A DNA stretch of 64,000 bases from a virus: IMG/VR virus record IMGVR_UViG_3300037247_000847, positions 31,948 through 95,947 of that record; one strand, 5' to 3'. The notes under the pieces are model-generated. The model made no database searches. It had not been told where the DNA came from and was given only the letters and a program-made list of their open reading frames with translations. Within the stretch, counting starts at the first letter, position 1, and the number at the start of each line of letters is the position of its first letter. A program made the position numbers and the translations under genes. Shown here one piece after another: positions 1 to 64,000 of the stretch.

Positions 1-120
1 TTAGCAGCGAAAAAGAGAAGAGGCAGACGTGCATCGATCTTAGCTAATATTAGTGAAGAGGAGGCTCAGTTGACTAATATTAGTCGTCCAGGAGCTGGTT
101 CGCTGACCTTTGGTGGTTAG
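1..120 (+). CDS. C-terminal end of a small phage protein (5' end outside window)
   Basis: An open frame enters from the left edge and stops with TAG at 118-120. The 39 visible residues begin with a basic stretch (KKRRGRRASILAN) and end in GSLTFGG. Short proteins with a basic RGRASxIL-type tail are common just upstream of portal genes in short-tailed phages. That is family knowledge, and the role is unknown. The following portal gene starts five bases after the stop, so the two are probably co-transcribed. Only the C-terminus is seen, so no function is assigned. Confidence 0.6.
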   Translation, partial: LAAKKRRGRRASILANISEEEAQLTNISRPGAGSLTFGG

Positions 121-124
121 AATA

Positions 125-1810
125 ATGGCTAGTAATTTGGTAAGAGCGAAACGCCGTATAGAGCGTTGGAGGAGTTTTAAGACCAATAAAGGTCAGTGGT
201 TGTCACACTGGGAGGACCTTGCACGTCTTATGTTGCCAAGACGTATGGGATTTATTACTCAGATGACAGAGGGTGAGCGTCGTACTGAAGAGATTTATGA
301 CTCTACTGCTATGCGTGCTGCTCGAGGTCTAGCCAATGCTGTGGGTCAACTACTTCGGCCTGAGGGAGAAAAGTTTTTCTTTATCCGAGCTGAGGATGAC
401 GGATTGAACCAATCTGATGAGGTCCAAGATTGGTTAAAAAGATCTGAGGACCGTCTTCATAATTCAATTTTCAATCCCAAAGCTAGATTTAGACAAGCCA
501 CTGGTGAAGCCGATATGGACTTGGTAGTTTTCGGTACAGCTGTTAATTTTGTAGGGCTATCACGTAAGGCACGACGTCTAAAGTTTCTTACCATAGACCT
601 CAAGGATGTTGACATAGTTCTTGATGAAGAAGGTAATCCAGACACGGTTTTTCAACATCGACGTTTTACCTTGAGACAAGCAGGGCAGAGATTTACTAAA
701 GAGAGATTGAGTGAGGATCTTAGAAGACGTCTTGAAGATCAGAGTGATGCTAATCTCGATACGAAATATGACTTCTTACGTGTCGTAGAGCCGCGTGCAA
801 ATGGTAAGGTCGACGCTGCCTTGGCGCGAAACATGCCATTTACAAATGATTGGATAGAGATCGATTCAGCGCATGAAGTAAGTGAAGGGGGTTTTAGAGA
901 ATTCCCGTTTGTAATCCCTCGTTGGGACACTTCTTCTGGAGAAGTCTATGGTCGTAGTCCTGGTATGATAGCTCTACCAGATAGTGAGACGTCTAATGCT
1001 ATGTCTGAGACTATTTTAGTAGCAGGACAAAAGGCTGCTGACCCACCATTTTTTGCACCGAATGATAGTTCATTTGATGCCATAAATTCATTTTCTGGTG
1101 GAATATCCTATTATGATGTGGATACTGCAGTACAACTTCGTGGTAATCCCTTTTTCTCTATGAAAAATGATTATAACTTACCAATTACAAGAGATATGCA
1201 GTTTGATACTCGTCAACAGATAGAAGCAGCATTTTTTAAGAACGTATTTAATCTACCTATACGTGGGCCAGAAATGACAGCTACTGAGGTGATTACTCGT
1301 AAGGAAGAGTTTATTCGGGAGATGGGTGCTACATTTGGTAGGCTCGAGAGTGATTATTTAGCTCCTCAAGTTGAGAAATCTTTTAGTCTATTACTTAGGG
1401 CTGGGGAATTTGACCCCATCCCAGAAATACTGTTAGAACGCGACGTGCGTTTTGAATATACGTCACCAATTAAGAGGATTCGTGAGCAGGCTGAAGCGGC
1501 TGCTACCAGGTTGTGGGTACAGGAGTTAATAGAGCTAGAACCTATCAAACCAGAAATCATGGATAACGCGAACTTAGACGAAGTTGCTCGTCACGCGGCT
1601 CGTGCTCTAGACCTACCAACAGGTGTGGTTACGTCACAAGATGATGTAGTAGAAATAAGAACCCAACGTGCAGAAGCAGAGAGTGATGCTCTTGAACGAG
1701 AAAGGGTTGCTCAAGAAGCAGGGATCGCGGCTACTGGTGGTAAGGCAGTTAAGGATATAAGTCAGGCTTTGGAGGGGGTTTCCCCTGAAGCTTTGCAGGA
1801 GATAGTTTAA
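125..1810 (+). CDS. Head-to-tail connector (portal) protein, T7 gp8-like
   Basis: This 561-residue protein resembles the phage head-to-tail connecting protein family (T7 gp8, about 536 residues). That family forms the dodecameric ring at the capsid vertex through which DNA is packaged and ejected. The N-terminus carries the family-like run RAKRRIERWRSFK followed by W...LARLMLPRR, and the C-terminal 80 residues are charged and probably helical. ATG at 125 is preferred over the upstream TTG at 110 because it follows the previous stop and has GGTGG about nine bases upstream. The scaffold and capsid genes lie downstream in the expected order. Confidence 0.9.
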   Translation: MASNLVRAKRRIERWRSFKTNKGQWLSHWEDLARLMLPRRMGFITQMTEGERRTEEIYDSTAMRAARGLANAVGQLLRPEGEKFFFIRAEDDGLNQSDEVQDWLKRSEDRLHNSIFNPKARFRQATGEADMDLVVFGTAVNFVGLSRKARRLKFLTIDLKDVDIVLDEEGNPDTVFQHRRFTLRQAGQRFTKERLSEDLRRRLEDQSDANLDTKYDFLRVVEPRANGKVDAALARNMPFTNDWIEIDSAHEVSEGGFREFPFVIPRWDTSSGEVYGRSPGMIALPDSETSNAMSETILVAGQKAADPPFFAPNDSSFDAINSFSGGISYYDVDTAVQLRGNPFFSMKNDYNLPITRDMQFDTRQQIEAAFFKNVFNLPIRGPEMTATEVITRKEEFIREMGATFGRLESDYLAPQVEKSFSLLLRAGEFDPIPEILLERDVRFEYTSPIKRIREQAEAAATRLWVQELIELEPIKPEIMDNANLDEVARHAARALDLPTGVVTSQDDVVEIRTQRAEAESDALERERVAQEAGIAATGGKAVKDISQALEGVSPEALQEIV

Positions 1811-1821
1811 GGAGAAAAAAC

Positions 1822-2106
1822 ATGGCGGCAGATGAACAATTCTGGATTAATCGAGCGCAAACAGCAGAGGCTAAGTTGGCTACACTCAAGGAGAACCTTG
1901 AACCAGCACTGGAACGGGTGAAGAAATTCAAGGCAAACTTTGGTATTCGTGAAAAGTCTGACGGCTCTATTGATATTGACTTTGAGAAAATGGTTGATAA
2001 ATTAGGCCCAGAGGCCAGTTTGGAATTGAGATCCGTTATTAATGATAAGTATACAATTCGCCCTCGGCGTCACTTGAATCCGCAGATACACATGAATGCT
2101 TCTTAG
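1822..2106 (+). CDS. Small uncharacterised virion-region protein with IDxDxxK...LGP motif
   Basis: This 94-residue hypothetical protein follows the portal gene by 11 bases, with GGAGAAAAAAC as ribosome site. A predicted helical N-terminal half is followed by IDIDFEKMVDKLGPEASLELR. The same pattern, IDVDYDKLLNNLGPDG, occurs at the C-terminus of the protein encoded at 54374-54724 on the other strand, so the two appear to share a domain. The position between portal and scaffold suggests a role tied to assembly, but nothing in the sequence shows it. Confidence 0.75.
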   Translation: MAADEQFWINRAQTAEAKLATLKENLEPALERVKKFKANFGIREKSDGSIDIDFEKMVDKLGPEASLELRSVINDKYTIRPRRHLNPQIHMNAS

Positions 2107-2410
2107 TAAGATGGACGAATATCTAGAGCTTCTAGCTGATCTTTCTGTTCCAGAGGACTATGATAGTGTGGATCGATACAACGATTTCCGAAAGGTCTTT
2201 TTAGAGACTGATCCAGGTCGTAGAGTGCTTAAACAGATATTAGGATGGGGTAGTTTGCTTAAAGTTCATCCTATGAGATCCCCAATCGATCCATATATGA
2301 CAGAACGATTAGAAGGACAACGCAATCTCTCGTTAAAGATATTTGCCATTATGTTGGTCAAACCTAAGAAAAAACCAGATAGGCAGGCTACAGTATCGAA
2401 GGAGGAATGA
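2096..2410 (+). CDS. Bbp19-like small phage protein
   Basis: The 104-residue product has a central stretch, YNDFRKVFLETDPGRRVLKQIL, whose layout resembles the Bbp19-type small proteins found near portal and scaffold genes of podoviruses. Their function is not established. The gene overlaps the previous one by 11 bases. ATG at 2111 (MDEYLELL) is an equally plausible start, since neither candidate has a clear Shine-Dalgarno sequence. The C-terminus is lysine-rich. Confidence 0.7.
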   Translation: MLLSKMDEYLELLADLSVPEDYDSVDRYNDFRKVFLETDPGRRVLKQILGWGSLLKVHPMRSPIDPYMTERLEGQRNLSLKIFAIMLVKPKKKPDRQATVSKEE

Positions 2411-2416
2411 ACAGTT

Positions 2417-2620
2417 ATGGCGAAGAAAACAAAGAAGTCTAAATCAGTTGTAGCAGACGTATCTTCGGACACGGACTTCCATGCCGAGAATGATATGCGT
2501 ACTCTTATCGACGCTGAGAAGATCAAAAAAGATAAAGGGCGTATGTCTGCTGCTCTGAAAAAAGGTAAGGAGCAGCGTGTTGCTCTTGAGAGTGTAATAG
2601 ACAAGAAAAAGGAGACTTAA
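2417..2620 (+). CDS. Small basic, helical phage protein
   Basis: This 67-residue protein begins with a lysine-rich tract (MAKKTKKSK) and continues as a charged helix containing ENDMRTLIDAEKIKKDKGRM. Similar short proteins with a DxRTLxxAExIKxD pattern are common beside scaffold genes in podoviruses, where they are uncharacterised. AGGAGG lies shortly upstream of the ATG, and the scaffold gene follows four bases after the stop. It is probably part of the head-assembly operon. Confidence 0.7.
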   Translation: MAKKTKKSKSVVADVSSDTDFHAENDMRTLIDAEKIKKDKGRMSAALKKGKEQRVALESVIDKKKET

Positions 2621-2624
2621 TATC

Positions 2625-3722
2625 ATGGCTGATGTTGGAAGTGCTGCTGCAGCTACTATAGAAGATCTTGACCTTCTCTCTACTTTGGACGTTGGAGAGG
2701 GTGAAGAGAAGGGTGAAGAGAAGGGTGAAGAGAAAGGTGAAGAGAAAGGTGAAGAGAAGGGTGAAGAGAAGGGTGAAGAGAAGGGTGAAGAGGATCCTAA
2801 GTGGTTTGAAGAGGGCATCGAAGATCTGAACCTTAGAAAATTTGCCAGTGGATTTGAGACCCAAGACGCTCTTATGGAGACTATGAGTGGATTGCAAAAG
2901 GCTCTTGGTGTAGAATCTGTTAAGGACTGGCGAAAAGATATAGAAGATGAACAGTTAAAAGAGCATGCTTATCGCTTTACCTCACCGGCTGACGTTGTAA
3001 AACATCATCTTGAGCTACGTCAGATACTGAGTTCAGCATTGATCCCTCCTAGTAAGAGTACTAGTAAGGAAGACAAGGAAGTCTTTGCATCCAGATTGTC
3101 TAAAATGCTTGGCGTTCCAGAAACGTCAGAGGGTTACGAATTTCCAGCCCCAGCGAAAGGTGTAGAACTTACGGATGAAGATAAGAAGTCTCGTGCGGAT
3201 TTGGCTAGTTTCTTTCATCAGATACATCTACCTAAGCCTATGGCAGATGCTATTCTTAATCGGGGTGTTGAGGAAGCTGTAGCCGCTAAGATAGCTGACA
3301 AGGAAGCTGACGACCGTTTCGCTGAAAAGTCTACAGCGCAACTTGAAGTTGAATGGGGTGATGATTATGATGTTAATCGCACAGTTGCGGTCAGAGCCGG
3401 TAGAGAACTTTTTGGGGATGAATTTGATGATGTCATGCGGGCGAAATTGTCCGATGACCGTCTTCTTATGGATAGTACATTCATGTTGCGCGCTCTTGCG
3501 CGGGTTGGTCGCGAGATGAGTGAAGGTAGTATGGATGTTATGACCGAAAATGAGCGTGACACTATTGACGATCAGGTCAAGGATGTGCGGCAACGCGCTG
3601 CTGATGCTAAAGATGAAGGTAACACACGATTGGCTAATAAGCTATTCAAAGAGGAGCAGGAACTTCTCACTAGGGTCGTTGGTAAAAAGCCAATTGTTGG
3701 TAGTGGTGCCCGTACCGTTTAG
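2625..3722 (+). CDS. Capsid scaffolding protein, T7 gp9-like
   Basis: This 365-residue, strongly acidic and helical protein sits between portal and capsid, where T7-type phages place the internal scaffold that templates procapsid assembly and is later expelled. Residues about 26-57 are a tandem GEEK repeat. The middle contains SKMLGVPETSEGYEFP, a pattern seen in phage scaffold proteins, and the C-terminal helical tail would be the capsid-binding part. AAGGAGA precedes the ATG. A structured repeat element starts 17 bases after the stop. The identification rests on position and composition as much as on sequence. Confidence 0.8.
   Translation: MADVGSAAAATIEDLDLLSTLDVGEGEEKGEEKGEEKGEEKGEEKGEEKGEEKGEEDPKWFEEGIEDLNLRKFASGFETQDALMETMSGLQKALGVESVKDWRKDIEDEQLKEHAYRFTSPADVVKHHLELRQILSSALIPPSKSTSKEDKEVFASRLSKMLGVPETSEGYEFPAPAKGVELTDEDKKSRADLASFFHQIHLPKPMADAILNRGVEEAVAAKIADKEADDRFAEKSTAQLEVEWGDDYDVNRTVAVRAGRELFGDEFDDVMRAKLSDDRLLMDSTFMLRALARVGREMSEGSMDVMTENERDTIDDQVKDVRQRAADAKDEGNTRLANKLFKEEQELLTRVVGKKPIVGSGARTV
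2700..2795 (+). repeat. 12-bp tandem repeat encoding GEEK units in the scaffold gene
   Basis: Seven complete 12-base units (GGTGAAGAGAAG, two with AAA in place of AAG) plus one diverged eighth unit run in frame and encode GEEK repeats. Near-identity at third positions points to recent slippage expansion, so copy number may differ between related phages. Confidence 0.95.
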
Positions 3723-3725
3723 TAT

Positions 3726-3836
3726 GACCAATCATCTACCTCCAAGGCCCGCAGGTAGCGGAGACTAAATTAACGGGGTTTTTACCCTTGAAGGGTCAAA
3801 TCCTCCCCTGCAGGCCTTGGAGGCGGTCCTAAAATA
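3726..3836 (+). ncRNA. Structured 3'-UTR element, copy A
   Basis: This is the first of five copies of an element of about 100 bases. The arms 3739-3749 and 3813-3823 pair over 11 bp. After one C/A mismatch, 3751-3755 pairs with 3807-3811 for 5 bp more, and GACC at 3726 can pair with GGTC at 3825. The loop holds the conserved GACTAAATT block and ACCCTTGAAGGGT, which can fold with either the preceding GGGT or the following GGGT. The conserved tail is GGCGGTCCTAAAATA. It lies just after the scaffold stop in the same orientation as transcription. Function unknown; RNA processing or stability is the favoured inference. Confidence 0.75.
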
Positions 3837-3859
3837 CTATCTAAGCTATTTATTAGGTC

Positions 3860-3967
3860 TTTTCGGTGGCTCCTTACATTATCTATGTAACCCCACTTAA
3901 GATCACCGAGGACTCAGACAGCCCACTGATGCGCTAACCACGTTCCAGCATTGCTGGCCCCCGTGGC
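3860..3967 (+). promoter_or_regulatory. Structured leader upstream of the capsid gene
   Basis: The roughly 200 bases between element A and the capsid start hold further stems. TCGGTG (3863-3868) pairs with CACCGA (3904-3909), enclosing a TTACAT/ATGTAA hairpin (3874-3879/3885-3890). CCACG (3938-3942) pairs with CGTGG (3962-3966) around CCAGC-ATT-GCTGG (3945-3957). None has a U-tract, so a plain intrinsic terminator is unlikely. A leader that stabilises abundant capsid mRNA is an inference. Confidence 0.5.
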
Positions 3968-4034
3968 TGAGTATTAAGTGCTCCCTGAGTAGAGGTCTTC
4001 GCTCTTGCACAATCGCAATAACAGGAGCGAAAAA

Positions 4035-4928
4035 ATGAGTACGTCTATCGATCAGGCATTTATCACCTCTTTCGAGGCGAAAGTGCATGAAGTGTTTCAG
4101 CGGAAGGGAGCCTATCTCAAGGATGCCGTCCGTCTGAAAACCGATGTGGTTGGTGCCACTGCCGTCTTCCAGAAAGTCGGTAAGGGTACTGCTACGACAA
4201 AGTCTCGGCATGGTACAATCGTGCCGATGAACCAAGAGCATACAGCACCGTCTGTTACTCTGCAAGACTTCTATGCAGGTGACTGGGTGGACAAGCTCGA
4301 TGAAGCGAAGATTAACATCAATGATCGTGATGTGATCGCTTCAGGCGGTGCTCAGGCATTGGGTAGGAAGGTTGATGACCAGATTACTACGGTTCTCGAT
4401 ACTACTACCCAGGCCGCAGTCACCCTAACCCTTTCCAACAAAGGTAATGTCCTTGCCTCACTGTTGGAGTTGGTCGAAGCGGTGTGGGCGAATGACGTGC
4501 CAAATGATGGGGAGAACTTCGCTGTTATGACACCTCGTCTTTGGTCTCAGGCCATGACGCTCGATCAGTTCAACCGGGCGGAGTACGTAGGAGCTGATGG
4601 GATGGTCTTCAAGCAGGGACCTAAAATCGGTGTTGCTGCGTGGAAGAACTGGATGAACATCAAGTGGAAGATGCAGACTGGGCTTCCTGGAGCTGCTACG
4701 GCTTCAGGCAAGTCTTGGGTCTGGAACATGATGGCTATCGGCTACGCTATCGCGAAGTCGGCAGGTAATGTTGCTGGACGTGAGTCTGTTTCAGCGGACA
4801 TCACTTGGCACGGTGATCGTGCAGCTCACTTCGTCAACAACATGATGAGTGGTAATGCTGTCATGATCGACGATACGGGTGTCATTGAAGCAAACTTCAA
4901 TGATACAACCGCAATCGTTACGTCGTAG
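4035..4928 (+). CDS. Major capsid protein
   Basis: This 297-residue protein follows the scaffold gene and is the best candidate for the HK97-fold major head subunit. It has an N-terminal helix (FEAKVHEVFQRKGAYL), a central region naming FAVMTPRLWSQAM, and a C-terminal half rich in beta-type segments with the conserved-looking ITWHGDRAAHFVNNMMSG. That layout is typical of podovirus capsid proteins. ATG at 4035 is chosen over the frame opening at 4005 because ACAGGAGCG sits eight bases upstream. The long structured leader is consistent with high expression. Confidence 0.85.
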   Translation: MSTSIDQAFITSFEAKVHEVFQRKGAYLKDAVRLKTDVVGATAVFQKVGKGTATTKSRHGTIVPMNQEHTAPSVTLQDFYAGDWVDKLDEAKININDRDVIASGGAQALGRKVDDQITTVLDTTTQAAVTLTLSNKGNVLASLLELVEAVWANDVPNDGENFAVMTPRLWSQAMTLDQFNRAEYVGADGMVFKQGPKIGVAAWKNWMNIKWKMQTGLPGAATASGKSWVWNMMAIGYAIAKSAGNVAGRESVSADITWHGDRAAHFVNNMMSGNAVMIDDTGVIEANFNDTTAIVTS

Positions 4929-4942
4929 AGGAGGGATAGAAA

Positions 4943-5242
4943 ATGGCATACGTACCAGGAAATCTAGCTCTCCTTAACTCGGTCAATGGTTTTGAGTTGT
5001 ATCGGTATGATTCGACTGATGGCATTACGACCGTGGATACGGCGGGCTACTTCAACAACGTTGACGACTCGCTTCTGCTGCGTGCCGGTGCCTTGATCCA
5101 TGTGATCACGTGGGTTGGGGCGGTACGTACAGGGACTATTGGTGATGTGTCCCTTGTGATCGTCACAACCGTTGACAGTGAAGGTGTTGTCAACGTTTCG
5201 TCGGACATCTTCGAAAAGGGCATTTACTCAAGCGCCGATTAG
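4943..5242 (+). CDS. Small post-capsid protein, possible head-associated protein
   Basis: The 99-residue product lies 14 bases after the capsid stop with GGAGGGA as ribosome site. It is mostly beta-type sequence (GYFNNVDDSLLLRAGALIHVITWVG...TVDSEGVVNVSSD). Proteins of this size and pattern often follow the capsid gene in podoviruses and may be head-associated or decoration proteins, but this is positional inference. It is the last structural gene before the inserted cargo block. Confidence 0.65.
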   Translation: MAYVPGNLALLNSVNGFELYRYDSTDGITTVDTAGYFNNVDDSLLLRAGALIHVITWVGAVRTGTIGDVSLVIVTTVDSEGVVNVSSDIFEKGIYSSAD

Positions 5243-5806
5243 ATGTCTCGAACTTCAAAGGGTGGGGGCCTTGCGTCCCCACCTTACTCTTTATCTCATT
5301 CTGGACCTGTACTGGTATGTGGTAATGCTTACAATCTACACGACGACCTCGAACGCGCCCGGCAGTTATATCCAAACGCACCTGTGATTGCCGTTAACGG
5401 TGCGACGGGAGAATTGCAGGCCTTTGCGTTGTATTCTAAACATCCAGAGAAGATGCCACAATGGATTAAACGGCAACGGCAGTTTGGTAATGACTTCACG
5501 GTTCATGGCTCGAAATACAATCCCGACTGTCCTTGGGTGAATCATTGGTGGGAAGATGCCAGAGGTGGTGGTGGTTCGGCCTGGGGTGCACGTAAATTAG
5601 CAACCCTAATGGGTTTCTATCCGGTGATCCTTTGTGGTGCACCTCTTGATCCTGGGGGCTATGTGTCAAGCCCCATTGCTAAACTGATGCGACGTGAGGA
5701 TGTGATTGACAATTTCAGACGGGAGATTGAGAGTGATGTTGAATGGCATGAGGGTGTGATGAGTATGTCGGGTTGGACACGAGAATTTTTAGGAGAGCCA
5801 AAATGA
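5243..5806 (+). CDS. Uncharacterised protein with Rossmann-like N-terminus, first gene of the cargo block
   Basis: This 187-residue protein starts immediately after the preceding stop. The opening GPVLVCGNAYNLHDDLERAR and IAVNGATGEL suggest an alpha/beta fold like the DUF115 / sialyltransferase-like proteins that phages and bacteria carry in glycan loci. A glycine-rich stretch, GGGGSAWGARKLATLMGF, is followed by VILCGAPLDPGGY. No catalytic residues can be assigned. Its neighbours are glycosyltransferase-like genes, so a role in sugar transfer or recognition is likely but unproven. Confidence 0.6.
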   Translation: MSRTSKGGGLASPPYSLSHSGPVLVCGNAYNLHDDLERARQLYPNAPVIAVNGATGELQAFALYSKHPEKMPQWIKRQRQFGNDFTVHGSKYNPDCPWVNHWWEDARGGGGSAWGARKLATLMGFYPVILCGAPLDPGGYVSSPIAKLMRREDVIDNFRREIESDVEWHEGVMSMSGWTREFLGEPK

Positions 5807-6000
5807 AATATATACTGGTTACTATGCTGGCGCAGATTGCCGATGATGAACCCGCACCAAAAGTTCCTGATGATTGGCCAGATAAGTCATATTGGACTGC
5901 TGACTTTTTCAATAATTCTGAGTTAGTAAATAATGTCATGAAAGACGCTCAAGTGGCTATGGGTCGAAAAATCACGCAGGATGGTATGCCGGGATGCTAA
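5803..6000 (+). CDS. Small hypothetical protein
   Basis: This 65-residue acidic protein starts at ATG 5803, overlapping the previous stop as ATGA, with AGGAGAG eight bases upstream. It begins MKYILVTMLAQIADDEPAPK and has a tryptophan- and aspartate-rich middle. No family is recognised. The tight coupling on both sides (the next gene starts at 5994, before this stop) shows it belongs to the cargo operon. Confidence 0.55.
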   Translation: MKYILVTMLAQIADDEPAPKVPDDWPDKSYWTADFFNNSELVNNVMKDAQVAMGRKITQDGMPGC

Positions 6001-6545
6001 CAGTTGCCTGTGTATTATCCGAAGGTCCAAAGCGTGTCTACAATATAGAGCACGTTCGCCGCTTGCAAGATATGGTAACACAATATCTCAAAAGGCGTTA
6101 TCATTTTGTTTGTATTACTGATTCCCCATATCCTGGTTGGTGGGCTAAAGTCAGCCTATTCGAGCCAGGGCGTTTTAAAGGCCGTGTACTTTACCTCGAT
6201 TTAGACGTAACCATTGTTGGTTTTCTGAATGATTTAGCACTTTACCCTGCACCCTTTGTAGCTATCAAGGACTGGCTACGACCAACCATCAATTCCTCCG
6301 TTATGGCTTGGGATGCCGGTAAGATGGATCATCTGTTTACCAAGTTTGATAAATCCGTCATGGACCGGCTCAAGGGTGATCAGGATTGGATCACTGGGCA
6401 GATGCCTAAAGCTGAGACGTTTCCGCGAGATTGGTGTGTATCGTATCGAAAGTCTGTGAAGATGTTTGGTGTGGTACCACCTAATGCTAAAATAGTTGTA
6501 TTTCACGGGTTTCCTAAACCTTGGGAGGTTCCTGCAGTTGTTTGA
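5994..6545 (+). CDS. GT-A fold glycosyltransferase-like protein (GT8/GT32 type)
   Basis: The 183-residue product has YLDLDVTIVG, a DxD metal- and nucleotide-sugar-binding motif inside a GT-A-like region. It is followed by a short helix region with GDQDWITGQM, the downstream motif usual in small capsular and LPS-type transferases, and ends with KIVVFHGFPKPWEV. These features suggest transfer of a sugar from a nucleotide donor; acceptor and sugar are unknown. It overlaps the previous gene by seven bases and the next by eight. Confidence 0.65.
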   Translation: MLTVACVLSEGPKRVYNIEHVRRLQDMVTQYLKRRYHFVCITDSPYPGWWAKVSLFEPGRFKGRVLYLDLDVTIVGFLNDLALYPAPFVAIKDWLRPTINSSVMAWDAGKMDHLFTKFDKSVMDRLKGDQDWITGQMPKAETFPRDWCVSYRKSVKMFGVVPPNAKIVVFHGFPKPWEVPAVV

Positions 6546-7980
6546 TATAGTTTTAATCAATCCAGGTGCCACGCAAGCTATTTATCAGGGTCTTTCAGAT
6601 GAATTTACTGCTATTGAGCCTCCAACCTGGGCTCGTATGATTGCTGGCTGGCTCAGAGATCGTGATTACAAGGTTGCGATCATTGACCAAGAAGCGGAAG
6701 CACTTGGTACAGACGATATCTTGACAAGACTTGAGAAAATGGGTAATCCACTTGTCGCTATTATCGTATCTGGACACCAACCATCTGCGTCGACACAACA
6801 GATGGTGGGGGCACATACTGTTGCTAATGCTATTGGAACACAATGTACTACTATAATGGTAGGTAATCATCCGTCGGCCTTACCAGAGCGTACATTAGAG
6901 GAAGAACCAGTTGAGTTTGTATGTGATGGTGAAGGTCCTATAACCATTGCTGCAATTTTGGACGGTGTATCTATTGTAGACGTACCTGGTCTTGTTTGGG
7001 CAGTTGATCCAAAACTTGATCGTGTTTGCAACCCCCGTGCTCCGCTCATTCCAATGGATGAGCTCTATGGCGATGTATGGGATCTTCTGCCAATGGATCG
7101 CTACCGTGCTCATAATTGGCAGTGCTTTGATGGTAGCCCACGTCAACCCTACGCTTCGATCTACACCTCACTTGGTTGTCCGTTTAAGTGTTCGTTTTGT
7201 ATGATCAATATATTTCAGCATACTAATCGTTATCGTATGCGAGAGCCGAAAAGTGTGGTTGCGGAAATCGAGATGCTTTACACTGATCATGGTGTACAAA
7301 CTCTCAAAATTGCCGATGAGATGTTTGTCCTGAACGACCAGCATGTGACGGAAATTTGTGAAGGGTTAGCAAAGAAACCGTTCGTTGATGAACTTAACAT
7401 CTGGGCCTACGCTCGGATCGATACGGTAAAGTCCTACCAGCCGAGATTGCTGCGCCGTGCTGGCATTCGCTGGTTGGCATTAGGTATTGAGAGTGCTAGT
7501 TCACATGTTCGGAATGGTATCTACAAATCGTTCACCCAAGATGATATTTTTGCGGTTGTTAGAATGATTCAGGAGGCAGGTATCAACGTGATTGGCAATT
7601 TTATCTTTGGATTGCCGGATGATACATTAGAATCCATGCGTGAGACCCTGGATATGGCGGAGGAGCTAAACTGTGAGTTTGCGAATTTCTATGTGGCTCA
7701 AGGATATCCAGGTAGCAAATTATTTACAGAAACACCAGTTAAGGATTTGCCAGATAGTTGGGTAGGATATTCACAACACGCCCATGAAACGTGCCCTCTA
7801 CCAACAGCTACATTATCGAGTGCAGAGGTACTGAGTTTTAGAGATTGGGCGTTTCAACATTATTTTACTGGTGAACAGTATCTCGATATGATTAATAAAA
7901 AATTTGGTACTAATGTTGTAGAAGAAATCAAGCGTATGACATCTGTTAAGATGTCGCGAAAACTATTGGAAGTAACATGA
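6538..7980 (+). CDS. B12-binding-domain radical SAM enzyme (first copy)
   Basis: TTG at 6538 is chosen as start because GGGAGG lies nine bases upstream and the protein then opens LFDIVLINPGA, a usual N-terminus for this family. The 480-residue product has a cobalamin-binding-like Rossmann domain (about 1-150), then SLGCPFKCSFC with the CxxxCxxC 4Fe-4S cysteines at about 214, 218 and 221, and a radical SAM barrel including WLALGIESAS and FIFGLPDDT. Class B enzymes of this type methylate or rearrange unactivated carbons. Its substrate here is probably a sugar or related metabolite, by context only. Confidence 0.8.
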   Translation: MFDIVLINPGATQAIYQGLSDEFTAIEPPTWARMIAGWLRDRDYKVAIIDQEAEALGTDDILTRLEKMGNPLVAIIVSGHQPSASTQQMVGAHTVANAIGTQCTTIMVGNHPSALPERTLEEEPVEFVCDGEGPITIAAILDGVSIVDVPGLVWAVDPKLDRVCNPRAPLIPMDELYGDVWDLLPMDRYRAHNWQCFDGSPRQPYASIYTSLGCPFKCSFCMINIFQHTNRYRMREPKSVVAEIEMLYTDHGVQTLKIADEMFVLNDQHVTEICEGLAKKPFVDELNIWAYARIDTVKSYQPRLLRRAGIRWLALGIESASSHVRNGIYKSFTQDDIFAVVRMIQEAGINVIGNFIFGLPDDTLESMRETLDMAEELNCEFANFYVAQGYPGSKLFTETPVKDLPDSWVGYSQHAHETCPLPTATLSSAEVLSFRDWAFQHYFTGEQYLDMINKKFGTNVVEEIKRMTSVKMSRKLLEVT

Positions 7981-8384
7981 TGGAAATAGTAATTGACTTT
8001 CCACCGATCTATGACGAGATAAAGTCTGTATTCCCAATGGCTGGTCGCGGTGTTATTTATGCTTGGGGCAACAAGATCTATAATCCATCTAATGTGTATA
8101 TTCCACTACAACTTATTGCTCATGAGCGGACGCACGGGCGAAGGCAAGGTAATGACGTGGATGGTTGGTGGCGTCGTTATTTAGATGAGAAGAAATTTAG
8201 GTTGGTTGAGGAGATATTAGCCCATGCTACCGAGATGGAGTGTTTGTTAGGTCCAAACCCGAATAGGCAGATGAGACGACAAGTTATTAAATCTACTGCA
8301 AAACGTCTTTCAAATCCACTTTATCGTTATGGTATTTCACGAGTACAAGCACAAGTTCTGTTAAAAAAGAAACTCGCAGCATGA
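7977..8384 (+). CDS. Small zincin-like metallopeptidase domain protein
   Basis: This 135-residue protein contains LIAHERTHGRRQG, an HExxH zinc-binding and catalytic motif, followed about 50 residues later by EEILAHATEME, which could supply the third ligand. Small HExxH proteins are widespread in phage genomes and usually uncharacterised. It overlaps the upstream stop as ATGATG, so either of two adjacent ATG codons could be used. It interrupts an otherwise sugar-related gene set. Whether it is an active protease is unknown. Confidence 0.6.
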   Translation: MMEIVIDFPPIYDEIKSVFPMAGRGVIYAWGNKIYNPSNVYIPLQLIAHERTHGRRQGNDVDGWWRRYLDEKKFRLVEEILAHATEMECLLGPNPNRQMRRQVIKSTAKRLSNPLYRYGISRVQAQVLLKKKLAA

Positions 8385-8400
8385 ACGGAAGGACGATGAT

Positions 8401-8616
8401 ATGGCAGTCACCTTTACGATGACTTGGGCCGATGGCTTGGATTCCAACGTCAATATAGGTTTTGTTCTAACCGATGACCGAGGACGTATTACACCATGGA
8501 TAGTACCAACCGATTCGATTGGTAACTGTCCAGATCACGCAGCGCGGGCCGTAGCTGACGAACTTCATAATCAGAGTGGTGCAGCTTCAGGAACGGTTAC
8601 GGTCACTATCTCATGA
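8401..8616 (+). CDS. Small hypothetical protein
   Basis: The 71-residue product is mostly beta-type sequence (MAVTFTMTWADGLDSNVNIGF...GTVTVTIS) with CPDHAARAVADELHNQ in the middle. GGAAGGACG precedes the ATG and the next gene overlaps by four bases (ATGA). No family is recognised. It could be a small structural or accessory protein. Confidence 0.5.
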   Translation: MAVTFTMTWADGLDSNVNIGFVLTDDRGRITPWIVPTDSIGNCPDHAARAVADELHNQSGAASGTVTVTIS

Positions 8617-8837
8617 GGCGCGTTTACGCCCCTTATGGGTTTAACTGGCGGGGGATCGAGAATAATTCTGTTGCTCGATGTACCAAGTGCAATCTTGAGT
8701 ACGAGACTCGCCACGCTATCCGCAAGGAGGGTGATGAACTCGTGCAGTATTTTTCCCATCTTTGTCCTGGGTGCGATAACCTAGATCATATATTTGGTGT
8801 TAGTTCCCCACCAGAAAAGATGACCCTTCATGGATGA
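8613..8837 (+). CDS. Small zinc-ribbon protein
   Basis: This 74-residue protein has CTKCNLEYE near residue 23 and LCPGCDNL near residue 50. The two CxxC pairs are spaced as in a zinc ribbon. It is coupled by ATGA to the preceding gene and overlaps the next start by eight bases. No further family is evident, and its role in the cargo operon is unknown. Confidence 0.55.
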   Translation: MRRVYAPYGFNWRGIENNSVARCTKCNLEYETRHAIRKEGDELVQYFSHLCPGCDNLDHIFGVSSPPEKMTLHG

Positions 8838-9429
8838 TCTTATGACTCCTGATGACTTGATCGTCTTCGAGGAGGAGATTGCTGCTGAGTTCAACGCTGG
8901 TAAGATTCCCTATCCGGTCCATTTGAGCGATGGCAATGAAGCGCAGCTAATCGAAATCTTCAGGGATGTGCGACCTCAGGACTGGGTTTTCACGACTTGG
9001 CGGTCGCATTACCACGCGCTGCTCAAAGGTGTTTCATGTGAAACATTGCGAGCCGCTATCTTCCGTGGTGAATCCATGCGGCTCCGGTTTCCCGACCATC
9101 GTGTCTACGGCTCGTCGATTGTTGGTGGAACAATTTCGCACGCTCTAGGAGTCTCATTGGCAATTAAGCGTAGAGGCGTTAACGAAAAAGTTTGGGCCTT
9201 CGTTGGTGACATGGCTGCCCATAGTGGTGTCTTTTATGAATGTCGTCACTACGCTGCGGCTCATGATTTACCACTTGAGTTAGTAATCGAAGACAACAGG
9301 GCGAGCGTTTGTACTCCAACCTACGATGTTTGGGGCACCTCGCCACCACTACCATGGATGTGGGTGAGGAAATATGAATATCAGTCCAAATATCCCCATG
9401 CCGGAGCCGGGAAGCGTGTGCAGTTCTGA
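8830..9429 (+). CDS. Thiamine-diphosphate enzyme, E1-alpha-like subunit (compact)
   Basis: The 199-residue product matches the core of pyruvate/acetoin dehydrogenase E1 alpha and two-subunit transketolases. GSSIVGGTISHALGVSLA is followed by FVGDMAAHSGVFYE and LVIEDNRASVCTP. The GD...N spacing is that of the thiamine-diphosphate magnesium motif. Typical E1 alpha chains exceed 320 residues, so this is a minimal version. The partner lies directly downstream with overlapping frames. In polysaccharide loci such enzymes can transfer two-carbon units to keto-sugars; that use is inferred. A parS-like palindrome lies within the gene. Confidence 0.7.
   Translation: MDDLMTPDDLIVFEEEIAAEFNAGKIPYPVHLSDGNEAQLIEIFRDVRPQDWVFTTWRSHYHALLKGVSCETLRAAIFRGESMRLRFPDHRVYGSSIVGGTISHALGVSLAIKRRGVNEKVWAFVGDMAAHSGVFYECRHYAAAHDLPLELVIEDNRASVCTPTYDVWGTSPPLPWMWVRKYEYQSKYPHAGAGKRVQF
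9030..9045. promoter_or_regulatory. parS-like 16-bp palindrome inside a coding sequence
   Basis: TGTTTCATGTGAAACA has perfect 7-base arms and differs at one base from the bacterial chromosomal parS consensus TGTTTCACGTGAAACA, the ParB binding site. It lies within the E1-alpha-like gene. No ParA or ParB homologue is in the window, so host ParB binding or coincidence both remain possible. Confidence 0.3.
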
Positions 9430-9928
9430 CTACCGGGCCGCGCTTTCGCAGGCTATGGAGGAAATGGCCTGTGATCCCCGCGTGGTGTTCCTGGGTCAAG
9501 GGGTACGCGATCCGGGTACGTTCATGTCTACGACCTTGCAGGACGTACCACTGGATAAGCGTATTGAGATGCCGGTTATGGAGGAAACTCAGCTCGGGAT
9601 GTCGATCGGTATGACGCTGGCTGGTATGGTACCCGTTTCGATCTTCCCACGGTGGAACTTCCTCCTACTCGCTGCGAACCAGTTGGTAAACCATCTGGAC
9701 AAGATGCAGGTCCGTGTGATCGTGCGGGTGGGGATTGGTAGTTCCAAACCACTCGATCCGGGGGTTCAACATACGTCCGATTTCACCGAGGCCTTTCGCC
9801 TCATGATGCCTAATACATACATTAGGAGATTGAACAATGCGAGCGATGTCATTACAGAATATCGACAGGCGCTTGAGCGAAAAGGCCCCAGTATCCTCGT
9901 CGAAATCGCAGACCTCTATGCAGGTTAA
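9374..9928 (+). CDS. Thiamine-diphosphate enzyme, E1-beta-like subunit (compact)
   Basis: This 184-residue protein matches the pyrimidine-binding domain of E1 beta and transketolase. EMPVMEETQLGMSIGMTLAG carries the conserved glutamate that activates thiamine diphosphate, followed by PVSIFPRWNFLLLAANQLVNHLDKM. It lacks the C-terminal transketolase domain of full-length E1 beta chains (about 330 residues). It overlaps the alpha-like gene by 56 bases, so the two are probably made in equal amounts and pair at the active site. GAGGA lies just ahead of ATG 9374. The reaction is unknown. Confidence 0.7.
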   Translation: MNISPNIPMPEPGSVCSSDYRAALSQAMEEMACDPRVVFLGQGVRDPGTFMSTTLQDVPLDKRIEMPVMEETQLGMSIGMTLAGMVPVSIFPRWNFLLLAANQLVNHLDKMQVRVIVRVGIGSSKPLDPGVQHTSDFTEAFRLMMPNTYIRRLNNASDVITEYRQALERKGPSILVEIADLYAG

Positions 9929-11099
9929 GCTCCACGAGCCCACATTTGGTGAGGATGAGATCGCCGCCGCTGTCGCGGTAATGCGCTCTACTATGGTGAC
10001 CTCGGGTGCTAAGGTACGGGAGTTTGAATCCCACTTCGGTCCGAACGCGGTCATGTGCAACTCGGGTTCGTCAGCCAATCTGCTAGCTATCGCGGCCTTG
10101 TGCAATCCGATGACGCCGACCCACCTGGAACCGGGTGACGAGGTGATCGTCTCGGCGCTGTCATGGTCGACTACCGTCTGGCCGTTGGTGCAGCATGGGC
10201 TGGTGCCGAAGATCGTCGACATCGATCCCTGGACACTCAACATCGATGGGGCAGAAGTCGAGCGAGCTATCGCGCGCAAAACCAGAGCCATCATGCCAGT
10301 CCACGTCTACGGCAATCCATGTGACTTGCAGGAGATCAATCTTATCGCCGATAAACACGGCCTGTACTTGATCGAGGATTGCTGTGAGGCTCTTGGGGCA
10401 ACCTATCTAAATCAGCCAGTGGGGCACGGTGCGAATTTCGCGACATATAGCTTCTACTTTTCGCATCACATCACCACGCTCGAAGGTGGTTTGGTTACGA
10501 CGGCGAGTACTAATATTGATCTCCTCCGCATCCTGCGCGCCCACGGCTGGACCCGCGATCTTGAGGACGACACGGCCTATCGCGACAAGCACCCCGACAT
10601 CGACCCCAAGTTCCTGTTCGTCAATGCGGGCTACAACCTGCGGGCCAGCGAGGTCAACGCGGCCATCGGGCTGGTGCAGTTACCCAAGCTGCCCGGCTTC
10701 GTCGAGGCCCGGCGCGCGGCTGCGGCCCATTTGATCGAGGCCTTCCGGCCCCACAAGGAGTTTCTGTCGGTCCAGAAGGAGACGCCCGGCGGCAAATCAT
10801 CTTGGTTTGGCTTCCCGGTGATAGTCAGCAAGGACGCCCCCTTCGAGGCCAAGGCTCTCAGAACTCACTTCGAGCGCCATGGCATCGAGACCAGGGCCAT
10901 TATCTGCGGCAACATCGCGCGTCAGCCCGGCATGCAGATTTGGCCGCATGTCAAGGTCGGCTCGCTCAAGCATGCGGATCATGTGATGAGCCACGGGTTC
11001 TCGATTGGCTGCCACCAGGGCGTGGATGCCGCGGCCTGCGATCACGTTCGCACCGTCCTCGATGACTTCATGGGTCTGGTCAGATGCGCGCCTTCATAA
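9918..11099 (+). CDS. ColD/RfbH-like PLP-dependent sugar 3-dehydratase (DegT family)
   Basis: This 393-residue protein has the fold signature of DegT/DnrJ/EryC1/StrS sugar aminotransferases. However, the usual PLP lysine is replaced by histidine (about residue 183) in SFYFSHHITTLEGG. The same change defines the 3-deoxygenating enzymes ColD and RfbH/E1. The Cx57CxCx7C iron-sulfur motif of E1 is not seen, and the length matches ColD (about 388), so a ColD-type reaction on a GDP-4-keto-6-deoxy sugar is favoured. ATG 9918 is preferred over the frame opening at 9837 because it gives the family-like start MQVKLHEPTFG. The 3' half is G+C-rich. Confidence 0.75.
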   Translation: MQVKLHEPTFGEDEIAAAVAVMRSTMVTSGAKVREFESHFGPNAVMCNSGSSANLLAIAALCNPMTPTHLEPGDEVIVSALSWSTTVWPLVQHGLVPKIVDIDPWTLNIDGAEVERAIARKTRAIMPVHVYGNPCDLQEINLIADKHGLYLIEDCCEALGATYLNQPVGHGANFATYSFYFSHHITTLEGGLVTTASTNIDLLRILRAHGWTRDLEDDTAYRDKHPDIDPKFLFVNAGYNLRASEVNAAIGLVQLPKLPGFVEARRAAAAHLIEAFRPHKEFLSVQKETPGGKSSWFGFPVIVSKDAPFEAKALRTHFERHGIETRAIICGNIARQPGMQIWPHVKVGSLKHADHVMSHGFSIGCHQGVDAAACDHVRTVLDDFMGLVRCAPS

Positions 11100-12073
11100 C
11101 CGGCATCGCGGGCTTCGTCGGCTCGCACTTGGCCGAATACTTGATGGCGAATACGGATTGGGAGATCGCGGGCCTGACGCGCTGGTCCGATCCGCTGGAC
11201 AACCTCGCGGCCTTGATGCCCTGGATCAACACGGGCCAGCGCGTGCGGCTGATCGAGGGTGATCTGAATGACCCCGCGTCGCTTGCTCGAGCGGTCAAGG
11301 CTTCACGACCTGATTATGTATTCCATTTAGCGGCGCAGTCCTACGTGCCGGCGAGTTTTATCAGCCCGGCCGAGACGCTGCGGACCAATATCATCGGGAC
11401 CAGTAATCTGTTGGAGGCATTGCGGCAGGAGGTGCCGGAAGCCTGGGTGCATATCTGCTCGTCCTCGGAGGTCTACGGGCGGGCGCAAGGAACCCTGGCC
11501 GAAGATTCACCGTTGCATGCAACAAGTCCCTATTCCGTCTCCAAGATTGGAACCGATTTCCTGGGTCGCTTTTACGCCGAGGCCTATGGGCTTAAGACGG
11601 TGACGACACGGATGTTTACCCATACAGGCCCGCGTCGAGGCGATGTGTTTGCCGAATCATCCTTCGCTAAACAGATTGCTATGAAGGAGGTGGGACAACT
11701 CAGTGGGCCTATCCAAGTTGGTAATCTGAACGCGGTGCGGACAATAGCGGACGTGCGTGATGCCGTCCGGGCCTATCATATGCTACTGACCGTCAATCCC
11801 CAGGCAGGCGCGGTTTACAACATAGGTGGTACCCATACCTGTACGATCAGCCAGGTACTCGATATCCTGTTCGAAGTGGCTGGTCAGCGCTACGAAGTTG
11901 AAGTCGACCCGGAGCGGTTGCGACCCATCGATGCTGATCATCAGGTGCCGGACTGTTCTGCATTCATGGAGCACACAGGTTGGAAGCCAGAGATTTCTTT
12001 CGAGCAGACCATGGCCGACCTGCTGAAATATTGGCGTGAGAAGGTCAAACACAGGAGGCTGTTACAACGATGA
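11084..12073 (+). CDS. NAD-dependent epimerase/dehydratase, GDP-mannose/heptose 4,6-dehydratase-like
   Basis: The 329-residue protein is an extended short-chain dehydrogenase: ITGIAGFVGSHLAEYL (NAD loop), GDLNDP, HLAAQSYVPASF, ICSSSEVYG and YSVSKIGTDFLG with the Tyr-Lys catalytic pair. Its closest look-alikes are GDP-mannose 4,6-dehydratases and the Yersinia/Campylobacter manno-heptose 4,6-dehydratase. Beside a heptose kinase and a ColD-like enzyme, it probably makes the 4-keto-6-deoxy donor for the next step. It overlaps the preceding gene by 16 bases and the following one by four. Confidence 0.85.
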   Translation: MRAFITGIAGFVGSHLAEYLMANTDWEIAGLTRWSDPLDNLAALMPWINTGQRVRLIEGDLNDPASLARAVKASRPDYVFHLAAQSYVPASFISPAETLRTNIIGTSNLLEALRQEVPEAWVHICSSSEVYGRAQGTLAEDSPLHATSPYSVSKIGTDFLGRFYAEAYGLKTVTTRMFTHTGPRRGDVFAESSFAKQIAMKEVGQLSGPIQVGNLNAVRTIADVRDAVRAYHMLLTVNPQAGAVYNIGGTHTCTISQVLDILFEVAGQRYEVEVDPERLRPIDADHQVPDCSAFMEHTGWKPEISFEQTMADLLKYWREKVKHRRLLQR

Positions 12074-12468
12074 TCGTTCTCTGTTCGGGTGGGTTTGACC
12101 CACTTCATGCTGGCCACCTTAATCATCTCATGGAAGCAAGCAAGTTAGGCACGGTTGCCGTGGCTCTGACCTCTGATGATTGGCTAATGCGAAAGAAAGG
12201 CTACGTCTTTATGTCGTGGAAGGATCGAGCGTTCATTTTGGCTGGGTTGTCTTGTGTTGCCTCCGTCCATCCGGTCGCAGATGAGGACGATACGGTTTGT
12301 GCGGCATTGAGAACTATAAGGCCGGATATTCATGCCAATGGTGGTGACCGTGTAGAGCCACTTCCTGCAGAAGATGCAGTCTGCAAAGAGCTTGGAATTA
12401 GACAGGTGTTTGGTATCGGTGGCGACAAGACACATTCATCAAGCAAACTCGTTGAGGCGGTCAGATGA
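12070..12468 (+). CDS. Heptose-1-phosphate nucleotidyltransferase-like protein
   Basis: This 132-residue single-domain protein opens CSGGFDPLHAGHLNHL, the GxFDxxHxGH signature of the cytidylyltransferase superfamily, and continues ALTSDDWLMRKKGY and ANGGDR. Both features match the C-terminal domain of HldE, which adenylylates glycero-manno-heptose-1-phosphate. TagD-like glycerol-3-phosphate cytidylyltransferases are the alternative. The GHMP kinase directly downstream, coupled by ATGA, favours the heptose reading. Confidence 0.7.
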   Translation: MIVLCSGGFDPLHAGHLNHLMEASKLGTVAVALTSDDWLMRKKGYVFMSWKDRAFILAGLSCVASVHPVADEDDTVCAALRTIRPDIHANGGDRVEPLPAEDAVCKELGIRQVFGIGGDKTHSSSKLVEAVR

Positions 12469-13445
12469 TTATTTCTAGAACTCCCTACAGAATTAGTTTC
12501 TTCGGTGGTGGCTCGGATTACGAGGCTCAGTATTCTCGGCATGGTGGCGCGGTCCTGAGTGCTACGATCGACAAATACTGTTACATCTCGCTCCGGCGCA
12601 TGCCACCGTTTCTTGGTAGTAAGTACCGGGTTTTTTGGTCGCAAATGGAGGCTGTCGACCACCGTGAGGACATTCAGCATGCCGGTGTGCGCGGGTGCCT
12701 TGAATTTCTCGATATCGATGATGGGATAGAAATAAACCATGCTGGTGATCTTCCGGCTCGAAGTGGGTTAGGTTCATCCTCGGCCTTTACCGTGGGTATG
12801 CTCTCTGCTCTACACGCGCTTCGTGGTGAAACACCTAGCAGAGCACAGCTTGCAAATGAGGCTATAAAGGTAGAGCAGGAGGTCTTGTGTGAAACTGTTG
12901 GTATTCAGGATCAAATTGCTTGTGCCTGGGGTGGGCTAAACATGATTGAGATCAACCGTGGGGGTAATTACGGTATCATACCTGTATTGTTGCCCGCGGA
13001 GCGCCGGACCATGCTAGAAAGTCATTTGATGTTGTTTTTTACCGGCATCCAGCGTCATGCATCTGAGATAGCTAAGACACAGATTGATAATACCGAGCGG
13101 AACGTAGATGCGCTTGGAGCGATTACCGAACAAGTGCGACAGGCGTTTGTTATTCTTAAGGAAGGAGATATGGATGAATTTGGTCATTTGCTTGGTGAGG
13201 GTTGGAAACTGAAGCGACAATTGAGTGACAAGATATCGAGCCCAGAGATTGATGCGCTATATGCTGCCGCCTGTGCTGCCGGTGCGTTGGGGGGAAAAGT
13301 GATTGGAGCCGGTGGTGGGGGCTTCATGCTTTTCTACGTTCCTCTTGAGCGCCAGACCGCTGTACGTGGGGCACTAGGGGGATTGATCGACATCCCGGTT
13401 CGGTTTGAGAATGGTGGTAGTCAGATTGTATTAAATGCCCAATAA
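12465..13445 (+). CDS. GHMP-family kinase, D-glycero-D-manno-heptose-7-phosphate 1-kinase-like
   Basis: The 326-residue protein opens IISRTPYRISFFGGGSDY, the typical HddA/LmbP start, and carries the GHMP ATP loop in PARSGLGSSSAFTVGM and a glycine-rich GGKVIGAGGGGFMLFY near the C-terminus. HddA phosphorylates C1 of heptose-7-phosphate in the GDP-heptose route; fucokinase-type relatives are possible. The isomerase (GmhA) and phosphatase (GmhB) are absent, so host enzymes would have to supply those steps. Coupled to both neighbours by short overlaps. Confidence 0.8.
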   Translation: MIISRTPYRISFFGGGSDYEAQYSRHGGAVLSATIDKYCYISLRRMPPFLGSKYRVFWSQMEAVDHREDIQHAGVRGCLEFLDIDDGIEINHAGDLPARSGLGSSSAFTVGMLSALHALRGETPSRAQLANEAIKVEQEVLCETVGIQDQIACAWGGLNMIEINRGGNYGIIPVLLPAERRTMLESHLMLFFTGIQRHASEIAKTQIDNTERNVDALGAITEQVRQAFVILKEGDMDEFGHLLGEGWKLKRQLSDKISSPEIDALYAAACAAGALGGKVIGAGGGGFMLFYVPLERQTAVRGALGGLIDIPVRFENGGSQIVLNAQ

Positions 13446-15252
13446 ATCGGTTTACTTTAACGAATATAACATCCGTATGGGGTCACTGTCGTATCTACCC
13501 TTGGTATCAGGGTTGTTGCGTGCTCATGCGGAAACGTCGGAGATGGTCAGGCGGGAATATACGTTCAAGCCATTTATCTATGTTAATGACGCACCACAAA
13601 CCATTCTTGACCGTTACAACAGCCCAGCGGTTGCCGCATTCTCATCCTTTATGTGGAATGAGCAACTCAACCATACGATCGCGCGAGAGGTTAAGGCATC
13701 TTGGCCTGAGTGCCTGATTGTATTTGGTGGACCGCAAGTTCCTCATCATCCAATGGAGTACATGAAAGAACGACCTTGGATCGACGTGTGTGTCCGTGCC
13801 GAGGGTGAAGTGGCCTTCACCGAGGTGCTAGAGCGCTTCGTTGAAACAACTGATTTCTCGGCTATTCCTGGTATAACATGGCAAGGAGGTGAAAACCATG
13901 GGGAGCGTCCTTTCTCACGTGATCTCGACGAATTGCCATCGCCTTATTTGGAGGGACTCTATGATACGTTGGTTGAAGGTGGAGATAGTTTCCAAGCCAT
14001 TATCGAAACTAACCGTGGATGCCCCTTTCACTGCACATTCTGCTATTGGGGTAAGGGTGGCCTTAGTCGAAAATATAAATATTTCGGATTGGAGCGGATC
14101 TATCGTGAATTAGAATGGTGTGCCAAACACAAAATAAAGTACATCTTCAATGCCGACAGTAATTTCGGCATGAACAAACGCGATACCGAGATTGCAGATT
14201 TTCTGGTTGATCTCAAGGAACGAACCGGGTTCCCCGATAAGTTCCGCACATGTTACGGCAAGAATACGGACGAAAAGATATTTGCTATTGGCTCACTGTT
14301 TCACAAGCACAAGTTGGAAAAGGGCATCACGTTGGCTCGGCAGTCCAATGACAAAACGGTGTTGAAGAATATCAAGCGTGGTAATATATCTATGGATACC
14401 TACAAGAACCTACAGGAGCGTTTCAACCACGAAAATATCCCAATTTATTCGGAGTTGATCCTTGGATTACCAGGGGAGACGGTTGAGAGTTGGCGGAATG
14501 GTATTGATGAATTGTTGAGGGCTGGGCTCAAGAATCAACTGTTTGTTTATTTCTGCCAGGTCTACCCAAATACTGATCTCGGAGATCCGGGGTATCAGAA
14601 AGAATTTGGTATTGTTACCCAGCAGGTACCACTTAACGAAATTCATGGAACGATTCATTATGAAGCATTTTGGGTAACGGAATACGAGGAAATCGTAGTC
14701 GCTACTGATAGTATGCCAACCGAGGATTGGCGGCAGATGGCTATTCTATCGTGGGTCACGATGTTGATGCATAGTCTCAAGCTGGGCTACTTTGTGATGG
14801 AGTGGATGCATGACGAACATGACGTACCTCATATTGAGTTTTTGGAATACCTCGCTACAGGTTTAGGAGATGGTCCGATAGCCCGTGAAATAGCAATTTT
14901 CAATGCTACGCTTGATGACATGCTGGTTGGGAAGGGACGTGGTTGTGTCATTGATGACTGTGGTAATACCTATTGGGATATCGAGGAAGCCAGTTTTATC
15001 CGCTGTATGCGAAGTCCACATGATTTTTATTGGGAAGACCTGTACTTTCAAGTTAAAATGTTTCTCTTTGATTATTGGAGAAAAAATGGCTTCGGCGAGC
15101 GCTCAAAGATAAAAAGAAGTTTATCTGAAGTGATCGAATATCAGAAGTCGCGTATACCAACCATCGAGATGTTTGACGGTAACGTAGAACGCTGGGCTCG
15201 TGAGACCATCTTATGGGGTCGCAAGAGTGGAACGATGTTGGTGCCTGAATGA
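13435..15252 (+). CDS. B12-binding-domain radical SAM enzyme (second copy)
   Basis: This 605-residue protein has an N-terminal cobalamin-binding-like domain (IVFGGPQVPHHP about residue 100). Then comes NRGCPFHCTFCYWG with 4Fe-4S cysteines at about 196, 200 and 203, a radical SAM barrel (LILGLPGETVESW), and a C-terminal extension of about 230 residues. It differs greatly from the first copy at 6538, so it is not a recent duplicate. It is placed after the sugar-nucleotide genes and before three glycosyltransferase-like genes. C-methylation or another radical modification of a sugar or lipid is an inference. Confidence 0.8.
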   Translation: MPNKSVYFNEYNIRMGSLSYLPLVSGLLRAHAETSEMVRREYTFKPFIYVNDAPQTILDRYNSPAVAAFSSFMWNEQLNHTIAREVKASWPECLIVFGGPQVPHHPMEYMKERPWIDVCVRAEGEVAFTEVLERFVETTDFSAIPGITWQGGENHGERPFSRDLDELPSPYLEGLYDTLVEGGDSFQAIIETNRGCPFHCTFCYWGKGGLSRKYKYFGLERIYRELEWCAKHKIKYIFNADSNFGMNKRDTEIADFLVDLKERTGFPDKFRTCYGKNTDEKIFAIGSLFHKHKLEKGITLARQSNDKTVLKNIKRGNISMDTYKNLQERFNHENIPIYSELILGLPGETVESWRNGIDELLRAGLKNQLFVYFCQVYPNTDLGDPGYQKEFGIVTQQVPLNEIHGTIHYEAFWVTEYEEIVVATDSMPTEDWRQMAILSWVTMLMHSLKLGYFVMEWMHDEHDVPHIEFLEYLATGLGDGPIAREIAIFNATLDDMLVGKGRGCVIDDCGNTYWDIEEASFIRCMRSPHDFYWEDLYFQVKMFLFDYWRKNGFGERSKIKRSLSEVIEYQKSRIPTIEMFDGNVERWARETILWGRKSGTMLVPE

Positions 15253-16112
15253 AGGCTCTATTTGTCACGCCAGAATCTCATGAGCTTGTCTTAGCGTGGA
15301 ATTCGTGGAATGAGCCAGCTACGCACAAGACGTTTAATGTTTGGGACGAGCCCGACGATGAAAGCATATTGCAAATTGTTAGAGACACTGCGCCGGATGT
15401 GATCTTTTATGTTGGTGGTAATGCAGGTAAAGGCTTACCATCATTCAAGACGTTTCGGGATCTTCGAAACCTGGCACCTCTTATTCATTTATGTTGGGAT
15501 GCAACTGACGTCGCTTGGCACGCGACCCTTGCGGAATACAAAAGATACGAGTGTTTCAATCTCCAGGTTGCAATGGATGGAGGAACGGACTCTCCGGTAG
15601 ATATGGCTACATTGACGCCGTGTGATCCACGGCCATATGAACGAAGCAGTGACGTAAGAAATATCAGGTGTGCTTTTGCTGGGCAGAATGTCAACAGAGC
15701 GTTTAATCCTATTGATCAACACCCTCGGTGGAATATCCTGATGCCCCTGGTTAAAATGAAGTTGGTCAAATACCGGAAACGAAATGCTGGACCATATAGT
15801 GATTATGTAGAGTATATTAAGAACTGTCAGATATTGCTCAACATCTCACATACTGGATCGGGTAGGGCTCATCATGTCAAGGTACGTGTTATTGAAGCTG
15901 GACTTGCTGGATGTGCCCTTTTGGAAATGAGACAAGCACCAACTAGTAAATGGATACCGAAGGAATTGTTATTTCAGTATAGAAATATTAAAGAAGCAGC
16001 AGAGATAATTCGTTCAGCCGAGATAGAGGACAAGGCTTCTGCATTAGGTACGTATGTGCGTGAGAATTATAGTCCACAGCGGATTTACGAAAGCATTCTG
16101 GATCGGCTATGA
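15249..16112 (+). CDS. Tandem glycosyltransferase-like paralogue 1
   Basis: First of three adjacent paralogues. The 287-residue product starts MKALFVTPESHE, has DVIFYVGGNAGKGLPS and CWDATDVAWHATL in the N-terminal half, and a C-terminal block TGSGRAHHVKVRVIEAGLAGCALLE. That block has the ExG.AGxxLLE layout of the nucleotide-sugar-binding lobe of GT-B transferases such as CgeB-like proteins. It ends NYSPQRIYESILDRL. It overlaps its neighbours by four bases (ATGA) on both sides. Donor and acceptor are unknown. Confidence 0.6.
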   Translation: MKALFVTPESHELVLAWNSWNEPATHKTFNVWDEPDDESILQIVRDTAPDVIFYVGGNAGKGLPSFKTFRDLRNLAPLIHLCWDATDVAWHATLAEYKRYECFNLQVAMDGGTDSPVDMATLTPCDPRPYERSSDVRNIRCAFAGQNVNRAFNPIDQHPRWNILMPLVKMKLVKYRKRNAGPYSDYVEYIKNCQILLNISHTGSGRAHHVKVRVIEAGLAGCALLEMRQAPTSKWIPKELLFQYRNIKEAAEIIRSAEIEDKASALGTYVRENYSPQRIYESILDRL

Positions 16113-16981
16113 AAGCGGTCTTTGTAACGACATTTCCTAATGACGTAGCCAATGTGATTGCAGCTTGGGATTGCTGGAATGAGGTTAAATCCGAGCGGAT
16201 TATTTTTGACTTCCGTCAAGTTATCGACGACGCAGATATTTTGCGCCGTGCGGAGGCAGCTTCACCGGACGTAATTTTTTATGTTGGTGGTTGTGGTGGA
16301 CCAATGCACTTACCCACCATTGCGACGCTCCAAGCATTGAAGGAAATGGCCCCTTCTATTAATTTGATTTTTGACGGTATCGAGGATGCATGGTATGAAA
16401 TGATTGCGAAATACAAGCAGCATGAATGCTTCAATTTGCAGGTTACTATTGACGGGTGTCCCGACGCTCCTGTTGATTTGGTCACCACTGCTCCGGTTGA
16501 TACGAGGTTGTTTGCGGGGGAAGATCCACCCAAGGATATCCCCTGCGGGATTTCGGGAAACATTGGCCGTGGTGATAAGAGGTCGAAAATCATCAATCCG
16601 TTGATATGGGAAGGTCTAGTAGAAATGAGGAGGAGGGATGTGGTTGGGGATGGGTTCCCGGAGCACGTTGCCTTTATGCGAAGATGCCAAATGATCATTA
16701 ACACGTCTTTTACAGGTTCAGGCAACAAACATCATGTAAAGCAGCGTGTGTTCGAAACCGGGTTTGCTGGAGCTGCCTTACTTGAATGTGAAGCAGCCCC
16801 AACACATTTCTGGATACCACAGTCATATTTCTTTAGGTACAAAAATACTTTACACGCAAGTCAGATTATTAAGACACTCGACGCGAGGGAGATTGCGGAA
16901 AAGGGTCAAATGTTGCAACAATATGTTAGGGCTCATTATATGCCAGAGCAAGTATATGGTGCAATGTTGGATCGATTATGA
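16109..16981 (+). CDS. Tandem glycosyltransferase-like paralogue 2
   Basis: The 290-residue second paralogue shares DVIFYVGGCGGPMHLP, the cysteine-bearing ECFNLQVTIDG segment, TGSGNKHHVKQRVFETGFAGAALLE and the terminal YGAMLDRL with its neighbours. Matching blocks are in the same order as in copy 1, so the pair arose by duplication, but the proteins have diverged well beyond half their residues. The GT-B-like C-terminal lobe suggests nucleotide-sugar binding. Translationally coupled on both sides. Confidence 0.6.
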   Translation: MKAVFVTTFPNDVANVIAAWDCWNEVKSERIIFDFRQVIDDADILRRAEAASPDVIFYVGGCGGPMHLPTIATLQALKEMAPSINLIFDGIEDAWYEMIAKYKQHECFNLQVTIDGCPDAPVDLVTTAPVDTRLFAGEDPPKDIPCGISGNIGRGDKRSKIINPLIWEGLVEMRRRDVVGDGFPEHVAFMRRCQMIINTSFTGSGNKHHVKQRVFETGFAGAALLECEAAPTHFWIPQSYFFRYKNTLHASQIIKTLDAREIAEKGQMLQQYVRAHYMPEQVYGAMLDRL

Positions 16982-18006
16982 GGGCATTATTCGTTACCAG
17001 CTCGACGTCCGATGTAGATAGTCTCGTTCGTGCCTGGGATTGCTGGCAGCCTGACAAATCTATCCGCGTGATGTTTCCCCACATGGGGGAGCCTAGAGAC
17101 GAGAAAATTCTGGCTATAGCTAGGGAAATGCGACCGGATATTATTTTCTACATTGGAGCCAATGAAGGTTCAGGTATTCCTTCGATGGAAACGTTTTTGA
17201 GACTTCGGGAAATGGCTCCGTCGATCAACCTTTGTTGCGATGCTGGGGATACGCCGTGGTACGAACCTTTGAAGCGTTACAAAAAAGCGGGGTGTTTCAA
17301 TCTGCAAGTTGCGCTTGATGGCTATCTTAATGCTCCGGTCGATCTTGTGACCATAACCCCGGTCGATCCTGCACCGTACATTCAGCCTGTCGCGTGGAAA
17401 CGCTTCATCCGGTGTGGGTTTTCGGGAGGGGTATCTTCCAAGGAAAGGCTTGCTGTTTTCAAAGTAAGCTTTGCAAGCCGGATGCCACCAAAGATCGTTA
17501 AGAAGCGCCCTCGCAATGCGTTGCCTGCTTGGAAGCCACTGTATAAGAAACATCCCGACATGCCACCTCCAGTGCCAACCACACAGCGGGACAAGATCGT
17601 TTGGGGTCTTGAGAACATGAAAGACATTATCACTGTGCGGCGGCGAACATCCAAGGCCCCTTATTCCGATCACGTCGCATTTATGCAGTCGTGTCATATA
17701 ATCATAAATACGTCAACCAGTGGAACGGGAGACACACATCAAATTAAGGGGCGTGTTCTCGAAGCTGGATGGGCTAAATGCGCGCTACTTGAATCAGTAG
17801 GCTCGCCAATAGCCGAGTGGCTACCAGAAGAAAGTTATTTCATTTACCGTGATGCTGATCATGCGAAGGACCTGATCAAAAGTCTAACAGTTGAGCAAGT
17901 CACAAAATCAGCGCTCGTACTAAATGAATATGTGGAGAATCATTATCACCCTCGTCAGATTTACGGCGAGATTTTGGAGCGAGCTGGTGTGGATTATTCC
18001 GTCTAG
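16978..18006 (+). CDS. Tandem glycosyltransferase-like paralogue 3, with internal insertion
   Basis: The 342-residue third paralogue keeps the shared blocks (DIIFYIGANEGSGIPS, GCFNLQVALDG, SGTGDTHQIKGRVLEAGWAKCALLE). It carries an extra basic, proline-rich segment of about 50 residues around positions 150-205 (PPKIVKKRPRNALPAW...) that the other two lack. This may change acceptor choice or reflect an insertion. The gene overlaps the following transferase by 20 bases. Confidence 0.6.
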   Translation: MRALFVTSSTSDVDSLVRAWDCWQPDKSIRVMFPHMGEPRDEKILAIAREMRPDIIFYIGANEGSGIPSMETFLRLREMAPSINLCCDAGDTPWYEPLKRYKKAGCFNLQVALDGYLNAPVDLVTITPVDPAPYIQPVAWKRFIRCGFSGGVSSKERLAVFKVSFASRMPPKIVKKRPRNALPAWKPLYKKHPDMPPPVPTTQRDKIVWGLENMKDIITVRRRTSKAPYSDHVAFMQSCHIIINTSTSGTGDTHQIKGRVLEAGWAKCALLESVGSPIAEWLPEESYFIYRDADHAKDLIKSLTVEQVTKSALVLNEYVENHYHPRQIYGEILERAGVDYSV

Positions 18007-18571
18007 GGGGCGACCTCAAAATATTAATCGTTTGGCTGAAGCTTTTCGGGACACTGGAGTAACAACGCCCGTTCGGTTACGGCTCGATGATGATGATCCG
18101 TGCGGATATGTTTGTCCAGCTCACTGGGAAGTAGTTACTGGGCCGCGAGCACCTTTAAGCCAATACTACAACGAAGTGTTTGATCGCAGCCTCGATTGGT
18201 ACGGGCTCTTTGCCGACGATGTAGTACCAGAAACGCCGTACTGGGATATACTTCTAATCGAAGCTGCCGGTTCCGATGGTGTAGCTTATGGTAATGATGG
18301 GATTGGTACTAGGCCAACACACTTTGTGGTCGGTGGGCAGCTTGCCCGCGAGATTGGCTGGCTGGCGCTGCCTGGCTTATCACGTATCTACATCGACACG
18401 GTTTGGCACGATATCGCGACCAAGCGCAACGTGTTGCGGTTTCTTCCTGATGTTCGGATTCCGCATCTGCATTTTTCTAACCGGCTGGCGTTGTTCGACC
18501 GAACGTATCGCAAGTCTACTAAGGACCAGGACCGCGCTCTCTATCAGGCGTGGCGCAATCGAGAAGGATGA
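17987..18571 (+). CDS. GT-A glycosyltransferase-like protein
   Basis: GTG at 17987 is chosen because TGGAG lies about eight bases upstream and the protein then opens VWIIPSRGRPQNINRL, a usual start for small GT-A-type proteins. A DDDDP cluster (the nucleotide-sugar or metal-binding aspartates) follows near residue 34, then GLFADDVVPET and VGGQLAREIGWLALP. At 194 residues it is compact. It is the last gene of the cargo block and is coupled by ATGA to the next structural-region gene. Confidence 0.6.
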   Translation: MWIIPSRGRPQNINRLAEAFRDTGVTTPVRLRLDDDDPCGYVCPAHWEVVTGPRAPLSQYYNEVFDRSLDWYGLFADDVVPETPYWDILLIEAAGSDGVAYGNDGIGTRPTHFVVGGQLAREIGWLALPGLSRIYIDTVWHDIATKRNVLRFLPDVRIPHLHFSNRLALFDRTYRKSTKDQDRALYQAWRNREG

Positions 18572-19101
18572 GTATCATGAGACAGGCGAAACGGGTGTTA
18601 AAGCCGCAGGTCATAAATGTGTTTGATAATGCGGTTGTGCAGGTAAAATGTATACCTAGTGAGGACGAAATCGACGTTGCGACCCTCTTGGGTCATTCAT
18701 TAGCACGATTCGAGTTTATTATTGGTACGTCGTTCGATCTACAATTTCTTTCTATGGACGGATCACAGTTGCTAGGTATCCGTCGTTATATTGTTAATGA
18801 GGTGACGGACAGAATAGCTGTCAATGATGTTAATCACTACCAAACATTGTCAAAGACAGTTTTTGATCGGAAGTGTGAACCTATTGGAGATTGGTTCTTT
18901 TTCCATGAGGAGGGTAATCAACTACAAAAAAATCTTGTAGGTGATAAACCTAATAATAAGACTAAAGACTTTCGTAATATGAGTGTAGCCGATCTCCAGG
19001 GTACTATGAAGGGATTGAGAGGGAGTGGATTTAAAGTAGGTACTAAACACGGCGCAATGGTTAAAGCTATTCGTAAGCACCTATCGACTGTCCAGGAGTA
19101 G
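18568..19101 (+). CDS. Hypothetical protein preceding the tail genes
   Basis: ATG at 18568 is preferred over the frame opening at 18550 because GAGAAGG precedes it and it forms an ATGA overlap with the upstream stop. The 177-residue product is not recognised. It begins with a basic stretch, has a mixed middle (ARFEFIIGTSFDLQFLS), and ends with a lysine-rich region containing VADLQGTMKGLRGSGFKVGTKH. Codon use returns to the A+T-rich backbone style, so it probably belongs to the structural module. Confidence 0.6.
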   Translation: MSIMRQAKRVLKPQVINVFDNAVVQVKCIPSEDEIDVATLLGHSLARFEFIIGTSFDLQFLSMDGSQLLGIRRYIVNEVTDRIAVNDVNHYQTLSKTVFDRKCEPIGDWFFFHEEGNQLQKNLVGDKPNNKTKDFRNMSVADLQGTMKGLRGSGFKVGTKHGAMVKAIRKHLSTVQE

Positions 19102-19106
19102 TATCA

Positions 19107-19727
19107 ATGACTTCTGATATTGATGTAGTTAATGTGGCTCTTCGACGTGTTAGTGCAAGCCGAATTACTTCATTTACGGAAGATTCAGCGTCAGCTACCG
19201 TAGCTAATGATCTTTATGATGAGGTCTTAGACGATCTTCTTCGTCAGCACGCTTGGAACTTTGCTACGAAGAGAGCAAAACTAGCCCAACTATCGGAAAC
19301 TCCTACCTTTGAGTTCGATCATGCTTATACGATGCCACCAGACTGGATTAGAACAATATCAGTACACCCGAATTCAGCAGGTGCTGGTACTATGTTTTAT
19401 CGAGAAGAGCAACTTGATGATAAACGGGTGATACTTACGAGTGCTGATGAAGTATATTTACGCTATATAGTCAGGGTTACAGATCCCAACTTGTGGCCAC
19501 CAGACTTTAGAAATGCATTTAGTATGACTTTATCTCGCGACTTTGCAATACCGCTTGGCAATTCTAACACTATGCATGCTAGTTTTGACAGACTTAGTAG
19601 GAGTGCTCTAGCTAGAGCACGCTCTACTGATGCGATGGGATCTTCACCAGAGAGACGACCACGTGGCTCTTGGGTGACGCGGAGGGGTGGTCCCTCGAGA
19701 CCAATTGTTGGTAATACAACTACGTAG
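19107..19727 (+). CDS. Tail tubular protein A, T7 gp11-like
   Basis: The 206-residue protein shows the hallmarks of the T7 gp11 adaptor family: VNVALRRVSASRITSF, then LYDEVLDDLLRQHAWNFATKRAKL, a PPDWIR turn and LRYIVRVTDPNLWPPDFRNAF. The family forms the ring between portal and tail nozzle. The basic C-terminus (RRPRGSWVTRRGG) is in keeping with it. The length is close to T7 gp11 (196). The nozzle gene follows after 26 bases. Confidence 0.9.
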   Translation: MTSDIDVVNVALRRVSASRITSFTEDSASATVANDLYDEVLDDLLRQHAWNFATKRAKLAQLSETPTFEFDHAYTMPPDWIRTISVHPNSAGAGTMFYREEQLDDKRVILTSADEVYLRYIVRVTDPNLWPPDFRNAFSMTLSRDFAIPLGNSNTMHASFDRLSRSALARARSTDAMGSSPERRPRGSWVTRRGGPSRPIVGNTTT

Positions 19728-19753
19728 GTATGGGTATTTAGAAGGATCGTAAT

Positions 19754-22700
19754 ATGACGAAAATAGATCCCCTCCAAGCCTCATTTAATGCTGGGGAACT
19801 GAGCCCACGTCTGCATGCTAGAACAGATTTTGTCAAATACCCATCTGGATTAGAAGAGTGTCAAAATCTTATTCCTCTACCTGAAGGTGGTTTAACCCGT
19901 AGGCCAGGCACACGATTTGTTGCTGAAGTAGCAGACTCTGCCGTAAAAGGTCGACTGTTCGGTTTTGAGGCAACTGCAGAGCAACATCACGTATTAGAGT
20001 TAGGTGAGAACAAAATACGGTTTTATTTTCGTCAGGGTCAACAGGTTGTCTTAGATACCGATGCAGTGATTACTAACGGACTGTTTCCGTCAGATATATC
20101 TGATTGGGATGATCGCTCGACTGGTGGTGCTGGTAATCAGATAAGTCACGATGCTACGAACGATCGTCTGACATTGGAGACTAGTGGTGTAGCAGCAGAT
20201 GATATAGGCTGGGCGGAGCAGGATGTTACTACTACAGATACTGACCAAGAACATGTTATAAAATTTGAGGTAATTGGTGATCCAGGTGATAAGATTGAGT
20301 TTCAAGTTGGAACTACTTCAACTGGGTCAGAGACACTTGGTCCTGTAGAGAAATTGGTGGGATTCCATTGTGTTGCCTTTACTCCTACAACGTCACCGTT
20401 CTACATTCAATTCCGTAATCTCGGTAGTAATGCTGATAAAGACATTCAAATTGATAACGTGTCTATCATTGATAATTCAGCATTAGAAATAGACTCCCCT
20501 TATGTAGAGTTGCAACTTTTTCAGATAATGGGTGCACAGTCCAATGATGTTAAATATCTTTTCCGTTCTGGTGTAGCACCTTATAAATTAGAGCGACGTG
20601 AGCTTGCCTCCTGGTCTCTGATTAGGGTTGCTTGGCAGGATGGTCCATATATTACGCAAAATACTACAGCAACTACCCTAACTCCAGCAGCTACTAGTGG
20701 AGTTGCAGTTACGATAACAGCTTCCTCTATTGTAGGTATTAATGATGGCCTAGGTTTTTTATCAACAGATGTAGGTCGACTCGTACGAATTGATAACGGT
20801 GCATTTTGGGGATGGGGTATAATTGTTACTTTCACAAGCACCACAAGCGTTGATATTCATGTAAAGAAAGACTTTGCAGATACTATCGCAACTGTTGATT
20901 GGAGATTAGGCGCGTGGTCAGATACTACTGGGTGGCCAAAGACAGGTGGATTTTTTGAGCAGCGTTTATATGTAGCAAGTACTGATGATCAATCACAAAC
21001 CTTATGGGGCTCTCAAACTGGAGACTTTGAAAATTTCAAACCAGATGATGATACTGGTACAATAGAAGCTGATGACGCTCTTAACTTTACCCTCTCAGCT
21101 GATAGTGTCAATGAGATTCGCTGGATGTCAGCTGGAGAAGACACTCTAGCTATCGGTACTACAGGTGGGGAATGGGTACCATCAGCAAGTGGTATTGTTA
21201 TAACACCTTTGGATATTACTATTCGTCGACAGACTACACATGGATCAGCTTTGATTGCTCCACTTAGAATTGATCACGTAGTCTTGTTCGTACAAAGGGC
21301 CAGGCGCAAAATTCGTGAGTTCGTATTCAACTTTGAGATCGATAGTTTTCTAGCACCTGATCTTACTAGGTTAGCTCAGCATATTACTGCTCCTAGTATA
21401 AATGAAATGGCTTTCCAGCAAGAGCCAGATAGTCTAGTATGGATAATACGCTCAGACGGAGTAATGGCATCTCTAACTTTTAGAAGAGATGAAGACGTTG
21501 TTGGTTGGGCGAGGCATGTTATAGGTGGTTCGGGATCCACAGGTGCGGAAGGGAGTTTTGAGATTACTGGAGGCTCGGTGGGCGCAAGTAATCAGATAAC
21601 ATCCATCACGGTTGCAGGGGAAGAAATTCTTGCCGCGCCAGCCACTTGGGCGGAGAGCAACGAAGTCACCGCCGAATGGATCAAGACCATTGTTGGTACG
21701 TTCATCAAGTTACCACCGGGGCCTGACGTTAATTCCTTCAATCCGGTCGAGAACAATTTTCAATCGGGCATGGCCTTCTCCTCTGATGGCACGAAGATGT
21801 ACCTTAACGTGGGGGCCAATAACGAAATCAGTCAGTATTCTCTTTCCACCCCCAGGGACATAACAACGGCAACTCTTGATGCCGAGACCTTTGATTACAG
21901 CACCGGCGTAGCGTGGGAATCGGAAACCCTCGCCGGTGGTGATGGTACGTCACAATTCGGGTTTGGTGATCCAATCGGCATCACGTTTTCTCCAGATGGC
22001 CAAACGCTTTGGTTCTGTGACAATACATACAAAACCATATACAAAGTCGCGCTGGCTACCGCCTGGGATATATCAACCGGGACGCATACCTACGGGCAAA
22101 GGTGGCGTGTTCCTAGCGGTCGCCGGCCGCAGAGTGTGGATTTCAATAACGATGGCACCAAGATATATGTCTTTGATGACAACACCGTAATTCGCGAATA
22201 CAATCTTTCCTCCGCGTATAATATCCAAGGTGGCGCTTACGGCGGTGTTGAATTTGATCCGGAGGATCAAGTTACTATTGCTGGGGAGGTGAGTTCGGTT
22301 TTCCATCCTAATGGATATCAATTCTTTGTTCTCGGCGTTAATGACGGAACAATCTATCAATACTCTATGCGAACGCAGTGGGATTTATCCACGGCAATTT
22401 ACGATGTTAGAACTTTTGTTCCCGGCAGCGTCCAGCCCCAACCAAAGGTGATGGCCATCAGCCCCGATGGTGGAATAATTTATGTGGCTAGCATTAATAA
22501 CAGTGCTATTGTTACCCAGTATTCATTCATCACAGCACTCTACGTCGTGAACGTGATTGGTAGCACGGTGACTATATCTACGGTCAGTGGTTTCACAGGT
22601 GCAGGTTCGGAAGTCGTGATTATAACGACTGGAGATATGACGGTTGATAGTAGTTCTTTTTCCTTGGTCTCGACTGGTATCTCGCTGTCGAACTCGGTCA

Positions 22701-23377
22701 TAACTATCTCTGGTAACGATGATCCAGGCCAGGTGCAAAACTCGGAAGATCGTAATGAGGTTTGGATTTTGATCGAGAGAACCATAAATGGTGAAACCAA
22801 GCGGTACGTGGAGTTTTTTGAGGGTTATTATGATAATCTTCTACACGACCAAGAGGATGCCTACTATGCAGACTCTATCATTACTTACGATGGGTTATCA
22901 ACCAATATTATTACTGGTCTTAATCATCTTGAGGGTGAGACCGTAAAAGTTTGGGGTGATGGAGCTATTTTACCAGATGTAGTAGTATCTAATGGACAGG
23001 TAACTCTATCAACTGCTGTAAAGGTTGCACAAATTGGATTGGCATATACACATCGTCTTAAAACTTTGAAAGTAGAAGGTGGGAATCCTGCTGGAACTGC
23101 TATGGGTAAGAAAAAGCGTATTAATAGTATAACTTTCGTCCTACAGAATAGTCATACTCTTACCTTTGGTCCTGACGACAATAATCTCTTCGAGACAGAT
23201 TTCAGACTGGTTAGTGATCCTATGGACGCTGGGGTACCTTTGTTTACTGGTGAACAATTTAGGGGATTTGATGGTGGTCTGGCTACTGATACACGGATTA
23301 TTGTGGAATCAGACGATCCAGCACCTTTCACACTTCTTGCAATGATACCGGAAATAAAAGTTAATCCTTCTAAATAG
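19754..23377 (+). CDS. Tail tubular protein B / nozzle with inserted beta-propeller-like repeats, T7 gp12-like
   Basis: The 1207-residue protein opens LQASFNAGELSPRLHARTD...GLTRRPGTRFV, the characteristic start of the T7 gp12 tail-nozzle family (794 residues in T7). The extra length lies mainly at about residues 600-990, where at least five repeats of the form FSxDGTKMYxxxxxxxxIxQYxL resemble beta-propeller blades. The C-terminal part (VKVAQIGLAYTHRLKTLKVEGG, then FRGFDGG) is again family-like. The insertion is richer in G+C and uses different codons, suggesting separate acquisition, perhaps for receptor binding. Confidence 0.85.
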   Translation: MTKIDPLQASFNAGELSPRLHARTDFVKYPSGLEECQNLIPLPEGGLTRRPGTRFVAEVADSAVKGRLFGFEATAEQHHVLELGENKIRFYFRQGQQVVLDTDAVITNGLFPSDISDWDDRSTGGAGNQISHDATNDRLTLETSGVAADDIGWAEQDVTTTDTDQEHVIKFEVIGDPGDKIEFQVGTTSTGSETLGPVEKLVGFHCVAFTPTTSPFYIQFRNLGSNADKDIQIDNVSIIDNSALEIDSPYVELQLFQIMGAQSNDVKYLFRSGVAPYKLERRELASWSLIRVAWQDGPYITQNTTATTLTPAATSGVAVTITASSIVGINDGLGFLSTDVGRLVRIDNGAFWGWGIIVTFTSTTSVDIHVKKDFADTIATVDWRLGAWSDTTGWPKTGGFFEQRLYVASTDDQSQTLWGSQTGDFENFKPDDDTGTIEADDALNFTLSADSVNEIRWMSAGEDTLAIGTTGGEWVPSASGIVITPLDITIRRQTTHGSALIAPLRIDHVVLFVQRARRKIREFVFNFEIDSFLAPDLTRLAQHITAPSINEMAFQQEPDSLVWIIRSDGVMASLTFRRDEDVVGWARHVIGGSGSTGAEGSFEITGGSVGASNQITSITVAGEEILAAPATWAESNEVTAEWIKTIVGTFIKLPPGPDVNSFNPVENNFQSGMAFSSDGTKMYLNVGANNEISQYSLSTPRDITTATLDAETFDYSTGVAWESETLAGGDGTSQFGFGDPIGITFSPDGQTLWFCDNTYKTIYKVALATAWDISTGTHTYGQRWRVPSGRRPQSVDFNNDGTKIYVFDDNTVIREYNLSSAYNIQGGAYGGVEFDPEDQVTIAGEVSSVFHPNGYQFFVLGVNDGTIYQYSMRTQWDLSTAIYDVRTFVPGSVQPQPKVMAISPDGGIIYVASINNSAIVTQYSFITALYVVNVIGSTVTISTVSGFTGAGSEVVIITTGDMTVDSSSFSLVSTGISLSNSVITISGNDDPGQVQNSEDRNEVWILIERTINGETKRYVEFFEGYYDNLLHDQEDAYYADSIITYDGLSTNIITGLNHLEGETVKVWGDGAILPDVVVSNGQVTLSTAVKVAQIGLAYTHRLKTLKVEGGNPAGTAMGKKKRINSITFVLQNSHTLTFGPDDNNLFETDFRLVSDPMDAGVPLFTGEQFRGFDGGLATDTRIIVESDDPAPFTLLAMIPEIKVNPSK

Positions 23378-23392
23378 GGTGGAGAAATCTGA

Positions 23393-24742
23393 ATGACCTT
23401 AACAGCAGGAAACCGTGTTCGATATAATGGTGATGACGTCACCATTTCTTTCCCTATTACGTTCGTCTTTTGGAAACCTGATGACCCACAAGCCACACTG
23501 GCCGACGTCGATGGTGTAGAAACGACTTGGATTAGGGGTACACATTATACCATATCAGGTGGCTCAGGATCGTCTGGTACGTTAACGGTTATTACCTTAC
23601 CAACCGATTACACTCCTGCTACGGGTGAAACGCTTACAATCAAATCTGATCTTGCTAATACACAACCTAGTAAATTTCCGTTAGGTGGACCTTTTCCGTC
23701 TGTCGCTGTGGAACTACAGCTTGACCAAATCGTCCGTCAAATACAGCAAATATCCGAGGAGATTAGTCGCTCTATTCAGCTCAAGATTTCTTCTTCAGAG
23801 AGTGATATTTTCATTGATGATCTCTTAGGTAATGCCGCCAAGTTCCTTCGGGTTAAAACCGCCGAAGAAGGGATTGAGCTCGCTGCAGTCGTACCAAGTG
23901 GTTCGATTGGTGTTCCAGTAGCAGTTAATGAGGGTGGCACAGCTGCCACCACCGCAGCGATTGCGTTGACTAATCTAGGGGCGGCTGGGACAGGTATTAC
24001 CAACACCTTTATCAAAAACCAAGTATGGAATAAGGGTGCCGATTTGACTAGTGCCACCCCATTGGTGCTTGGATCGGATGGCAATTTCTGGGATGTAGCT
24101 GGCACGATTGGGTTCTCTCAAATCACATGTACGGCTGGCACTCTGTTCATGTTACAGTTCGACGACGCGCTTATCATGACTGATGGTGCGAATCTCGATT
24201 TAGGTGGGACTAATATTACTACGGCGACCGGGGACCGGGGGTTGTTCTTCGCCATCGCGGCCGATACGGCGATACTGCTTACCTTCAAGCACGAATCGCA
24301 GCGGCGGGTCATTAACAGCCACGCCAAAATCGGAGCTACGGCAGGCTGGGCAGTCAATACCACAGACGATATTGGGTTGCTTGCGACCTGTCCAGCTTCG
24401 CAGACGAATTCTACGCTGGTCGTGCCGGTATCAGGTCTCAAGGTAGGGGATAAGATCACCTCATTCAGTATTGTAGGTCAGATCGAGAGTGGTGGTAATG
24501 CGGTGACTCTCGATGCTAATCTGCGCAAGATGACCGCTGCCACATCAGATGTGACTGATGCTTCGGTGGGTTCAATTACACAGATTTCTGTCACGGCGGA
24601 TGCTATTATAAGCGCCGAAAAAACTGGACTTACAGAAGTTGTGGGGGCTAACGAGACTTTTTACATTTTACTTACTGCCACTACTCTAGGTTCGACTGAT
24701 ATCGCACTGCAAGGTGCTACCATCACGGTTTCCGAGGGATAA
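23393..24742 (+). CDS. Tail fibre or tailspike protein with T7 gp17-like N-terminus
   Basis: The 449-residue product starts TLTAGNRVRYNGDDVTISFPITF and continues DYTPATGETLTIKSDL and VAVELQLDQIVRQIQQISEEISRSI, the virion-attachment region typical of T7 gp17-like fibres. From about residue 175 onward the sequence becomes beta-rich and fibre-like. No catalytic lyase or hydrolase motif is evident, so binding rather than cleavage is the safer call. GGTGGAGA precedes the ATG. The distal part is probably specific to this phage's host. Confidence 0.8.
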   Translation: MTLTAGNRVRYNGDDVTISFPITFVFWKPDDPQATLADVDGVETTWIRGTHYTISGGSGSSGTLTVITLPTDYTPATGETLTIKSDLANTQPSKFPLGGPFPSVAVELQLDQIVRQIQQISEEISRSIQLKISSSESDIFIDDLLGNAAKFLRVKTAEEGIELAAVVPSGSIGVPVAVNEGGTAATTAAIALTNLGAAGTGITNTFIKNQVWNKGADLTSATPLVLGSDGNFWDVAGTIGFSQITCTAGTLFMLQFDDALIMTDGANLDLGGTNITTATGDRGLFFAIAADTAILLTFKHESQRRVINSHAKIGATAGWAVNTTDDIGLLATCPASQTNSTLVVPVSGLKVGDKITSFSIVGQIESGGNAVTLDANLRKMTAATSDVTDASVGSITQISVTADAIISAEKTGLTEVVGANETFYILLTATTLGSTDIALQGATITVSEG

Positions 24743-24796
24743 TGTAGTGATAAATATACGTAAAGTAGTTACATCTTATAGGGGGGTTATATCACT

Positions 24797-25315
24797 ATGT
24801 CGTTAGCAAGTGTAATTTCTGGTGTATCTACGTTAGTTTCTGTTGTAGGATCTATTGTTAAAGGTAATGCAGCAGCTAAACGAGTTAAAGCAGAGGCTGA
24901 AGCAGGAGCTAGACAAAGTGAGGCACAAGCTGCAGCCGATCGTGAGCAGGCCGCGCGTGAAAGAGAGGTAGCAGCGCAACAAGAAGGAGATTTTCGTTCA
25001 AGACAACGTTTTGCTGCTGGTGCTATAAGAGCAGCGGTTGGTGCGCGTGGTGTTATGACTGACGTAGGTTCTATCTTACTAACGGCGGAAGATTTTGCTA
25101 GGCAGTCTGAAATTCAAGCCCTGCGTATTCGTGAGGGTGGTGAAGTTAGATCTTCAAGACTAGAACAACAAGCTGATCTCTTAACTAGCCAGGCTGGCTC
25201 CATACGCTCGTTAGGTAGTTCGAGGGCTTCTGCGGCTCGTACCGCTGGATTTTTTGGGGCTGGAACTAGTCTCCTAAGCGGTGGTTTCCGTACAGCTAGG
25301 ATCTTGCAGGAATAA
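24797..25315 (+). CDS. Internal virion protein, T7 gp14-like
   Basis: This 172-residue protein opens with a hydrophobic segment (ISGVSTLVSVVGSIVKG), then a long alanine- and glutamine-rich helix. It ends with SSRASAARTAGFFGAGTSLLSGG, a glycine-rich hydrophobic tail usual in T7 gp14-type core proteins. Such proteins are ejected into the outer membrane at infection. A GGGGGG run (24781-24786) sits upstream of the start. The two larger core proteins follow, as in T7 (gp14-15-16). Confidence 0.8.
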   Translation: MSLASVISGVSTLVSVVGSIVKGNAAAKRVKAEAEAGARQSEAQAAADREQAAREREVAAQQEGDFRSRQRFAAGAIRAAVGARGVMTDVGSILLTAEDFARQSEIQALRIREGGEVRSSRLEQQADLLTSQAGSIRSLGSSRASAARTAGFFGAGTSLLSGGFRTARILQE

Positions 25316-25342
25316 TAAACTCTAATAGAAGAGGATAATATT

Positions 25343-28300
25343 GTGGTTAGGATCGCTCCTTCAGGTGGCAGAACTCGTAGAAAAGGTGGAGCCATCTCAT
25401 TAGCAGGTGCTGACGTACCCATTGTAACACCTGCTCGAGACCCTGGGCTAAACGTTCCCCTTATTCCAATCCCAGGAGGTGAAATGGGGGGTGTTATAGG
25501 GGAGGGACTTCAGTCTTTAGGGAATGTACTTGATCAGGGTGCTAATCTAGCTTTACAGGTGGTTCAACGCGATGAGGGTCTAGCTAGAGACGCTGACGAG
25601 ACTTCATATTCTGACACATTGCAGGATACAATTAGGGATCTTCAGAAAACAGCTGATCTTTCAGACAGCGCACTGGTAGAAGCTGCTGGTGAAAAGATGT
25701 TTCAGGAGAAGATGCGTATCCTAAGTGAGCACAAGGGTGGGAAAATAAGTAGCACTCTACTCGATAATCGCCTAACAAAAATGCATAATCGTTTCGCTGA
25801 CACACTTGCAGTAATAAATATTAATGCAGCTGATACCCGTTTGAACCTGGCTGTTGATAGGAAAATATCATCTATTGCTAGAGATGTACTCACTGATCCT
25901 GATGTACTTATGTCAGAAGATCCGTTAGAGTCTTTTCGTTTCCATACAGGTCAGCTTGAAGAGGAAATAGATTTCCTTGAGCTTAGACCAGATCAAGCTC
26001 GTATAGTAAGACAGGTTGGGAGGTCTGAGATTGCTTTGTCAATGATTACACCCCTTATCAAAAATGGTCAATTTGAGCGAGCTAAGGTGCTGCTACGAAG
26101 TGATGAGATAGCAGAGGTATTGTCACCTGGGCAGCATCGCGACGCAATACAGAGAGTAATTGATGCAGAAAGAAAATCAGTTGAGGTGAAAAACGAAGGA
26201 CAGGAGTTTCTTAATACAGCTAGGACTATTCTTGGTCCAACTGCTACTGACGATGACGTTCGTGATGCAGCTGCACAGATGGCAGGTATGGAACAAGATG
26301 GGGGATTTAAGATAGTAGATGTGGGGGGAGGTAAAGTTGTTGCTGTAAATGAAGATACTTTAGAAGTTCAGACACTTGTTTCAGGTCCAACTGAAGACGA
26401 GAAAGTTGCGCTAGAGAGTCGATTAGAGAATGCCAGACTTATAGCAAGAAAAGATGTCATGAGTAGTATGGCTGTAGACGCTGGACTTGGTCAGCTGTTT
26501 GGAGTAGCACCAACTGAACCTGTTAGTGGTGAAGGAGAAAAATCTAAACCTGCTGCACCCACTGCAACTGAGAAAGAGGGTGCACCTGCTGGACCAGAAG
26601 TGGTACCACCATTATCCGAGGAGGCTGTTTCTACCCCATTTGGTCCTGAAGAGGAGCCAGCTAGTAGTGATATGCAATCGGTATTAGGCCTAATGGCTCT
26701 TTCACGGAGATTTTTCCTTATTGGTGATAATGTATCAGCAAATGGTTTGCTGAGTCAGGCTCGTATGATCGTAGATAACAGTCGTGAAATACAAGAACAG
26801 AGGGAGCTAGACAAACCAATTACAAATGTGGAAATGCTTAGAGAGCTGGGTCTACCACTTGGTGCAACAATGAGACAGGGTGCTGGTAGAATGCTACAAT
26901 CTGCTGAGCAACTCCAGTCAGTTCGACAGAAGGGTGAGCGTATAACTCTTGATGAGGCACGTGAATTTCAGGTACCTACAACTATTAATAGAGGTGAGTT
27001 AGAGGCTATCCAACGTGATCGAGAGAGATCAGGAGCAGGGTCGGCTGTTCCTCGTACTTTTGAGGAGAAAGCTCAGGCTGGATCTCTTGCTAGTGCACGT
27101 GGTAGGAATCAGGCGCAAGCGGAAGTACAAATGAGATTTGTGTTTGAGACTCATCAGCAGGTTACTGATATATTAGAAGAGATAAAAGATGATCCAACTC
27201 TAGTGGGTACTGTTGGTGCTATGCGTGCTACAGGTCGTACAGCTCTTACCCTGTTAGCCGATCTCGGCTTTGATAATTTCGTAGATGCGGCTAGGGATAT
27301 CGCATCTGACCAGTCCGATTTGGGGGCTGATGAGATATTTGATTTCTTCGATGACCCTTTACTATCGGCTCTTGACCTTTTGTCTAATTCGATTGGTATA
27401 AATCGGGCTCGCTTACGTAATCCCATTGGTCGCGTACCTGTTGAGATTATTAAGAGGTCCATTAAGGATTCTGACCTAACAAAATTTGGTGGTTCCGAAA
27501 AGATTATTGATGTGTTGAATAGAGTTCTTAAGGACGAGCTAGGTCGTCGTAGGAATGTTCTTAAGAAGCAATTCCCAGGTATGTTTGATCCTTTCGAGGA
27601 CGGGGGTGAAATTTCTGAGGAACAAGTTATCCCACCTGGCATTCCTGAGTTCCGTCTTGAGGGTGGTAAATTCGTTCCTGTAATTCCTGATGAAGCCTCA
27701 GGAGGTGGCTCCCCGGAGATCCCTTTTAAGGGTGAAGTGGAACAAGATGAGATTGATAAAGCTCGTTTGGAAGCTGAAGAGCGTTTCCCCTTTATCAAGC
27801 AATTTAGTCAAGTGCAGGTTGCACCCTCAACCGTGCAGAATAAGGGAGGTTTGGGTGAATTTGTCGAGCCAGATAGCCCAGACAATCCTTTACCGGGTCA
27901 GTTTACTATTACTATTGGAGAGGGATCACGAGGCTTACAGGGTGGAGTAGCTGATACGGTTGTCGCCGATATGGTACACGCTGCTGCTGAGTTCAGCCCT
28001 GAATTCCAATCTCTTAAGAAAAAGTTGGTTAAAAGTTTTAGTAAAAGTGAGTTGGAGCTTGCACGACGCAGATACAACGACGACTTTAAGGGAAAGTTTA
28101 CTGGATCAAACTTTTCAACATTTGAAAATTTCCTGGAGAGTTTTTGGACGGAGGGCATGGTTCAGCATCTCTTATTGCCTGAAAATTCTGAAATTGGGTC
28201 TATCCAAAAAAATAATCCGAAGGCAGTTCCCATATTGAACGACATTGAAGCATTGTTCAAGAGAGAGCCGGTTAGTCCTACAGATAGTTCGGGAGAAATT

Positions 28301-28831
28301 TCTGGTAGTGAAGGTGTAGATGAGTTACGAGGTGAAGCCCCCAACGCGTCTCTTGAAACGATCTTGGTCTCTAACGCCAGTGGCGAATCAACTGTTGACG
28401 AAACCGTGGCTGCGGTTGATCAACTATTTGGTGGTGGTGAATTTCTCAAGCGTGTGGCCAAGGTAGAAAGTAATTTTGGTGCTGATAAAGGTACCTTTAG
28501 AAAGAGGGGTGACCGGGGTATTTGGCAGCTCAATCAAAAGACAGGCTTCGAGGCAACTAAAGACGTCAAAGCACATCCTGGTCTTAAAAAGGCACATGAA
28601 AAAATTCGTGAGGAATTTGGGATCGACTGGAATGAGGTATCGTTCGAGGACTTAGGGAAGCCACTAATCTCCGCCCTTGCGGCGCGGTTGTTCCTGCTCA
28701 CTATCCCTGAGAAAATCCCCGATACACTTGAAGGACAAGCTGTGTACTGGAAGAAGCACTATAATACGGTTAAAGGTAAAGGTACGACTAAGAAGTTTAT
28801 CGAGGACAACTCAATCGAAGTTGAAGGGTAG
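25343..28831 (+). CDS. Large internal virion (core) protein with C-terminal lytic transglycosylase-like domain
   Basis: GTG at 25343 is preceded by AGAAGAGG at proper spacing. The 1162-residue protein is mostly charged helix, as in T7 gp15/gp16. The C-terminus (about 1025-1150) reads FLKRVAKVESNFGADKG and then DRGIWQLN, the layout of soluble lytic transglycosylases, with the probable catalytic glutamate near 1042. In T7 gp16 this domain is N-terminal; here it is C-terminal. It would open peptidoglycan locally during DNA ejection. A proline/glutamate-rich linker lies near residues 395-440. Confidence 0.8.
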   Translation: MVRIAPSGGRTRRKGGAISLAGADVPIVTPARDPGLNVPLIPIPGGEMGGVIGEGLQSLGNVLDQGANLALQVVQRDEGLARDADETSYSDTLQDTIRDLQKTADLSDSALVEAAGEKMFQEKMRILSEHKGGKISSTLLDNRLTKMHNRFADTLAVININAADTRLNLAVDRKISSIARDVLTDPDVLMSEDPLESFRFHTGQLEEEIDFLELRPDQARIVRQVGRSEIALSMITPLIKNGQFERAKVLLRSDEIAEVLSPGQHRDAIQRVIDAERKSVEVKNEGQEFLNTARTILGPTATDDDVRDAAAQMAGMEQDGGFKIVDVGGGKVVAVNEDTLEVQTLVSGPTEDEKVALESRLENARLIARKDVMSSMAVDAGLGQLFGVAPTEPVSGEGEKSKPAAPTATEKEGAPAGPEVVPPLSEEAVSTPFGPEEEPASSDMQSVLGLMALSRRFFLIGDNVSANGLLSQARMIVDNSREIQEQRELDKPITNVEMLRELGLPLGATMRQGAGRMLQSAEQLQSVRQKGERITLDEAREFQVPTTINRGELEAIQRDRERSGAGSAVPRTFEEKAQAGSLASARGRNQAQAEVQMRFVFETHQQVTDILEEIKDDPTLVGTVGAMRATGRTALTLLADLGFDNFVDAARDIASDQSDLGADEIFDFFDDPLLSALDLLSNSIGINRARLRNPIGRVPVEIIKRSIKDSDLTKFGGSEKIIDVLNRVLKDELGRRRNVLKKQFPGMFDPFEDGGEISEEQVIPPGIPEFRLEGGKFVPVIPDEASGGGSPEIPFKGEVEQDEIDKARLEAEERFPFIKQFSQVQVAPSTVQNKGGLGEFVEPDSPDNPLPGQFTITIGEGSRGLQGGVADTVVADMVHAAAEFSPEFQSLKKKLVKSFSKSELELARRRYNDDFKGKFTGSNFSTFENFLESFWTEGMVQHLLLPENSEIGSIQKNNPKAVPILNDIEALFKREPVSPTDSSGEISGSEGVDELRGEAPNASLETILVSNASGESTVDETVAAVDQLFGGGEFLKRVAKVESNFGADKGTFRKRGDRGIWQLNQKTGFEATKDVKAHPGLKKAHEKIREEFGIDWNEVSFEDLGKPLISALAARLFLLTIPEKIPDTLEGQAVYWKKHYNTVKGKGTTKKFIEDNSIEVEG

Positions 28832-28836
28832 ACGTC

Positions 28837-30702
28837 ATGGGTGAAATGTTAATACGGGATGAAGAAGGAAATGCTATTGGTATTTTCAATATTGAAGGTG
28901 ATAGCCCTAATGAGGTGGAGACACAAGCTCTTATTGAGTTTATGGGGCGTTCTGAAGATGAAGGCGAAGAAGATCCTCTTCCTTTACCTACACGTACTGT
29001 TTCTAACATTAGGGGTGGTGGTCGTACTGGGGTCCTAAGTATTGTAGAGGGATTAGAACCACCACCTGTTAATATTCCAGATCGTGAAGGACCTCTCGGT
29101 CTGATGCCACTTGAATCTAGAATGGGTGTTAGAAGGGGAGTTGAAGCGCAGCCAGGTCTCGTTCAGTTTGTTACCGAAATGACACCTAGTGCTTTAGGAA
29201 CTGCTGGTGGTGCGACCCTAGGAGGAGTACTCACGGCTGGTAATCCTCTCGGGATCATAGGTGGTGGTGTATTAGGAGGTTTTCTTGGTGAGCTTGCTGC
29301 TCAGGAGACTGGTATCGCTCCGACGAGTGAACTAAATCTATTACTTGCAGGTGGAGGTCCCTTAGGAGGCCCACTCGTGGGTGGAGTTCTAAAAGGGATT
29401 AAACGTGGGGCTGGCGCTGGGTTTACGAAGTTATTTCCTGCTGCTAGAGTAGCTAGAGCTCGTAATGTCATGGGTCGTGCTGTGAGTGAATTTGAAAGTA
29501 TCGGTGCGACTATACTTAATAAAATATCAGGTGTATCTACTCTTCCTGCTAGTGAACTCTATAAGGCAACCGCTCGAGCAAAAATTCGTATCCCTGTTGA
29601 CCAATTAAAGAGCACACGAGATGAGATTGCTGCACTAGTTAAAAGGCTCACTCCTTTATCTGCACTACCCGACGTAGGGCAGTCTCTAAAGGCTTTAGAG
29701 CAAGTTAGCGCGACTATGTTGAATAATCCTAAAGGGGTTCTTTTATCAGAGTTTATTGAAGCTCGTGGTTTTATTGGTGCTATTATTGGTAACTTGACAA
29801 AGAAAGGTGGAACCAAGTTAAATGTCTCTAAGAGAGTCTTTGCTAAAATGACTGACGATCTAGATAGGTTCGCTAAGAGTCCTTTCAGAAAGGGTCGTCA
29901 AGCACGTTTGGCTAAATCAGCTATTAAGAGAGCAAAACTAGAATTTGCTGTAGAGAGAATACAAGGAAAGGTAGCACAATTTACTCAACGAAACGTCAAG
30001 GGTATTCCACCAGATGATACAGTAGTTAATTTTAAGAGTTTATCGAAATGGCTTGATGATGTTACCAATCCAAAACATAAGGCAAAATTTGACAAGAACT
30101 TTACAGAATCGCTGAAAGAACTCCTACCTGAGTTAAAAAAGAGAATAGATGTGCTTGCCAAGATGAGTGCAACTGGTAGTCCAGCTGGTCCTGGTTCTAT
30201 CGTAATTCGAGGACAATCAGCAAAGCTTGGTAGAGGACTCGTTGGTGGTGCACTAGGTTTTCTAGGTACAGGAGGTTCTGCAGCAGGCGCCGCAATCGGT
30301 GGCTTAGCATTTGCTCAGCTTCCAGAGATGATGGTTGCAATGCTTGTAACTAAGCCAGGTGCTGCTTTCTTAGAAGCTGCTGCAAAAGCGGGTAAGGGTA
30401 CTATTAATCATCGTGCTTGGCTTACGGCCTCAGAGATCGTGTTCCGTGTTCTTGGAGAAACTGGGGCGGGTAAAGGTGGTGTCCTTCGAGATGTCCTTGA
30501 GGATCTTGAGCCTTCTGCGGTTAAGAAGGGTGTATCCCCAAGAGGTGGGGGTCGAACAGGACCTTCGTCTAAATCCAAGGTCAAGACCAAAGCCAAAGCC
30601 AAAGAGACAGCTACTGGTGAAGTTACTATCGAGCCGAAGCGTACTCGTAAGCGTCTCTCGGAAGAGACAAAGGGTTTTTTGCGACCGCCAATCGCTAACT
30701 AA
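28837..30702 (+). CDS. Internal core / DNA ejection protein, glycine-rich
   Basis: The 621-residue product follows the transglycosylase-bearing core protein by six bases. It has two glycine-rich hydrophobic segments, about residues 120-200 (GTAGGATLGGVLTAGNPLG) and about 465-500 (LVGGALGFLGTGGSAAGAA). These could insert in membrane. A helical middle and a lysine-rich tail ending FLRPPIAN complete it. Position and composition suggest the third ejected core protein. It is not closely similar to T7 gp15 or gp16 by eye. Confidence 0.65.
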   Translation: MGEMLIRDEEGNAIGIFNIEGDSPNEVETQALIEFMGRSEDEGEEDPLPLPTRTVSNIRGGGRTGVLSIVEGLEPPPVNIPDREGPLGLMPLESRMGVRRGVEAQPGLVQFVTEMTPSALGTAGGATLGGVLTAGNPLGIIGGGVLGGFLGELAAQETGIAPTSELNLLLAGGGPLGGPLVGGVLKGIKRGAGAGFTKLFPAARVARARNVMGRAVSEFESIGATILNKISGVSTLPASELYKATARAKIRIPVDQLKSTRDEIAALVKRLTPLSALPDVGQSLKALEQVSATMLNNPKGVLLSEFIEARGFIGAIIGNLTKKGGTKLNVSKRVFAKMTDDLDRFAKSPFRKGRQARLAKSAIKRAKLEFAVERIQGKVAQFTQRNVKGIPPDDTVVNFKSLSKWLDDVTNPKHKAKFDKNFTESLKELLPELKKRIDVLAKMSATGSPAGPGSIVIRGQSAKLGRGLVGGALGFLGTGGSAAGAAIGGLAFAQLPEMMVAMLVTKPGAAFLEAAAKAGKGTINHRAWLTASEIVFRVLGETGAGKGGVLRDVLEDLEPSAVKKGVSPRGGGRTGPSSKSKVKTKAKAKETATGEVTIEPKRTRKRLSEETKGFLRPPIAN

Positions 30703-30754
30703 TTAGGTTCCTGTATTCATGTATATGAGGTTATACAGAAAATAGGAGGTGGCT

Positions 30755-31159
30755 GTGCATGAAGTAATTGAAAGTGGTATGATCAAACCACTAATGTATG
30801 GTGAGGTATCAACTACTTGTCCTTGTTGTGGTCATGTGTCATACTCAACAACTGGTTTAATCAGTTTTGATTATTGGAAGGGGTTGGTCTTTAAGAAAGA
30901 TAAACGGATATGTTTAGAGCCTATGGAAGCTGATCTGTTAAAGATCTTGCTAGATAATTGGCCTAAAATCTGCTCTAGAGAGAAATTATTAGTAGGTCTC
31001 TACGGGGGTAATTATTGTGAAAGAGTATCTAGTGATAATGTTGGTGTACTTATATCTAAGCTTAGACATAAGATCAAGATATTTGATATTGAAATAAAGA
31101 ACACTAAACGTCGGGGGTGGTTGCTTGTTAAGAAACCTACAGAACGACGATTTAATTAA
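30755..31159 (+). CDS. Zinc-ribbon plus OmpR/PhoB-type winged-helix regulator
   Basis: GTG at 30755 is chosen because AGGAGG ends five bases upstream; the frame-opening GTG at 30749 overlaps that site. The product (134 residues) has TTCPCCGHVSY near the N-terminus (only one CxxC seen), then a winged-helix unit. That unit, LEPMEADLLKILLDNWPKICSREKLL...VGVLISKLRHKI...NTKRRGWLL, closely follows the OmpR/PhoB DNA-binding domain (HTH, recognition helix, wing). No receiver domain is present. Lying last in the late operon, it may control early/late switching or host genes. Confidence 0.75.
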   Translation: MHEVIESGMIKPLMYGEVSTTCPCCGHVSYSTTGLISFDYWKGLVFKKDKRICLEPMEADLLKILLDNWPKICSREKLLVGLYGGNYCERVSSDNVGVLISKLRHKIKIFDIEIKNTKRRGWLLVKKPTERRFN

Positions 31160-31169
31160 GAGATAAAGA

Positions 31170-31274
31170 GACCCCTCACAAGCCCGTAGACCAACGAAAC
31201 CAAATTAGGTAGGGTTTTTACCCTTGAAGGGTCAAATCCTCGTCTGCAGGCCTTGGAGGCGGTCCTAAAATAGG
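31170..31274 (+). ncRNA. Structured 3'-UTR element, copy B
   Basis: Second copy, beginning about ten bases after the stop of the winged-helix gene. The inner stem GTAGAC/GTCTGC (31185-31190/31242-31247) replaces the GCAGG/CCTGC of copy A, with matched changes on both sides. GGGTTTTTACCCTTGAAGGGT and GGCGGTCCTAAAATAGG are conserved. Only a terminator hairpin lies downstream on this strand, so it cannot be serving as a promoter for a rightward gene. Nearly identical to copy C. Confidence 0.75.
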
Positions 31275-31294
31275 TTTAGACCTACATACGAAGA

Positions 31295-31327
31295 TAGCCC
31301 CGGCACCTGTAATGGATGCCGGGGCTA
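31295..31327. terminator. Hairpin between convergent transcription units
   Basis: TAGCCCCGGCA (31295-31305) pairs perfectly with TGCCGGGGCTA (31317-31327) across an 11-base loop. It sits exactly where rightward late genes meet leftward early genes. There is no strong U-tract on either side, so termination may be factor-assisted, but position and stability make a bidirectional transcription barrier the likely role. Confidence 0.7.
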
Positions 31328-31346
31328 CATTCACGACCGGGTTTTG

Positions 31347-31769
31347 CTAGATTTCTCCAGCAGCCGCTTTTTTGAGATTCACAAGGGCGCGAATTTTTAC
31401 CCGCTTAGACGCTGGGCGGCCCTTACTCGGGACCATCCCACCAGTTGCAGGTGAACGAACCATAGTACCCTTCTTAATCGCAGGTTTGGTTTTCAGAGTG
31501 ACTTTGAACAGTCTTGGCATCATGAATTCACCTGCACCACCTGGACGAATAGACTTTTGGATGGCGTCAGTAAGACCGTCCATTGTCGCAGTTATGAGTT
31601 TCTTCATACTCTTCGACGTTATTTCTGATGTGATCTCTTCTTCTTGTTCCTCAACGTAATTCACCAAATAACCAACGAGTTGTGATTTGGTCATCTTGGT
31701 CTTGATAGTCTTCGATCCTGCCATTTTAGCTGCAGGACGAGACCCTTTGTTCTTACGCTTTTTTGCCAT
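31347..31769 (-). CDS. HU/IHF-family DNA-binding protein
   Basis: The 140-residue protein has the HU/IHF body: MTKSQLVGYLVNYVEEQ, then a second helix, AGEFMMPRLFKVTLKTKPA in place of the beta arm start, and KRVKIRALVNLKKA at the end. An extra 30-residue lysine-rich N-terminus precedes it. Such proteins bend and compact DNA. GGAG precedes the ATG. Phage HU homologues may assist packaging, transcription or replication; which applies here cannot be seen. Confidence 0.85.
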   Translation of the reverse strand: MAKKRKNKGSRPAAKMAGSKTIKTKMTKSQLVGYLVNYVEEQEEEITSEITSKSMKKLITATMDGLTDAIQKSIRPGGAGEFMMPRLFKVTLKTKPAIKKGTMVRSPATGGMVPSKGRPASKRVKIRALVNLKKAAAGEI

Positions 31770-31828
31770 TGGTAGTACTCCTTTAGAGGTTTGAGATTAC
31801 TTATCACTCTTATAATACAGGAAAACTA

Positions 31829-32197
31829 CTAAATCTTGTTAGATAGTCTCTTACGGTGACGAGGGATAATAGATTTATCTCTTCCGAGTATACCTTGTAA
31901 CCATGGATCCCATCCTGGTAACCCAGCTCGAAAACAGGCTTCTATACTAGCATACATGGAGCCATTCTTATTTATTATGTCAGCACGAACTTGTTTGTAT
32001 TGAATACCAGGGAACTGAGTTTCCCAACTTTTAACAACACGTTTTGCCTCTCGGACATTTGGGAATGTAATTGCAGAATCTTGGCCAACTGGATCGAGCT
32101 TGGACCAAAATCCTAAACCCATAGCTGATCCTAGATAGATACCCTCACTTCTGGTGTATATAATTATTTGTCTACCTAGTCGTCTTCTATCCAACAT
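31829..32197 (-). CDS. Hypothetical protein
   Basis: ATG at 32197 is preferred to the frame-opening TTG at 32209 because GGAG lies between them at good spacing. The 122-residue product opens MLDRRRLGRQIIIYTRSEGIYLGSAMGLGFWSKLD and has a basic C-terminus. The early part looks beta-rich, and NVREAKRVVKSWE is a helix. No family is recognised. The neighbours are nucleotide-metabolism genes. Confidence 0.6.
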   Translation of the reverse strand: MLDRRRLGRQIIIYTRSEGIYLGSAMGLGFWSKLDPVGQDSAITFPNVREAKRVVKSWETQFPGIQYKQVRADIINKNGSMYASIEACFRAGLPGWDPWLQGILGRDKSIIPRHRKRLSNKI

Positions 32198-32215
32198 CGT
32201 GTTCTCCAATATTAA

Positions 32216-32803
32216 TTAAGTTCGTCCTAGCCACACTTTTCCAAAACGGTCAATCTGACGTAATTCATCTGGTGTTTTAGTTTCTTGGTCTGGAACCTTA
32301 AGCTTGGAAGGTTGCGCCCCTGTTTTCTGGTCTTGATATTGACCAGAATAAGGTTGCTCTGTATGTTCGTCTAGATAATGAAACACAATCTGCGCGATAG
32401 GTGTACCTGCATTGAGAGTTAAGTCTTCTTTATCCAGCTGACGTCCTTGTGTAATTTGTTCGTCTCCTTGTTTCCAGGAATGGAGTAGGTGATATGAAAT
32501 TTCCAATGTTAGATATCCTCCCCACCCAGGATCTATAAAGGTATTCTGGACCAAAACACCAGCTCTTGCTAGTGAAGACTTGTCATGTACTACACCACAG
32601 ACGTTGTCTGGCATAGTAAAGTGTTCCATAGTAGATGCGAGTGTGACCAAACCTTCGTATAGATAAGTATCTTCTGCTAATCTCACATCATACGATGCTG
32701 CACCACAACCATAGCTAAGGTTAGTCGATTCGTGTATGGTTCTCTCACAAAATGGTAGTAAGATTTTAGCTTTCTTGATCGATTGGTACGACAACACACT
32801 CAT
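32216..32803 (-). CDS. dCTP deaminase / dUTPase-family protein
   Basis: The 195-residue protein has the trimeric dUTPase/dCTP deaminase motifs: VCGVVHDKSSLARAGVLVQ (the RSSLAR-like loop), NTFIDPGWGGYLTLEI and GTPIAQIVFHYL. This pattern favours dCTP deaminase, which yields dUTP, over plain dUTPase. It would feed the dUMP pool used by the hydroxymethylase at 49878-50954. AGAGGA precedes ATG 32803; the GTG one codon earlier is less likely. Confidence 0.85.
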   Translation of the reverse strand: MSVLSYQSIKKAKILLPFCERTIHESTNLSYGCGAASYDVRLAEDTYLYEGLVTLASTMEHFTMPDNVCGVVHDKSSLARAGVLVQNTFIDPGWGGYLTLEISYHLLHSWKQGDEQITQGRQLDKEDLTLNAGTPIAQIVFHYLDEHTEQPYSGQYQDQKTGAQPSKLKVPDQETKTPDELRQIDRFGKVWLGRT

Positions 32804-32819
32804 CACATTTCCTCTCTAT

Positions 32820-33329
32820 TTATCTTATCGCTGTTGATAACACAGTAAGTCCCCGACGTAATAATTCAATATCAGATTTCTCGTCCTTGCGGAGAGTATT
32901 GATGATAGCCGTCTCAACATCCTTGCCGCAAGCCTTTAGTATATTATACACGTCATCATATTTCTTTTTGACTTTAGCAAACTTCTTTTGGGCAGATTTA
33001 GATAGGTCTTCGATCGCAGGTGAAGTAAATTTCTCATGTCCAGAGGCTTGTACACCGGAAGAGCGGTGCAACATTGTTTCATAATTACGGGTTACTTTGC
33101 TAAGATGCTCAGCAGCCTCATATTGGTCTCTTGTAATAACCCCAACAAGATATAGTCGTCCGTAGTGCCATTCAGCTTCCTGTCGTGTTGCTAATCTACG
33201 GATCATTTGGCTAGGATAGGTCTCTAACAGGTTTAATAATTCTTGTTCACGATGTTGAAGTTCATATGCTCTAATAACAGGTTTATTACGTCTACCTGAT
33301 ATAGTCTTTTGCTTTTTGTGTTCTGTCAT
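32820..33329 (-). CDS. Hypothetical helical protein
   Basis: This 169-residue basic, predominantly helical protein starts 22 bases after element C and has no convincing Shine-Dalgarno sequence. Recognisable segments are ELQHREQELLNLLETYPS, RRLATRQEAEWHYGRLYLVGVI and a lysine-rich stretch KSAQKKFAKVKKKYDD. No family is assigned. Its lack of a ribosome site directly after the structured element could mean that translation depends on the element or on the upstream gene. Confidence 0.6.
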   Translation of the reverse strand: MTEHKKQKTISGRRNKPVIRAYELQHREQELLNLLETYPSQMIRRLATRQEAEWHYGRLYLVGVITRDQYEAAEHLSKVTRNYETMLHRSSGVQASGHEKFTSPAIEDLSKSAQKKFAKVKKKYDDVYNILKACGKDVETAIINTLRKDEKSDIELLRRGLTVLSTAIR

Positions 33330-33350
33330 AACTAATCCGATACGCTAAAC

Positions 33351-33454
33351 CTATTTTAGGACCGCCTCCAAGGCCTGCAGACGAGGATTTGACCCTTCAA
33401 GGGTAAAAACCCTACCTAATTTAGTTTCGTTGGTCTAGAGGCTTGTGAGGGGAT
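33351..33454 (-). ncRNA. Structured 3'-UTR element, copy C
   Basis: Third copy, on the minus strand, starting at the base after the ribonucleotide reductase stop and filling the space before the next gene. Its loop and 3' arm match copy B almost base for base, while the outer 5' arm differs. It is in the same orientation as local transcription, so the RNA form is the same as in copies A and B despite the opposite genomic strand. Confidence 0.75.
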
Positions 33455-35842
33455 CTAACCACAATTGGAGAAATTACAGGACAAACACGTTTGGCATCCT
33501 TCCTTACTAATTAGTGCTGGAGCTTGACATTGTGGGCACTGCTCCCCGACAATATTTTCCGAACTGTCATCAGCTAAGACTGTAACTTTTCCACTATTCT
33601 CGATACCAATCTTCAAGTGTGAAATCTTGTCAGAGAGTTGGACTTTGAGGTTACGACCCAGAATATCGTTGTGATACTTTGTTAGGTGATCTTCCAAGAC
33701 TGATCCGATTAGGGCTACTAGACTAGGAACATATTTCTTTCCTACCCAAGCACCCCCTAGACTAGAGTGAACCTCCTGTAGCTCCTTTATGATAAACATA
33801 AAGTCTCCACCTCGTCGGAAGATAGCAGAGATACTTCTAGTAAGAGCCATGATCCATTCTTGGTGACTAGCATCCTTGGTGTTAATAAATACCTCAAATG
33901 GACGACTGTATCCATGCTCGTCGATACAATTATTGATGGTAATGTAGTACGCGTGCTCTTGCCATTTGGTCTTGTAAGTTTTACCCGACAGTTCTGTTGG
34001 TCTTTTGATTATTGGAGATAATTGAGGTTGGTCTTTGGGTGTAGCTACAGAAAGTATAGAACCTCTAACTTTCTCCAAGATTTCGGACGGATGATACGTA
34101 GTGCATCCTTTTAGTTTCATATCATACGCAGTGATATAGACATCTTTGAAGTTCTCAAAGGTTATTTCTTTGGGACAATTAATAGTCTTGGAGATTGAGG
34201 CGTCTACGTATTCTTGACAGGTGGCTTGCATGTTTAGATGATCTTGTACTGTAAGATCATTAGTTGTGACCATGTAGTCGGGCATTTCTTTTATTATCTC
34301 TTCGTCGTCTCTGTCCGTTAGGTTCTTTACTTCCTTATAAAGTCGATAACCATAATCCTCTACCTGCTCGAATTCCTTGAACGATCCGTCTGCTTGACGC
34401 ATTTTTCTGTTGTATCTCCAAGCAAAGGTTGGTTCCAAGCCAGAGGAGACATTTCCGTAGTAAATTGATGTCGTACCTGTTGGGGCTATTGTTAGAAGTA
34501 CACTGTTTCGTATACCTATTCGAGATGAAATTTCATCTCGAATAGGTATTGGAAGCCTTTTGATAAATTTTCCTTGCATGTATTTGTCTACATCAAATAA
34601 TGGAAATTGACCACGTTCTAGAGCTAGATCAATTGATGCTAAGTAGGCACTATTTCTAATCTTTTCCATTACGAGACGAGTGGTTATGACAGCCGTCTCG
34701 CTACCATAACGTATTCCAAGTTGTTGAAGCATATTTCCTAGACCAGTTATCCCTAATCCGGTACGTCTTTTGTTCATAGACTCCATACGCTGTTCCGAAA
34801 TAGGATAGTGGGTTTCGTCAAGAACATTATCTAAGAACCTCATGGCTATTTTAGATACTTCTCCAATGCGATCAATTTTGAGAGAAGCATATTCGGAGAA
34901 TGGATTTTTGACCATAACGGCTAGATTAATAGCTCCTAGATCACAAGCACCATGTGGGGGTAAACTTTGCTCTCCGCACGGATTTGTGCAATTGATCTTT
35001 TCGCAGTACCACAAATTGTTTTGCTCATTGATACGGTCAATGAATATCACCCCCGGCTCTGCATAATCGTAGGTAGAGCGCATTATCTTTTCCCACAATT
35101 CTCTTGCGGGAAGTTTGTGGTATATGTACCATATCACATCATCCCCCTGTGTTATTTCTCCTACATGTTGTCCATCTAACCTTGGTTTGTTAAACCCAAG
35201 TAACCACTCTTTATCTTCTTTCACAGCCCTCATGAATTTGTCTGAGACAAGAATTGAAATATTGAAATTGGTTAAACGACCAGGAGTATGTTTTGCTTCG
35301 ATAAATTCCAACACATCTGGGTGATCACAAGCAAGTGTGGCCATCATGGCTCCTCGACGCCAGCCTGCAGCCATGATCGTTCCACACATAGTGTTCCATA
35401 AATCCATAAAGGTTATTGGTCCACTAGATGCGGTATTACGCTGACGTACTAATGCGCCTTTAGGACGAAGGGTTGAAAAATCCATTCCAATCCCACCACC
35501 CATCTGCTGTGTCAAGGAGGCTACTTCGAGAGACTGCATAATACCCATTATGTTTGGTTCATCTGACTCTGTCACCATGGAGTCTTCAATCGTAGGTGAG
35601 ACAAAACAGTTGATCAAAGTTACTTTCCTACCAGTTCCAGCTCCCGCATGAATGCGCCCAGCTGGACACCATTCAAGACTTTTCATTACGTTTAATGCGT
35701 CTCCGAAGTGGGGTCCATCCATGTCGTGTAGGTAGACACCTCTACAAACTCGTTCGTGTGTATCCCAAATCGTCTCTTCGTCTCCATTACGGTACTTTTC
35801 ACGCCAAACAATATTCGTTATTTCCTGCGTCTCTAACTTCAT
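33455..35842 (-). CDS. nrdJ: Class II (adenosylcobalamin-dependent) ribonucleotide reductase
   Basis: This 795-residue protein reduces ribonucleotides to deoxyribonucleotides with B12 as radical source. The active-site run NPCGEQSLPPHGACDLGAINL contains the conserved NPCGE, and RNSVLLTIAPTGTTSIYYGN matches the family substrate-binding loop. The C-terminus is cysteine-rich (CPQCQAPALISKEGCQTC), as in NrdJ proteins that relay electrons through terminal thiols. AAGGAGG precedes the ATG. No intein or intron is present. A perfect 38-bp palindrome lies inside the gene. Confidence 0.93.
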   Translation of the reverse strand: MKLETQEITNIVWREKYRNGDEETIWDTHERVCRGVYLHDMDGPHFGDALNVMKSLEWCPAGRIHAGAGTGRKVTLINCFVSPTIEDSMVTESDEPNIMGIMQSLEVASLTQQMGGGIGMDFSTLRPKGALVRQRNTASSGPITFMDLWNTMCGTIMAAGWRRGAMMATLACDHPDVLEFIEAKHTPGRLTNFNISILVSDKFMRAVKEDKEWLLGFNKPRLDGQHVGEITQGDDVIWYIYHKLPARELWEKIMRSTYDYAEPGVIFIDRINEQNNLWYCEKINCTNPCGEQSLPPHGACDLGAINLAVMVKNPFSEYASLKIDRIGEVSKIAMRFLDNVLDETHYPISEQRMESMNKRRTGLGITGLGNMLQQLGIRYGSETAVITTRLVMEKIRNSAYLASIDLALERGQFPLFDVDKYMQGKFIKRLPIPIRDEISSRIGIRNSVLLTIAPTGTTSIYYGNVSSGLEPTFAWRYNRKMRQADGSFKEFEQVEDYGYRLYKEVKNLTDRDDEEIIKEMPDYMVTTNDLTVQDHLNMQATCQEYVDASISKTINCPKEITFENFKDVYITAYDMKLKGCTTYHPSEILEKVRGSILSVATPKDQPQLSPIIKRPTELSGKTYKTKWQEHAYYITINNCIDEHGYSRPFEVFINTKDASHQEWIMALTRSISAIFRRGGDFMFIIKELQEVHSSLGGAWVGKKYVPSLVALIGSVLEDHLTKYHNDILGRNLKVQLSDKISHLKIGIENSGKVTVLADDSSENIVGEQCPQCQAPALISKEGCQTCLSCNFSNCG
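34512..34549. repeat. Perfect 38-bp palindrome inside the ribonucleotide reductase gene
   Basis: Arms 34512-34530 and 34531-34549 (19 bases each, ATACCTATTCGAGATGAAA and its exact reverse complement) meet with no spacer. The minus strand encodes IPIRDEISSRIGIR across it, just before the conserved RNSVLLTIAPTG loop. A match this long is not expected by chance in 64 kb. Confidence 0.95.
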
Positions 35843-35856
35843 CGCAACCTCCTTAT

Positions 35857-37707
35857 TTAGATCTCTAGGTGTGAACCTTTTGTGTCCTTGACTACTGTTA
35901 TAACTCCGTCAAAAGGAAAATCGAGATTGTGCTGATCAATTAACCAAATTTGTTTATTGTGTTGTTTAGCTGTCTCTTGTAATAATTCGAGCATATCATC
36001 TTCCCCCGATCCTGATAACCAATAGAGACGCTCGTCCCACACCTGAATATTACAGTCTTGGTTAAATTGATGAAGAATTAGATTTGATAATGCTAAAGTA
36101 CCCGCTAACCGTAGACGTTGTCCCTCTCCCCCAGACCAAATCTCCCAAGGTTTTGGACTAGAATTTGAGTTGATACCTGGATCAACCATTACTCGGAAGC
36201 CTCTGCTTATCTTACCTGCTTTGGTTTCACGTTCGACTTCCATACTTACAGACCAATCAGCCATTCCAAGGTCTGCTAGATAGCTATTTACTTCCACCTG
36301 AAGAGATGTAAGTGCCTCGTCTACTTCAAATAGTCGTATATCCTTAAAACCTCGAACCCAGTATTTTGCTAATTGTATATCATTATTTAATTCAGCTAAA
36401 CTCTTTCGTGCTTCTTTCATCTCCCGTTTGTTATGTTTTAATCTCTTTTTACACTTTTGGATCTTTTTGTCATAAAACTCACTTAGTTGATCTAGTTGTG
36501 CTATTTGATTATTGATAGAATGGATCTTATTATCCAATCCCTTGATGTCAGAATTGGCCTGATTCAAGCTAAGGAATATTTTGGTAGACTTAGAGTGATC
36601 TAGCTTCTTTTTGAGTTCTTCGAGATCACTGAGTTTATCACTATATATTCCGATTTCAAGATCGTGATTCAGCTGTAAGTCACTTAGTGAATTACTATAA
36701 TCCTTTTTTCTCTTTGTTATACGTTGTTTTTTCGATCTGCGATGTTGTGGTGATATTTTCTGTTTGCAGACAGGGCAGGTATCCTTTGACTCCAGTAAGT
36801 CGATAAGATCCTCATCTAAGCTCTCAATACGAACCTGAGTCTCTTTTAGCTTACCCTCTGTATTACGTATTTCGTTTGTAATAGTACCTAGATCTTTAGC
36901 TAATGCTCCAATCTTTATGGCTAGTTTATTATCCTTGGTCGTACGGGTTTCGAATTTTTCTTGCAAATTTACAGTTCGACTTTTAAGATCTGATTTTTTA
37001 GTTTTGATCTCACGTAGCTTGCGTTTCAGGACCCTCTGTGAATTACCAAACGATGCAGTCTTTTCGTCTGCTTCTACCATAGTTGAACTCAGAGTGTTTT
37101 TAAGCTCACTTCGTATCCCTTCTAATCGTGATAAGGTTTTCTCAAATTCGAGTTGGTCTTCTCTTAATACTGATAATGTTGTAGTAACCCGTTGTGAGCA
37201 TTCCAACCAATAATCCAAATTGAGTAGTTCGGTAAAGACTGATAACTTATCTCTTGGTTTTAAGTCGAAAAACATTTGAGAGAATTGACCTATTACGATA
37301 CTGTTTTGAAATGTATTTGAGCTGAAGCCGATGATGTCTTCAAGTTGCTCCTGCTTAACGCCACGTTCACGACTACCACGTGTGACAAGTAAATTGTTGG
37401 GACGATAACTCCTGGTAATACGCCTCTTTTTACCATTGGTTCTGTAGGTGATTTCAGCCCATGGTGTACCTGTATTCTGCCATGGTACTAGTTGAGGTGT
37501 TTTCGTCCCTCTAATACTAGATCCAAACAGACACCAATGTAGTACGTCAAAGATTGTACTCTTTCCCGCACCATTGGATCCTAATTCGGGGTCCACTCTG
37601 TTTTCTCCAGAGATGAAATGAAGTCCAGAACCAAAAGATGTAAAATCCAATTCGTGCTCACCTGTGAACGATTTAAAATTGGACCATTTAAGTTTGAGTA
37701 TGTCCAT
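35857..37707 (-). CDS. SbcC/Rad50-like recombination ATPase, T4 gp46-like
   Basis: This 616-residue SMC-type ATPase has LDFTSFGSGLHFISGENR and GSNGAGKSTIFDVLHW (Walker A) at the N-terminus, long coiled coils, and a zinc hook DTCPVCKQKI near residue 312. The C-terminal signature is EIWSGGEGQRLRLAGTLAL, with Walker B-like CNIQVWDERLYW. The size fits T4 gp46. It pairs with the adjacent nuclease gene to resect DNA ends for recombination. GGAAG precedes the ATG. Confidence 0.92.
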   Translation of the reverse strand: MDILKLKWSNFKSFTGEHELDFTSFGSGLHFISGENRVDPELGSNGAGKSTIFDVLHWCLFGSSIRGTKTPQLVPWQNTGTPWAEITYRTNGKKRRITRSYRPNNLLVTRGSRERGVKQEQLEDIIGFSSNTFQNSIVIGQFSQMFFDLKPRDKLSVFTELLNLDYWLECSQRVTTTLSVLREDQLEFEKTLSRLEGIRSELKNTLSSTMVEADEKTASFGNSQRVLKRKLREIKTKKSDLKSRTVNLQEKFETRTTKDNKLAIKIGALAKDLGTITNEIRNTEGKLKETQVRIESLDEDLIDLLESKDTCPVCKQKISPQHRRSKKQRITKRKKDYSNSLSDLQLNHDLEIGIYSDKLSDLEELKKKLDHSKSTKIFLSLNQANSDIKGLDNKIHSINNQIAQLDQLSEFYDKKIQKCKKRLKHNKREMKEARKSLAELNNDIQLAKYWVRGFKDIRLFEVDEALTSLQVEVNSYLADLGMADWSVSMEVERETKAGKISRGFRVMVDPGINSNSSPKPWEIWSGGEGQRLRLAGTLALSNLILHQFNQDCNIQVWDERLYWLSGSGEDDMLELLQETAKQHNKQIWLIDQHNLDFPFDGVITVVKDTKGSHLEI

Positions 37708-37708
37708 T

Positions 37709-38728
37709 TTATTCTTCCAAAAATATACTTCCAGTTTGGACTAAGTCACTTCCTATATCATATCTGCTGCAGAATGCATCGAACGTTTCTGTATGGGTTC
37801 TAATCTTGGACTCGTTTTTAATTCTCTTATCATCTTTTCTTTTGGTGTCGTGCATTTCTTTTAGAATTACGCTGTGTAATATTAGGTCAATTTTCTTAGC
37901 TGTTTTCCGGACCTGATCTCTATGCTCAGGCCAGTTACCAAATTTACTACGAGGAAGATGAATACGAACTTTTGCTCTATCACCACTCTGCAACTTACGA
38001 CGCATCTTGTTGAGGTCTTTTCCATGACTAAGGTCGAGCATAAGCTTTCGTGGTGCTGAAAACTGCACATCCTGTGTCTTAAATTTACGATTTAACAGAA
38101 GCACTCTAGGCTCGAATTGGTCTCCATAATGAATATGATAAGGACATCCTATGTATGTAATAGGACCAAGCTGTTGTGGAACGTGTATATCACCGGAGAA
38201 GATTGGACATCCAAAACGTTGAAATCGTCGAGAGCTAATACCCTCTAATACTCTTCCTGATTCAGATACTGATCCACGAAACGTTTGGTGCATAAATATT
38301 ATACCAACTGATTCCATCTCAGGTTTGCTAAGGATACCCCAGTCCTCCCCAGGTTTGCGGGAGTGGGGTAGAAACAATCTGTTATGATAGATCGTTGGTG
38401 TTGATATATAGGTTACATTGGTATATTTTCCGAGAAAACCGAAGAATGGTTGTATAGGGTCTACATCGTAGTCGTGATTTCCACAGAGTATATACACGTT
38501 AAAGTGTTTTGCTAAAGACCTTATGCAATCCACAACTTTATTTACAAAAAAGTCTGCGTGATAGTTTTTTCTATTAGTAAGATCACCAAGTATTATTACA
38601 GTACCCACTTTGTTTCTAAAGTGTTTTATGATCCATGGAAACAAATCGAAGCGATAACTGTCTTCCCCTTTTTCTGTAAGGTGAAGATCTGTTGTCAACA
38701 ACGCAACTGGATTGAATTTAGATGTCAT
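37709..38728 (-). CDS. SbcD/Mre11-like nuclease, T4 gp47-like
   Basis: The 339-residue protein has the calcineurin-like phosphoesterase motifs of Mre11-type nucleases: LLTTDLHLTEKG (D-x-H), VIILGDLTNRK (GD), YILCGNHDYDVD (GNHD) and FSGDIHVPQ (GDxH). It partners the SbcC-like ATPase encoded one base away on its 3' side. Together they make the phage end-processing complex. It overlaps the upstream HD-domain gene by 11 bases. Confidence 0.92.
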   Translation of the reverse strand: MTSKFNPVALLTTDLHLTEKGEDSYRFDLFPWIIKHFRNKVGTVIILGDLTNRKNYHADFFVNKVVDCIRSLAKHFNVYILCGNHDYDVDPIQPFFGFLGKYTNVTYISTPTIYHNRLFLPHSRKPGEDWGILSKPEMESVGIIFMHQTFRGSVSESGRVLEGISSRRFQRFGCPIFSGDIHVPQQLGPITYIGCPYHIHYGDQFEPRVLLLNRKFKTQDVQFSAPRKLMLDLSHGKDLNKMRRKLQSGDRAKVRIHLPRSKFGNWPEHRDQVRKTAKKIDLILHSVILKEMHDTKRKDDKRIKNESKIRTHTETFDAFCSRYDIGSDLVQTGSIFLEE

Positions 38729-39266
38729 AACTTAGTTTCCAACCATTTCTGTCCGAGGTACGGTACCATTTATAGTGAGTCATAAAATTTTGAACCGTAT
38801 TAGGGACGTTATCTCCGTTGGTGTTAAACCAATATTCAGCATTTGATCTACCTTCGTTAGCATTACAATTACCTAGTGCTTGCTGGTCCATAGACCAAAG
38901 CCAAAACTCCAACATGTCACATGCTTTAAGCCACTTAAGATCTTCTGCTGATAGATCAAAGTTTATCCCAAGACTGGACTCTATAGAACTTTCAAATCTT
39001 TTAAGTTCATCCATTGTATCCTTTCCTAATAACCATTTAGCAGGTGATGGGATATCTCCTATCCATCTTTCGTGTACATCATGCCATAGTCCAGCTAGTA
39101 TGAGATCTCTGGATGGGTTAGGATGAAGAATAGTTAATAGTGTAGCTACACCCCAACTATGTTCAGCAATACTGTAGCTACCGTGATGTGGGGTAGTATG
39201 ACAACGTTCGGTACTCCCACCTTCGCGGATAGCCCGGACCCTATGAATGGTTTTTAGGATAGACAC
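38718..39266 (-). CDS. HD-domain 5'-deoxynucleotidase-like protein (YfbR-type)
   Basis: This 182-residue HD phosphohydrolase shows YSIAEHSWGVA, LAGLWHDVHERWIGDIPSPAKWLL (HD at 62-63, E66, then GDIP) and a later KACDMLEFW aspartate. The spacing and the GDIPxPxK run match YfbR-like enzymes, which dephosphorylate deoxynucleoside monophosphates. In a phage that may replace thymine, removing dTMP or other dNMPs would bias pools toward the modified precursor; that is inference. Confidence 0.85.
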   Translation of the reverse strand: MSILKTIHRVRAIREGGSTERCHTTPHHGSYSIAEHSWGVATLLTILHPNPSRDLILAGLWHDVHERWIGDIPSPAKWLLGKDTMDELKRFESSIESSLGINFDLSAEDLKWLKACDMLEFWLWSMDQQALGNCNANEGRSNAEYWFNTNGDNVPNTVQNFMTHYKWYRTSDRNGWKLSYDI

Positions 39267-39763
39267 TAGAGCCTCCTTCTCAATCTCTTACGTGGTTCAT
39301 TTGCTCGATATTTCCTATAGCCATATAGAGCCAATAGAGCCGCTTCGGCTCGTCCGTGATCTTTCTTTTTGGCAAAGAAGTAGTGATAATCAGGAAATTC
39401 CTCAATAGCTTTGGTGCATGAGTATTCTTTGTCCTTAGTAACTCTCATGATACGTTTCCATTGATTGGGAGGAACTCTAATTATGTTTTTAGTATATACA
39501 ATAACACAACCAAGGATGATACCCTCTACCAATCCACCCTTTCTTGCCGATGATACACCCTCACGAGGTCTAGAACTATTACGTTCTACGTATGCTGCAC
39601 CAAACGGTGCTAACTTACGCACCAAGTCTGCAAATGCTGGTAGGTTAACTTCATTTCCTCGTTTTCGTGCTTTCATAATTGGTACGTCTACAACAATCAG
39701 TTGTTTGCCATCCCACGACGCTAGAGCGCCTTGTAGACCAGGGTCAACACCTAATACCCTCAT
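39266..39763 (-). CDS. RuvC-like Holliday junction resolvase
   Basis: The 165-residue protein has the RNase H-fold resolvase pattern: VLGVDPGLQGALA (first catalytic aspartate, residue 7), AAYVERNSSRPREG (glutamate), VPPNQWKRIMRV and a C-terminal KKDHGRAEAALLALYG carrying the last acidic residues. It would resolve branched DNA before packaging. It is coupled to the RecA-like gene (four-base overlap) and to the HD gene (one-base overlap). Confidence 0.88.
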   Translation of the reverse strand: MRVLGVDPGLQGALASWDGKQLIVVDVPIMKARKRGNEVNLPAFADLVRKLAPFGAAYVERNSSRPREGVSSARKGGLVEGIILGCVIVYTKNIIRVPPNQWKRIMRVTKDKEYSCTKAIEEFPDYHYFFAKKKDHGRAEAALLALYGYRKYRANEPRKRLRRRL

Positions 39764-40785
39764 TTGTGATACTTCCTCTTTTGTGGTAAGAAACTGGATT
39801 CCACATCACGCCACCCTTCTGATACATGTTTAGATAGTTCTTCTCTAATATCATCAATGTCATCTAATTTAGAATGTTCAGCATCTTTACGGATTGCTTT
39901 AAGTTCTTTCTGTGTTAAATCAGTACGTTTTGTTTGATGATTTTCCAGCAACCAGTCGATAGACGCACAAACATCTTCGATACCGTACCCAAATAGGACG
40001 GGGAAACTACAAGATCTAAAGGGTAAACCAACTTTGTTCTTTGTGCATTTAACTTTGATGTTTACACCAACGGATCTTTTTACCTTGTTGATTTCGTGTC
40101 TTATTTCTCCTGTATGAGCCAGATATAATATTTGAGAAGCATAGAAGTCTAGAGCCGATCCTCCTGATCTTGTATATTGTCGACCAAACGAGACGTTAAT
40201 CCGTTGTCGTGTCTGACTTATTACCATTAGATGACAGTTACTTTGCTCTAATTTTCTGATGACCCGACGGAACGTTTGTGACATCTTTTTTGCCTTACCC
40301 ATACCGTAGCTGCCCTTATCTATTGCCTCTTTTAATTCAGCAGCATCGGAGAGGGCATCCAAGGAATCCAGAATATATAAACCAGCCTTCTTGACCCTAT
40401 CTATATATTCCATAATGTCGTCATGAAACTCTTCTACGGTATTGAGAGGATGTCGTGGCCTTTCTATTCTTCCTATTGGTATGCCTAACGCATCGGCATA
40501 TTCGTCATCGAACGCTGCTTCGGTCTCAGCAAACCTAGACTTGCACTTTGGGAATGCTCTTGCAAAGTTAGCCATGGCCTCGATAGCTAAAAGAGTTTTA
40601 CCAGTAGACCTGTCCCCAATAATATTAGATACCCTCGCAAGAGGCCACCCCCCTCCGAGGACGTTATCTAGTACGGCAGCTCCACTATGGATGAAGGTGA
40701 ACGATTTGCTAGGGGCAAGAAAATATGCCCCCAGCATCTCGTCTTGCGTGTCACTAAGGTGACGACGCTTACGTGTTTTAGGCAT
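39760..40785 (-). CDS. RecA/UvsX-family strand-exchange protein
   Basis: The 341-residue recombinase has Walker A IIGDRSTGKTLLA (about 57-64), FAETEAAFDDEYADALGI, a Walker B-type AGLYILDSLDALSD, CHLMVISQTRQRI and RSGGSALDFYASQILYLA. The RSGG loop is typical of RecA/UvsX. The C-terminal 60 residues are charged. Together with gp46/47-like, RuvC-like and UvsY-like genes nearby it gives the phage a T4-style recombination system. Confidence 0.92.
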   Translation of the reverse strand: MPKTRKRRHLSDTQDEMLGAYFLAPSKSFTFIHSGAAVLDNVLGGGWPLARVSNIIGDRSTGKTLLAIEAMANFARAFPKCKSRFAETEAAFDDEYADALGIPIGRIERPRHPLNTVEEFHDDIMEYIDRVKKAGLYILDSLDALSDAAELKEAIDKGSYGMGKAKKMSQTFRRVIRKLEQSNCHLMVISQTRQRINVSFGRQYTRSGGSALDFYASQILYLAHTGEIRHEINKVKRSVGVNIKVKCTKNKVGLPFRSCSFPVLFGYGIEDVCASIDWLLENHQTKRTDLTQKELKAIRKDAEHSKLDDIDDIREELSKHVSEGWRDVESSFLPQKRKYHK

Positions 40786-40815
40786 TGCTACTACAATTAG
40801 GTTGCTATAGGGCTC

Positions 40816-41088
40816 CTAAGCGAATGCCTTAATCGTAGCAACACTAACGCGGAGATTTTCAAGCATCTTCTCTTGAGTGCCCAGCCGATCTTGTACCAGC
40901 TGGTAAACTCCTGCGGCGGGAGATTCTGGCTGTGACTTTTCCTCCTTGGCGGGTTGGGGACCACGGAAGCGAATAATAAAACCCTCCAGTTCTTCTATCT
41001 CCTTTTGTAGCCGATCATTGTGTTCGTTCAGTCTCCCAATGATGTTGTCCATTGAGGTAGCATCACTGACGGCAGTTTCGTTAGACAT
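40816..41088 (-). CDS. Small coiled-coil protein
   Basis: This 90-residue protein is predicted to form a coiled coil (IIGRLNEHNDRLQKEIEELEGFIIRF), then a charged linker and a second helix (YQLVQDRLGTQEKMLENLRVSVATIKAF). AGGAGC precedes the ATG. Located between the RecA-like and SSB-like genes, it may act in the recombination complex, but no family is recognised. Confidence 0.65.
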   Translation of the reverse strand: MSNETAVSDATSMDNIIGRLNEHNDRLQKEIEELEGFIIRFRGPQPAKEEKSQPESPAAGVYQLVQDRLGTQEKMLENLRVSVATIKAFA

Positions 41089-41142
41089 GTTGAAGCTCCT
41101 ATTTATTCCAGGGTTTGAACGCAGTCGCTCTTACGATCCAAA

Positions 41143-42276
41143 TCACCGACGACGCTTAGACGACTTTTTCTTTCCCTTTGACTTGGTTGTCTTTTTGGCT
41201 CGATTAGCAGCCTTTTTCAAACGGCTCGCAGACGACTCCTTTTTCTTAGAGCTCTTACGACGCTTAGGCTTTTTCTCCTCCTCATCCTCATCTTCATCGT
41301 CTTCATCGTCATCTTCATCTTCGTCATTATCTTCGTCTTCATCTTCATCATCGTCTTCATCTTCATCATCGTCTTCATCGTCATCTTCATCTTCGTCATT
41401 ATCTTCGTCTTCGTCTTCATCATCGTCTTCGTCTTCATCTTCGTCTTCGTCTTCATCTTCGTCTTTCTTGCTCTTTTTCTTAGAGCTCTTACGACGACGT
41501 GACTTTTTCTTCTTACCTTCATCGTCGTCATCGTCATCTTCGTCTTCGTCATCATCACTAGATGTTGCTTGCCCCTCTAGTATGCTTTGGAGATACTCAT
41601 TGTCGAAGAAAACCAAAGCTTTATTGAGTGGGTTCTCTTGGATAAACGACAATATTCTCTCCATGTCATCTTCGTCAGATACGATTGGTCTTTGTTTTCC
41701 GAGACGGATACCAGTGTACTTGGTCTTTAGCTTGGCTCCCTCTTTGTTGAATAGAATATCGTGACCATCTTCAGGGTGGTCTAACTCAATTACTTCACCA
41801 TCTTCGTCCTTGCAGACCAATACTGTATCTTTCCAGGTTCCAAACGGCATTGCCCAGAGTAGTGGATCAGCTGTATCAGCCTTCCGGTCGATGAGCCACG
41901 CAGCCTTACGCTTTTTATGTTTGAATGAAGATGCGTCGTCAGCTTCACCCTCTTTTGTGAGGCGTTTTTGCTCATCACAAATGGCACATTCCTCATCTTC
42001 TCCCAACATCTTACGGCATAGATATGTCTGCTCGTCAGCTCCAATACCATAGTGTACTAGAAGGGTAAGAGCAAAGTCACTGGGATCTTCAAAGGTTGGT
42101 GGGAGGACACGTATTCGATTAGAGCCATCGTGAGGCTTAAACGTGGGAATGCCATCTTTGATGTAGGCATCAAATTGACCTGAACTCTCAGAGGAGCTCT
42201 TGTCATAATCTTGCTTAGAACGACTCGTATATTTGAAACCCTTTTTCTTATCACGCTTCTTTGTCTTTTTTGCCAT
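41143..42276 (-). CDS. Single-stranded DNA-binding protein (gp32-like) with long acidic/basic tail
   Basis: ATG 42276 is used because AGGAG lies seven bases upstream. The 377-residue product has an N-terminal basic region, an OB-type core with GSNRIRVLPP, a cysteine cluster YLCRKMLGEDEECAIC (zinc-binding, as in T4 gp32) and FGTWKDTVLV. From about residue 235 it becomes low-complexity: RRRKSSKKKSKK, a long run of alternating D and E, KKPKRRKSSKKK and a basic end. Acidic tails recruit partners in phage SSBs, but this one is exceptionally long. It is shared with the gene at 57590. Confidence 0.8.
   Translation of the reverse strand: MAKKTKKRDKKKGFKYTSRSKQDYDKSSSESSGQFDAYIKDGIPTFKPHDGSNRIRVLPPTFEDPSDFALTLLVHYGIGADEQTYLCRKMLGEDEECAICDEQKRLTKEGEADDASSFKHKKRKAAWLIDRKADTADPLLWAMPFGTWKDTVLVCKDEDGEVIELDHPEDGHDILFNKEGAKLKTKYTGIRLGKQRPIVSDEDDMERILSFIQENPLNKALVFFDNEYLQSILEGQATSSDDDEDEDDDDDDEGKKKKSRRRKSSKKKSKKDEDEDEDEDEDEDDDEDEDEDNDEDEDDDEDDDEDEDDDEDEDEDNDEDEDDDEDDEDEDEEEKKPKRRKSSKKKESSASRLKKAANRAKKTTKSKGKKKSSKRRR
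41275..41560 (-). repeat. Low-complexity D/E- and K/R-rich coding repeat in the SSB gene
   Basis: Degenerate GAT/GAA/GAC/GAG codons alternate over about 250 bases, flanked by two copies of a basic block coding KSSKKK. The same block order, with near-identical bases, occurs at 57985-58380. Codon slippage and exchange between the two loci are likely. Confidence 0.85.
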
Positions 42277-42277
42277 T

Positions 42278-42463
42278 TTATATCTCCTCATCGTTCTGGC
42301 GTTTAGGTTCTGGATGTTTCTCATCCACGTGTAGTAACGTTTCGTACTCGTGTTTAGTGCGGTGCCAAGCGATTGCGGCTAATCTAACTAAACAATACAC
42401 GATGGCAGGGCCACCGAAGATGATAATAATCATCCATGTTAGGTTGGTTATTAATTCTGGCAT
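42278..42463 (-). CDS. Small single-pass membrane protein
   Basis: The 61-residue product has one hydrophobic helix at about 8-31 (TWMIIIIFGGPAIVYCLVRLAAI) followed by a charged tail. GAGGT precedes the ATG, and its stop lies one base before the SSB start codon, so the two are coupled. It may be an inner-membrane accessory or lysis-related protein; nothing specific is recognised. Confidence 0.6.
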   Translation of the reverse strand: MPELITNLTWMIIIIFGGPAIVYCLVRLAAIAWHRTKHEYETLLHVDEKHPEPKRQNDEEI

Positions 42464-42491
42464 AATTTAGACCTCAGTATGACCTTACTAT

Positions 42492-42665
42492 TTACACCCT
42501 AACGACCTTTTCTTTGCCACACTCCGAACAGCGATAGGTGACGATGCAAGGCTTCGTGCTCGGATTGGTCGTACCTTCCCAGTTAAATTTCGCGTTTCCC
42601 GACTGCTCGATCATAGATGGTAGGATTTCCTTGTTTTTCACGACCCATTTGTGAAGCCAGCACAT
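42492..42665 (-). CDS. Small zinc-ribbon protein, 57 residues
   Basis: The frame opens ATG at 42665 with AAAGGA nine bases upstream and stops at 42492. The product begins MCWLHKWVVK and ends YRCSECGKEKVVRV. The CxxC pair plus the upstream cysteines (residues 2 and 40) could bind zinc. It is oriented and spaced like its neighbours, filling a gap between two membrane-protein genes. Short MCxxHKW proteins occur widely in phages and are uncharacterised. Confidence 0.6.
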   Translation of the reverse strand: MCWLHKWVVKNKEILPSMIEQSGNAKFNWEGTTNPSTKPCIVTYRCSECGKEKVVRV

Positions 42666-42688
42666 GGTTCAATCCTTTCTCATTATTC

Positions 42689-42841
42689 TTAGCTAGGACG
42701 CTTACGATGACGCTTGGCTTGCTTTTTGATCTTATCCCACAATAGAACTGCTGGCAGGGCAACTATCATGAGGATCGGTGCTGTTAGCCAAATTAGTATC
42801 CACCTTGTTATAAAATCCGCCTCAACAAGTGTCTGTCTCAT
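42689..42841 (-). CDS. Small membrane protein, 50 residues, with KRHRKRP tail
   Basis: ATG 42841 to TAA 42689 encodes a protein with one hydrophobic stretch (WILIWLTAPILMIVALPAVLLW) and a basic tail, KRHRKRPS. The same KRHRKRP tail ends the protein of the adjacent upstream gene, from a 22-base identical repeat. No strong ribosome site is seen. It is probably a real gene, because a transmembrane helix is conserved in frame. Confidence 0.5.
   Translation of the reverse strand: MRQTLVEADFITRWILIWLTAPILMIVALPAVLLWDKIKKQAKRHRKRPS
42695..42716 (-). repeat. 22-bp direct repeat, copy 1 (encodes KRHRKRP)
   Basis: These 22 bases are identical to 42876-42897. Both copies lie in the same reading frame at the 3' end of adjacent genes and code for the same C-terminal tail. 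This indicates duplication of a gene-end segment. Confidence 0.9.
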
Positions 42842-42869
42842 TGTATCTAGCACTGTTCAGATTCCTTCC

Positions 42870-43451
42870 TTATTGAGGACGCTTACGATGACGCTTGACA
42901 CTCGTCTCTCGTCGATCTTTCATCTTACCTGTTATCCGTTCTACTTCAGCCTCCTGTCTTTCCTTACGCATACCTGAGGCTGATCGAGAGGAGTAGTACG
43001 AAGCAAGGAAAAGATCAACCATATCTCTAAGGGCGTAAGACCGATGCCTAAACGATGTGGTTAAAGCTTCCAACCGTCGTTGTGTATGACGTGCGTTAAG
43101 TTGTTTGATCACCATCTTTTTACGATCTTCATCACTAGCGATAATAGCCTTGATCGCATTCTCTGTGATACGATCACCCTCGGTCTCAGCATCTGCTCTT
43201 GCTTGAGTATCGAGGTCAGCTTCTAACTCCTTGATCTGTTCATCTAGCGACTCTACTTGAGACTTAGCTAGTGATGCTGCTTCAGCTACCTCACCGTATA
43301 ATTCTGGTTGCTGCTCGACTTCATCATCCAGCGCATGTTTATCAATTTTCAACCTCTGGCGAAGTTCGTCTGGATCAAATCTCAGCTCCAATTCATAGCT
43401 AGGCCATTCGGTAGCTTTCTTCTTAGTCTTCTTGATCTTTCTTCTTGCCAT
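42870..43451 (-). CDS. UvsY-like recombination mediator candidate
   Basis: The 193-residue protein is helical and charged. Its middle resembles T4 UvsY in arrangement: an N-terminal IDKHALDDEVEQQPELYGEVAEAASLAKSQ, then IKAIIASDEDRKKM and RRLEALTTSFRHRSYALRDMVDL. The last recalls the UvsY C-terminal helix with its ALDAIKSRGFAIKHIQDM pattern. UvsY loads UvsX on SSB-coated DNA, and both partners are encoded close by. The match is by eye and partial. The gene follows element D by about 20 bases. Confidence 0.45.
   Translation of the reverse strand: MARRKIKKTKKKATEWPSYELELRFDPDELRQRLKIDKHALDDEVEQQPELYGEVAEAASLAKSQVESLDEQIKELEADLDTQARADAETEGDRITENAIKAIIASDEDRKKMVIKQLNARHTQRRLEALTTSFRHRSYALRDMVDLFLASYYSSRSASGMRKERQEAEVERITGKMKDRRETSVKRHRKRPQ
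42876..42897 (-). repeat. 22-bp direct repeat, copy 2 (encodes KRHRKRP)
   Basis: Identical to 42695-42716. This copy codes for the end of the UvsY-like candidate. See the finding on duplicated gene ends. Confidence 0.9.
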
Positions 43452-43470
43452 CTTCCTATTCCCTTTTATC

Positions 43471-43570
43471 CTATTTTAGGACCGCCTCCAAGGCCTGCAG
43501 GCGAGGATTTGACCTTGAAAGGGTAAAACCCCGCTTAAATTTAGTCTCATTAGCCTGCGGGCTTCTTATT
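43471..43570 (-). ncRNA. Structured 3'-UTR element, copy D
   Basis: Fourth copy, minus strand, about 20 bases after the stop of the gene at 43591. It is the most diverged in the loop. The inner stem is GCAGGC/GCCTGC, so the pair at its base is again changed on both sides, and the small hairpin reads CCTTTCAAGG rather than CCCTTGAAGGG with pairing kept. GGCGGTCCTAAAATAGG is unchanged. Confidence 0.75.
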
Positions 43571-43590
43571 AGGTTAATACAGTGGGCCTT

Positions 43591-43782
43591 TTAGATATTG
43601 GGCCAAAGGTCGTCACGATGTCGCCGTAACAATTCTTTTATCTTAATCTCGGTTTCCTCGTCGTGGTCCAACATTAGTAATCTAACACGTGTAGCAATAA
43701 TTATTTTATCACGAAATGGGGTCAAGCCGATAATTTCATCAGGTTCATGATCATCTATTGTTAGTAGCATCTTAATTTTCAT
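43591..43782 (-). CDS. Small hypothetical protein
   Basis: This 63-residue protein (MKIKMLLTIDDHEPDEIIGLTPFRDKIIIATRVRLLML...) is mostly beta-type sequence with a basic helical end. AAGGAAAAGAAATC upstream gives a reasonable ribosome site. It lies between the clamp-loader gene and element D. No family is recognised. Confidence 0.6.
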   Translation of the reverse strand: MKIKMLLTIDDHEPDEIIGLTPFRDKIIIATRVRLLMLDHDEETEIKIKELLRRHRDDLWPNI

Positions 43783-43794
43783 GATTTCTTTTCC

Positions 43795-44718
43795 TTAGTC
43801 AAAACATAGACGACCCACAGCCAGCAGGAGGGGCGCTTTACCTTCACGATCCAAGTATGGTTGAGAGAATTCATCCATTATTGCTAACATCCGCTGCGGG
43901 TCCTTTCCTTTGATCGCAACTGTCGTCATGTACCTAAGAACAATTATACGAACAGACTCGGGTGAGCTCTCTATCTTACCTATACACGTGGTAAGTTCTT
44001 TCCATGATGCACCCTTCATGAGAATTCGGCAGAGATCGATCGCTTCCTTTGATGTTCCAACTTCACCAGTGCATAGAGCTCGTACTTCATCCTCGTCTTT
44101 TAAATGACCACAGCGAGCAAGCATAGAGAGAGCTAGTCTTGGGCTACCTTCAGCAGCGTCAGCTATCTCTGTTAGTGCTTCTCGGTTCTTACGTATTGAT
44201 AGTCGTTCAGCTTTTGCTATCTCTGTTAAGAGTTCGAAGATGTCAGTTCTGGGTACTGGTTTCAATACGTAGTCAAGGCACCGTGTACGGACTTCTTTGG
44301 GGACCTTTGATAGTACTGTTGTACATAAGATCCAATAAACATTTTCCGGTGGCTCTTCAAGGATCTTTAGTAAGCTTTTAAAGGCTTGAGCTGATACAGC
44401 GTGGCATTCATCAACTATGACTACTCTTGGTGACCCACCAACTGATTTATATAGCAGGTGTGTCATAAGTTCCCGCATAGCGTCTATTCCAGTTGTCGAT
44501 GCCCCATCAACCTCGATTAGATCAAATGACTTGCACCCAATCTCTTTGGCGATGATTCGTCCAATCGTAGTTTTACCAACACCCGATGGACCAGAGAGTA
44601 GAAAGGATCTACCACGCTTCTTTTTCAATGCTATAGAGATTGATTTGCAAACTGCTGATTGCCCCTTGACATCATCAAAATTAGTTGGACGATATTTGTT
44701 GATAAGTTCATTAGTCAT
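43795..44718 (-). CDS. Sliding-clamp loader ATPase subunit
   Basis: ATG 44718 overlaps the stop of the small upstream gene (ATGA) and replaces the frame opening at 44730. The 307-residue AAA+ protein has KYRPTNFDDVKGQ, Walker A SGPSGVGKTT (about 43-50), Walker B VVIVDECHAVS, LLKILEEPPENVYWILCTT and the SRC-like VRTRCLDYVL. This layout is that of RFC/DnaX clamp loaders. No zinc module is present, as in phage gp44-type subunits. It would load the beta-clamp-like protein at 48111-49196. Confidence 0.9.
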   Translation of the reverse strand: MTNELINKYRPTNFDDVKGQSAVCKSISIALKKKRGRSFLLSGPSGVGKTTIGRIIAKEIGCKSFDLIEVDGASTTGIDAMRELMTHLLYKSVGGSPRVVIVDECHAVSAQAFKSLLKILEEPPENVYWILCTTVLSKVPKEVRTRCLDYVLKPVPRTDIFELLTEIAKAERLSIRKNREALTEIADAAEGSPRLALSMLARCGHLKDEDEVRALCTGEVGTSKEAIDLCRILMKGASWKELTTCIGKIESSPESVRIIVLRYMTTVAIKGKDPQRMLAIMDEFSQPYLDREGKAPLLLAVGRLCFD

Positions 44719-44891
44719 GCTCGTCTCCAAGTAAGTTGTAGTTTACCTTTACCCCACCAAAGTTGAAATATTCCACGTGCATCTGATGTAGTATGTCTCT
44801 GACGGGCGTGTTGTGACATGTAGAACTTCTTTGGACACTTCCACGCAAACTCTTTTGGGTAGAAGAATTCAATGCCTATATCTAAGACCAT
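44715..44891 (-). CDS. Small hypothetical protein, 58 residues
   Basis: ATG 44891 to TGA 44715, with a purine-rich GAGGAAGAAAGGG run directly upstream. The product opens MVLDIGIEFFYPKEFAWKCP, has a histidine/arginine middle (SQHARQRHTTSD) and ends WWGKGKLQLTWRRA. It is coupled by ATGA to the clamp-loader start, which supports it as a gene. The function is unknown. Confidence 0.55.
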   Translation of the reverse strand: MVLDIGIEFFYPKEFAWKCPKKFYMSQHARQRHTTSDARGIFQLWWGKGKLQLTWRRA

Positions 44892-44910
44892 ACCCTTTCT
44901 TCCTCTCTAA

Positions 44911-45063
44911 TCACGTTCTATCCATCCAATAACACTTTGGACAACATTTTCCTCCTGGAAGATATACTACTAGATATTCGTAACATTTAGGACAAGTTAT
45001 TTGTGGGGACCTAAATAGCCACGTAGAAAATAACCAGTCCCAAAAATTATTCCAGATACTCAT
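44911..45063 (-). CDS. Small zinc-ribbon protein with amphipathic N-terminus, 50 residues
   Basis: ATG 45063 overlaps the DNA polymerase stop as ATGA; the frame ends with TGA at 44911. The product starts with a tryptophan/phenylalanine-rich helix (MSIWNNFWDWLFSTWLF) and then has TCPKCYEYLVVYLPGGKCCPKCYW. Two CPKC knuckles make a clear zinc ribbon. It may bind membrane or the polymerase; no family name is known. Confidence 0.6.
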   Translation of the reverse strand: MSIWNNFWDWLFSTWLFRSPQITCPKCYEYLVVYLPGGKCCPKCYWMDRT

Positions 45064-47807
45064 CAGAACCCACACTCCTTCCGGTTTAAAAGCCCAAGAT
45101 CATCTGAGTAAATAGTAGACACTTCCTCTTGATCAAACCAATTTGGACCCTTACCTATTTCGAGACATAGTGGTACTGTAATCCAAGGAAAGTGTTCGCA
45201 TTGTAGCATTTCATATGCTATGAATTCTAGGTCCCTATCAATAGTTTTCTTTGGTATCCAGAATCCTAATTCATCATGTACCATTAGACGTGCTTGGAAC
45301 TGCCACTCTTCTAGTTCTTGTGCAGCCTCTGATAGACGATCCATTGCGTGTAGGACAATTTCTACCTCCGCGTTTTGAATAGGTGTATTGATGATCTCAC
45401 CATGGTCTAATGGACCATGGCGCCTCCACCCGGTTGGTCCTTCTACATAACCATTATCATCGTAAAAGTTTCTCATGCGCTTCTGATAACTACTTAACCC
45501 GGGCATCTCTCTAAAAAATTGTCTAATGAGTGGTTTTAGATCTTCTACTGGAATATGTAGATATTCAGATACTGATTTTGCAGTAGCTCCAAAAATTAGG
45601 GGGAACGTCCACTGGTTCTTTACATCTGTGCGGAACTTTTTCAGTGCGTCTTTGTCTTTGAGAAACTTCTCCCCACCTATTCGACGTGGATATGCACGGG
45701 CTAGTTTCTTTGTCCACCTCATGTGAATGTCATTTCTATCCCAGAGATAGGTACAATACATTTTGTCATGTGATAGCATACCTGCAATCCGTGCTTGGAT
45801 TTGGCCGTAATCTATTGCCACGAACCAGCAATCGTCTTCAGTTACGTGACTTGGTAGGTTATAATCAAATCCACTTTTTATCCTTTCACGTATAGCACGG
45901 GTTGGTGATATGAACAAGCGGCGTAGATCTGAGTAACCTTCATCTCGTTTAGGCCAGAACTGTTCATTCGGGAAAGAACAGGATGTCCTCCGTGTTACAA
46001 GAAACTGAGTTTGAAGAGCTGCGTGTGTCATACCATCAGGCCAAATACACAAGCCAGTTGCTTTCTTTTTGGTTATTACTACCTTTGGAGCATGATCCTT
46101 CGGTAGTAGAGGATCAACATATTTTGACTTGTTTCCACGTACAGCGCGATACTCACGTATTTTCTTGGCGATCTTGAGTGGGATCTTCTCCAAAACTGCG
46201 TCTTCTGTTGAGTATTTTGCTTTTCCCTTTTCGTCTTCTCCCACCTTACATTCTTTACGACCTAGGACATTTTTTAACATCAACAAGACGTCTTGTGGGG
46301 ATGAGGGTTTGAATCTTCTCCCCATCCTCTTCTCAAATTTGGATGCTGCTGAACTATTCTGGAACCAAGTCTCAAGCTTAACTATTTTGGGACTATATTT
46401 TTCATCAAATCCAAGTAAGGCATCAAAGTCAATCAACATTCCGAAGTGAGATTTAAGTGCAACTGTAGGTACGTGCCGCACTTGTTCTCTATACACATCT
46501 AATAATTTTTTATATTCTATCACTTTCTGTTGTACAACAAATAAAGCATGTTCCCATTTAGCATCTAATGCATTATAAAGTAGAACTTTAGGTAGAGGTT
46601 CATTATCTAAGTTACTAAGATTAACTGGTACCACATCCTTTAGCCGGAAACCAAAGTTGGTTAATATTAGAGCATCGAGGTTGGTGGTACCACGTTGTCT
46701 ACCGAGTACATATGCTTGAGCCATTGTGTCGTGCCAAGTACAGCATCTAGCTAAATCTTTTCCAAAGAACTCGATAGTCCATTCTAATTCAAAGAATAGA
46801 TGGTGTGCAATTTTCTCAGTATCTGATCGGAGAAATGAAATCCAAGCTTGCCATACTTCCTCGAACTGGCTCTTAGTCCATTCAGCTTCTCTATGTTTTA
46901 TTGGAAATGCAATCGTATCCTTCTTAGTTCCTACAGCAATAGTGAGTATGCGTGCGTTTTGTCCATAAGGTCGAACCTGTTTTTCTACAATAGCAGGTTT
47001 CTCATCACTAGCTGTCTCGTAGTCAAAAGCAACTTTGGATAATTTAGCATATTGATCCAACTTCTTTTTTATTAGCTTGACATCTTTCCATCCTCTTTCT
47101 CCAGTAATGATTTTAATATTACTCTTGATTTCATCTTCACTGATAATAGTAGCTTTTGGAAGTGATTCTAATTCGTTGATTGCACGTTGTATATCCCGAT
47201 CAAATGTTCGCTCCTGTTCACTAGGAATTTCTCTCCGAGTTTTGGGATGACGTCTACGCATTCGGCTAAGGTATGATGGGTGATAAAATGGATAATACCA
47301 ACAGCAGTGATTTCCTACTTGTATTGGAATACGTAGGCCACGCCAAGAAGTAATCCTTTCCTCACCTATTGCCCACTTGAGTGGGATACCACCAAAACCA
47401 AAGATCACTTTTGGTTTGGTCTTTTCTATATCTGATATCAGACGTGGTCGGCAGCAGGTTATCTCAATAGATGTTGGAGTAACATTCTTATCTTTGTGAC
47501 AATTTATGGTATTATTCAAACGAGCAATTTCTAGTAGCTCTTCTGGTATATATTCTCTAAGTAAATGTCCTGACTTACCAATAAATTGTTCATTGAGCTT
47601 ATCTTCTTCTACTCCTGGTCCCTCCCCTAAAATGTATGCCAATGGTTTCTTGGAGCCAGTTGCATCCATCTTTGGATGACGTAGATCCTTAACGCGATCA
47701 AGAGGACATGCTTTGCAGCCCATTTTAAATAATGTATGCATCGAGAATTGTCGTGAGCTACCACGTTTCTTAGTACTTTCATCTTCATCGAAGAGCCAAC
47801 CCCCCAC
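45063..47807 (-). CDS. Family A DNA polymerase with N-terminal uracil-DNA-glycosylase-like domain
   Basis: GTG 47807 has AAGGA upstream. The 914-residue protein has three parts. The first is a UDG family 4-like domain with CKACPL near residue 30, ILGEGPGVEED, and ITCCRPRLI (cysteines as in Fe-S UDGs). The second is a DnaQ-like exonuclease (VAFDYETAS, AHHLFFELEW). The third is a PolA core with motif A FVAIDYGQIQARIAG near 666 and motif C VHDELGF near 843. Motif B reads FRTDVKNQWTFPLIFGA, one residue longer than in E. coli Pol I. Such UDG-polymerase fusions are known from hydroxymethyluracil phages such as SPO1. Confidence 0.9.
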   Translation of the reverse strand: MGGWLFDEDESTKKRGSSRQFSMHTLFKMGCKACPLDRVKDLRHPKMDATGSKKPLAYILGEGPGVEEDKLNEQFIGKSGHLLREYIPEELLEIARLNNTINCHKDKNVTPTSIEITCCRPRLISDIEKTKPKVIFGFGGIPLKWAIGEERITSWRGLRIPIQVGNHCCWYYPFYHPSYLSRMRRRHPKTRREIPSEQERTFDRDIQRAINELESLPKATIISEDEIKSNIKIITGERGWKDVKLIKKKLDQYAKLSKVAFDYETASDEKPAIVEKQVRPYGQNARILTIAVGTKKDTIAFPIKHREAEWTKSQFEEVWQAWISFLRSDTEKIAHHLFFELEWTIEFFGKDLARCCTWHDTMAQAYVLGRQRGTTNLDALILTNFGFRLKDVVPVNLSNLDNEPLPKVLLYNALDAKWEHALFVVQQKVIEYKKLLDVYREQVRHVPTVALKSHFGMLIDFDALLGFDEKYSPKIVKLETWFQNSSAASKFEKRMGRRFKPSSPQDVLLMLKNVLGRKECKVGEDEKGKAKYSTEDAVLEKIPLKIAKKIREYRAVRGNKSKYVDPLLPKDHAPKVVITKKKATGLCIWPDGMTHAALQTQFLVTRRTSCSFPNEQFWPKRDEGYSDLRRLFISPTRAIRERIKSGFDYNLPSHVTEDDCWFVAIDYGQIQARIAGMLSHDKMYCTYLWDRNDIHMRWTKKLARAYPRRIGGEKFLKDKDALKKFRTDVKNQWTFPLIFGATAKSVSEYLHIPVEDLKPLIRQFFREMPGLSSYQKRMRNFYDDNGYVEGPTGWRRHGPLDHGEIINTPIQNAEVEIVLHAMDRLSEAAQELEEWQFQARLMVHDELGFWIPKKTIDRDLEFIAYEMLQCEHFPWITVPLCLEIGKGPNWFDQEEVSTIYSDDLGLLNRKECGF

Positions 47808-47811
47808 AGTA

Positions 47812-48093
47812 CTATCCTTTCCTTATAGAAAGCAGTTCTTTACATGTGTATGTTTGGTCGGAAAACATATTGACCCGAAAAGCACCGAGGATACGAGAAG
47901 CTACATATTTACTTGGTTTCTCTCCATCAGGATTGTGGTCCCTCCTTAATATATTTAGTGCACTGAATGGCGAATGTGCCAATACTATTCCTACGTGTTC
48001 AATTCTAGTTAGGATACTTTTCGAGTATTTACTATTATAGATGGCACATACTAGATACTTATGGGGTTTTGTCTTTTTGTTTATTTTTGACAT
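47812..48093 (-). CDS. Small hypothetical protein
   Basis: The 93-residue product opens with a basic tract and continues KYLVCAIYNSKYSKSIL, then VGIVLAHSPFSALNILRRDHNPDGEKPSKYVASRILGAF. It lies four bases upstream of the polymerase start and just downstream of the clamp gene, so it is probably co-expressed with the replisome. No family is recognised. Confidence 0.6.
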   Translation of the reverse strand: MSKINKKTKPHKYLVCAIYNSKYSKSILTRIEHVGIVLAHSPFSALNILRRDHNPDGEKPSKYVASRILGAFRVNMFSDQTYTCKELLSIRKG

Positions 48094-48110
48094 TTCTCAT
48101 CTCCTCTGTG

Positions 48111-49196
48111 TTATCTGTTAGCAACCACGTAGATGAAATCACCCGATTTGGATCGCATTACAGTAGTGTTACTACCAAAGGATATTTCTTCACATTTATC
48201 TAGTTGCTTGATTATAAGGTCAGCTGCGATTTTGGCACTTATATCAGATGTGTTCTCACCATCTTTAAAATCTACCAAATCTTTTAATGAGGTTCCATCT
48301 TTTGACCTAGTATGAAAGAGTATTCCTGTCTCTTCAGAGGTAATGTGACAAGTACCCTCATCACCTATCGTATTGGCTCTTTTTAGGGCAGCAGCAAGAT
48401 CTTCAGTTATTGGTATAAAGTCTAATTCCTCTGAGACTGTCTCCTCAAACTTACCAACAATGTTGGGCATTTCGACATTGATTAGCTTACCTACAATAAC
48501 ATTTTCTCCATCACCCCAATCTAAAACAACGCTATCCTCATTAATGTGAAGCTTTGCTGACATTCCAAATTCTTTAGACATCGGTACAGCAGCTTTGCAG
48601 AATGATGAAGGTATTGAGATTTGTTTGTTCTTTTTTCTAAGAACTCCCAAGAGCTTTCTTGATCTTGATTTCAAGTCATGGACATCAAAATGGGAGATTG
48701 TAGATCGTCCTCGTCCTACCCCGTATACACCTAATGAGGCACCAAACGTAAGTATGATGCCACCTATCCAACTTCCTAATCCAGTATCGGGAGACTGACT
48801 AGAACACATCTCGATAGCTGTAAAGAAACTCTCACCTACAGTCAATGATATTGCTTGTTCTACATCTGGAAATTCAAATGGCCATTCTTCATCTGGAAGT
48901 GACGACAATAATAGTTTGCTAGACCCACATCTGATGATAAGATTTCCTTTCTTACTAATAGCAAGTTTGACCTCTTTGGTGTTACAGGCTGATAGAAAGC
49001 CGGTTAATTTCTTACCTGGAACGATTACCTTCTCGAATGCATTTACAGATAAGCATGTAGCTATCACGTCATTGGATGCTATAACGTGAGTACCAGTAAA
49101 CCAAAAACTCTTGAGTATTGGTAAAACAACCTCATTATCACTAAGAAGAGCAGGTGCTGCTAATTTTAGTGTATCGAGAAGTTCCTCTCTTTTCAT
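48111..49196 (-). CDS. DNA polymerase sliding clamp, DnaN-like
   Basis: The 361-residue length matches bacterial beta clamps (about 366) rather than T4 gp45 (228). It shows three similar segments, including an early SNDVIATCLSV, VPGKKLTGFLSACNTKEVKLAISKKGNLIIRCGSSKLLLSSLPDEEWP (the DnaN-like SLPxEEFP region) and a C-terminal SNTTVMRSKSGDFIYVVANR. It would tether the family A polymerase to DNA. GGAG precedes the ATG. Identification is by layout and spacing. Confidence 0.8.
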   Translation of the reverse strand: MKREELLDTLKLAAPALLSDNEVVLPILKSFWFTGTHVIASNDVIATCLSVNAFEKVIVPGKKLTGFLSACNTKEVKLAISKKGNLIIRCGSSKLLLSSLPDEEWPFEFPDVEQAISLTVGESFFTAIEMCSSQSPDTGLGSWIGGIILTFGASLGVYGVGRGRSTISHFDVHDLKSRSRKLLGVLRKKNKQISIPSSFCKAAVPMSKEFGMSAKLHINEDSVVLDWGDGENVIVGKLINVEMPNIVGKFEETVSEELDFIPITEDLAAALKRANTIGDEGTCHITSEETGILFHTRSKDGTSLKDLVDFKDGENTSDISAKIAADLIIKQLDKCEEISFGSNTTVMRSKSGDFIYVVANR

Positions 49197-49201
49197 GTTG
49201 A

Positions 49202-49819
49202 CTACTCCTCTCCTTCTGGTCCAGGTATTGCTTCCGCCTGTGCATCTATCCTTGCTTCTGTTAGTGCATCATCATCAAAGTTATCATCCTCTGGCTTGCT
49301 TTTAGGTAAGCGTGGATCGTCAATTTGGTCAGGGTGATAGGTAGGATAGGGGGGGTCTGAATCCTCACCCTCATCAAAGCCGAATGGGTGTTTCATACCT
49401 GACGGTTCGGTTTCATCTGTTAGTGCTAAAGGAGGGAAACTCATATTCAATTCCTTGATTCTGGTAACATGACCAATTTCGATCATATGCTCTACCAAAA
49501 TTAGAAGGTATCCGACCAAATCCAGGCAGTCATCTAATATAGTTTCATTTCGACCATCTGCTTCGAATACATCGAAGATGTCGTACTTTGCTGGATGTCG
49601 TGTCTCGCAGGCCTGTTCGATACGATCCCATTTTCTAGCTATTACCATAAAGGCTCCAGCTCCCCCACGCTTTCGCCAAGAGCTTCCATACTGAATGTCT
49701 TTATCATTTACGAACTTTACCAGTTCTTCAGCTATGAGATTTAGGCGGTGGTATTGGCGGCCATATCGTTTCATATCTGCATTAATCATGACCAGCTTAG
49801 ATGCGGGCTTGTCAGACAT
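49202..49819 (-). CDS. DUF1599/nucleotide-modification-associated domain-like protein
   Basis: This 205-residue protein has a core KDIQYGSSWRKRGGAGAFMVIARKWDRIEQ followed by DIFDVFEADGRNETILDDCLDLVGYLLILVEHM. The layout is helical, MazG-like, and resembles the nucleotide modification associated domain 1 (DUF1599) of phages. The last 75 residues are acidic and disordered. It lies directly upstream of the clamp gene and downstream of the dUMP hydroxymethylase, which fits a role in modified-nucleotide supply. Activity is unproven. Confidence 0.6.
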   Translation of the reverse strand: MSDKPASKLVMINADMKRYGRQYHRLNLIAEELVKFVNDKDIQYGSSWRKRGGAGAFMVIARKWDRIEQACETRHPAKYDIFDVFEADGRNETILDDCLDLVGYLLILVEHMIEIGHVTRIKELNMSFPPLALTDETEPSGMKHPFGFDEGEDSDPPYPTYHPDQIDDPRLPKSKPEDDNFDDDALTEARIDAQAEAIPGPEGEE

Positions 49820-49877
49820 TTCTCTTCCTTTCTTTGTTCAAGGTTCAACCGTTTGCATCCTTTAGTTAGTAATACAG

Positions 49878-50954
49878 CTAGTGTTTAATTGAACGCCTCT
49901 TCATCCAATGTCGAGCTGCGTGCAACCAGTCGATATGTTGCGTGTTTGGTAACAAATAATCTAGTTCCCAATCAATGCATTCAAATTGATTGGGATCGTC
50001 TTTACGCCTTCGAAATATCATATACGCTTTTACCATAGGGATCGCGACTCTTGAAAAGATAGGGTTACGCCATGGATACATATAATACATATCTATTTTT
50101 GGTTCGTCTTCTTTGGTAGCCCCCAACCGTGCGTCGTGCCATTGAAAAAAGTGATGTAATTCTTGATCGAATTTAACTGGATCGTAGATTAGCTGGGTTG
50201 GTTTGACTACTCCAGTGGAATATTCATCGTTATGATATGTAATAGGTGGCCGACCAATTGAGGGGGGTCTTAATGATTTAAGTTTATCAAAAATTTCAGT
50301 GTAGGCATGAAAGTTGTTGCTAATTTGATATAGTGATCCAACATCTATACCAAGATTGGCAGCCAAATACTCTTGTAGGATAGAAAATTGTACCGCATTG
50401 GCCCCGGCTGCACCCCAAATTACATCATTGGACCTGCAGAATACGGTCATATCTAAAAGCTGATTATTGATCCAAGGTGTAACGATGAGATTACACGGGA
50501 TATCTTTGACATTCTCATGCTCGTGTAGATCATCTTCACAGTCCCATATCTGAATAACAGCGCGACGAGATTGTGGATGTTTTTTAAGAAGTATTTCAAC
50601 TTTGATCAACTGATCAATTGGCCAATGTAGATGCCATCTATAACCATAAGCCCCGTGAAAGGTTGTTCCATCATCAGAGAAGTTTGACATACGACGAACG
50701 TAGTGAGTCAAAGTTGCAACATCTCGTCTGCCAGCTAGCATCCATAGTGCTTCTATAAGATGGAAAAAGGGATTGGCATCCCTAATAGGTGAGAAGAGTA
50801 CTCTTTCCATAGGCTTTCTATAGACAGTAGTGACAGGAGTTGGTGCTACAATAACCTCACCTGCTCTAGATGAGTTACGTTCTCCTTCTTTCTCAAGATG
50901 TTGAAGCATTTCAGGAAGTGCTTCATTTACGTTCCTAACATCTAGTACGTGCAT
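49878..50954 (-). CDS. Thymidylate-synthase-fold dUMP hydroxymethylase candidate
   Basis: ATG 50954 is chosen because AGGAG lies seven bases upstream. The 358-residue protein keeps the thymidylate synthase core: NPFFHLIEALWMLAGR, RRAVIQIWDCEDD, the catalytic cysteine in DIPCNL (about 154), CRSNDVIWGAAGANAVQF and NNFHAYTEIF. Asparagine at about 186 corresponds to the residue that selects dUMP; dCMP hydroxymethylases have aspartate there. With a hydroxymethyl-dU kinase nearby, 5-hydroxymethyl-dUMP formation is more likely than dTMP synthesis. Confidence 0.8.
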   Translation of the reverse strand: MHVLDVRNVNEALPEMLQHLEKEGERNSSRAGEVIVAPTPVTTVYRKPMERVLFSPIRDANPFFHLIEALWMLAGRRDVATLTHYVRRMSNFSDDGTTFHGAYGYRWHLHWPIDQLIKVEILLKKHPQSRRAVIQIWDCEDDLHEHENVKDIPCNLIVTPWINNQLLDMTVFCRSNDVIWGAAGANAVQFSILQEYLAANLGIDVGSLYQISNNFHAYTEIFDKLKSLRPPSIGRPPITYHNDEYSTGVVKPTQLIYDPVKFDQELHHFFQWHDARLGATKEDEPKIDMYYMYPWRNPIFSRVAIPMVKAYMIFRRRKDDPNQFECIDWELDYLLPNTQHIDWLHAARHWMKRRSIKH

Positions 50955-50955
50955 G

Positions 50956-51222
50956 TTATATCTCCTTTTCCCTCTGTACTGTACGCGCTCGGATTTCACT
51001 TGCTACACGAGCACGAAATTCCGAACAACCATCTAGCGCCGCTGCTTCGACCAATTCTGCACACGCCTCACGCTCACGCTCCCGAATGATTTCATTCTCG
51101 CGTTTCCAGGTTTTCTCGGGAATGATGACCACCCGGTCAGAACCGTTTCCTTCGAGCGTTTCTAGAGCGTGGGGCTGATCAGCCGCTCCGATGTAGATGA
51201 CTAGGGGACTATCTTCTGTCAT
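50956..51222 (-). CDS. Small hypothetical protein
   Basis: The 88-residue product opens SPLVIYIGAADQPHALETLEGNG, a short alpha/beta start, followed by a long arginine- and glutamate-rich helix ending in RTVQREKEI. GGAGGGT precedes the ATG and its stop abuts the hydroxymethylase start. No family is assigned. The charged helix suggests a protein-binding role. Confidence 0.6.
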   Translation of the reverse strand: MTEDSPLVIYIGAADQPHALETLEGNGSDRVVIIPEKTWKRENEIIREREREACAELVEAAALDGCSEFRARVASEIRARTVQREKEI

Positions 51223-51246
51223 GGCTCATACCCTCCTCGTAAGTGG

Positions 51247-52071
51247 TTACACATCAAACCAAGGGAGTTGACTATGTCGACCCCTTTCTCCTCCCCATGG
51301 TACATCGTCTACATGTCTTATAGCATTGTAATTTATTAATTCAATGTCAAAGGATTCTATAGATGATAGATGTTGATTTTCAATCCAAAACCTACGTATG
51401 TTTACTTGAGACACGTTTGTAAAGGTAATGTAAAATGGTACTCCTGTAAATGATAACATTCGTAGATTACGTTCAAACCTCTGCCAGTTGGGATGCTTAC
51501 GTGTGTTATCCATCCACTCCTTGCGATCATAACCTTTGATATTGACTGCTATAAGCACGTGGTCTCTTACACATTTTAGATACTGTAGTGTGTCCGATGA
51601 ATAATTAACCTCAGTAAGCATCATATCTGAATGGAATACCCATTTTCTATGTAGTAACTTTTTCCGCCGTGCAAGTTCTCCAATTAACTCTGGCCAGCGA
51701 ACCATACTTAGAGCAGGGGCACCACCCATAAGATGAAATACTTGTAGGTTAGACTCAATAAACGCGTCAACCATTTGTGCAGTAGATACCTGCTCATATT
51801 TACCCCACACACCTTCTCGCGTGACGTAACAATATGGACAGTCTAAGTTACAACCAAACAACTGAACGACAAACTGATGTTGTGCTTTCCATCCGAGACG
51901 TTTCATGCATATTTCTGAGAATTGGTCGTATCCTCCTCCTCCGCGTTTAGTGTCACAAGATCTGTATAGTCCCCCATTCAGAATATCTTCCTCACGAACA
52001 TCGAGACGTTGACCCCTACTTAGTGGAACCACTTTCCAATTCTTTTTGGGATCACGAGTTCCCATTACCAT
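51247..52071 (-). CDS. Radical SAM enzyme in the thymine-modification cluster
   Basis: The 274-residue protein has VVQLFGCNLDCPYCYVTREG with CxxxCxxC cysteines at about 74, 78 and 81, a VFHLMGGAPAL segment (the GGxP motif), and later barrel strands WVFHSDMML and VLIAVNIKGYD. It has no B12 domain. A class III RNR activase role is unlikely because the RNR here is class II. Radical SAM isomerases are known in published thymidine-hypermodification clusters, which is the best contextual guess. It overlaps the sulfotransferase gene by 20 bases. Confidence 0.75.
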   Translation of the reverse strand: MVMGTRDPKKNWKVVPLSRGQRLDVREEDILNGGLYRSCDTKRGGGGYDQFSEICMKRLGWKAQHQFVVQLFGCNLDCPYCYVTREGVWGKYEQVSTAQMVDAFIESNLQVFHLMGGAPALSMVRWPELIGELARRKKLLHRKWVFHSDMMLTEVNYSSDTLQYLKCVRDHVLIAVNIKGYDRKEWMDNTRKHPNWQRFERNLRMLSFTGVPFYITFTNVSQVNIRRFWIENQHLSSIESFDIELINYNAIRHVDDVPWGGERGRHSQLPWFDV

Positions 52072-53263
52072 TTCTCAGACCTTTCTGTTGACTAGATATT
52101 ACCAAATCAGCAAATTCATCGAAACCAACTATGTCTTTGTCAGATAGGTTGCTCACTACATAGTCTCTAGTTCTCGTCATTTGAGTATTGGTAAGATCCA
52201 ATAGCCAACGTGTGCGCTCCTCTGACATATCTATTTGTAAGTCTTGATACAACTGTAGCATACTCTCAAAGACATTAGAAGTTAGGTCACTACAGTTTAA
52301 TAATACAGTGTCCCGAGTCTCATTACAAATTGTATTATAGAAAGCAACGAATTCTGTACATTCCCTCCTTCGGAACTTCACGTTCGCTTTGTGCCATTCA
52401 ATAGATAATGATTTATCAATTCCGGTCTTAGTCAACGTGCTTTCTCGTGAAAGTGCTACATAGGAGGATAACATATCTTTGTGGTCACGTACCAAAAACA
52501 GGAGCTTTGCATACGGAAAGGACTTGAACAATGCACGGTAAAATGACACATCTTCGTTTTCCTTTGTGACCCAAATTCTGTCCTTGCCTCGGTAATATGC
52601 TACTTTTCTTATTACACGCATAAAGACTTTTAGTAGACGTTCCTGGTTTTTACTATTGAGAGTGTTGAAGTGAGTTAACTTATCCAAAAGTGAGGTAAAC
52701 GGAAATCTCCGGAATACGAAATAATGATGATAGAATTTCTCTTCTAGAAATATACCATGTTCTTCATGATTACCATAAAGGTGAGGATGCATCTGACTGG
52801 CTAGAAGACCAGCAGTATCCTTATTAGACCAATAATTCCAACCGTTGATCCAATCTCTAAGTCTTAAACAATCTAATAAGTACCATATACATATATAAGG
52901 CCAACGCCATTCTAGATAGGTAACTGCAAAGAACACATCCTTATCATCGGCCAACAACCGATGTAGGAAGGTAGAACCACTTCTGGGTTGGCTAATAATG
53001 AAGACAGGATCCTTGAGACTTACGCAGTTCAGTTGTCTACTAAATATCACTTCATCTAATAACCACAAGGTACAATGTAGTGGGCTCAATACTAGGTCAC
53101 GCAGCAAGTATGTGAGTAGTCGCAGCTTGACACGTTTAGGAAGCTGTTTGTCTCTACACGTTGCTCGGAAGACACACCAATACGAACCCCAGTGTGATAG
53201 GGGATTGATATAGCCTAGAAGAACAGCTACTGTGCAGATTAATATAATAATAGAGAGAAGCAC
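52052..53263 (-). CDS. Membrane-anchored PAPS-dependent sulfotransferase-like protein
   Basis: GTG 53263 has GAGGGA upstream. The 403-residue product begins with a hydrophobic segment (LLSIIILICTVAVLLGYI), a probable membrane anchor. The PAPS 5'-phosphosulfate loop FIISQPRSGSTFLHRLL is at about 88-104 and the 3'-phosphate motif FLVRDHKDMLSSYVALSR near 257-273. These are the two hallmarks of the sulfotransferase superfamily. Sulfotransferases are rare in phages. The target could be a surface glycan, a lipid or a modified base, and the anchor favours an envelope target. Confidence 0.75.
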   Translation of the reverse strand: MLLSIIILICTVAVLLGYINPLSHWGSYWCVFRATCRDKQLPKRVKLRLLTYLLRDLVLSPLHCTLWLLDEVIFSRQLNCVSLKDPVFIISQPRSGSTFLHRLLADDKDVFFAVTYLEWRWPYICIWYLLDCLRLRDWINGWNYWSNKDTAGLLASQMHPHLYGNHEEHGIFLEEKFYHHYFVFRRFPFTSLLDKLTHFNTLNSKNQERLLKVFMRVIRKVAYYRGKDRIWVTKENEDVSFYRALFKSFPYAKLLFLVRDHKDMLSSYVALSRESTLTKTGIDKSLSIEWHKANVKFRRRECTEFVAFYNTICNETRDTVLLNCSDLTSNVFESMLQLYQDLQIDMSEERTRWLLDLTNTQMTRTRDYVVSNLSDKDIVGFDEFADLVISSQQKGLRNGNGNS

Positions 53264-53275
53264 TGCTCATTCCCT

Positions 53276-53440
53276 CTATTTCGTACGCCAGAACTCTATG
53301 GCCATCTGGATGTCATGAGTCAGTTGGTTGCAAAGATTGGTGTGAGATTCATCGTCTGCCTCCATGACGATTTCGCATCCACGTTCAGCCCGCCGTTCAT
53401 GGACGTGGGCGATGGCTCTGGCATTTTCTTTCGGTGTCAT
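53276..53440 (-). CDS. Small hypothetical protein, 54 residues
   Basis: ATG 53440 has a strong AAGGAGG site and the frame runs to TAG at 53276. The product, MTPKENARAIAHVHERRAERG followed by CEIVMEADDESHTNLCNQLTHDIQ, is helical and ends IEFWRTK. It lies co-directionally between two genes and fills a gap that would otherwise exceed 180 bases. The function is unknown. Confidence 0.6.
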   Translation of the reverse strand: MTPKENARAIAHVHERRAERGCEIVMEADDESHTNLCNQLTHDIQMAIEFWRTK

Positions 53441-53450
53441 CACGCCCTCC

Positions 53451-53681
53451 TTAGTTTTCGTCGTCCTCGGTCGTCATTTCAACAGGCTGAACCTGGGCAG
53501 CATCCTCCTCCCCACAGAAGAATTCGCCAGCGGAGTTGAATGCCATCACCCGATTGTTGTCGTGATGATACTCGCTCTTGAAGCAGAGCAATTCCGGGTT
53601 CTCCTGTGTCACGAACGGTCCTGGTGGTGCTTCCTTTAGTGAGCAGGGCCAGCCTATCGGTGTGATGATTTTCTGGATCAT
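53451..53681 (-). CDS. Small conserved-looking phage protein
   Basis: The 76-residue product MIQKIITPIGWPCSLKEAPPG...LLCFKSEYHHDNNRVMAFNSAGEFFCG ends with an acidic tail. It has GGAGG six bases before its ATG and is coupled by ATGA to the kinase gene upstream. Proteins with this opening and the AFNSAGEFFCG segment appear in many phages without known function. The cysteines are too few for a clear zinc site. Confidence 0.65.
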   Translation of the reverse strand: MIQKIITPIGWPCSLKEAPPGPFVTQENPELLCFKSEYHHDNNRVMAFNSAGEFFCGEEDAAQVQPVEMTTEDDEN

Positions 53682-54298
53682 GTTAGCCTCCTTTCTAACA
53701 ACTGATATATTGCACGCATGGGTTTACGATAGTCAATGATAACTGTTTCTTCACCCTCACTCTCGAACTTCTTACGTGTAGCTTCGGTTGCAATGAACTT
53801 TTTCTCTACATGCTTAGTTCCACTACTACCCCTTATTCTACCAGAAGCAGCAGTCTTATTTTTGTTACGAGCTTCGATCCGTTCGTAGCAGACTTCTAGT
53901 GGGGTATCCATATAGCACCAAGTAATACCTCCGAGCTCTTGTGATAATTCATAAAACCTTCTGAATAGACCACTGACGATAAAACCCTCAAAGAATACAT
54001 GACCTTTACCTGCAAATTTTCTTACTATATCACATACATCATCCAATCCACCAAAGTGCTTCATGACATAATCTGCACCCCCAGACATAGTTACATAGGA
54101 GCCGACGAAATAGACTGGGTCTCCCTTATACATACCTTTATACCCTATTACCCGCCCTATGAGACGACCTGGCTCCGGGTCTGCGTATAGAGGAGTAGCG
54201 TTGCTCTTCTTCATCAGCTCCCTAATAATCCAAGACTTGCCTGATCCGTTGCAGCCACGAATATTCACGATGCGATATTTATTGCGTTTTCTAGACAC
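53678..54298 (-). CDS. P-loop kinase, 5-hydroxymethyl-dU DNA kinase-like
   Basis: GTG 54298 is preceded by GGAGG. The 206-residue protein has Walker A IRGCNGSGKSWIIREL (15-22), YADPEPGRLIGRVIGYKGMYKGDPVYFVGSY and a Walker B-like GHVFFEGFIVSGLF, then TPLEVCYERIEARN (lid region). The arrangement matches the P-loop domain of phage hydroxymethyl-dU DNA kinases, which phosphorylate the base in polymerised DNA. In several phages this domain is fused to a helical domain; here that domain is separate at 56549. Confidence 0.7.
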   Translation of the reverse strand: MSRKRNKYRIVNIRGCNGSGKSWIIRELMKKSNATPLYADPEPGRLIGRVIGYKGMYKGDPVYFVGSYVTMSGGADYVMKHFGGLDDVCDIVRKFAGKGHVFFEGFIVSGLFRRFYELSQELGGITWCYMDTPLEVCYERIEARNKNKTAASGRIRGSSGTKHVEKKFIATEATRKKFESEGEETVIIDYRKPMRAIYQLLERRLT

Positions 54299-54373
54299 CG
54301 TTTTTTCCTCCGTCTTCGGTGCATATGATGCGTCTAGTTTAATGGTTTGTAGGGCTTCTCCCTGATGTCTTTT

Positions 54374-54724
54374 TCAATTAGACGTTGGCGCTAGACGTTG
54401 GCGCAACTCCTCGTGGCGGATCTTAATGGTACGCATCATCTCGGCTTCACCATCTGGGCCAAGGTTATTCAACAACTTGTCGTAGTCTACATCAATACGG
54501 CTGCCAAACTTGCGGCTGATACCGGCTGCCTCCACAGTCGAGACAAAGGCACGGAGCGTATCCTGCTGTTCAATTAAACCCTTATGGCTTGCCGCCGCCG
54601 CACCAAGCGCGTTAATCACCCGCTGCAACGTCAGATTAATAGCAATTTGCTGTGCCAATAAGTTTTCGAGCACCTGTGGCAAGCTAAATTGCACCCGGAA
54701 AAAACACCTCAGTCCCTTCAACAT
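54374..54724 (-). CDS. Small protein sharing the IDxDxxK...LGP domain
   Basis: ATG 54724 has GGAGG eight bases upstream, so the longer frame to 54826 is not used. The 116-residue product opens with a hydrophobic/basic stretch (MLKGLRCFFRVQFSLPQVLENLL), then a helix, then ISRKFGSRIDVDYDKLLNNLGPDGEAEMM. This last part matches the C-terminal motif of the protein at 1822-2106. It may be a paralogue used early in infection. The overlap with the upstream DUF4031-like gene is seven bases. Confidence 0.6.
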   Translation of the reverse strand: MLKGLRCFFRVQFSLPQVLENLLAQQIAINLTLQRVINALGAAAASHKGLIEQQDTLRAFVSTVEAAGISRKFGSRIDVDYDKLLNNLGPDGEAEMMRTIKIRHEELRQRLAPTSN

Positions 54725-54987
54725 TGTTTCATCCTCCTTCTTCGGTTCAGCATAATGCGTCCGAGTTCCTTGACACTCACTTCTACAGCTCCTGCCTTCA
54801 CGGCTAGCGCGCGCTTGGATAGACATATGTCAAAATGGCTGCGAGGTGTGCCTGGATATTGATGCCACTTGCGTTGTACACCAATCTTGTCTACCATAGT
54901 TAACAGCTCTTCGTCGCTATCGGCTATCATGTGACACATGATTAGGCGTCCGAAAGGAGCACGCATGTTGTCTACTCGAACGGTCAT
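54718..54987 (-). CDS. DUF4031-like protein
   Basis: The 89-residue product follows the DUF4031 pattern closely: MTVRVDNMRAPFGRLIMCHMIADSDEELLTMVDKIGV, WHQYPGTPRSHFDICLSKRALAVKAGAVEVSVKELGR. This family is common in phages and actinobacteria, and its activity is unknown. It is coupled by ATGA to the pyrophosphorylase-like gene upstream, so it may act in the same modification pathway. Confidence 0.8.
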   Translation of the reverse strand: MTVRVDNMRAPFGRLIMCHMIADSDEELLTMVDKIGVQRKWHQYPGTPRSHFDICLSKRALAVKAGAVEVSVKELGRIMLNRRRRMKQC

Positions 54988-55913
54988 AACGTTTTTACCA
55001 CCTTGACGTTACCAAAATCGTTTACCAACCTCCTTCTATCTCTATAGACACCTTTAAGTTGTCCCCGAGGTTCTGACCATCCCCCAAATTCACCTAATAG
55101 TCTTATATCAAAAATCACCCCTCTTGCTTTCCATAATATTTTAGATAGGTTGTTGTCATGTAGCTTTAGTTGTTTAAGGTCTCTGTCAATATCATGACCG
55201 TGGTAGTATTTTCCGTTAGTCAATGACTGCCAATCACATAACATACTTTCTAGTTGGTCTAACCCGTTGACTGGCGCACCGAAGTCTATAGTTACTCGTA
55301 ATAGATCTCGATGTACTTTATTATTGTTAGCACATATGTCCCAACCTAGTCCTGTTAGTGTGTTAAGACCAGCTATCGGCCCTGCTGTCGCGCCTGGCTT
55401 TGTTCCAATATCAGGAGCGGTGATGGGGTATGAATGAACGAATTTCATCATGTCACAGAACTTGTAGCTAGACCAAGGTCCATGATAGGGTAATTCCGAA
55501 ACAGCTTCTCTAATTTTAGCCCAACTCTTTTCACGGTTATTACTGACTAGGTTGTCTACCCATGAAACTAAATCCCCATCGGTGAGTGATACCAATGTAT
55601 TTATCTGATTAAGTGCCTGCTCGTTGCCTCGAAAGCAACGACGTTGTTTGAAATAGGGAAGGTCATTACTCCAGTCCTTCTTTCGGATGATATCTGGTTT
55701 TGGATATCGTTTCCAAGCTTGAACAGCACTACCAAGATGGTAGTACAATAAATAAATACATGTGAACCAAAGTGCAGTGTTACGGTCTAATTTGAGTTTC
55801 TTATACATGTGTCTTAATATAGGGAATTGAGGGTCCAAATCTCCGGAGAGGATCATTGCGCGGCCGAACCGGGCAAAGTCTCTTAGTTCTTTAGATTTAT
55901 CTTTGTACCACAT
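54984..55913 (-). CDS. aGPT-pyrophosphorylase-like protein (putative clade 2)
   Basis: The 309-residue, largely helical protein opens MWYKDKSKELRDFARFGRAMILSGDLDPQFPILRHM and continues WFTCIYLLYYHLGSAVQAW, a pattern seen in the alpha-glutamyl/putrescinyl-thymine pyrophosphorylase group. Those proteins displace pyrophosphate from activated hydroxymethyluracil in DNA with an amine nucleophile. Later segments include GPWSSYKFCDMMKFVH and a conserved-looking GLNTLTGLGWD. It starts eight bases after element E. The family call rests on visual resemblance. Confidence 0.55.
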   Translation of the reverse strand: MWYKDKSKELRDFARFGRAMILSGDLDPQFPILRHMYKKLKLDRNTALWFTCIYLLYYHLGSAVQAWKRYPKPDIIRKKDWSNDLPYFKQRRCFRGNEQALNQINTLVSLTDGDLVSWVDNLVSNNREKSWAKIREAVSELPYHGPWSSYKFCDMMKFVHSYPITAPDIGTKPGATAGPIAGLNTLTGLGWDICANNNKVHRDLLRVTIDFGAPVNGLDQLESMLCDWQSLTNGKYYHGHDIDRDLKQLKLHDNNLSKILWKARGVIFDIRLLGEFGGWSEPRGQLKGVYRDRRRLVNDFGNVKVVKTL

Positions 55914-55920
55914 AATAGAC

Positions 55921-56025
55921 CTATCTTAGGACCGCCTCCAAGGCCTGCAGGGGAGGATTTGACCCTTTAAGGGTAAAAACCCCGTTAATTTAGTCTCCGT
56001 TACCTGCGGGCCTTGGAGGGGTCGG
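55921..56025 (-). ncRNA. Structured 3'-UTR element, copy E
   Basis: Fifth copy, minus strand, with the most perfect pairing: an 11-bp outer arm, 5-bp inner arm, and GACC/GGTC extension with a single bulged C. Its 5' arm overlaps the end of the gene at 55990, coding PPRPAGNGD and the stop, so the RNA structure and protein C-terminus share bases. The next gene begins eight bases past its 3' end. Confidence 0.75.
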
Positions 56026-56538
56026 TAAAACGGTACATATTTCGTCAAATAGCTCCGAAGGGATATTTGGGTCAGTAGTAACACCAATTCCCCCTGAGTA
56101 ATCGTCAGTAAATAGGCAACATTGTTTTACCTTCTCTAATACTATTCGCAGGCGCCACTTCTCGTCATCGGCGGCTTTGGCGCGGTCTTTCCATGTGATA
56201 CGAGCCTTCGCACCGTCTATACCTGCGGTCGCTTCACCCATCCAATATTCTGAGGTTTTCTCCAACTCCGCCCCCCGCTCCCGTGTCTCCTTTATAGTTT
56301 TAACTAATCCATTACACTCCTCCGCTGTAACCAACTCATGTAGTTCATGGAGTTTTTCACTTCCTTGTGTATATTCTGGAATTTCTTCCTCGTAGAAACC
56401 CCAAATCAATTGACCTTGTAGCTCCTCGATCTTGTTGGCTACTTCGTTTAAGAACATCGTACCCTGTTCAATTGTCATAAATACAATGCTGGAGCCACGC
56501 AGTCGTTCAATGATGTCAGTCGTTGTGAGGTCTACCAT
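55990..56538 (-). CDS. Hypothetical protein whose 3' end overlaps element E
   Basis: ATG 56538 is used because AGGAG lies eight bases upstream. The 182-residue acidic, helical product (MVDLTTTDIIERLRGSSIVF, then EEIPEYTQGSEKLHELHELVT) is unrecognised. The last nine residues, PPRPAGNGD, are encoded by the structured element, so the original protein end was probably replaced when the element arrived. It lies between the two pyrophosphorylase-like genes. Confidence 0.6.
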   Translation of the reverse strand: MVDLTTTDIIERLRGSSIVFMTIEQGTMFLNEVANKIEELQGQLIWGFYEEEIPEYTQGSEKLHELHELVTAEECNGLVKTIKETRERGAELEKTSEYWMGEATAGIDGAKARITWKDRAKAADDEKWRLRIVLEKVKQCCLFTDDYSGGIGVTTDPNIPSELFDEICTVLPTPPRPAGNGD

Positions 56539-56548
56539 GATATATCTC

Positions 56549-57469
56549 CTACCACTCATTTGATTTTTTCGGGACGAAACGTTCTAACACACCTTGTCCA
56601 AGTTTGATCCTTTCGATCTTGTCAAACTCACAAAGCCAATGTTCGACCTCTCGCATTTCCCAAGGTGGTGTATGTAGACCCCACCTTGGCTCTTGAGATT
56701 TTGCTAAGAGACCTTGCATGGCTTCTAATGCATTCTTTTTCGGGAAGGAACAACCTTCAATCTGCCTCGTCTTCGGTTGATACCCCCAAAGTCGGGTCAA
56801 TCCTCGAAGAGCCCCCGGCCCGGCATTTGCCCAAGTCATAATATCAGGGGCGTTACGTAGGTATACCGTATGACGAAGATCTGAGACGACTTCATAAGCC
56901 AAGAAGTCTCCAAGACCTCGTTGACTACGAAGCCATTTCCACATGTCTTCTAGACTATTGGTATTGATAATCCAAGATGGATGGCGTAGTTCGCGGTAGA
57001 GAGGGGTGAGTACAGAATTTACGAGATAGATAGCACGTTCGCTCCCTTTTGGGCATGAACCGAGTAGATATGCACCTGTATAGATTTTCTTACCTCCATC
57101 CTTACGACGATGCAAGACCCCCAATACCTTTTCTGGGTTCCAACGTTTGGGAAAGCCTATCTCCTCTAAGGTGGGAGGCCAATTGATTAACCTAGCTAGT
57201 GCCATTGCAAAAGGTAGGTTGGGATGATCTGCATAAGGCTCACGCCAATTCTCCCGTAACCAAATAGTCACCTTATCATGTTCTCTAAATAAATTACAGA
57301 ATTTGTACTTCTGGAAAATAGGGTCATCCGTCCATGGTGGGATTTGGCTAAATTCCCTATCCCTACGTAAGCGAATATTGTAACGCTCCTTAGCCGTCTT
57401 GAAATATCGACGTAGCTGAGTGTATTTAGGTCCACACGCTACCTGCTCGGATGTTAGTGTAGTTGTCAT
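56549..57469 (-). CDS. 5-hmdU kinase helical-domain / aGPT-pyrophosphorylase-like protein
   Basis: The 306-residue protein carries KYKFCNLFREHDKVTIWLREN, closely resembling the FxNxxRExDRxTxWL signature of the hydroxymethyl-dU DNA kinase helical domain and its pyrophosphorylase relatives. Then come LARLINWPPTLEEIG, GKKIYTGAYLLGSC and GLGDFLAYEVVSDL, a helix-hairpin-helix-like glycosylase region. In other phages this domain is fused to the P-loop kinase; here it stands alone. It probably binds modified base in DNA and acts with the kinase at 53678. Confidence 0.7.
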   Translation of the reverse strand: MTTTLTSEQVACGPKYTQLRRYFKTAKERYNIRLRRDREFSQIPPWTDDPIFQKYKFCNLFREHDKVTIWLRENWREPYADHPNLPFAMALARLINWPPTLEEIGFPKRWNPEKVLGVLHRRKDGGKKIYTGAYLLGSCPKGSERAIYLVNSVLTPLYRELRHPSWIINTNSLEDMWKWLRSQRGLGDFLAYEVVSDLRHTVYLRNAPDIMTWANAGPGALRGLTRLWGYQPKTRQIEGCSFPKKNALEAMQGLLAKSQEPRWGLHTPPWEMREVEHWLCEFDKIERIKLGQGVLERFVPKKSNEW

Positions 57470-57519
57470 AACGACCTCACTTTCTCGTTGTTCGGATCCT
57501 ATATAACAATACAGCGACG

Positions 57520-57566
57520 AAGAAAATAATAAGGAGGGAGGAACGCAATGAACCCCCCTCCTTTAA
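57520..57566 (-). terminator. Rho-independent terminator on the minus strand
   Basis: On the minus strand AAGGAGGG (57563-57556) pairs with CCCTCCTT (57538-57531), followed by ATTATTTTC. The 8-bp G+C-rich stem plus T-rich tail fits an intrinsic terminator for the gene at 57590-58585. Bases 57470-57519 hold no other recognised feature. Confidence 0.65.
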
Positions 57567-57589
57567 TTAGATATTCAGGTCGAAGAATG

Positions 57590-58585
57590 TTACGAAAGTT
57601 TGATCCAACCCTTCTCCTCGGCGACGCTGAGGAACTTGGACGTACCCCCTGCCGCAGTGTACTTAGCAACCGTCTTAGATGCTTTCATGATCTTGAACAT
57701 GTCGGCACGCTTGGAACCTTCCCTCAGCTTTGGTTTACGGTCGAGAACCTTGATCTTCTTGTTTGCATTCTCGCTGGGTCGACCACGACCTTTACCATTA
57801 GACGATTCCTTTTTCGTCTTGGATTTTCCTTTGCTCTCTTTCTTGGTCTTAGTTGATTTATTTTCCTTCTTGTCCTTCTTGGTCTTGTCCTTCTTGGTGG
57901 TTTTATTTTTGTCCTCAGTCTTCTTGGTCTTCTTGTTCTTCTTTTTCTCTTCGGTCTTCTTGTCCTTTTTACTCATAGCCTTAGTCTCCTTTTCATCTTC
58001 GTCTTCATCTTCATCTTCGTCTTCATCTTCATCTTCATCTTCGTCTTCGTCTTCATCATCTTCGTCATCATCTTCATCTTCGTCTTCGTCATCATCTTCG
58101 TCTTCATCGTCATCTTCGTCTTCGTCATCTTCGTCTTTCTTGCTCTTTTTCTTACTAGAACTCTTACGACGCTTAGGCTTTTTCTCTTCATCTTCATCTT
58201 CATCTTCGTCTTCGTCTTCGTCATCTTCGTCTTCGTCTTCATCTTCGTCATCTTCGTCTTCGTCTTCATCTTCGTCTTCGTCTTCGTCATCTTCGTCTTT
58301 CTTACTCTTTTTCTTAGAGCTCTTACGACGACGTGTCTTTTTCTCTTCCTCCTCTTCATCTTCGTCTTCGTCTTCGTTCTCAAAGTTGGGGATCTCTTTT
58401 TTCTCCTCCACAGCGTCGATGGCAGCATCGACCCATTTTTGGGTTTCGTCCGATAGCGTGTAGAACTTCTCGTCGTCGGTCTTGTCTATCATAAGTAGAA
58501 TACGTTTGAGAAAAGACTGTTCTGTTTCTTTCTTTTTCTGACCCTTTATCCCAGTCAGTTTCAGCAGTTCTTGTTCAATAGACAT
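57590..58585 (-). CDS. Protein with central acidic/basic low-complexity region and conserved ends
   Basis: The 331-residue protein has an N-terminal domain (EQELLKLTGIKGQKKKETEQSFLKRIL...FYTLSDETQKWVDAAIDA) found in other phage proteins of unknown function. Next is a region of about 140 residues of D/E runs and KSSKKKSKK blocks, then a lysine-rich linker. The compact C-terminus, KRADMFKIMKASKTVAKYTAAGGTSKFLSVAEEKGWI, looks like a small DNA-binding or histone-like unit. The middle is nearly the same as the SSB tail at 41143. AAGGAG precedes the ATG. Confidence 0.7.
   Translation of the reverse strand: MSIEQELLKLTGIKGQKKKETEQSFLKRILLMIDKTDDEKFYTLSDETQKWVDAAIDAVEEKKEIPNFENEDEDEDEEEEEKKTRRRKSSKKKSKKDEDDEDEDEDEDEDEDDEDEDEDEDDEDEDEDEDEDEEKKPKRRKSSSKKKSKKDEDDEDEDDDEDEDDDEDEDEDDDEDDEDEDEDEDEDEDEDEDEDEDEKETKAMSKKDKKTEEKKKNKKTKKTEDKNKTTKKDKTKKDKKENKSTKTKKESKGKSKTKKESSNGKGRGRPSENANKKIKVLDRKPKLREGSKRADMFKIMKASKTVAKYTAAGGTSKFLSVAEEKGWIKLS
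57985..58380 (-). repeat. Low-complexity D/E- and K/R-rich coding repeat, second locus
   Basis: Three acidic runs are separated by two basic KSSKKKSKK blocks. Block order and bases match 41275-41560 in the SSB gene, but this locus is longer by one unit. It is coding in the minus frame, and the long serine frame on the plus strand is an artefact. Confidence 0.85.
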
Positions 58586-58610
58586 TTTTACTGCACTCCT
58601 TGGTAGTTGG

Positions 58611-59213
58611 TTAACTATTGAAAGCTTCGTCGAGTTCGTCGAATAGGTCCCTAGAAGGGTTTAGTTTAGCTGTCCTGGCTAGAGCTATACCTAAAGGTTC
58701 CAACCGGGGACGACCTGATAGTCGTTTTGACCTACGTTGCTCAATACACGATACACCAACAAAGTCTCTAATCAATAATTTTAACACTTCTACCAACTCC
58801 TCTGATAGCTTCTCAAATAAATCAGAGAAGGTGTCTAAAGTAAATGCTAATTCGTGTTCCACTAAATGTGTAAGGTTGCAATCATCTATATCCAGCACCA
58901 GTTTACCTTTACCCTTTTCGTAAGCATATGTATTAGGGAAACATTGTCGTGAGCGGTTATTGACGCGTCCCCAGAGTGCACAACGGTAAATTTTGAAGAG
59001 GTCTTCCTCACCACACTTGGGGTGTCGTCTATATACACCAAGATATACAGCAAATGCGTCTTGTTGTACGTCTTGAAAATCGTACATGGCACGTATGCGC
59101 CAGAGGTGACGTCTTAAATAATTCTCTCCCCACTGTCGAGCTCGTTTATCGTAGAACTTTGTCAGACGTATGTGTGTTGATTTACGCTTAGGTCTCTTGG
59201 ATCCTGCAGTCAT
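58611..59213 (-). CDS. ECF-type sigma-factor-like protein
   Basis: The 200-residue protein has RQWGENYLRRHLWRIRAMYDFQDVQQDAFAVYLGVYRRH followed by FKIYRCALWGRVNNRSRQ. The layout resembles sigma region 2 (DxxQDxFxxxxR, then the -10-binding helices) with FEKLSEELVEVLKLLIRDF in place of region 4. It begins GGGGGAG-spaced ATG at 59213. It could direct RNA polymerase to phage genes. The resemblance is moderate and region 4 is not convincing. Confidence 0.45.
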   Translation of the reverse strand: MTAGSKRPKRKSTHIRLTKFYDKRARQWGENYLRRHLWRIRAMYDFQDVQQDAFAVYLGVYRRHPKCGEEDLFKIYRCALWGRVNNRSRQCFPNTYAYEKGKGKLVLDIDDCNLTHLVEHELAFTLDTFSDLFEKLSEELVEVLKLLIRDFVGVSCIEQRRSKRLSGRPRLEPLGIALARTAKLNPSRDLFDELDEAFNS

Positions 59214-59288
59214 CGCATTCTCCCCCTATTAAGCGGAAGCGTCAAGTCTAACGCCCCGCAACCGTAAGTACAATATATAAAATGCGTA

Positions 59289-59316
59289 ATTATAACTAAA
59301 TATTTCAAAGACTTAA
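59289..59316 (-). promoter_or_regulatory. Candidate sigma70-type promoter upstream of the sigma-like gene
   Basis: On the minus strand a perfect TATAAT (59294-59289) lies 16 bases downstream of a weak TTAAGT (59316-59311). It sits in the A+T-rich gap of about 100 bases between the primase stop and the sigma-like gene, the longest clear non-coding gap in this arm. The remaining bases of the gap show nothing else recognisable. Confidence 0.35.
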
Positions 59317-59318
59317 CC

Positions 59319-60314
59319 TTACAATTTAGAAAAGAGGTCAATAATTTCATGCTTACTTAACTCTGCTGGGTCCTTTACGTTGTTGGGTAGTGGTAAATTT
59401 TGCACGTTAATATCGTATGCAGCTGACAATAGGTTCATGACGTTGGCTTCCGCATTTTGATCACCACATATTACCAATATATCACATCTCTCTCTAATTG
59501 AATATAGCATATCTAGCTGGGCTTCCCGTATACCAGTACCAAATGTACCAATTGCACATATCCCATAACGATGACCATAGTAATCCACTTTGATGACGTC
59601 AAATGGTCCCTCCACTATTACGCAAACGTGATGGTGTTTCTTTACCACGTTGTCATAGTTGAATAGTAAGTCACGGGCATTAATTAATCCCCTAGGTTCT
59701 GCATCCTTCTTATGGCTAAGGCTGCGATAGCGTAGTTCTTCAGTATCGTAGACCGTACGACCAGTCCACGATAAGAGCTCCCCACCTATCTTTATTGGCA
59801 TAATAATACGGCCTCTCCACATACCTTTGTCGCAGTAATGTAAGTCATATCTGCTTCTGAGTTGGCTTACATGACTAGATCTGAAACCTCTAGACATGAG
59901 ATATCTCCAGTACATTCTCGCTCGACCTGAAGGTGATTTGAGAGGACGAAACTCGGTAGGAAACTCCAATCGGTCGTGTTGTTTAGGTTCATTGTCATTT
60001 TGCATAAACTCAGATGATGCTTCATCAAAGTCGGACAACTCTACTACATCATCTTGTACGTAACTGTTGGCTTGCTCGTGAGTACACCCTATCAGCCGCA
60101 TTATTATGCGGCATGGATCAGATCCTTTGTGACCGATAGGATCGCGATAGCAAGTCCATCTACCACTCTTATGTAAACCTAAATGGAAGCTCTGATCTGT
60201 ATCACCACAAAATGGGCAATGAATATTAATGTAACCACGAGCAAAACTAGCTGCAGTCTTCAAATATTCAATGTGTTGGAGAGCACAGAATTTTTCCCAG
60301 TTAACTTTTGCCAT
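59319..60314 (-). CDS. DnaG/T7-type DNA primase
   Basis: The 331-residue protein starts with a zinc-binding domain (HCPFCGDTDQSFHLGLHKSGRWTCYRD), has a linker, RGRIIMPIKIGGELLSWTGRTV, and a TOPRIM domain beginning HVCVIVEGPFDVIKVD. The second TOPRIM motif, normally DxD, reads GDQNAEA. KDPAEL follows near the end. It would make primers for the leftward replication genes' products and probably works with the DnaB-like helicase encoded separately. It overlaps the upstream small gene by one base. Confidence 0.88.
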   Translation of the reverse strand: MAKVNWEKFCALQHIEYLKTAASFARGYINIHCPFCGDTDQSFHLGLHKSGRWTCYRDPIGHKGSDPCRIIMRLIGCTHEQANSYVQDDVVELSDFDEASSEFMQNDNEPKQHDRLEFPTEFRPLKSPSGRARMYWRYLMSRGFRSSHVSQLRSRYDLHYCDKGMWRGRIIMPIKIGGELLSWTGRTVYDTEELRYRSLSHKKDAEPRGLINARDLLFNYDNVVKKHHHVCVIVEGPFDVIKVDYYGHRYGICAIGTFGTGIREAQLDMLYSIRERCDILVICGDQNAEANVMNLLSAAYDINVQNLPLPNNVKDPAELSKHEIIDLFSKL

Positions 60315-60502
60315 TAGACCTCTCTATTTTGCACTTGTATCACACTGGTCTCGTCATCTGCAAGTGCTATACATAGGTCCGCAACACTCAGCATGAGCAC
60401 ATTCATCTTCCGTTCGAGCGAGACTGTTTCCTCCCGACTCTTCTGAAGCCAGTCCATCAGATTGCGGTGCGTCAGCTTCAATAACACTTTGTCCATGCTC
60501 AT
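60314..60502 (-). CDS. Small hypothetical protein between primase and helicase genes
   Basis: This 62-residue helical protein (KVLLKLTHRNLMDWLQKSREETVSLERKMNVLMLSVADL) is coupled to both neighbours: its ATG overlaps the helicase stop and its stop overlaps the primase start. That arrangement supports a real gene. No family is recognised. Confidence 0.6.
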   Translation of the reverse strand: MSMDKVLLKLTHRNLMDWLQKSREETVSLERKMNVLMLSVADLCIALADDETSVIQVQNREV

Positions 60503-62067
60503 ATCCTCTTCAGTTTGAGTTGGGTCTTGCCACGCATTAAAGCTTGTCGAAGGTCTTTACCCTCTTTCAGAAATTCTTGTATACTCTCATCAGCACTATT
60601 TTTACGCATTATGATATCCATAAAGAAGCAGCGTTTTTTCTGACTACCTCTGTGGATACGCTTTTCGGCTTGAGCTCTAACAATTGGTGATACAGGTGAC
60701 TCCACAAATATCTCATAGTTTGCTATTTGTAAGTTGAGTGAAAATGCTCCACACCCATTACTAGCCACTAATCCGGTAATGTCATCCTGCTCTATAAATC
60801 TTCTAAGCACCCCAGGTCCATCTTTCTGTCCACCATAAAGTCGGGAGTGGGGTATCTTAAGTTCGTCTAATTCCCTACTGATTCTCGCTCCTGTCCAACG
60901 GTATTCGTGAAAGATAAGGAACTTACGACCAGCTGGTATCTCCCTAACAATTTGTGACATAGCTTCGATCTTGGGGTTCTCAGGAAACTCGATCTGTACC
61001 TTATCACCAGTCTCATCATCTACCAGACCGATGAAACCAGACGCAATTTGCCTCATGTGTAAAAATGAATTTCTTACAAGTCGTAGATCGTGTTTGTCGG
61101 TTTTTAGTTTATCCACAATGTTGTTGTAATAAGAGCGCATGTCATCAGTAAATGGTACATATATTGGTTTGTACACCTTTTTTGGCATATCACGACATTC
61201 ACTCTCATCATAACTGATGGAGCAATGTTGGAGTACACGGTTCAGTTCTCCAGACTTTTTCTTATCGAATTTATAGTCGTAGTATCCACTCCAGTAGTTG
61301 ACCTTTTTCTTGAAGAATGCTTCTCTATATATGGCAAGGGTCTCACCTAGTGTATCACCATGATCACAGAAATTGAATTGTGACCACAACACAAGTGGAT
61401 TCCTACCAACAGGAATACCGGACATTCCGAACCGATGTTTATATGATGTACTCACCTTTCTGCAAACACGATAGGTCAAAGATTTATGTGACATAATCTC
61501 AGTACATTCATCTAAACACATAAAGTTGAATTTTGAAGATACCCTCTTAAGCCTAGCTGGTGTCATTACTAACTTTCTGGCTTTATGTCCAACATGTATT
61601 AGCTCAGAGCACATGTAGTTAAGACCAGCATAATTTATCACAAATAGATCCGCCTTTTTCTCCAGCATCTGGATCCTCTGTTTTGTATTACCATACATTG
61701 GGATACACTTGAGATCCGGTCTATGTTCTTCTACCTCCATAACCCAAGTTTCTATGGCAGAATCATTCAATACCACTACGAGAGCAGATTTAAGTTCTCC
61801 TTTCTTCTTGAGATATGCTATCATTTCTAGTACGACCCGAGTTTTTCCGAGACCCATATCAAGAAAAAACAAAAAGTGTCCTAAATAAATTCCAGCCAAG
61901 AGAGATGCTAATTGATGTTTCCACATTGGTTTTGATGAGATGAAGTCAGGAACTGGATCAAGATCATTTAACATCTGTGTCAATGTGCTGCGTGTGAGTT
62001 TCTTCAAATACCTGAAGTCATTTAGCTCACGTTTGCGGAAACGTTTTACGGCGAGTTTGGATAGCAT
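60499..62067 (-). CDS. SNF2-family DNA helicase/translocase
   Basis: The 522-residue protein has helicase superfamily 2 motifs: FFLDMGLGKTRVVLEMI (Walker A, about 70-76), FMCLDECTEIMSHKS (motif II as DECT), HRFGMSGIPVGRNP (motif III) and a C-terminal half with FLIFHEYRWTGARI, GLVASNGCGAFSLNLQIANY and SPIVRAQAEKRIHRGSQKK (motifs V and VI). It would remodel DNA or protein-DNA complexes in replication and recombination, similar in role to T4 UvsW. There is no strong Shine-Dalgarno sequence. Confidence 0.88.
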   Translation of the reverse strand: MLSKLAVKRFRKRELNDFRYLKKLTRSTLTQMLNDLDPVPDFISSKPMWKHQLASLLAGIYLGHFLFFLDMGLGKTRVVLEMIAYLKKKGELKSALVVVLNDSAIETWVMEVEEHRPDLKCIPMYGNTKQRIQMLEKKADLFVINYAGLNYMCSELIHVGHKARKLVMTPARLKRVSSKFNFMCLDECTEIMSHKSLTYRVCRKVSTSYKHRFGMSGIPVGRNPLVLWSQFNFCDHGDTLGETLAIYREAFFKKKVNYWSGYYDYKFDKKKSGELNRVLQHCSISYDESECRDMPKKVYKPIYVPFTDDMRSYYNNIVDKLKTDKHDLRLVRNSFLHMRQIASGFIGLVDDETGDKVQIEFPENPKIEAMSQIVREIPAGRKFLIFHEYRWTGARISRELDELKIPHSRLYGGQKDGPGVLRRFIEQDDITGLVASNGCGAFSLNLQIANYEIFVESPVSPIVRAQAEKRIHRGSQKKRCFFMDIIMRKNSADESIQEFLKEGKDLRQALMRGKTQLKLKRI

Positions 62068-62095
62068 TGTTCTTTACTTCTTGGTGGTGGTACAC

Positions 62096-62428
62096 TTAAC
62101 CCTCATATATTTTTCTGTTTGTTAGTAATTCCTTAGCTATTGTCTCTTGTTTAGTCCTTAAAGTATTTAGTTCTACCAACAACCGCTCCACCTGTTCTAC
62201 ACGCTGCGTCATGTCGCGGTCGTGCTGCGCTTGAAGATCAAATACTCCGTGCTTCTTGTCGTCGCCCCGGCGATTGAGAGCTACCGCGCCCCAAGATAGT
62301 CCGCCGCGACGGATATAGACACAGGTGTTACCAAACCGATTACTGATCTGCTGCATATCAGCTATAAAAGTATCGATCTTAACCATGTGGTCCATGTCGT
62401 TTGCGTCGTATTGGCTTTTTTCTGTCAT
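62096..62428 (-). CDS. Hypothetical protein with coiled-coil C-terminus
   Basis: The 110-residue product (MTEKSQYDANDMDHMVKID...YIRRGGLSWGAVALNRR) ends in a helical region with QHDRDMTQRVEQVERLLVELNTLR. It is coupled by ATGA to the small gene upstream, with GGAGAAGAA as ribosome site. No family is recognised. Confidence 0.55.
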   Translation of the reverse strand: MTEKSQYDANDMDHMVKIDTFIADMQQISNRFGNTCVYIRRGGLSWGAVALNRRGDDKKHGVFDLQAQHDRDMTQRVEQVERLLVELNTLRTKQETIAKELLTNRKIYEG

Positions 62429-62457
62429 GTTTCTTCTCCATCTTCGTTGTCTAGTCC
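62424..62457 (-). repeat. 34-bp direct repeat, copy 1 (gene-end/start junction)
   Basis: This segment matches 62600-62633 at 32 of 34 positions. Both copies code for the C-terminus GLDNE(D/E)GEET, the ribosome site and the ATGA stop/start overlap. It marks a duplicated junction, described in the findings. Confidence 0.9.
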
Positions 62458-62604
62458 CCTAGCTCTAGTCAAAGTTAACTGCCGTAGTGCCTCCTCAAAC
62501 GGTACTTTTTTACTTGCTAATTCTAGTGGGATAACCTTCCCTGTACGGCAATACAAATCCAGACGTATTAACATCGTCTCAATACGATCTAGTTGCGTGG
62601 TCAT
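62425..62604 (-). CDS. Small hypothetical protein, 59 residues, with GLDNEDGEET tail
   Basis: ATG 62604 overlaps the helicase stop as ATGA, and TGA at 62425 overlaps the next start the same way. The product MTTQLDRIETMLIRLDLYCRTG...LRQLTLTRARGLDNEDGEET is helical. Its last ten residues match the C-terminus of the helicase upstream except for one acidic swap, because the junction was duplicated. The function is unknown. Confidence 0.65.
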   Translation of the reverse strand: MTTQLDRIETMLIRLDLYCRTGKVIPLELASKKVPFEEALRQLTLTRARGLDNEDGEET

Positions 62605-62633
62605 GTCTCTTCTCCTTCTTCGTTGTCTAGTCC
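62600..62633 (-). repeat. 34-bp direct repeat, copy 2 (gene-end/start junction)
   Basis: Partner of 62424-62457, differing at two positions. It encodes the C-terminus of the DnaB-like helicase together with the translational-coupling junction to the small gene that follows. Confidence 0.9.
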
Positions 62634-63992
62634 AGCCTTCTTACTTATGAGATCCATATAATTATCACGCATCCTTATTGAGTCTACACAGAATTGACCC
62701 ATTGAATAATTCTGCGCTATCAAAACCTCCCATCCCGAACTAACATCACGAGCGTCGTCAACATATATACGAGCTAATCCTAGTTTGGCTTCCATCTTTG
62801 TTTGCCGGTACACTAGACCGACGTCTAGCGTCTGGGTTTGGGAAAAGTCCTCACCTATATCGCTCGTATCTATTTTCCCCACCTGACCCTTTCCCACGCG
62901 GTGTGATTGGGCTACTGTAGCAACAGCCATATTCCTTTCCACACCCAAACCCCGCAGGTCCTCTAATAATGCACCTAAAGCCAATCTAAAGTTATTCATG
63001 TCTATCCGCATTAGCTTAGGATAGTCTACTATTAACAAGTCAGGCACGAACTGTTCCTGAATTTCAAGTCTGTCAATATATGCTACCAGTTGATTAAACG
63101 TTAATTGTCGAGTTGGAAATGACTTAATAATGATATTGTTAAGTCGGCGTCCAAAGCGGTCTATTCGTTTACCCAGTTCCTTGCGTATCCGTTTATCATC
63201 TAGTGCTAATCTGACTTTTGCTTTTTTATAGGCAACTCTGGTAAGTCGGCCGAATTCGTCTTTCTTAAATTTGCTGCGCCGGATCTCAGTACGATGTTGA
63301 GCAATGGCAAAAAACGACTGATAATATCGTTTTAACATCCGCTCCTCATCCATCTCTAGACTTACATGTAGCACTTTGGCATCTTGCATTGCTGCGTGCT
63401 GTGCTAGTTGTACCAACCACCTTGTCTTGCCGACCTTTTTTAGACCTACTAGAATATGTAATGTCTTTCTCTTTGGACCGAGATTGTACTGGTCTAATTC
63501 TTTTATACCAGTTGGAAATACATCTTCTGAGTCGTCCCGTAGTAAAGAATTGATCGCTCGTTTCTTATCACCTAATTTAATACCAGGATCGAAAGTCTCA
63601 ACTCTATCACGTGTAGCTTGGTTGAGAATACCTTCCATTTGATCGATAGACTCATCATCCTCCATACCTGTATTGAATAGACTAAGTAACTCCCGTGTAG
63701 CTGTCTTGATACGAAAATATCTAAGACGTTTATCAAGTCGGGACATTACGTGCTCAACATTCAATTTTCCCTCGTGTGTACGTTTGATCATTTTCATCGC
63801 TCGCCCCACACGTCGGGCTTTTTTATTCTCCTTACTTAGAATGTCATCAAGTAAGTCGTCTAGGTTAGTTCTGGGTGCCTTCTTGTACTTGTCTATATAT
63901 GGGTAGACCGCACGTGCTATGTCCCCGTAGATGCCCTCAAAAGATGCTGCTGGGAGTGCATTTCGTATAATGCATGCACTATCATTGTGCAT
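62601..63992 (-). CDS. DnaB-like replicative helicase
   Basis: The 463-residue protein has FPTGIKELDQYNLGPKRKTLHILVGLKKVGKTRWLVQLA (RecA-fold core with Walker A near 185), KVLHVSLEMDEERMLKRYY, DLLIVDYPKLMR (Walker B), and VATVAQSHRVGKG with a following DIGEDFSQTQTLD. These are the DnaB family motifs. The N-terminal 130 residues correspond to the DnaB head domain region. The ATG at 63992 is only eight bases from the window edge, so a longer N-terminus cannot be excluded. Confidence 0.85.
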   Translation of the reverse strand: MHNDSACIIRNALPAASFEGIYGDIARAVYPYIDKYKKAPRTNLDDLLDDILSKENKKARRVGRAMKMIKRTHEGKLNVEHVMSRLDKRLRYFRIKTATRELLSLFNTGMEDDESIDQMEGILNQATRDRVETFDPGIKLGDKKRAINSLLRDDSEDVFPTGIKELDQYNLGPKRKTLHILVGLKKVGKTRWLVQLAQHAAMQDAKVLHVSLEMDEERMLKRYYQSFFAIAQHRTEIRRSKFKKDEFGRLTRVAYKKAKVRLALDDKRIRKELGKRIDRFGRRLNNIIIKSFPTRQLTFNQLVAYIDRLEIQEQFVPDLLIVDYPKLMRIDMNNFRLALGALLEDLRGLGVERNMAVATVAQSHRVGKGQVGKIDTSDIGEDFSQTQTLDVGLVYRQTKMEAKLGLARIYVDDARDVSSGWEVLIAQNYSMGQFCVDSIRMRDNYMDLISKKAGLDNEEGEET

Positions 63993-64000
63993 ACAGAGGA

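Follow-up and report, generated by a model that had tools for sequence, protein, structure and literature searches.

The thymine-hypermodification cluster and its proteins

The analysed window, a stretch of 64,000 nucleotides of DNA from a virus of bacteria, carries a thymine-hypermodification cluster on its minus strand at positions 49202-57469, which is real by the Pfam and PHROG matches of its genes. The following reading frames, all on the minus strand (-), were assigned:

56549-57469 (-): HEL, PF18723 (aGPT-PPlase1; "5-hmdU DNA kinase, helical domain"), encoded by its own gene, 306 aa; Pfam 1.9e-46
55990-56559 (-): reading frame without assigned function, 189 aa, without match in Pfam or PHROG; overlapping the end of HEL
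54984-55913 (-): ADDT, amino acid:DNA transferase, PF18724 (aGPT-PPlase2), 309 aa; Pfam 1.6e-11
54718-54987 (-): DUF4031 protein, 89 aa; PF13223 1.4e-22, phrog_4887 8.8e-30
54374-54826 (-): reading frame without assigned function, 150 aa; no Pfam or PHROG family match
53678-54298 (-): stand-alone P-loop 5-hmdU DNA kinase, PF18748, 206 aa; Pfam 2.5e-6
53451-53681 (-): reading frame without assigned function, 76 aa, between kinase and sulfotransferase
52052-53263 (-): sulfotransferase, PF13469, 403 aa; Pfam 8.4e-15
51247-52071 (-): radical SAM enzyme, PF04055, 274 aa; Pfam 1.1e-8, CxxxCxxC
50956-51222 (-): reading frame without assigned function, 88 aa, from the ORF list
49878-50999 (-): thymidylate-synthase (TS) family protein, probably dUMP hydroxymethylase, 373 aa; PF00303 7.6e-19
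49202-49819 (-): conserved hypermodification-neighbourhood protein, 205 aa; no Pfam match

Most assignments of an initial annotation made from the sequence were borne out. The stand-alone P-loop hydroxymethyl-dU kinase-like protein scored just above the Pfam cut-off (PF18748, 27.6 versus 27.0 bits), matched the PaMx11 kinase in tblastn (7e-18) and possesses the P-loop GCNGSGKS; the radical SAM enzyme is supported by its Pfam match and a CxxxCxxC motif at residue 74, and the DUF4031-like protein by PF13223. The two proteins described as aGPT-pyrophosphorylase/helical-domain-like are both present but represent two different Pfam families, HEL (PF18723; 41-46% identical to the M6, Sonora and PaMx11 proteins) and ADDT (PF18724; 44.9 bits versus a cut-off of 26.2, with tblastn E-values as low as 6e-33 against aGPT-PPlase2 proteins of actinophages). 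For the dUMP hydroxymethylase candidate, membership of the TS family was confirmed (PF00303; phrog_5131, 2e-106; 47% identity to the M6 enzyme); the protein is probably the hydroxymethylase, an assignment that sequence tools do not separate from thymidylate synthase. The product of 49202-49819 had been called DUF1599-like, a label that had to be dropped: no Pfam, PHROG or NCBIfam match of that kind was obtained, and the DUF1599 (NMAD1) Pfam model matched none of 21 family members (the window protein and 20 homologues). The family is nonetheless conserved, with homologues in 59 loci (the window itself counted), and occurs in both kinds of HEL locus distinguished below. No relatives of the radical SAM enzyme were found in phages, IMG/VR, genome contigs or plasmids.

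HEL and its proposed alternative partners

As the initial annotation had noted, the kinase and the helical protein are encoded apart, by two genes about 2.3 kb from each other and not as one polypeptide, as is apparently the case in Bacillus phage SP10. The arrangement is, contrary to that reading, the usual one: two distinct genes encode kinase and HEL in M6, ViI (38.3 kb and 88 kb, respectively, approximately 50 kb between them), PaMx11, Sonora and LysYB1, with the same core, each gene separate, in M6, PaMx11 and Sonora, and a kinase domain was present in 0 of 153 HEL reading frames from related loci. A novelty of the split is thus ruled out. The premise that the two domains are fused in several known phages held for SP10 and for none of the other HEL reading frames examined; the SP10 "5-hmdU DNA kinase" (F8WQ30, 637 aa), annotated as a single kinase protein and recovered among the structure neighbours of the HEL model, contains the HEL fold and looks like a kinase-HEL fusion, the exception.

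The genes accompanying HEL and the hydroxymethylase were counted in 80 non-redundant loci. About half of the loci lacked a kinase, and most of these contained a glycosyltransferase instead: kinase without glycosyltransferase in 44, glycosyltransferase without kinase in 28, both in 1 and neither in 7 (Fisher p=6e-14 for the exclusion). At least 8 switches between kinase and glycosyltransferase fell on supported branches of the tree, and about 7.3 of 9 independent supported pairs changed in the expected direction. ADDT followed the kinase (38 of 44 kinase loci versus 0 of 35 others), and genes for FAD, PALP and M6-type radical SAM proteins were confined to kinase loci. HEL itself, in contrast, did not differ between the groups: the same 30 positions were at least 93% conserved in both, none being group-specific, and the hydroxymethylase likewise revealed no position specific to kinase or glycosyltransferase loci. 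HEL-glycosyltransferase fusions were looked for and none was found. The exclusion marks the kinase and the glycosyltransferase as alternative pathways and does not itself show contact between HEL and DNA; HEL is not kinase-specific and appears to serve viruses that apparently attach sugars as well.

The same exchange is seen in the nearest relative, L087, in which one glycosyltransferase, a GT-B-like enzyme, occupies the slot of the window's kinase-ADDT-sulfotransferase-radical-SAM cassette between conserved flanks (53-71% identical, except the hydroxymethylase with 52% and the 49202-49819 gene with 35%). The pair represents a natural exchange between the two routes; with the DNA polymerase as bait for sister phages, nothing beyond the L087 contig and a single distant locus was retrieved.

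The AF2 model of HEL (pLDDT 92, pTM 0.90) suggests a fold weakly resembling that of HhH DNA glycosylases: the first 33 PDB matches were OGG1/AlkA-type enzymes, all at weak significance (E 0.085 or worse; best probability 0.91, with TM 0.38/0.53), and the HEL sequence profile had no match among PDB sequences. Its viral structure neighbours include ADDT and the SP10 kinase apparently fused to HEL. Asp209 is invariant in HEL; going by OGG1 numbering, this residue may be the counterpart of the glycosylase Asp.

Since HEL is common to kinase and glycosyltransferase loci, conserves the same 30 residues in both and bears a weak likeness to HhH glycosylases, it is best read as a shared 5hmdU-DNA recognition subunit and not as a kinase domain, with the kinase as partner in the amino-acid route and the glycosyltransferase in the sugar route. 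That HEL is strictly a kinase subunit, loci without a recognised kinase using an unrelated, undetected one, seems improbable: the SP10 fusion shows a close tie between it and the kinase for one phage at least, it lies directly downstream of the kinase in many loci and its Pfam family bears the kinase name, but 32 of 34 kinase-less records lacked a kinase match over their whole length, glycosyltransferases appear where kinase, ADDT and tailoring genes vanish, and the conservation of HEL is identical in both groups. To a similarly low degree we credit an action before or beside the modification, for instance on 5-hmdU nucleotides or in the removal of unmodified bases as a glycosylase, by which HEL would be needed by both routes and be the partner of neither transferase; its co-occurrence with the hydroxymethylase in both kinds of locus, the glycosylase-like fold and the invariant Asp209 agree with such a role; against it, the SP10 fusion and the many loci in which HEL adjoins the kinase suggest a reaction in common. 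The preferred reading, to which we assign a probability of roughly 0.7, is that of an operon for post-replicative thymidine hypermodification of the M6/ViI kind in which HEL is the shared 5hmdU-DNA recognition subunit, partnered by a kinase or a glycosyltransferase. If HEL is such a module, the name of its family, "5-hmdU DNA kinase, helical domain", is misleading, and the HEL partner in a genome predicts whether amino-acid-derived groups or sugars are placed on thymines.

A candidate sulfotransferase within the cassette

The earlier description of the cluster had left out the protein encoded at 52052-53263, a candidate PAPS-dependent sulfotransferase according to its family (PF13469, 56 bits versus a cut-off of 27) and motifs: PRSGSTF (residue 93) and VRDHKDMLSSY (residue 258) correspond to the 5'-phosphosulfate loop and the 3'-phosphate motif, respectively. 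A single-sequence structure model was uninformative (pLDDT 34). The gene lies between those of the kinase and the radical SAM enzyme, its end overlapping the start of the latter by 20 nt, and shares strand, codon use and GC content with the phage core genes; as codon use and GC content match the core, an assembly artefact is unlikely. No relatives were found in phages or, by pattern search, in IMG/VR and genome contigs, and none of the 117 other HEL-bearing records contained a sulfotransferase. Two plasmid matches were obtained, among them a full-length homologue (30%) on a cyanobacterial plasmid; the N-terminal hydrophobic segment of the window protein is kept in the plasmid homologue. The better plasmid match adjoins an apparent toxin-biosynthesis cluster, and its neighbours suggest small-molecule tailoring.

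We see about an even chance that the enzyme is an unrelated, membrane-anchored passenger that merely shares the transcript and sulfates a glycan, lipid or small molecule of the host or virion surface. The hydrophobic segment shared with a plasmid protein from such a neighbourhood and its absence from the other HEL-bearing records would fit, and the sugar-biosynthesis/glycosyltransferase island of the same phage (8.8-18.6 kb) could supply the glycan; that island, however, is approximately 34 kb away, and the gene sits inside the very cassette that sets the window phage apart from L087, with the overlap, strand and codon use described. Unlikely, in our estimate, is a function in the pathway, the enzyme capping the amino-acid side chain or forming a 5hmdU sulfate ester that would serve in place of phosphate as leaving group. 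The location between kinase and radical SAM enzyme, the intact PAPS motifs and the generally combinatorial nature of hypermodification clusters, whose tailoring genes vary, point in this direction; against it stand the lack of a second example, the membrane anchor, odd for a DNA-modifying enzyme, and the kinase already present in the cluster. Furthermore, no PAPS-making gene above cut-off was found on the contig (PF01583 remained below it), so that the enzyme would need PAPS from the host. We also consider it unlikely that a sulfonated, amino-acid-derived thymine is formed in this phage by transfer of host PAPS sulfate onto the kinase/ADDT adduct or onto 5hmdU; if true, its DNA would contain a base that is sulfated and negatively charged, the product of a tailoring class not present in the clusters examined here. 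The protein is a candidate, open to direct test, for DNA-base tailoring of a new class.

Predicted pathway and comparison with known systems

The analysis establishes the genes, families and synteny and the exclusion of kinase and glycosyltransferase beside HEL, whereas all chemical steps in the window phage are inferred: the hydroxymethylase would form 5-hmdUMP, which would enter DNA as 5-hmdU; HEL, a helical protein recognising the base, would act with the stand-alone kinase to place a phosphate on the hydroxymethyl group at selected sites; ADDT would put an amino acid in place of the phosphate; and the radical SAM enzyme, possibly also the sulfotransferase, would tailor the adduct. The bulky modified thymine predicted initially is well supported by this gene set of the M6/ViI type. 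The core gene set and the separate kinase and HEL are known from other phages; the sulfotransferase in the set was unexpected.

The M6/YuA-type cluster (gp051-gp058) resembles that of the window in combining ADDT, separate kinase and HEL, a radical SAM enzyme and a hydroxymethylase/TS. It differs by encoding a PLP (PALP) enzyme and a radical SAM protein that is longer and of another type, both missing in the window, which instead encodes the sulfotransferase and the DUF4031 protein; in gene order, HEL comes first in the window, whereas kinase and HEL are adjacent in M6. The radical SAM proteins are unrelated, without BLAST similarity beyond the cysteine motif, and models of PALP, FAD and M6-type radical SAM proteins had no match in the window. 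Of the known classes of tailoring enzymes (PLP enzyme, M6-type radical SAM, FAD enzyme, acetyltransferase), the window thus offers only an unrelated radical SAM protein, which renders the same product as in M6 less likely and leaves the assignment to the same kind of system unaffected. The M6 and ViI products are 5-NedU and 5-NeOmdU, respectively (background on the chemistry of both in PMC6449724). In ViI, HEL (Vi01_130c, 407 aa) and kinase are separate as in the window; its genes are, however, scattered across tens of kb, and a sulfotransferase was not found. PaMx11-type clusters (ADDT, FAD oxidoreductase, GNAT acetyltransferase, kinase, HEL and TS) share the core and the separate kinase and HEL, but their tailoring set comprises the FAD and acetyltransferase enzymes in place of radical SAM enzyme and sulfotransferase, and SP10 shares the HEL fold, apparently fused to the kinase. 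In pelagiphages, the portion of PMC9599517 drawn on here describes TS and aG/PT-PPlase1 near the DNA polymerase, thus HEL and TS as in the window, and reports no kinase; the clusters that, according to the same portion, include a putative glucosyltransferase resemble the glycosyltransferase-type HEL loci of the present set.

Genome context and layout of the predicted thymidine-hypermodification cluster

The IMG/VR contig (95,947 bp, of which the window spans bases 31948-95947) is the genome of a tailed phage, with genes for terminase, head-tail connector and nozzle-like protein as well as for ribonucleotide reductase, a DnaN-like clamp, a DnaX-like clamp loader and RecA. The cluster lies on the minus strand, flanked by a SNF2 helicase/primase block and a clamp/polymerase block, and is transcribed in the order HEL (5-hmdU DNA kinase helical domain, PF18723), 189-aa ORF, ADDT (amino acid:DNA transferase, PF18724), DUF4031, 150-aa ORF, 5-hmdU DNA kinase (PF18748), 76-aa ORF, sulfotransferase, radical SAM enzyme, 88-aa ORF, thymidylate-synthase-family enzyme (probably a dUMP hydroxymethylase) and a conserved 205-aa protein. 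Window positions are:

45063-47807, family A DNA polymerase
57469-56549, minus strand, HEL
52052-53263, minus strand, sulfotransferase (PF13469)

All families named in the initial annotation were recovered except DUF1599, which found no confirmation; the sulfotransferase was absent from its gene list. The proposed kinase holds (Pfam score barely over the cut-off; tblastn 7e-18 to the kinase of Pseudomonas phage PaMx11; P-loop intact). Both proteins described as aGPT-pyrophosphorylase/helical exist, but belong to distinct families and steps, HEL and ADDT. Immediately upstream of HEL, a highly acidic Asp/Glu-Lys repeat protein (57590-58585, minus strand) is 55% identical to its counterpart in the syntenic contig L087.

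Kinase and HEL are indeed encoded apart, but this arrangement, flagged earlier as an oddity, is not unusual: separate genes occur in phages M6 (gp054/gp055), Sonora and PaMx11 and in a Lysinibacillus phage, and in Salmonella phage ViI HEL stands alone (Vi01_130c) with the kinase ~50 kb distant. The kinase-HEL fusion claimed for other phages appears to exist in Bacillus phage SP10, where the HEL model finds a match in the 637-aa protein named "5-hmdU DNA kinase"; among HEL ORFs from IMG/VR and phage records, none of 153 contained the kinase. The label "terminase small subunit" on 5-hmdU DNA kinases of several Pseudomonas phages (AVV52_gp49, NC_028770; PPM6_gp054, NC_007809), borne also by phrog_800, is a propagated misannotation. 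Five loci (L137, L139, L061, L066, L130) each carry two tandem hmdU-kinase-like genes, which may serve different target sites or yield a pyrophosphate product.

A nucleotide-sugar island (8830-18571, plus strand), with head-tail connector and nozzle-like genes on either side, encodes an E1/transketolase-like pair, DegT aminotransferase, GDP-mannose dehydratase-like enzyme, cytidylyltransferase, GHMP kinase, a B12-binding radical SAM protein and three glycosyltransferases; its DegT and dehydratase genes show a GC of 0.57-0.59 (core ~0.42) and foreign codon use. Two B12-binding-domain radical SAM proteins are encoded on the plus strand (6496-7980, 13435-15252).

Kinase or glycosyltransferase as proposed partner of HEL

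Among 97 HEL loci flanked on each side by 5 kb or more, the kinase was present at 48 and absent at 49; it was found nowhere on the whole record in 32 of 34 kinase-less records, and the two exceptions (L145, L152) were moved to the kinase-positive count. In the majority of kinase-less loci, a TAGT glycosyltransferase (PF20691) or GT-B-like enzymes (Glycos_transf_1) stood in its stead. After removal of near-duplicates, 44 loci had the kinase only, 28 a glycosyltransferase only, 1 both and 7 neither (Fisher 6e-14), based on our own profiles over a span of a few kb, with the whole-record check applied to the kinase only and several contigs being fragments. Since sampling was built on conserved HEL motifs, distant HEL relatives are under-represented. 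The HEL tree required at least 8 state changes on well-supported branches, and across 9 independent supported pairs a mean of ~7.3 lay in the expected direction. ADDT, FAD, PALP and M6-type radical SAM genes were found only alongside the kinase. In four loci (L140, L142, L151, L153) with neither kinase nor recognised glycosyltransferase, an FkbM-type methyltransferase (PF05050 in L140) adjoins HEL and is perhaps a further kind of partner.

The swap is seen in L087, a 27-kb contig and the closest relative (paired with the window on the HEL tree, support 99), with identical flanking gene order and identities of 70% (polymerase), 71% (clamp loader), 65% (SNF2) and 65% (HEL). Where the window carries ADDT, DUF4031, kinase, sulfotransferase and radical SAM genes between HEL and hydroxymethylase, L087 has a single 463-aa GT-B-like enzyme; its Glycos_transf_1 match is weak, and a 445-aa L020 protein that clusters with it has matches to both Glycos_transf_1 and Glyco_transf_4. 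A Pelagiphage survey describes HEL and thymidylate synthase together, with a glucosyltransferase added in some phages (PMC9599517). TAGT action at the DNA level is plausible, since TAGT was assigned the second of the glucosylation steps that modified cytosine undergoes in T6 (PMC13390438).

Conservation reaches 93% or more at the same thirty HEL positions in the kinase group and in the glycosyltransferase group alike; neither HEL nor the hydroxymethylase has a position that tells the two groups apart. For the HEL structure model (pLDDT 92), the top 33 PDB hits are DNA glycosylases of the OGG1/AlkA type, all of them weak, and the model's viral structure matches include ADDT proteins. The comparative data suggest that HEL would recognise or flip 5hmdU in DNA, serving whichever transferase is present.

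The sulfotransferase and relation to known systems

The sulfotransferase (PF13469, 56 bits) has intact PAPS motifs, a hydrophobic segment at its N-terminal end, and GC and codon use resembling the phage core. A role in the modification pathway is doubtful, and the chance that the gene is a passenger is about even. In the 117 other records that carry HEL, no sulfotransferase scored above the cut-off, tblastn gave no match among 50,697 phage records, and no APS kinase above the cut-off was found on the contig. The sole full-length match (30% identity) is a cyanobacterial plasmid protein adjoining apparent small-molecule biosynthesis genes.

The M6/ViI route proceeds through 5hmdU and 5hmdU DNA kinase to transferases (PMC6449724). 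Of the 44 kinase loci, 13 have a tailoring set of ADDT alone, 13 have ADDT with FAD, 12 combine ADDT with PALP and radical SAM, and at 6 no such gene was detected; the window's sulfotransferase, combined with a radical SAM enzyme unrelated to the M6 type, was seen nowhere else. Judged by its gene content, the cluster belongs to the M6/ViI thymidine-hypermodification systems and would work like them, but differs from both in its tailoring genes.
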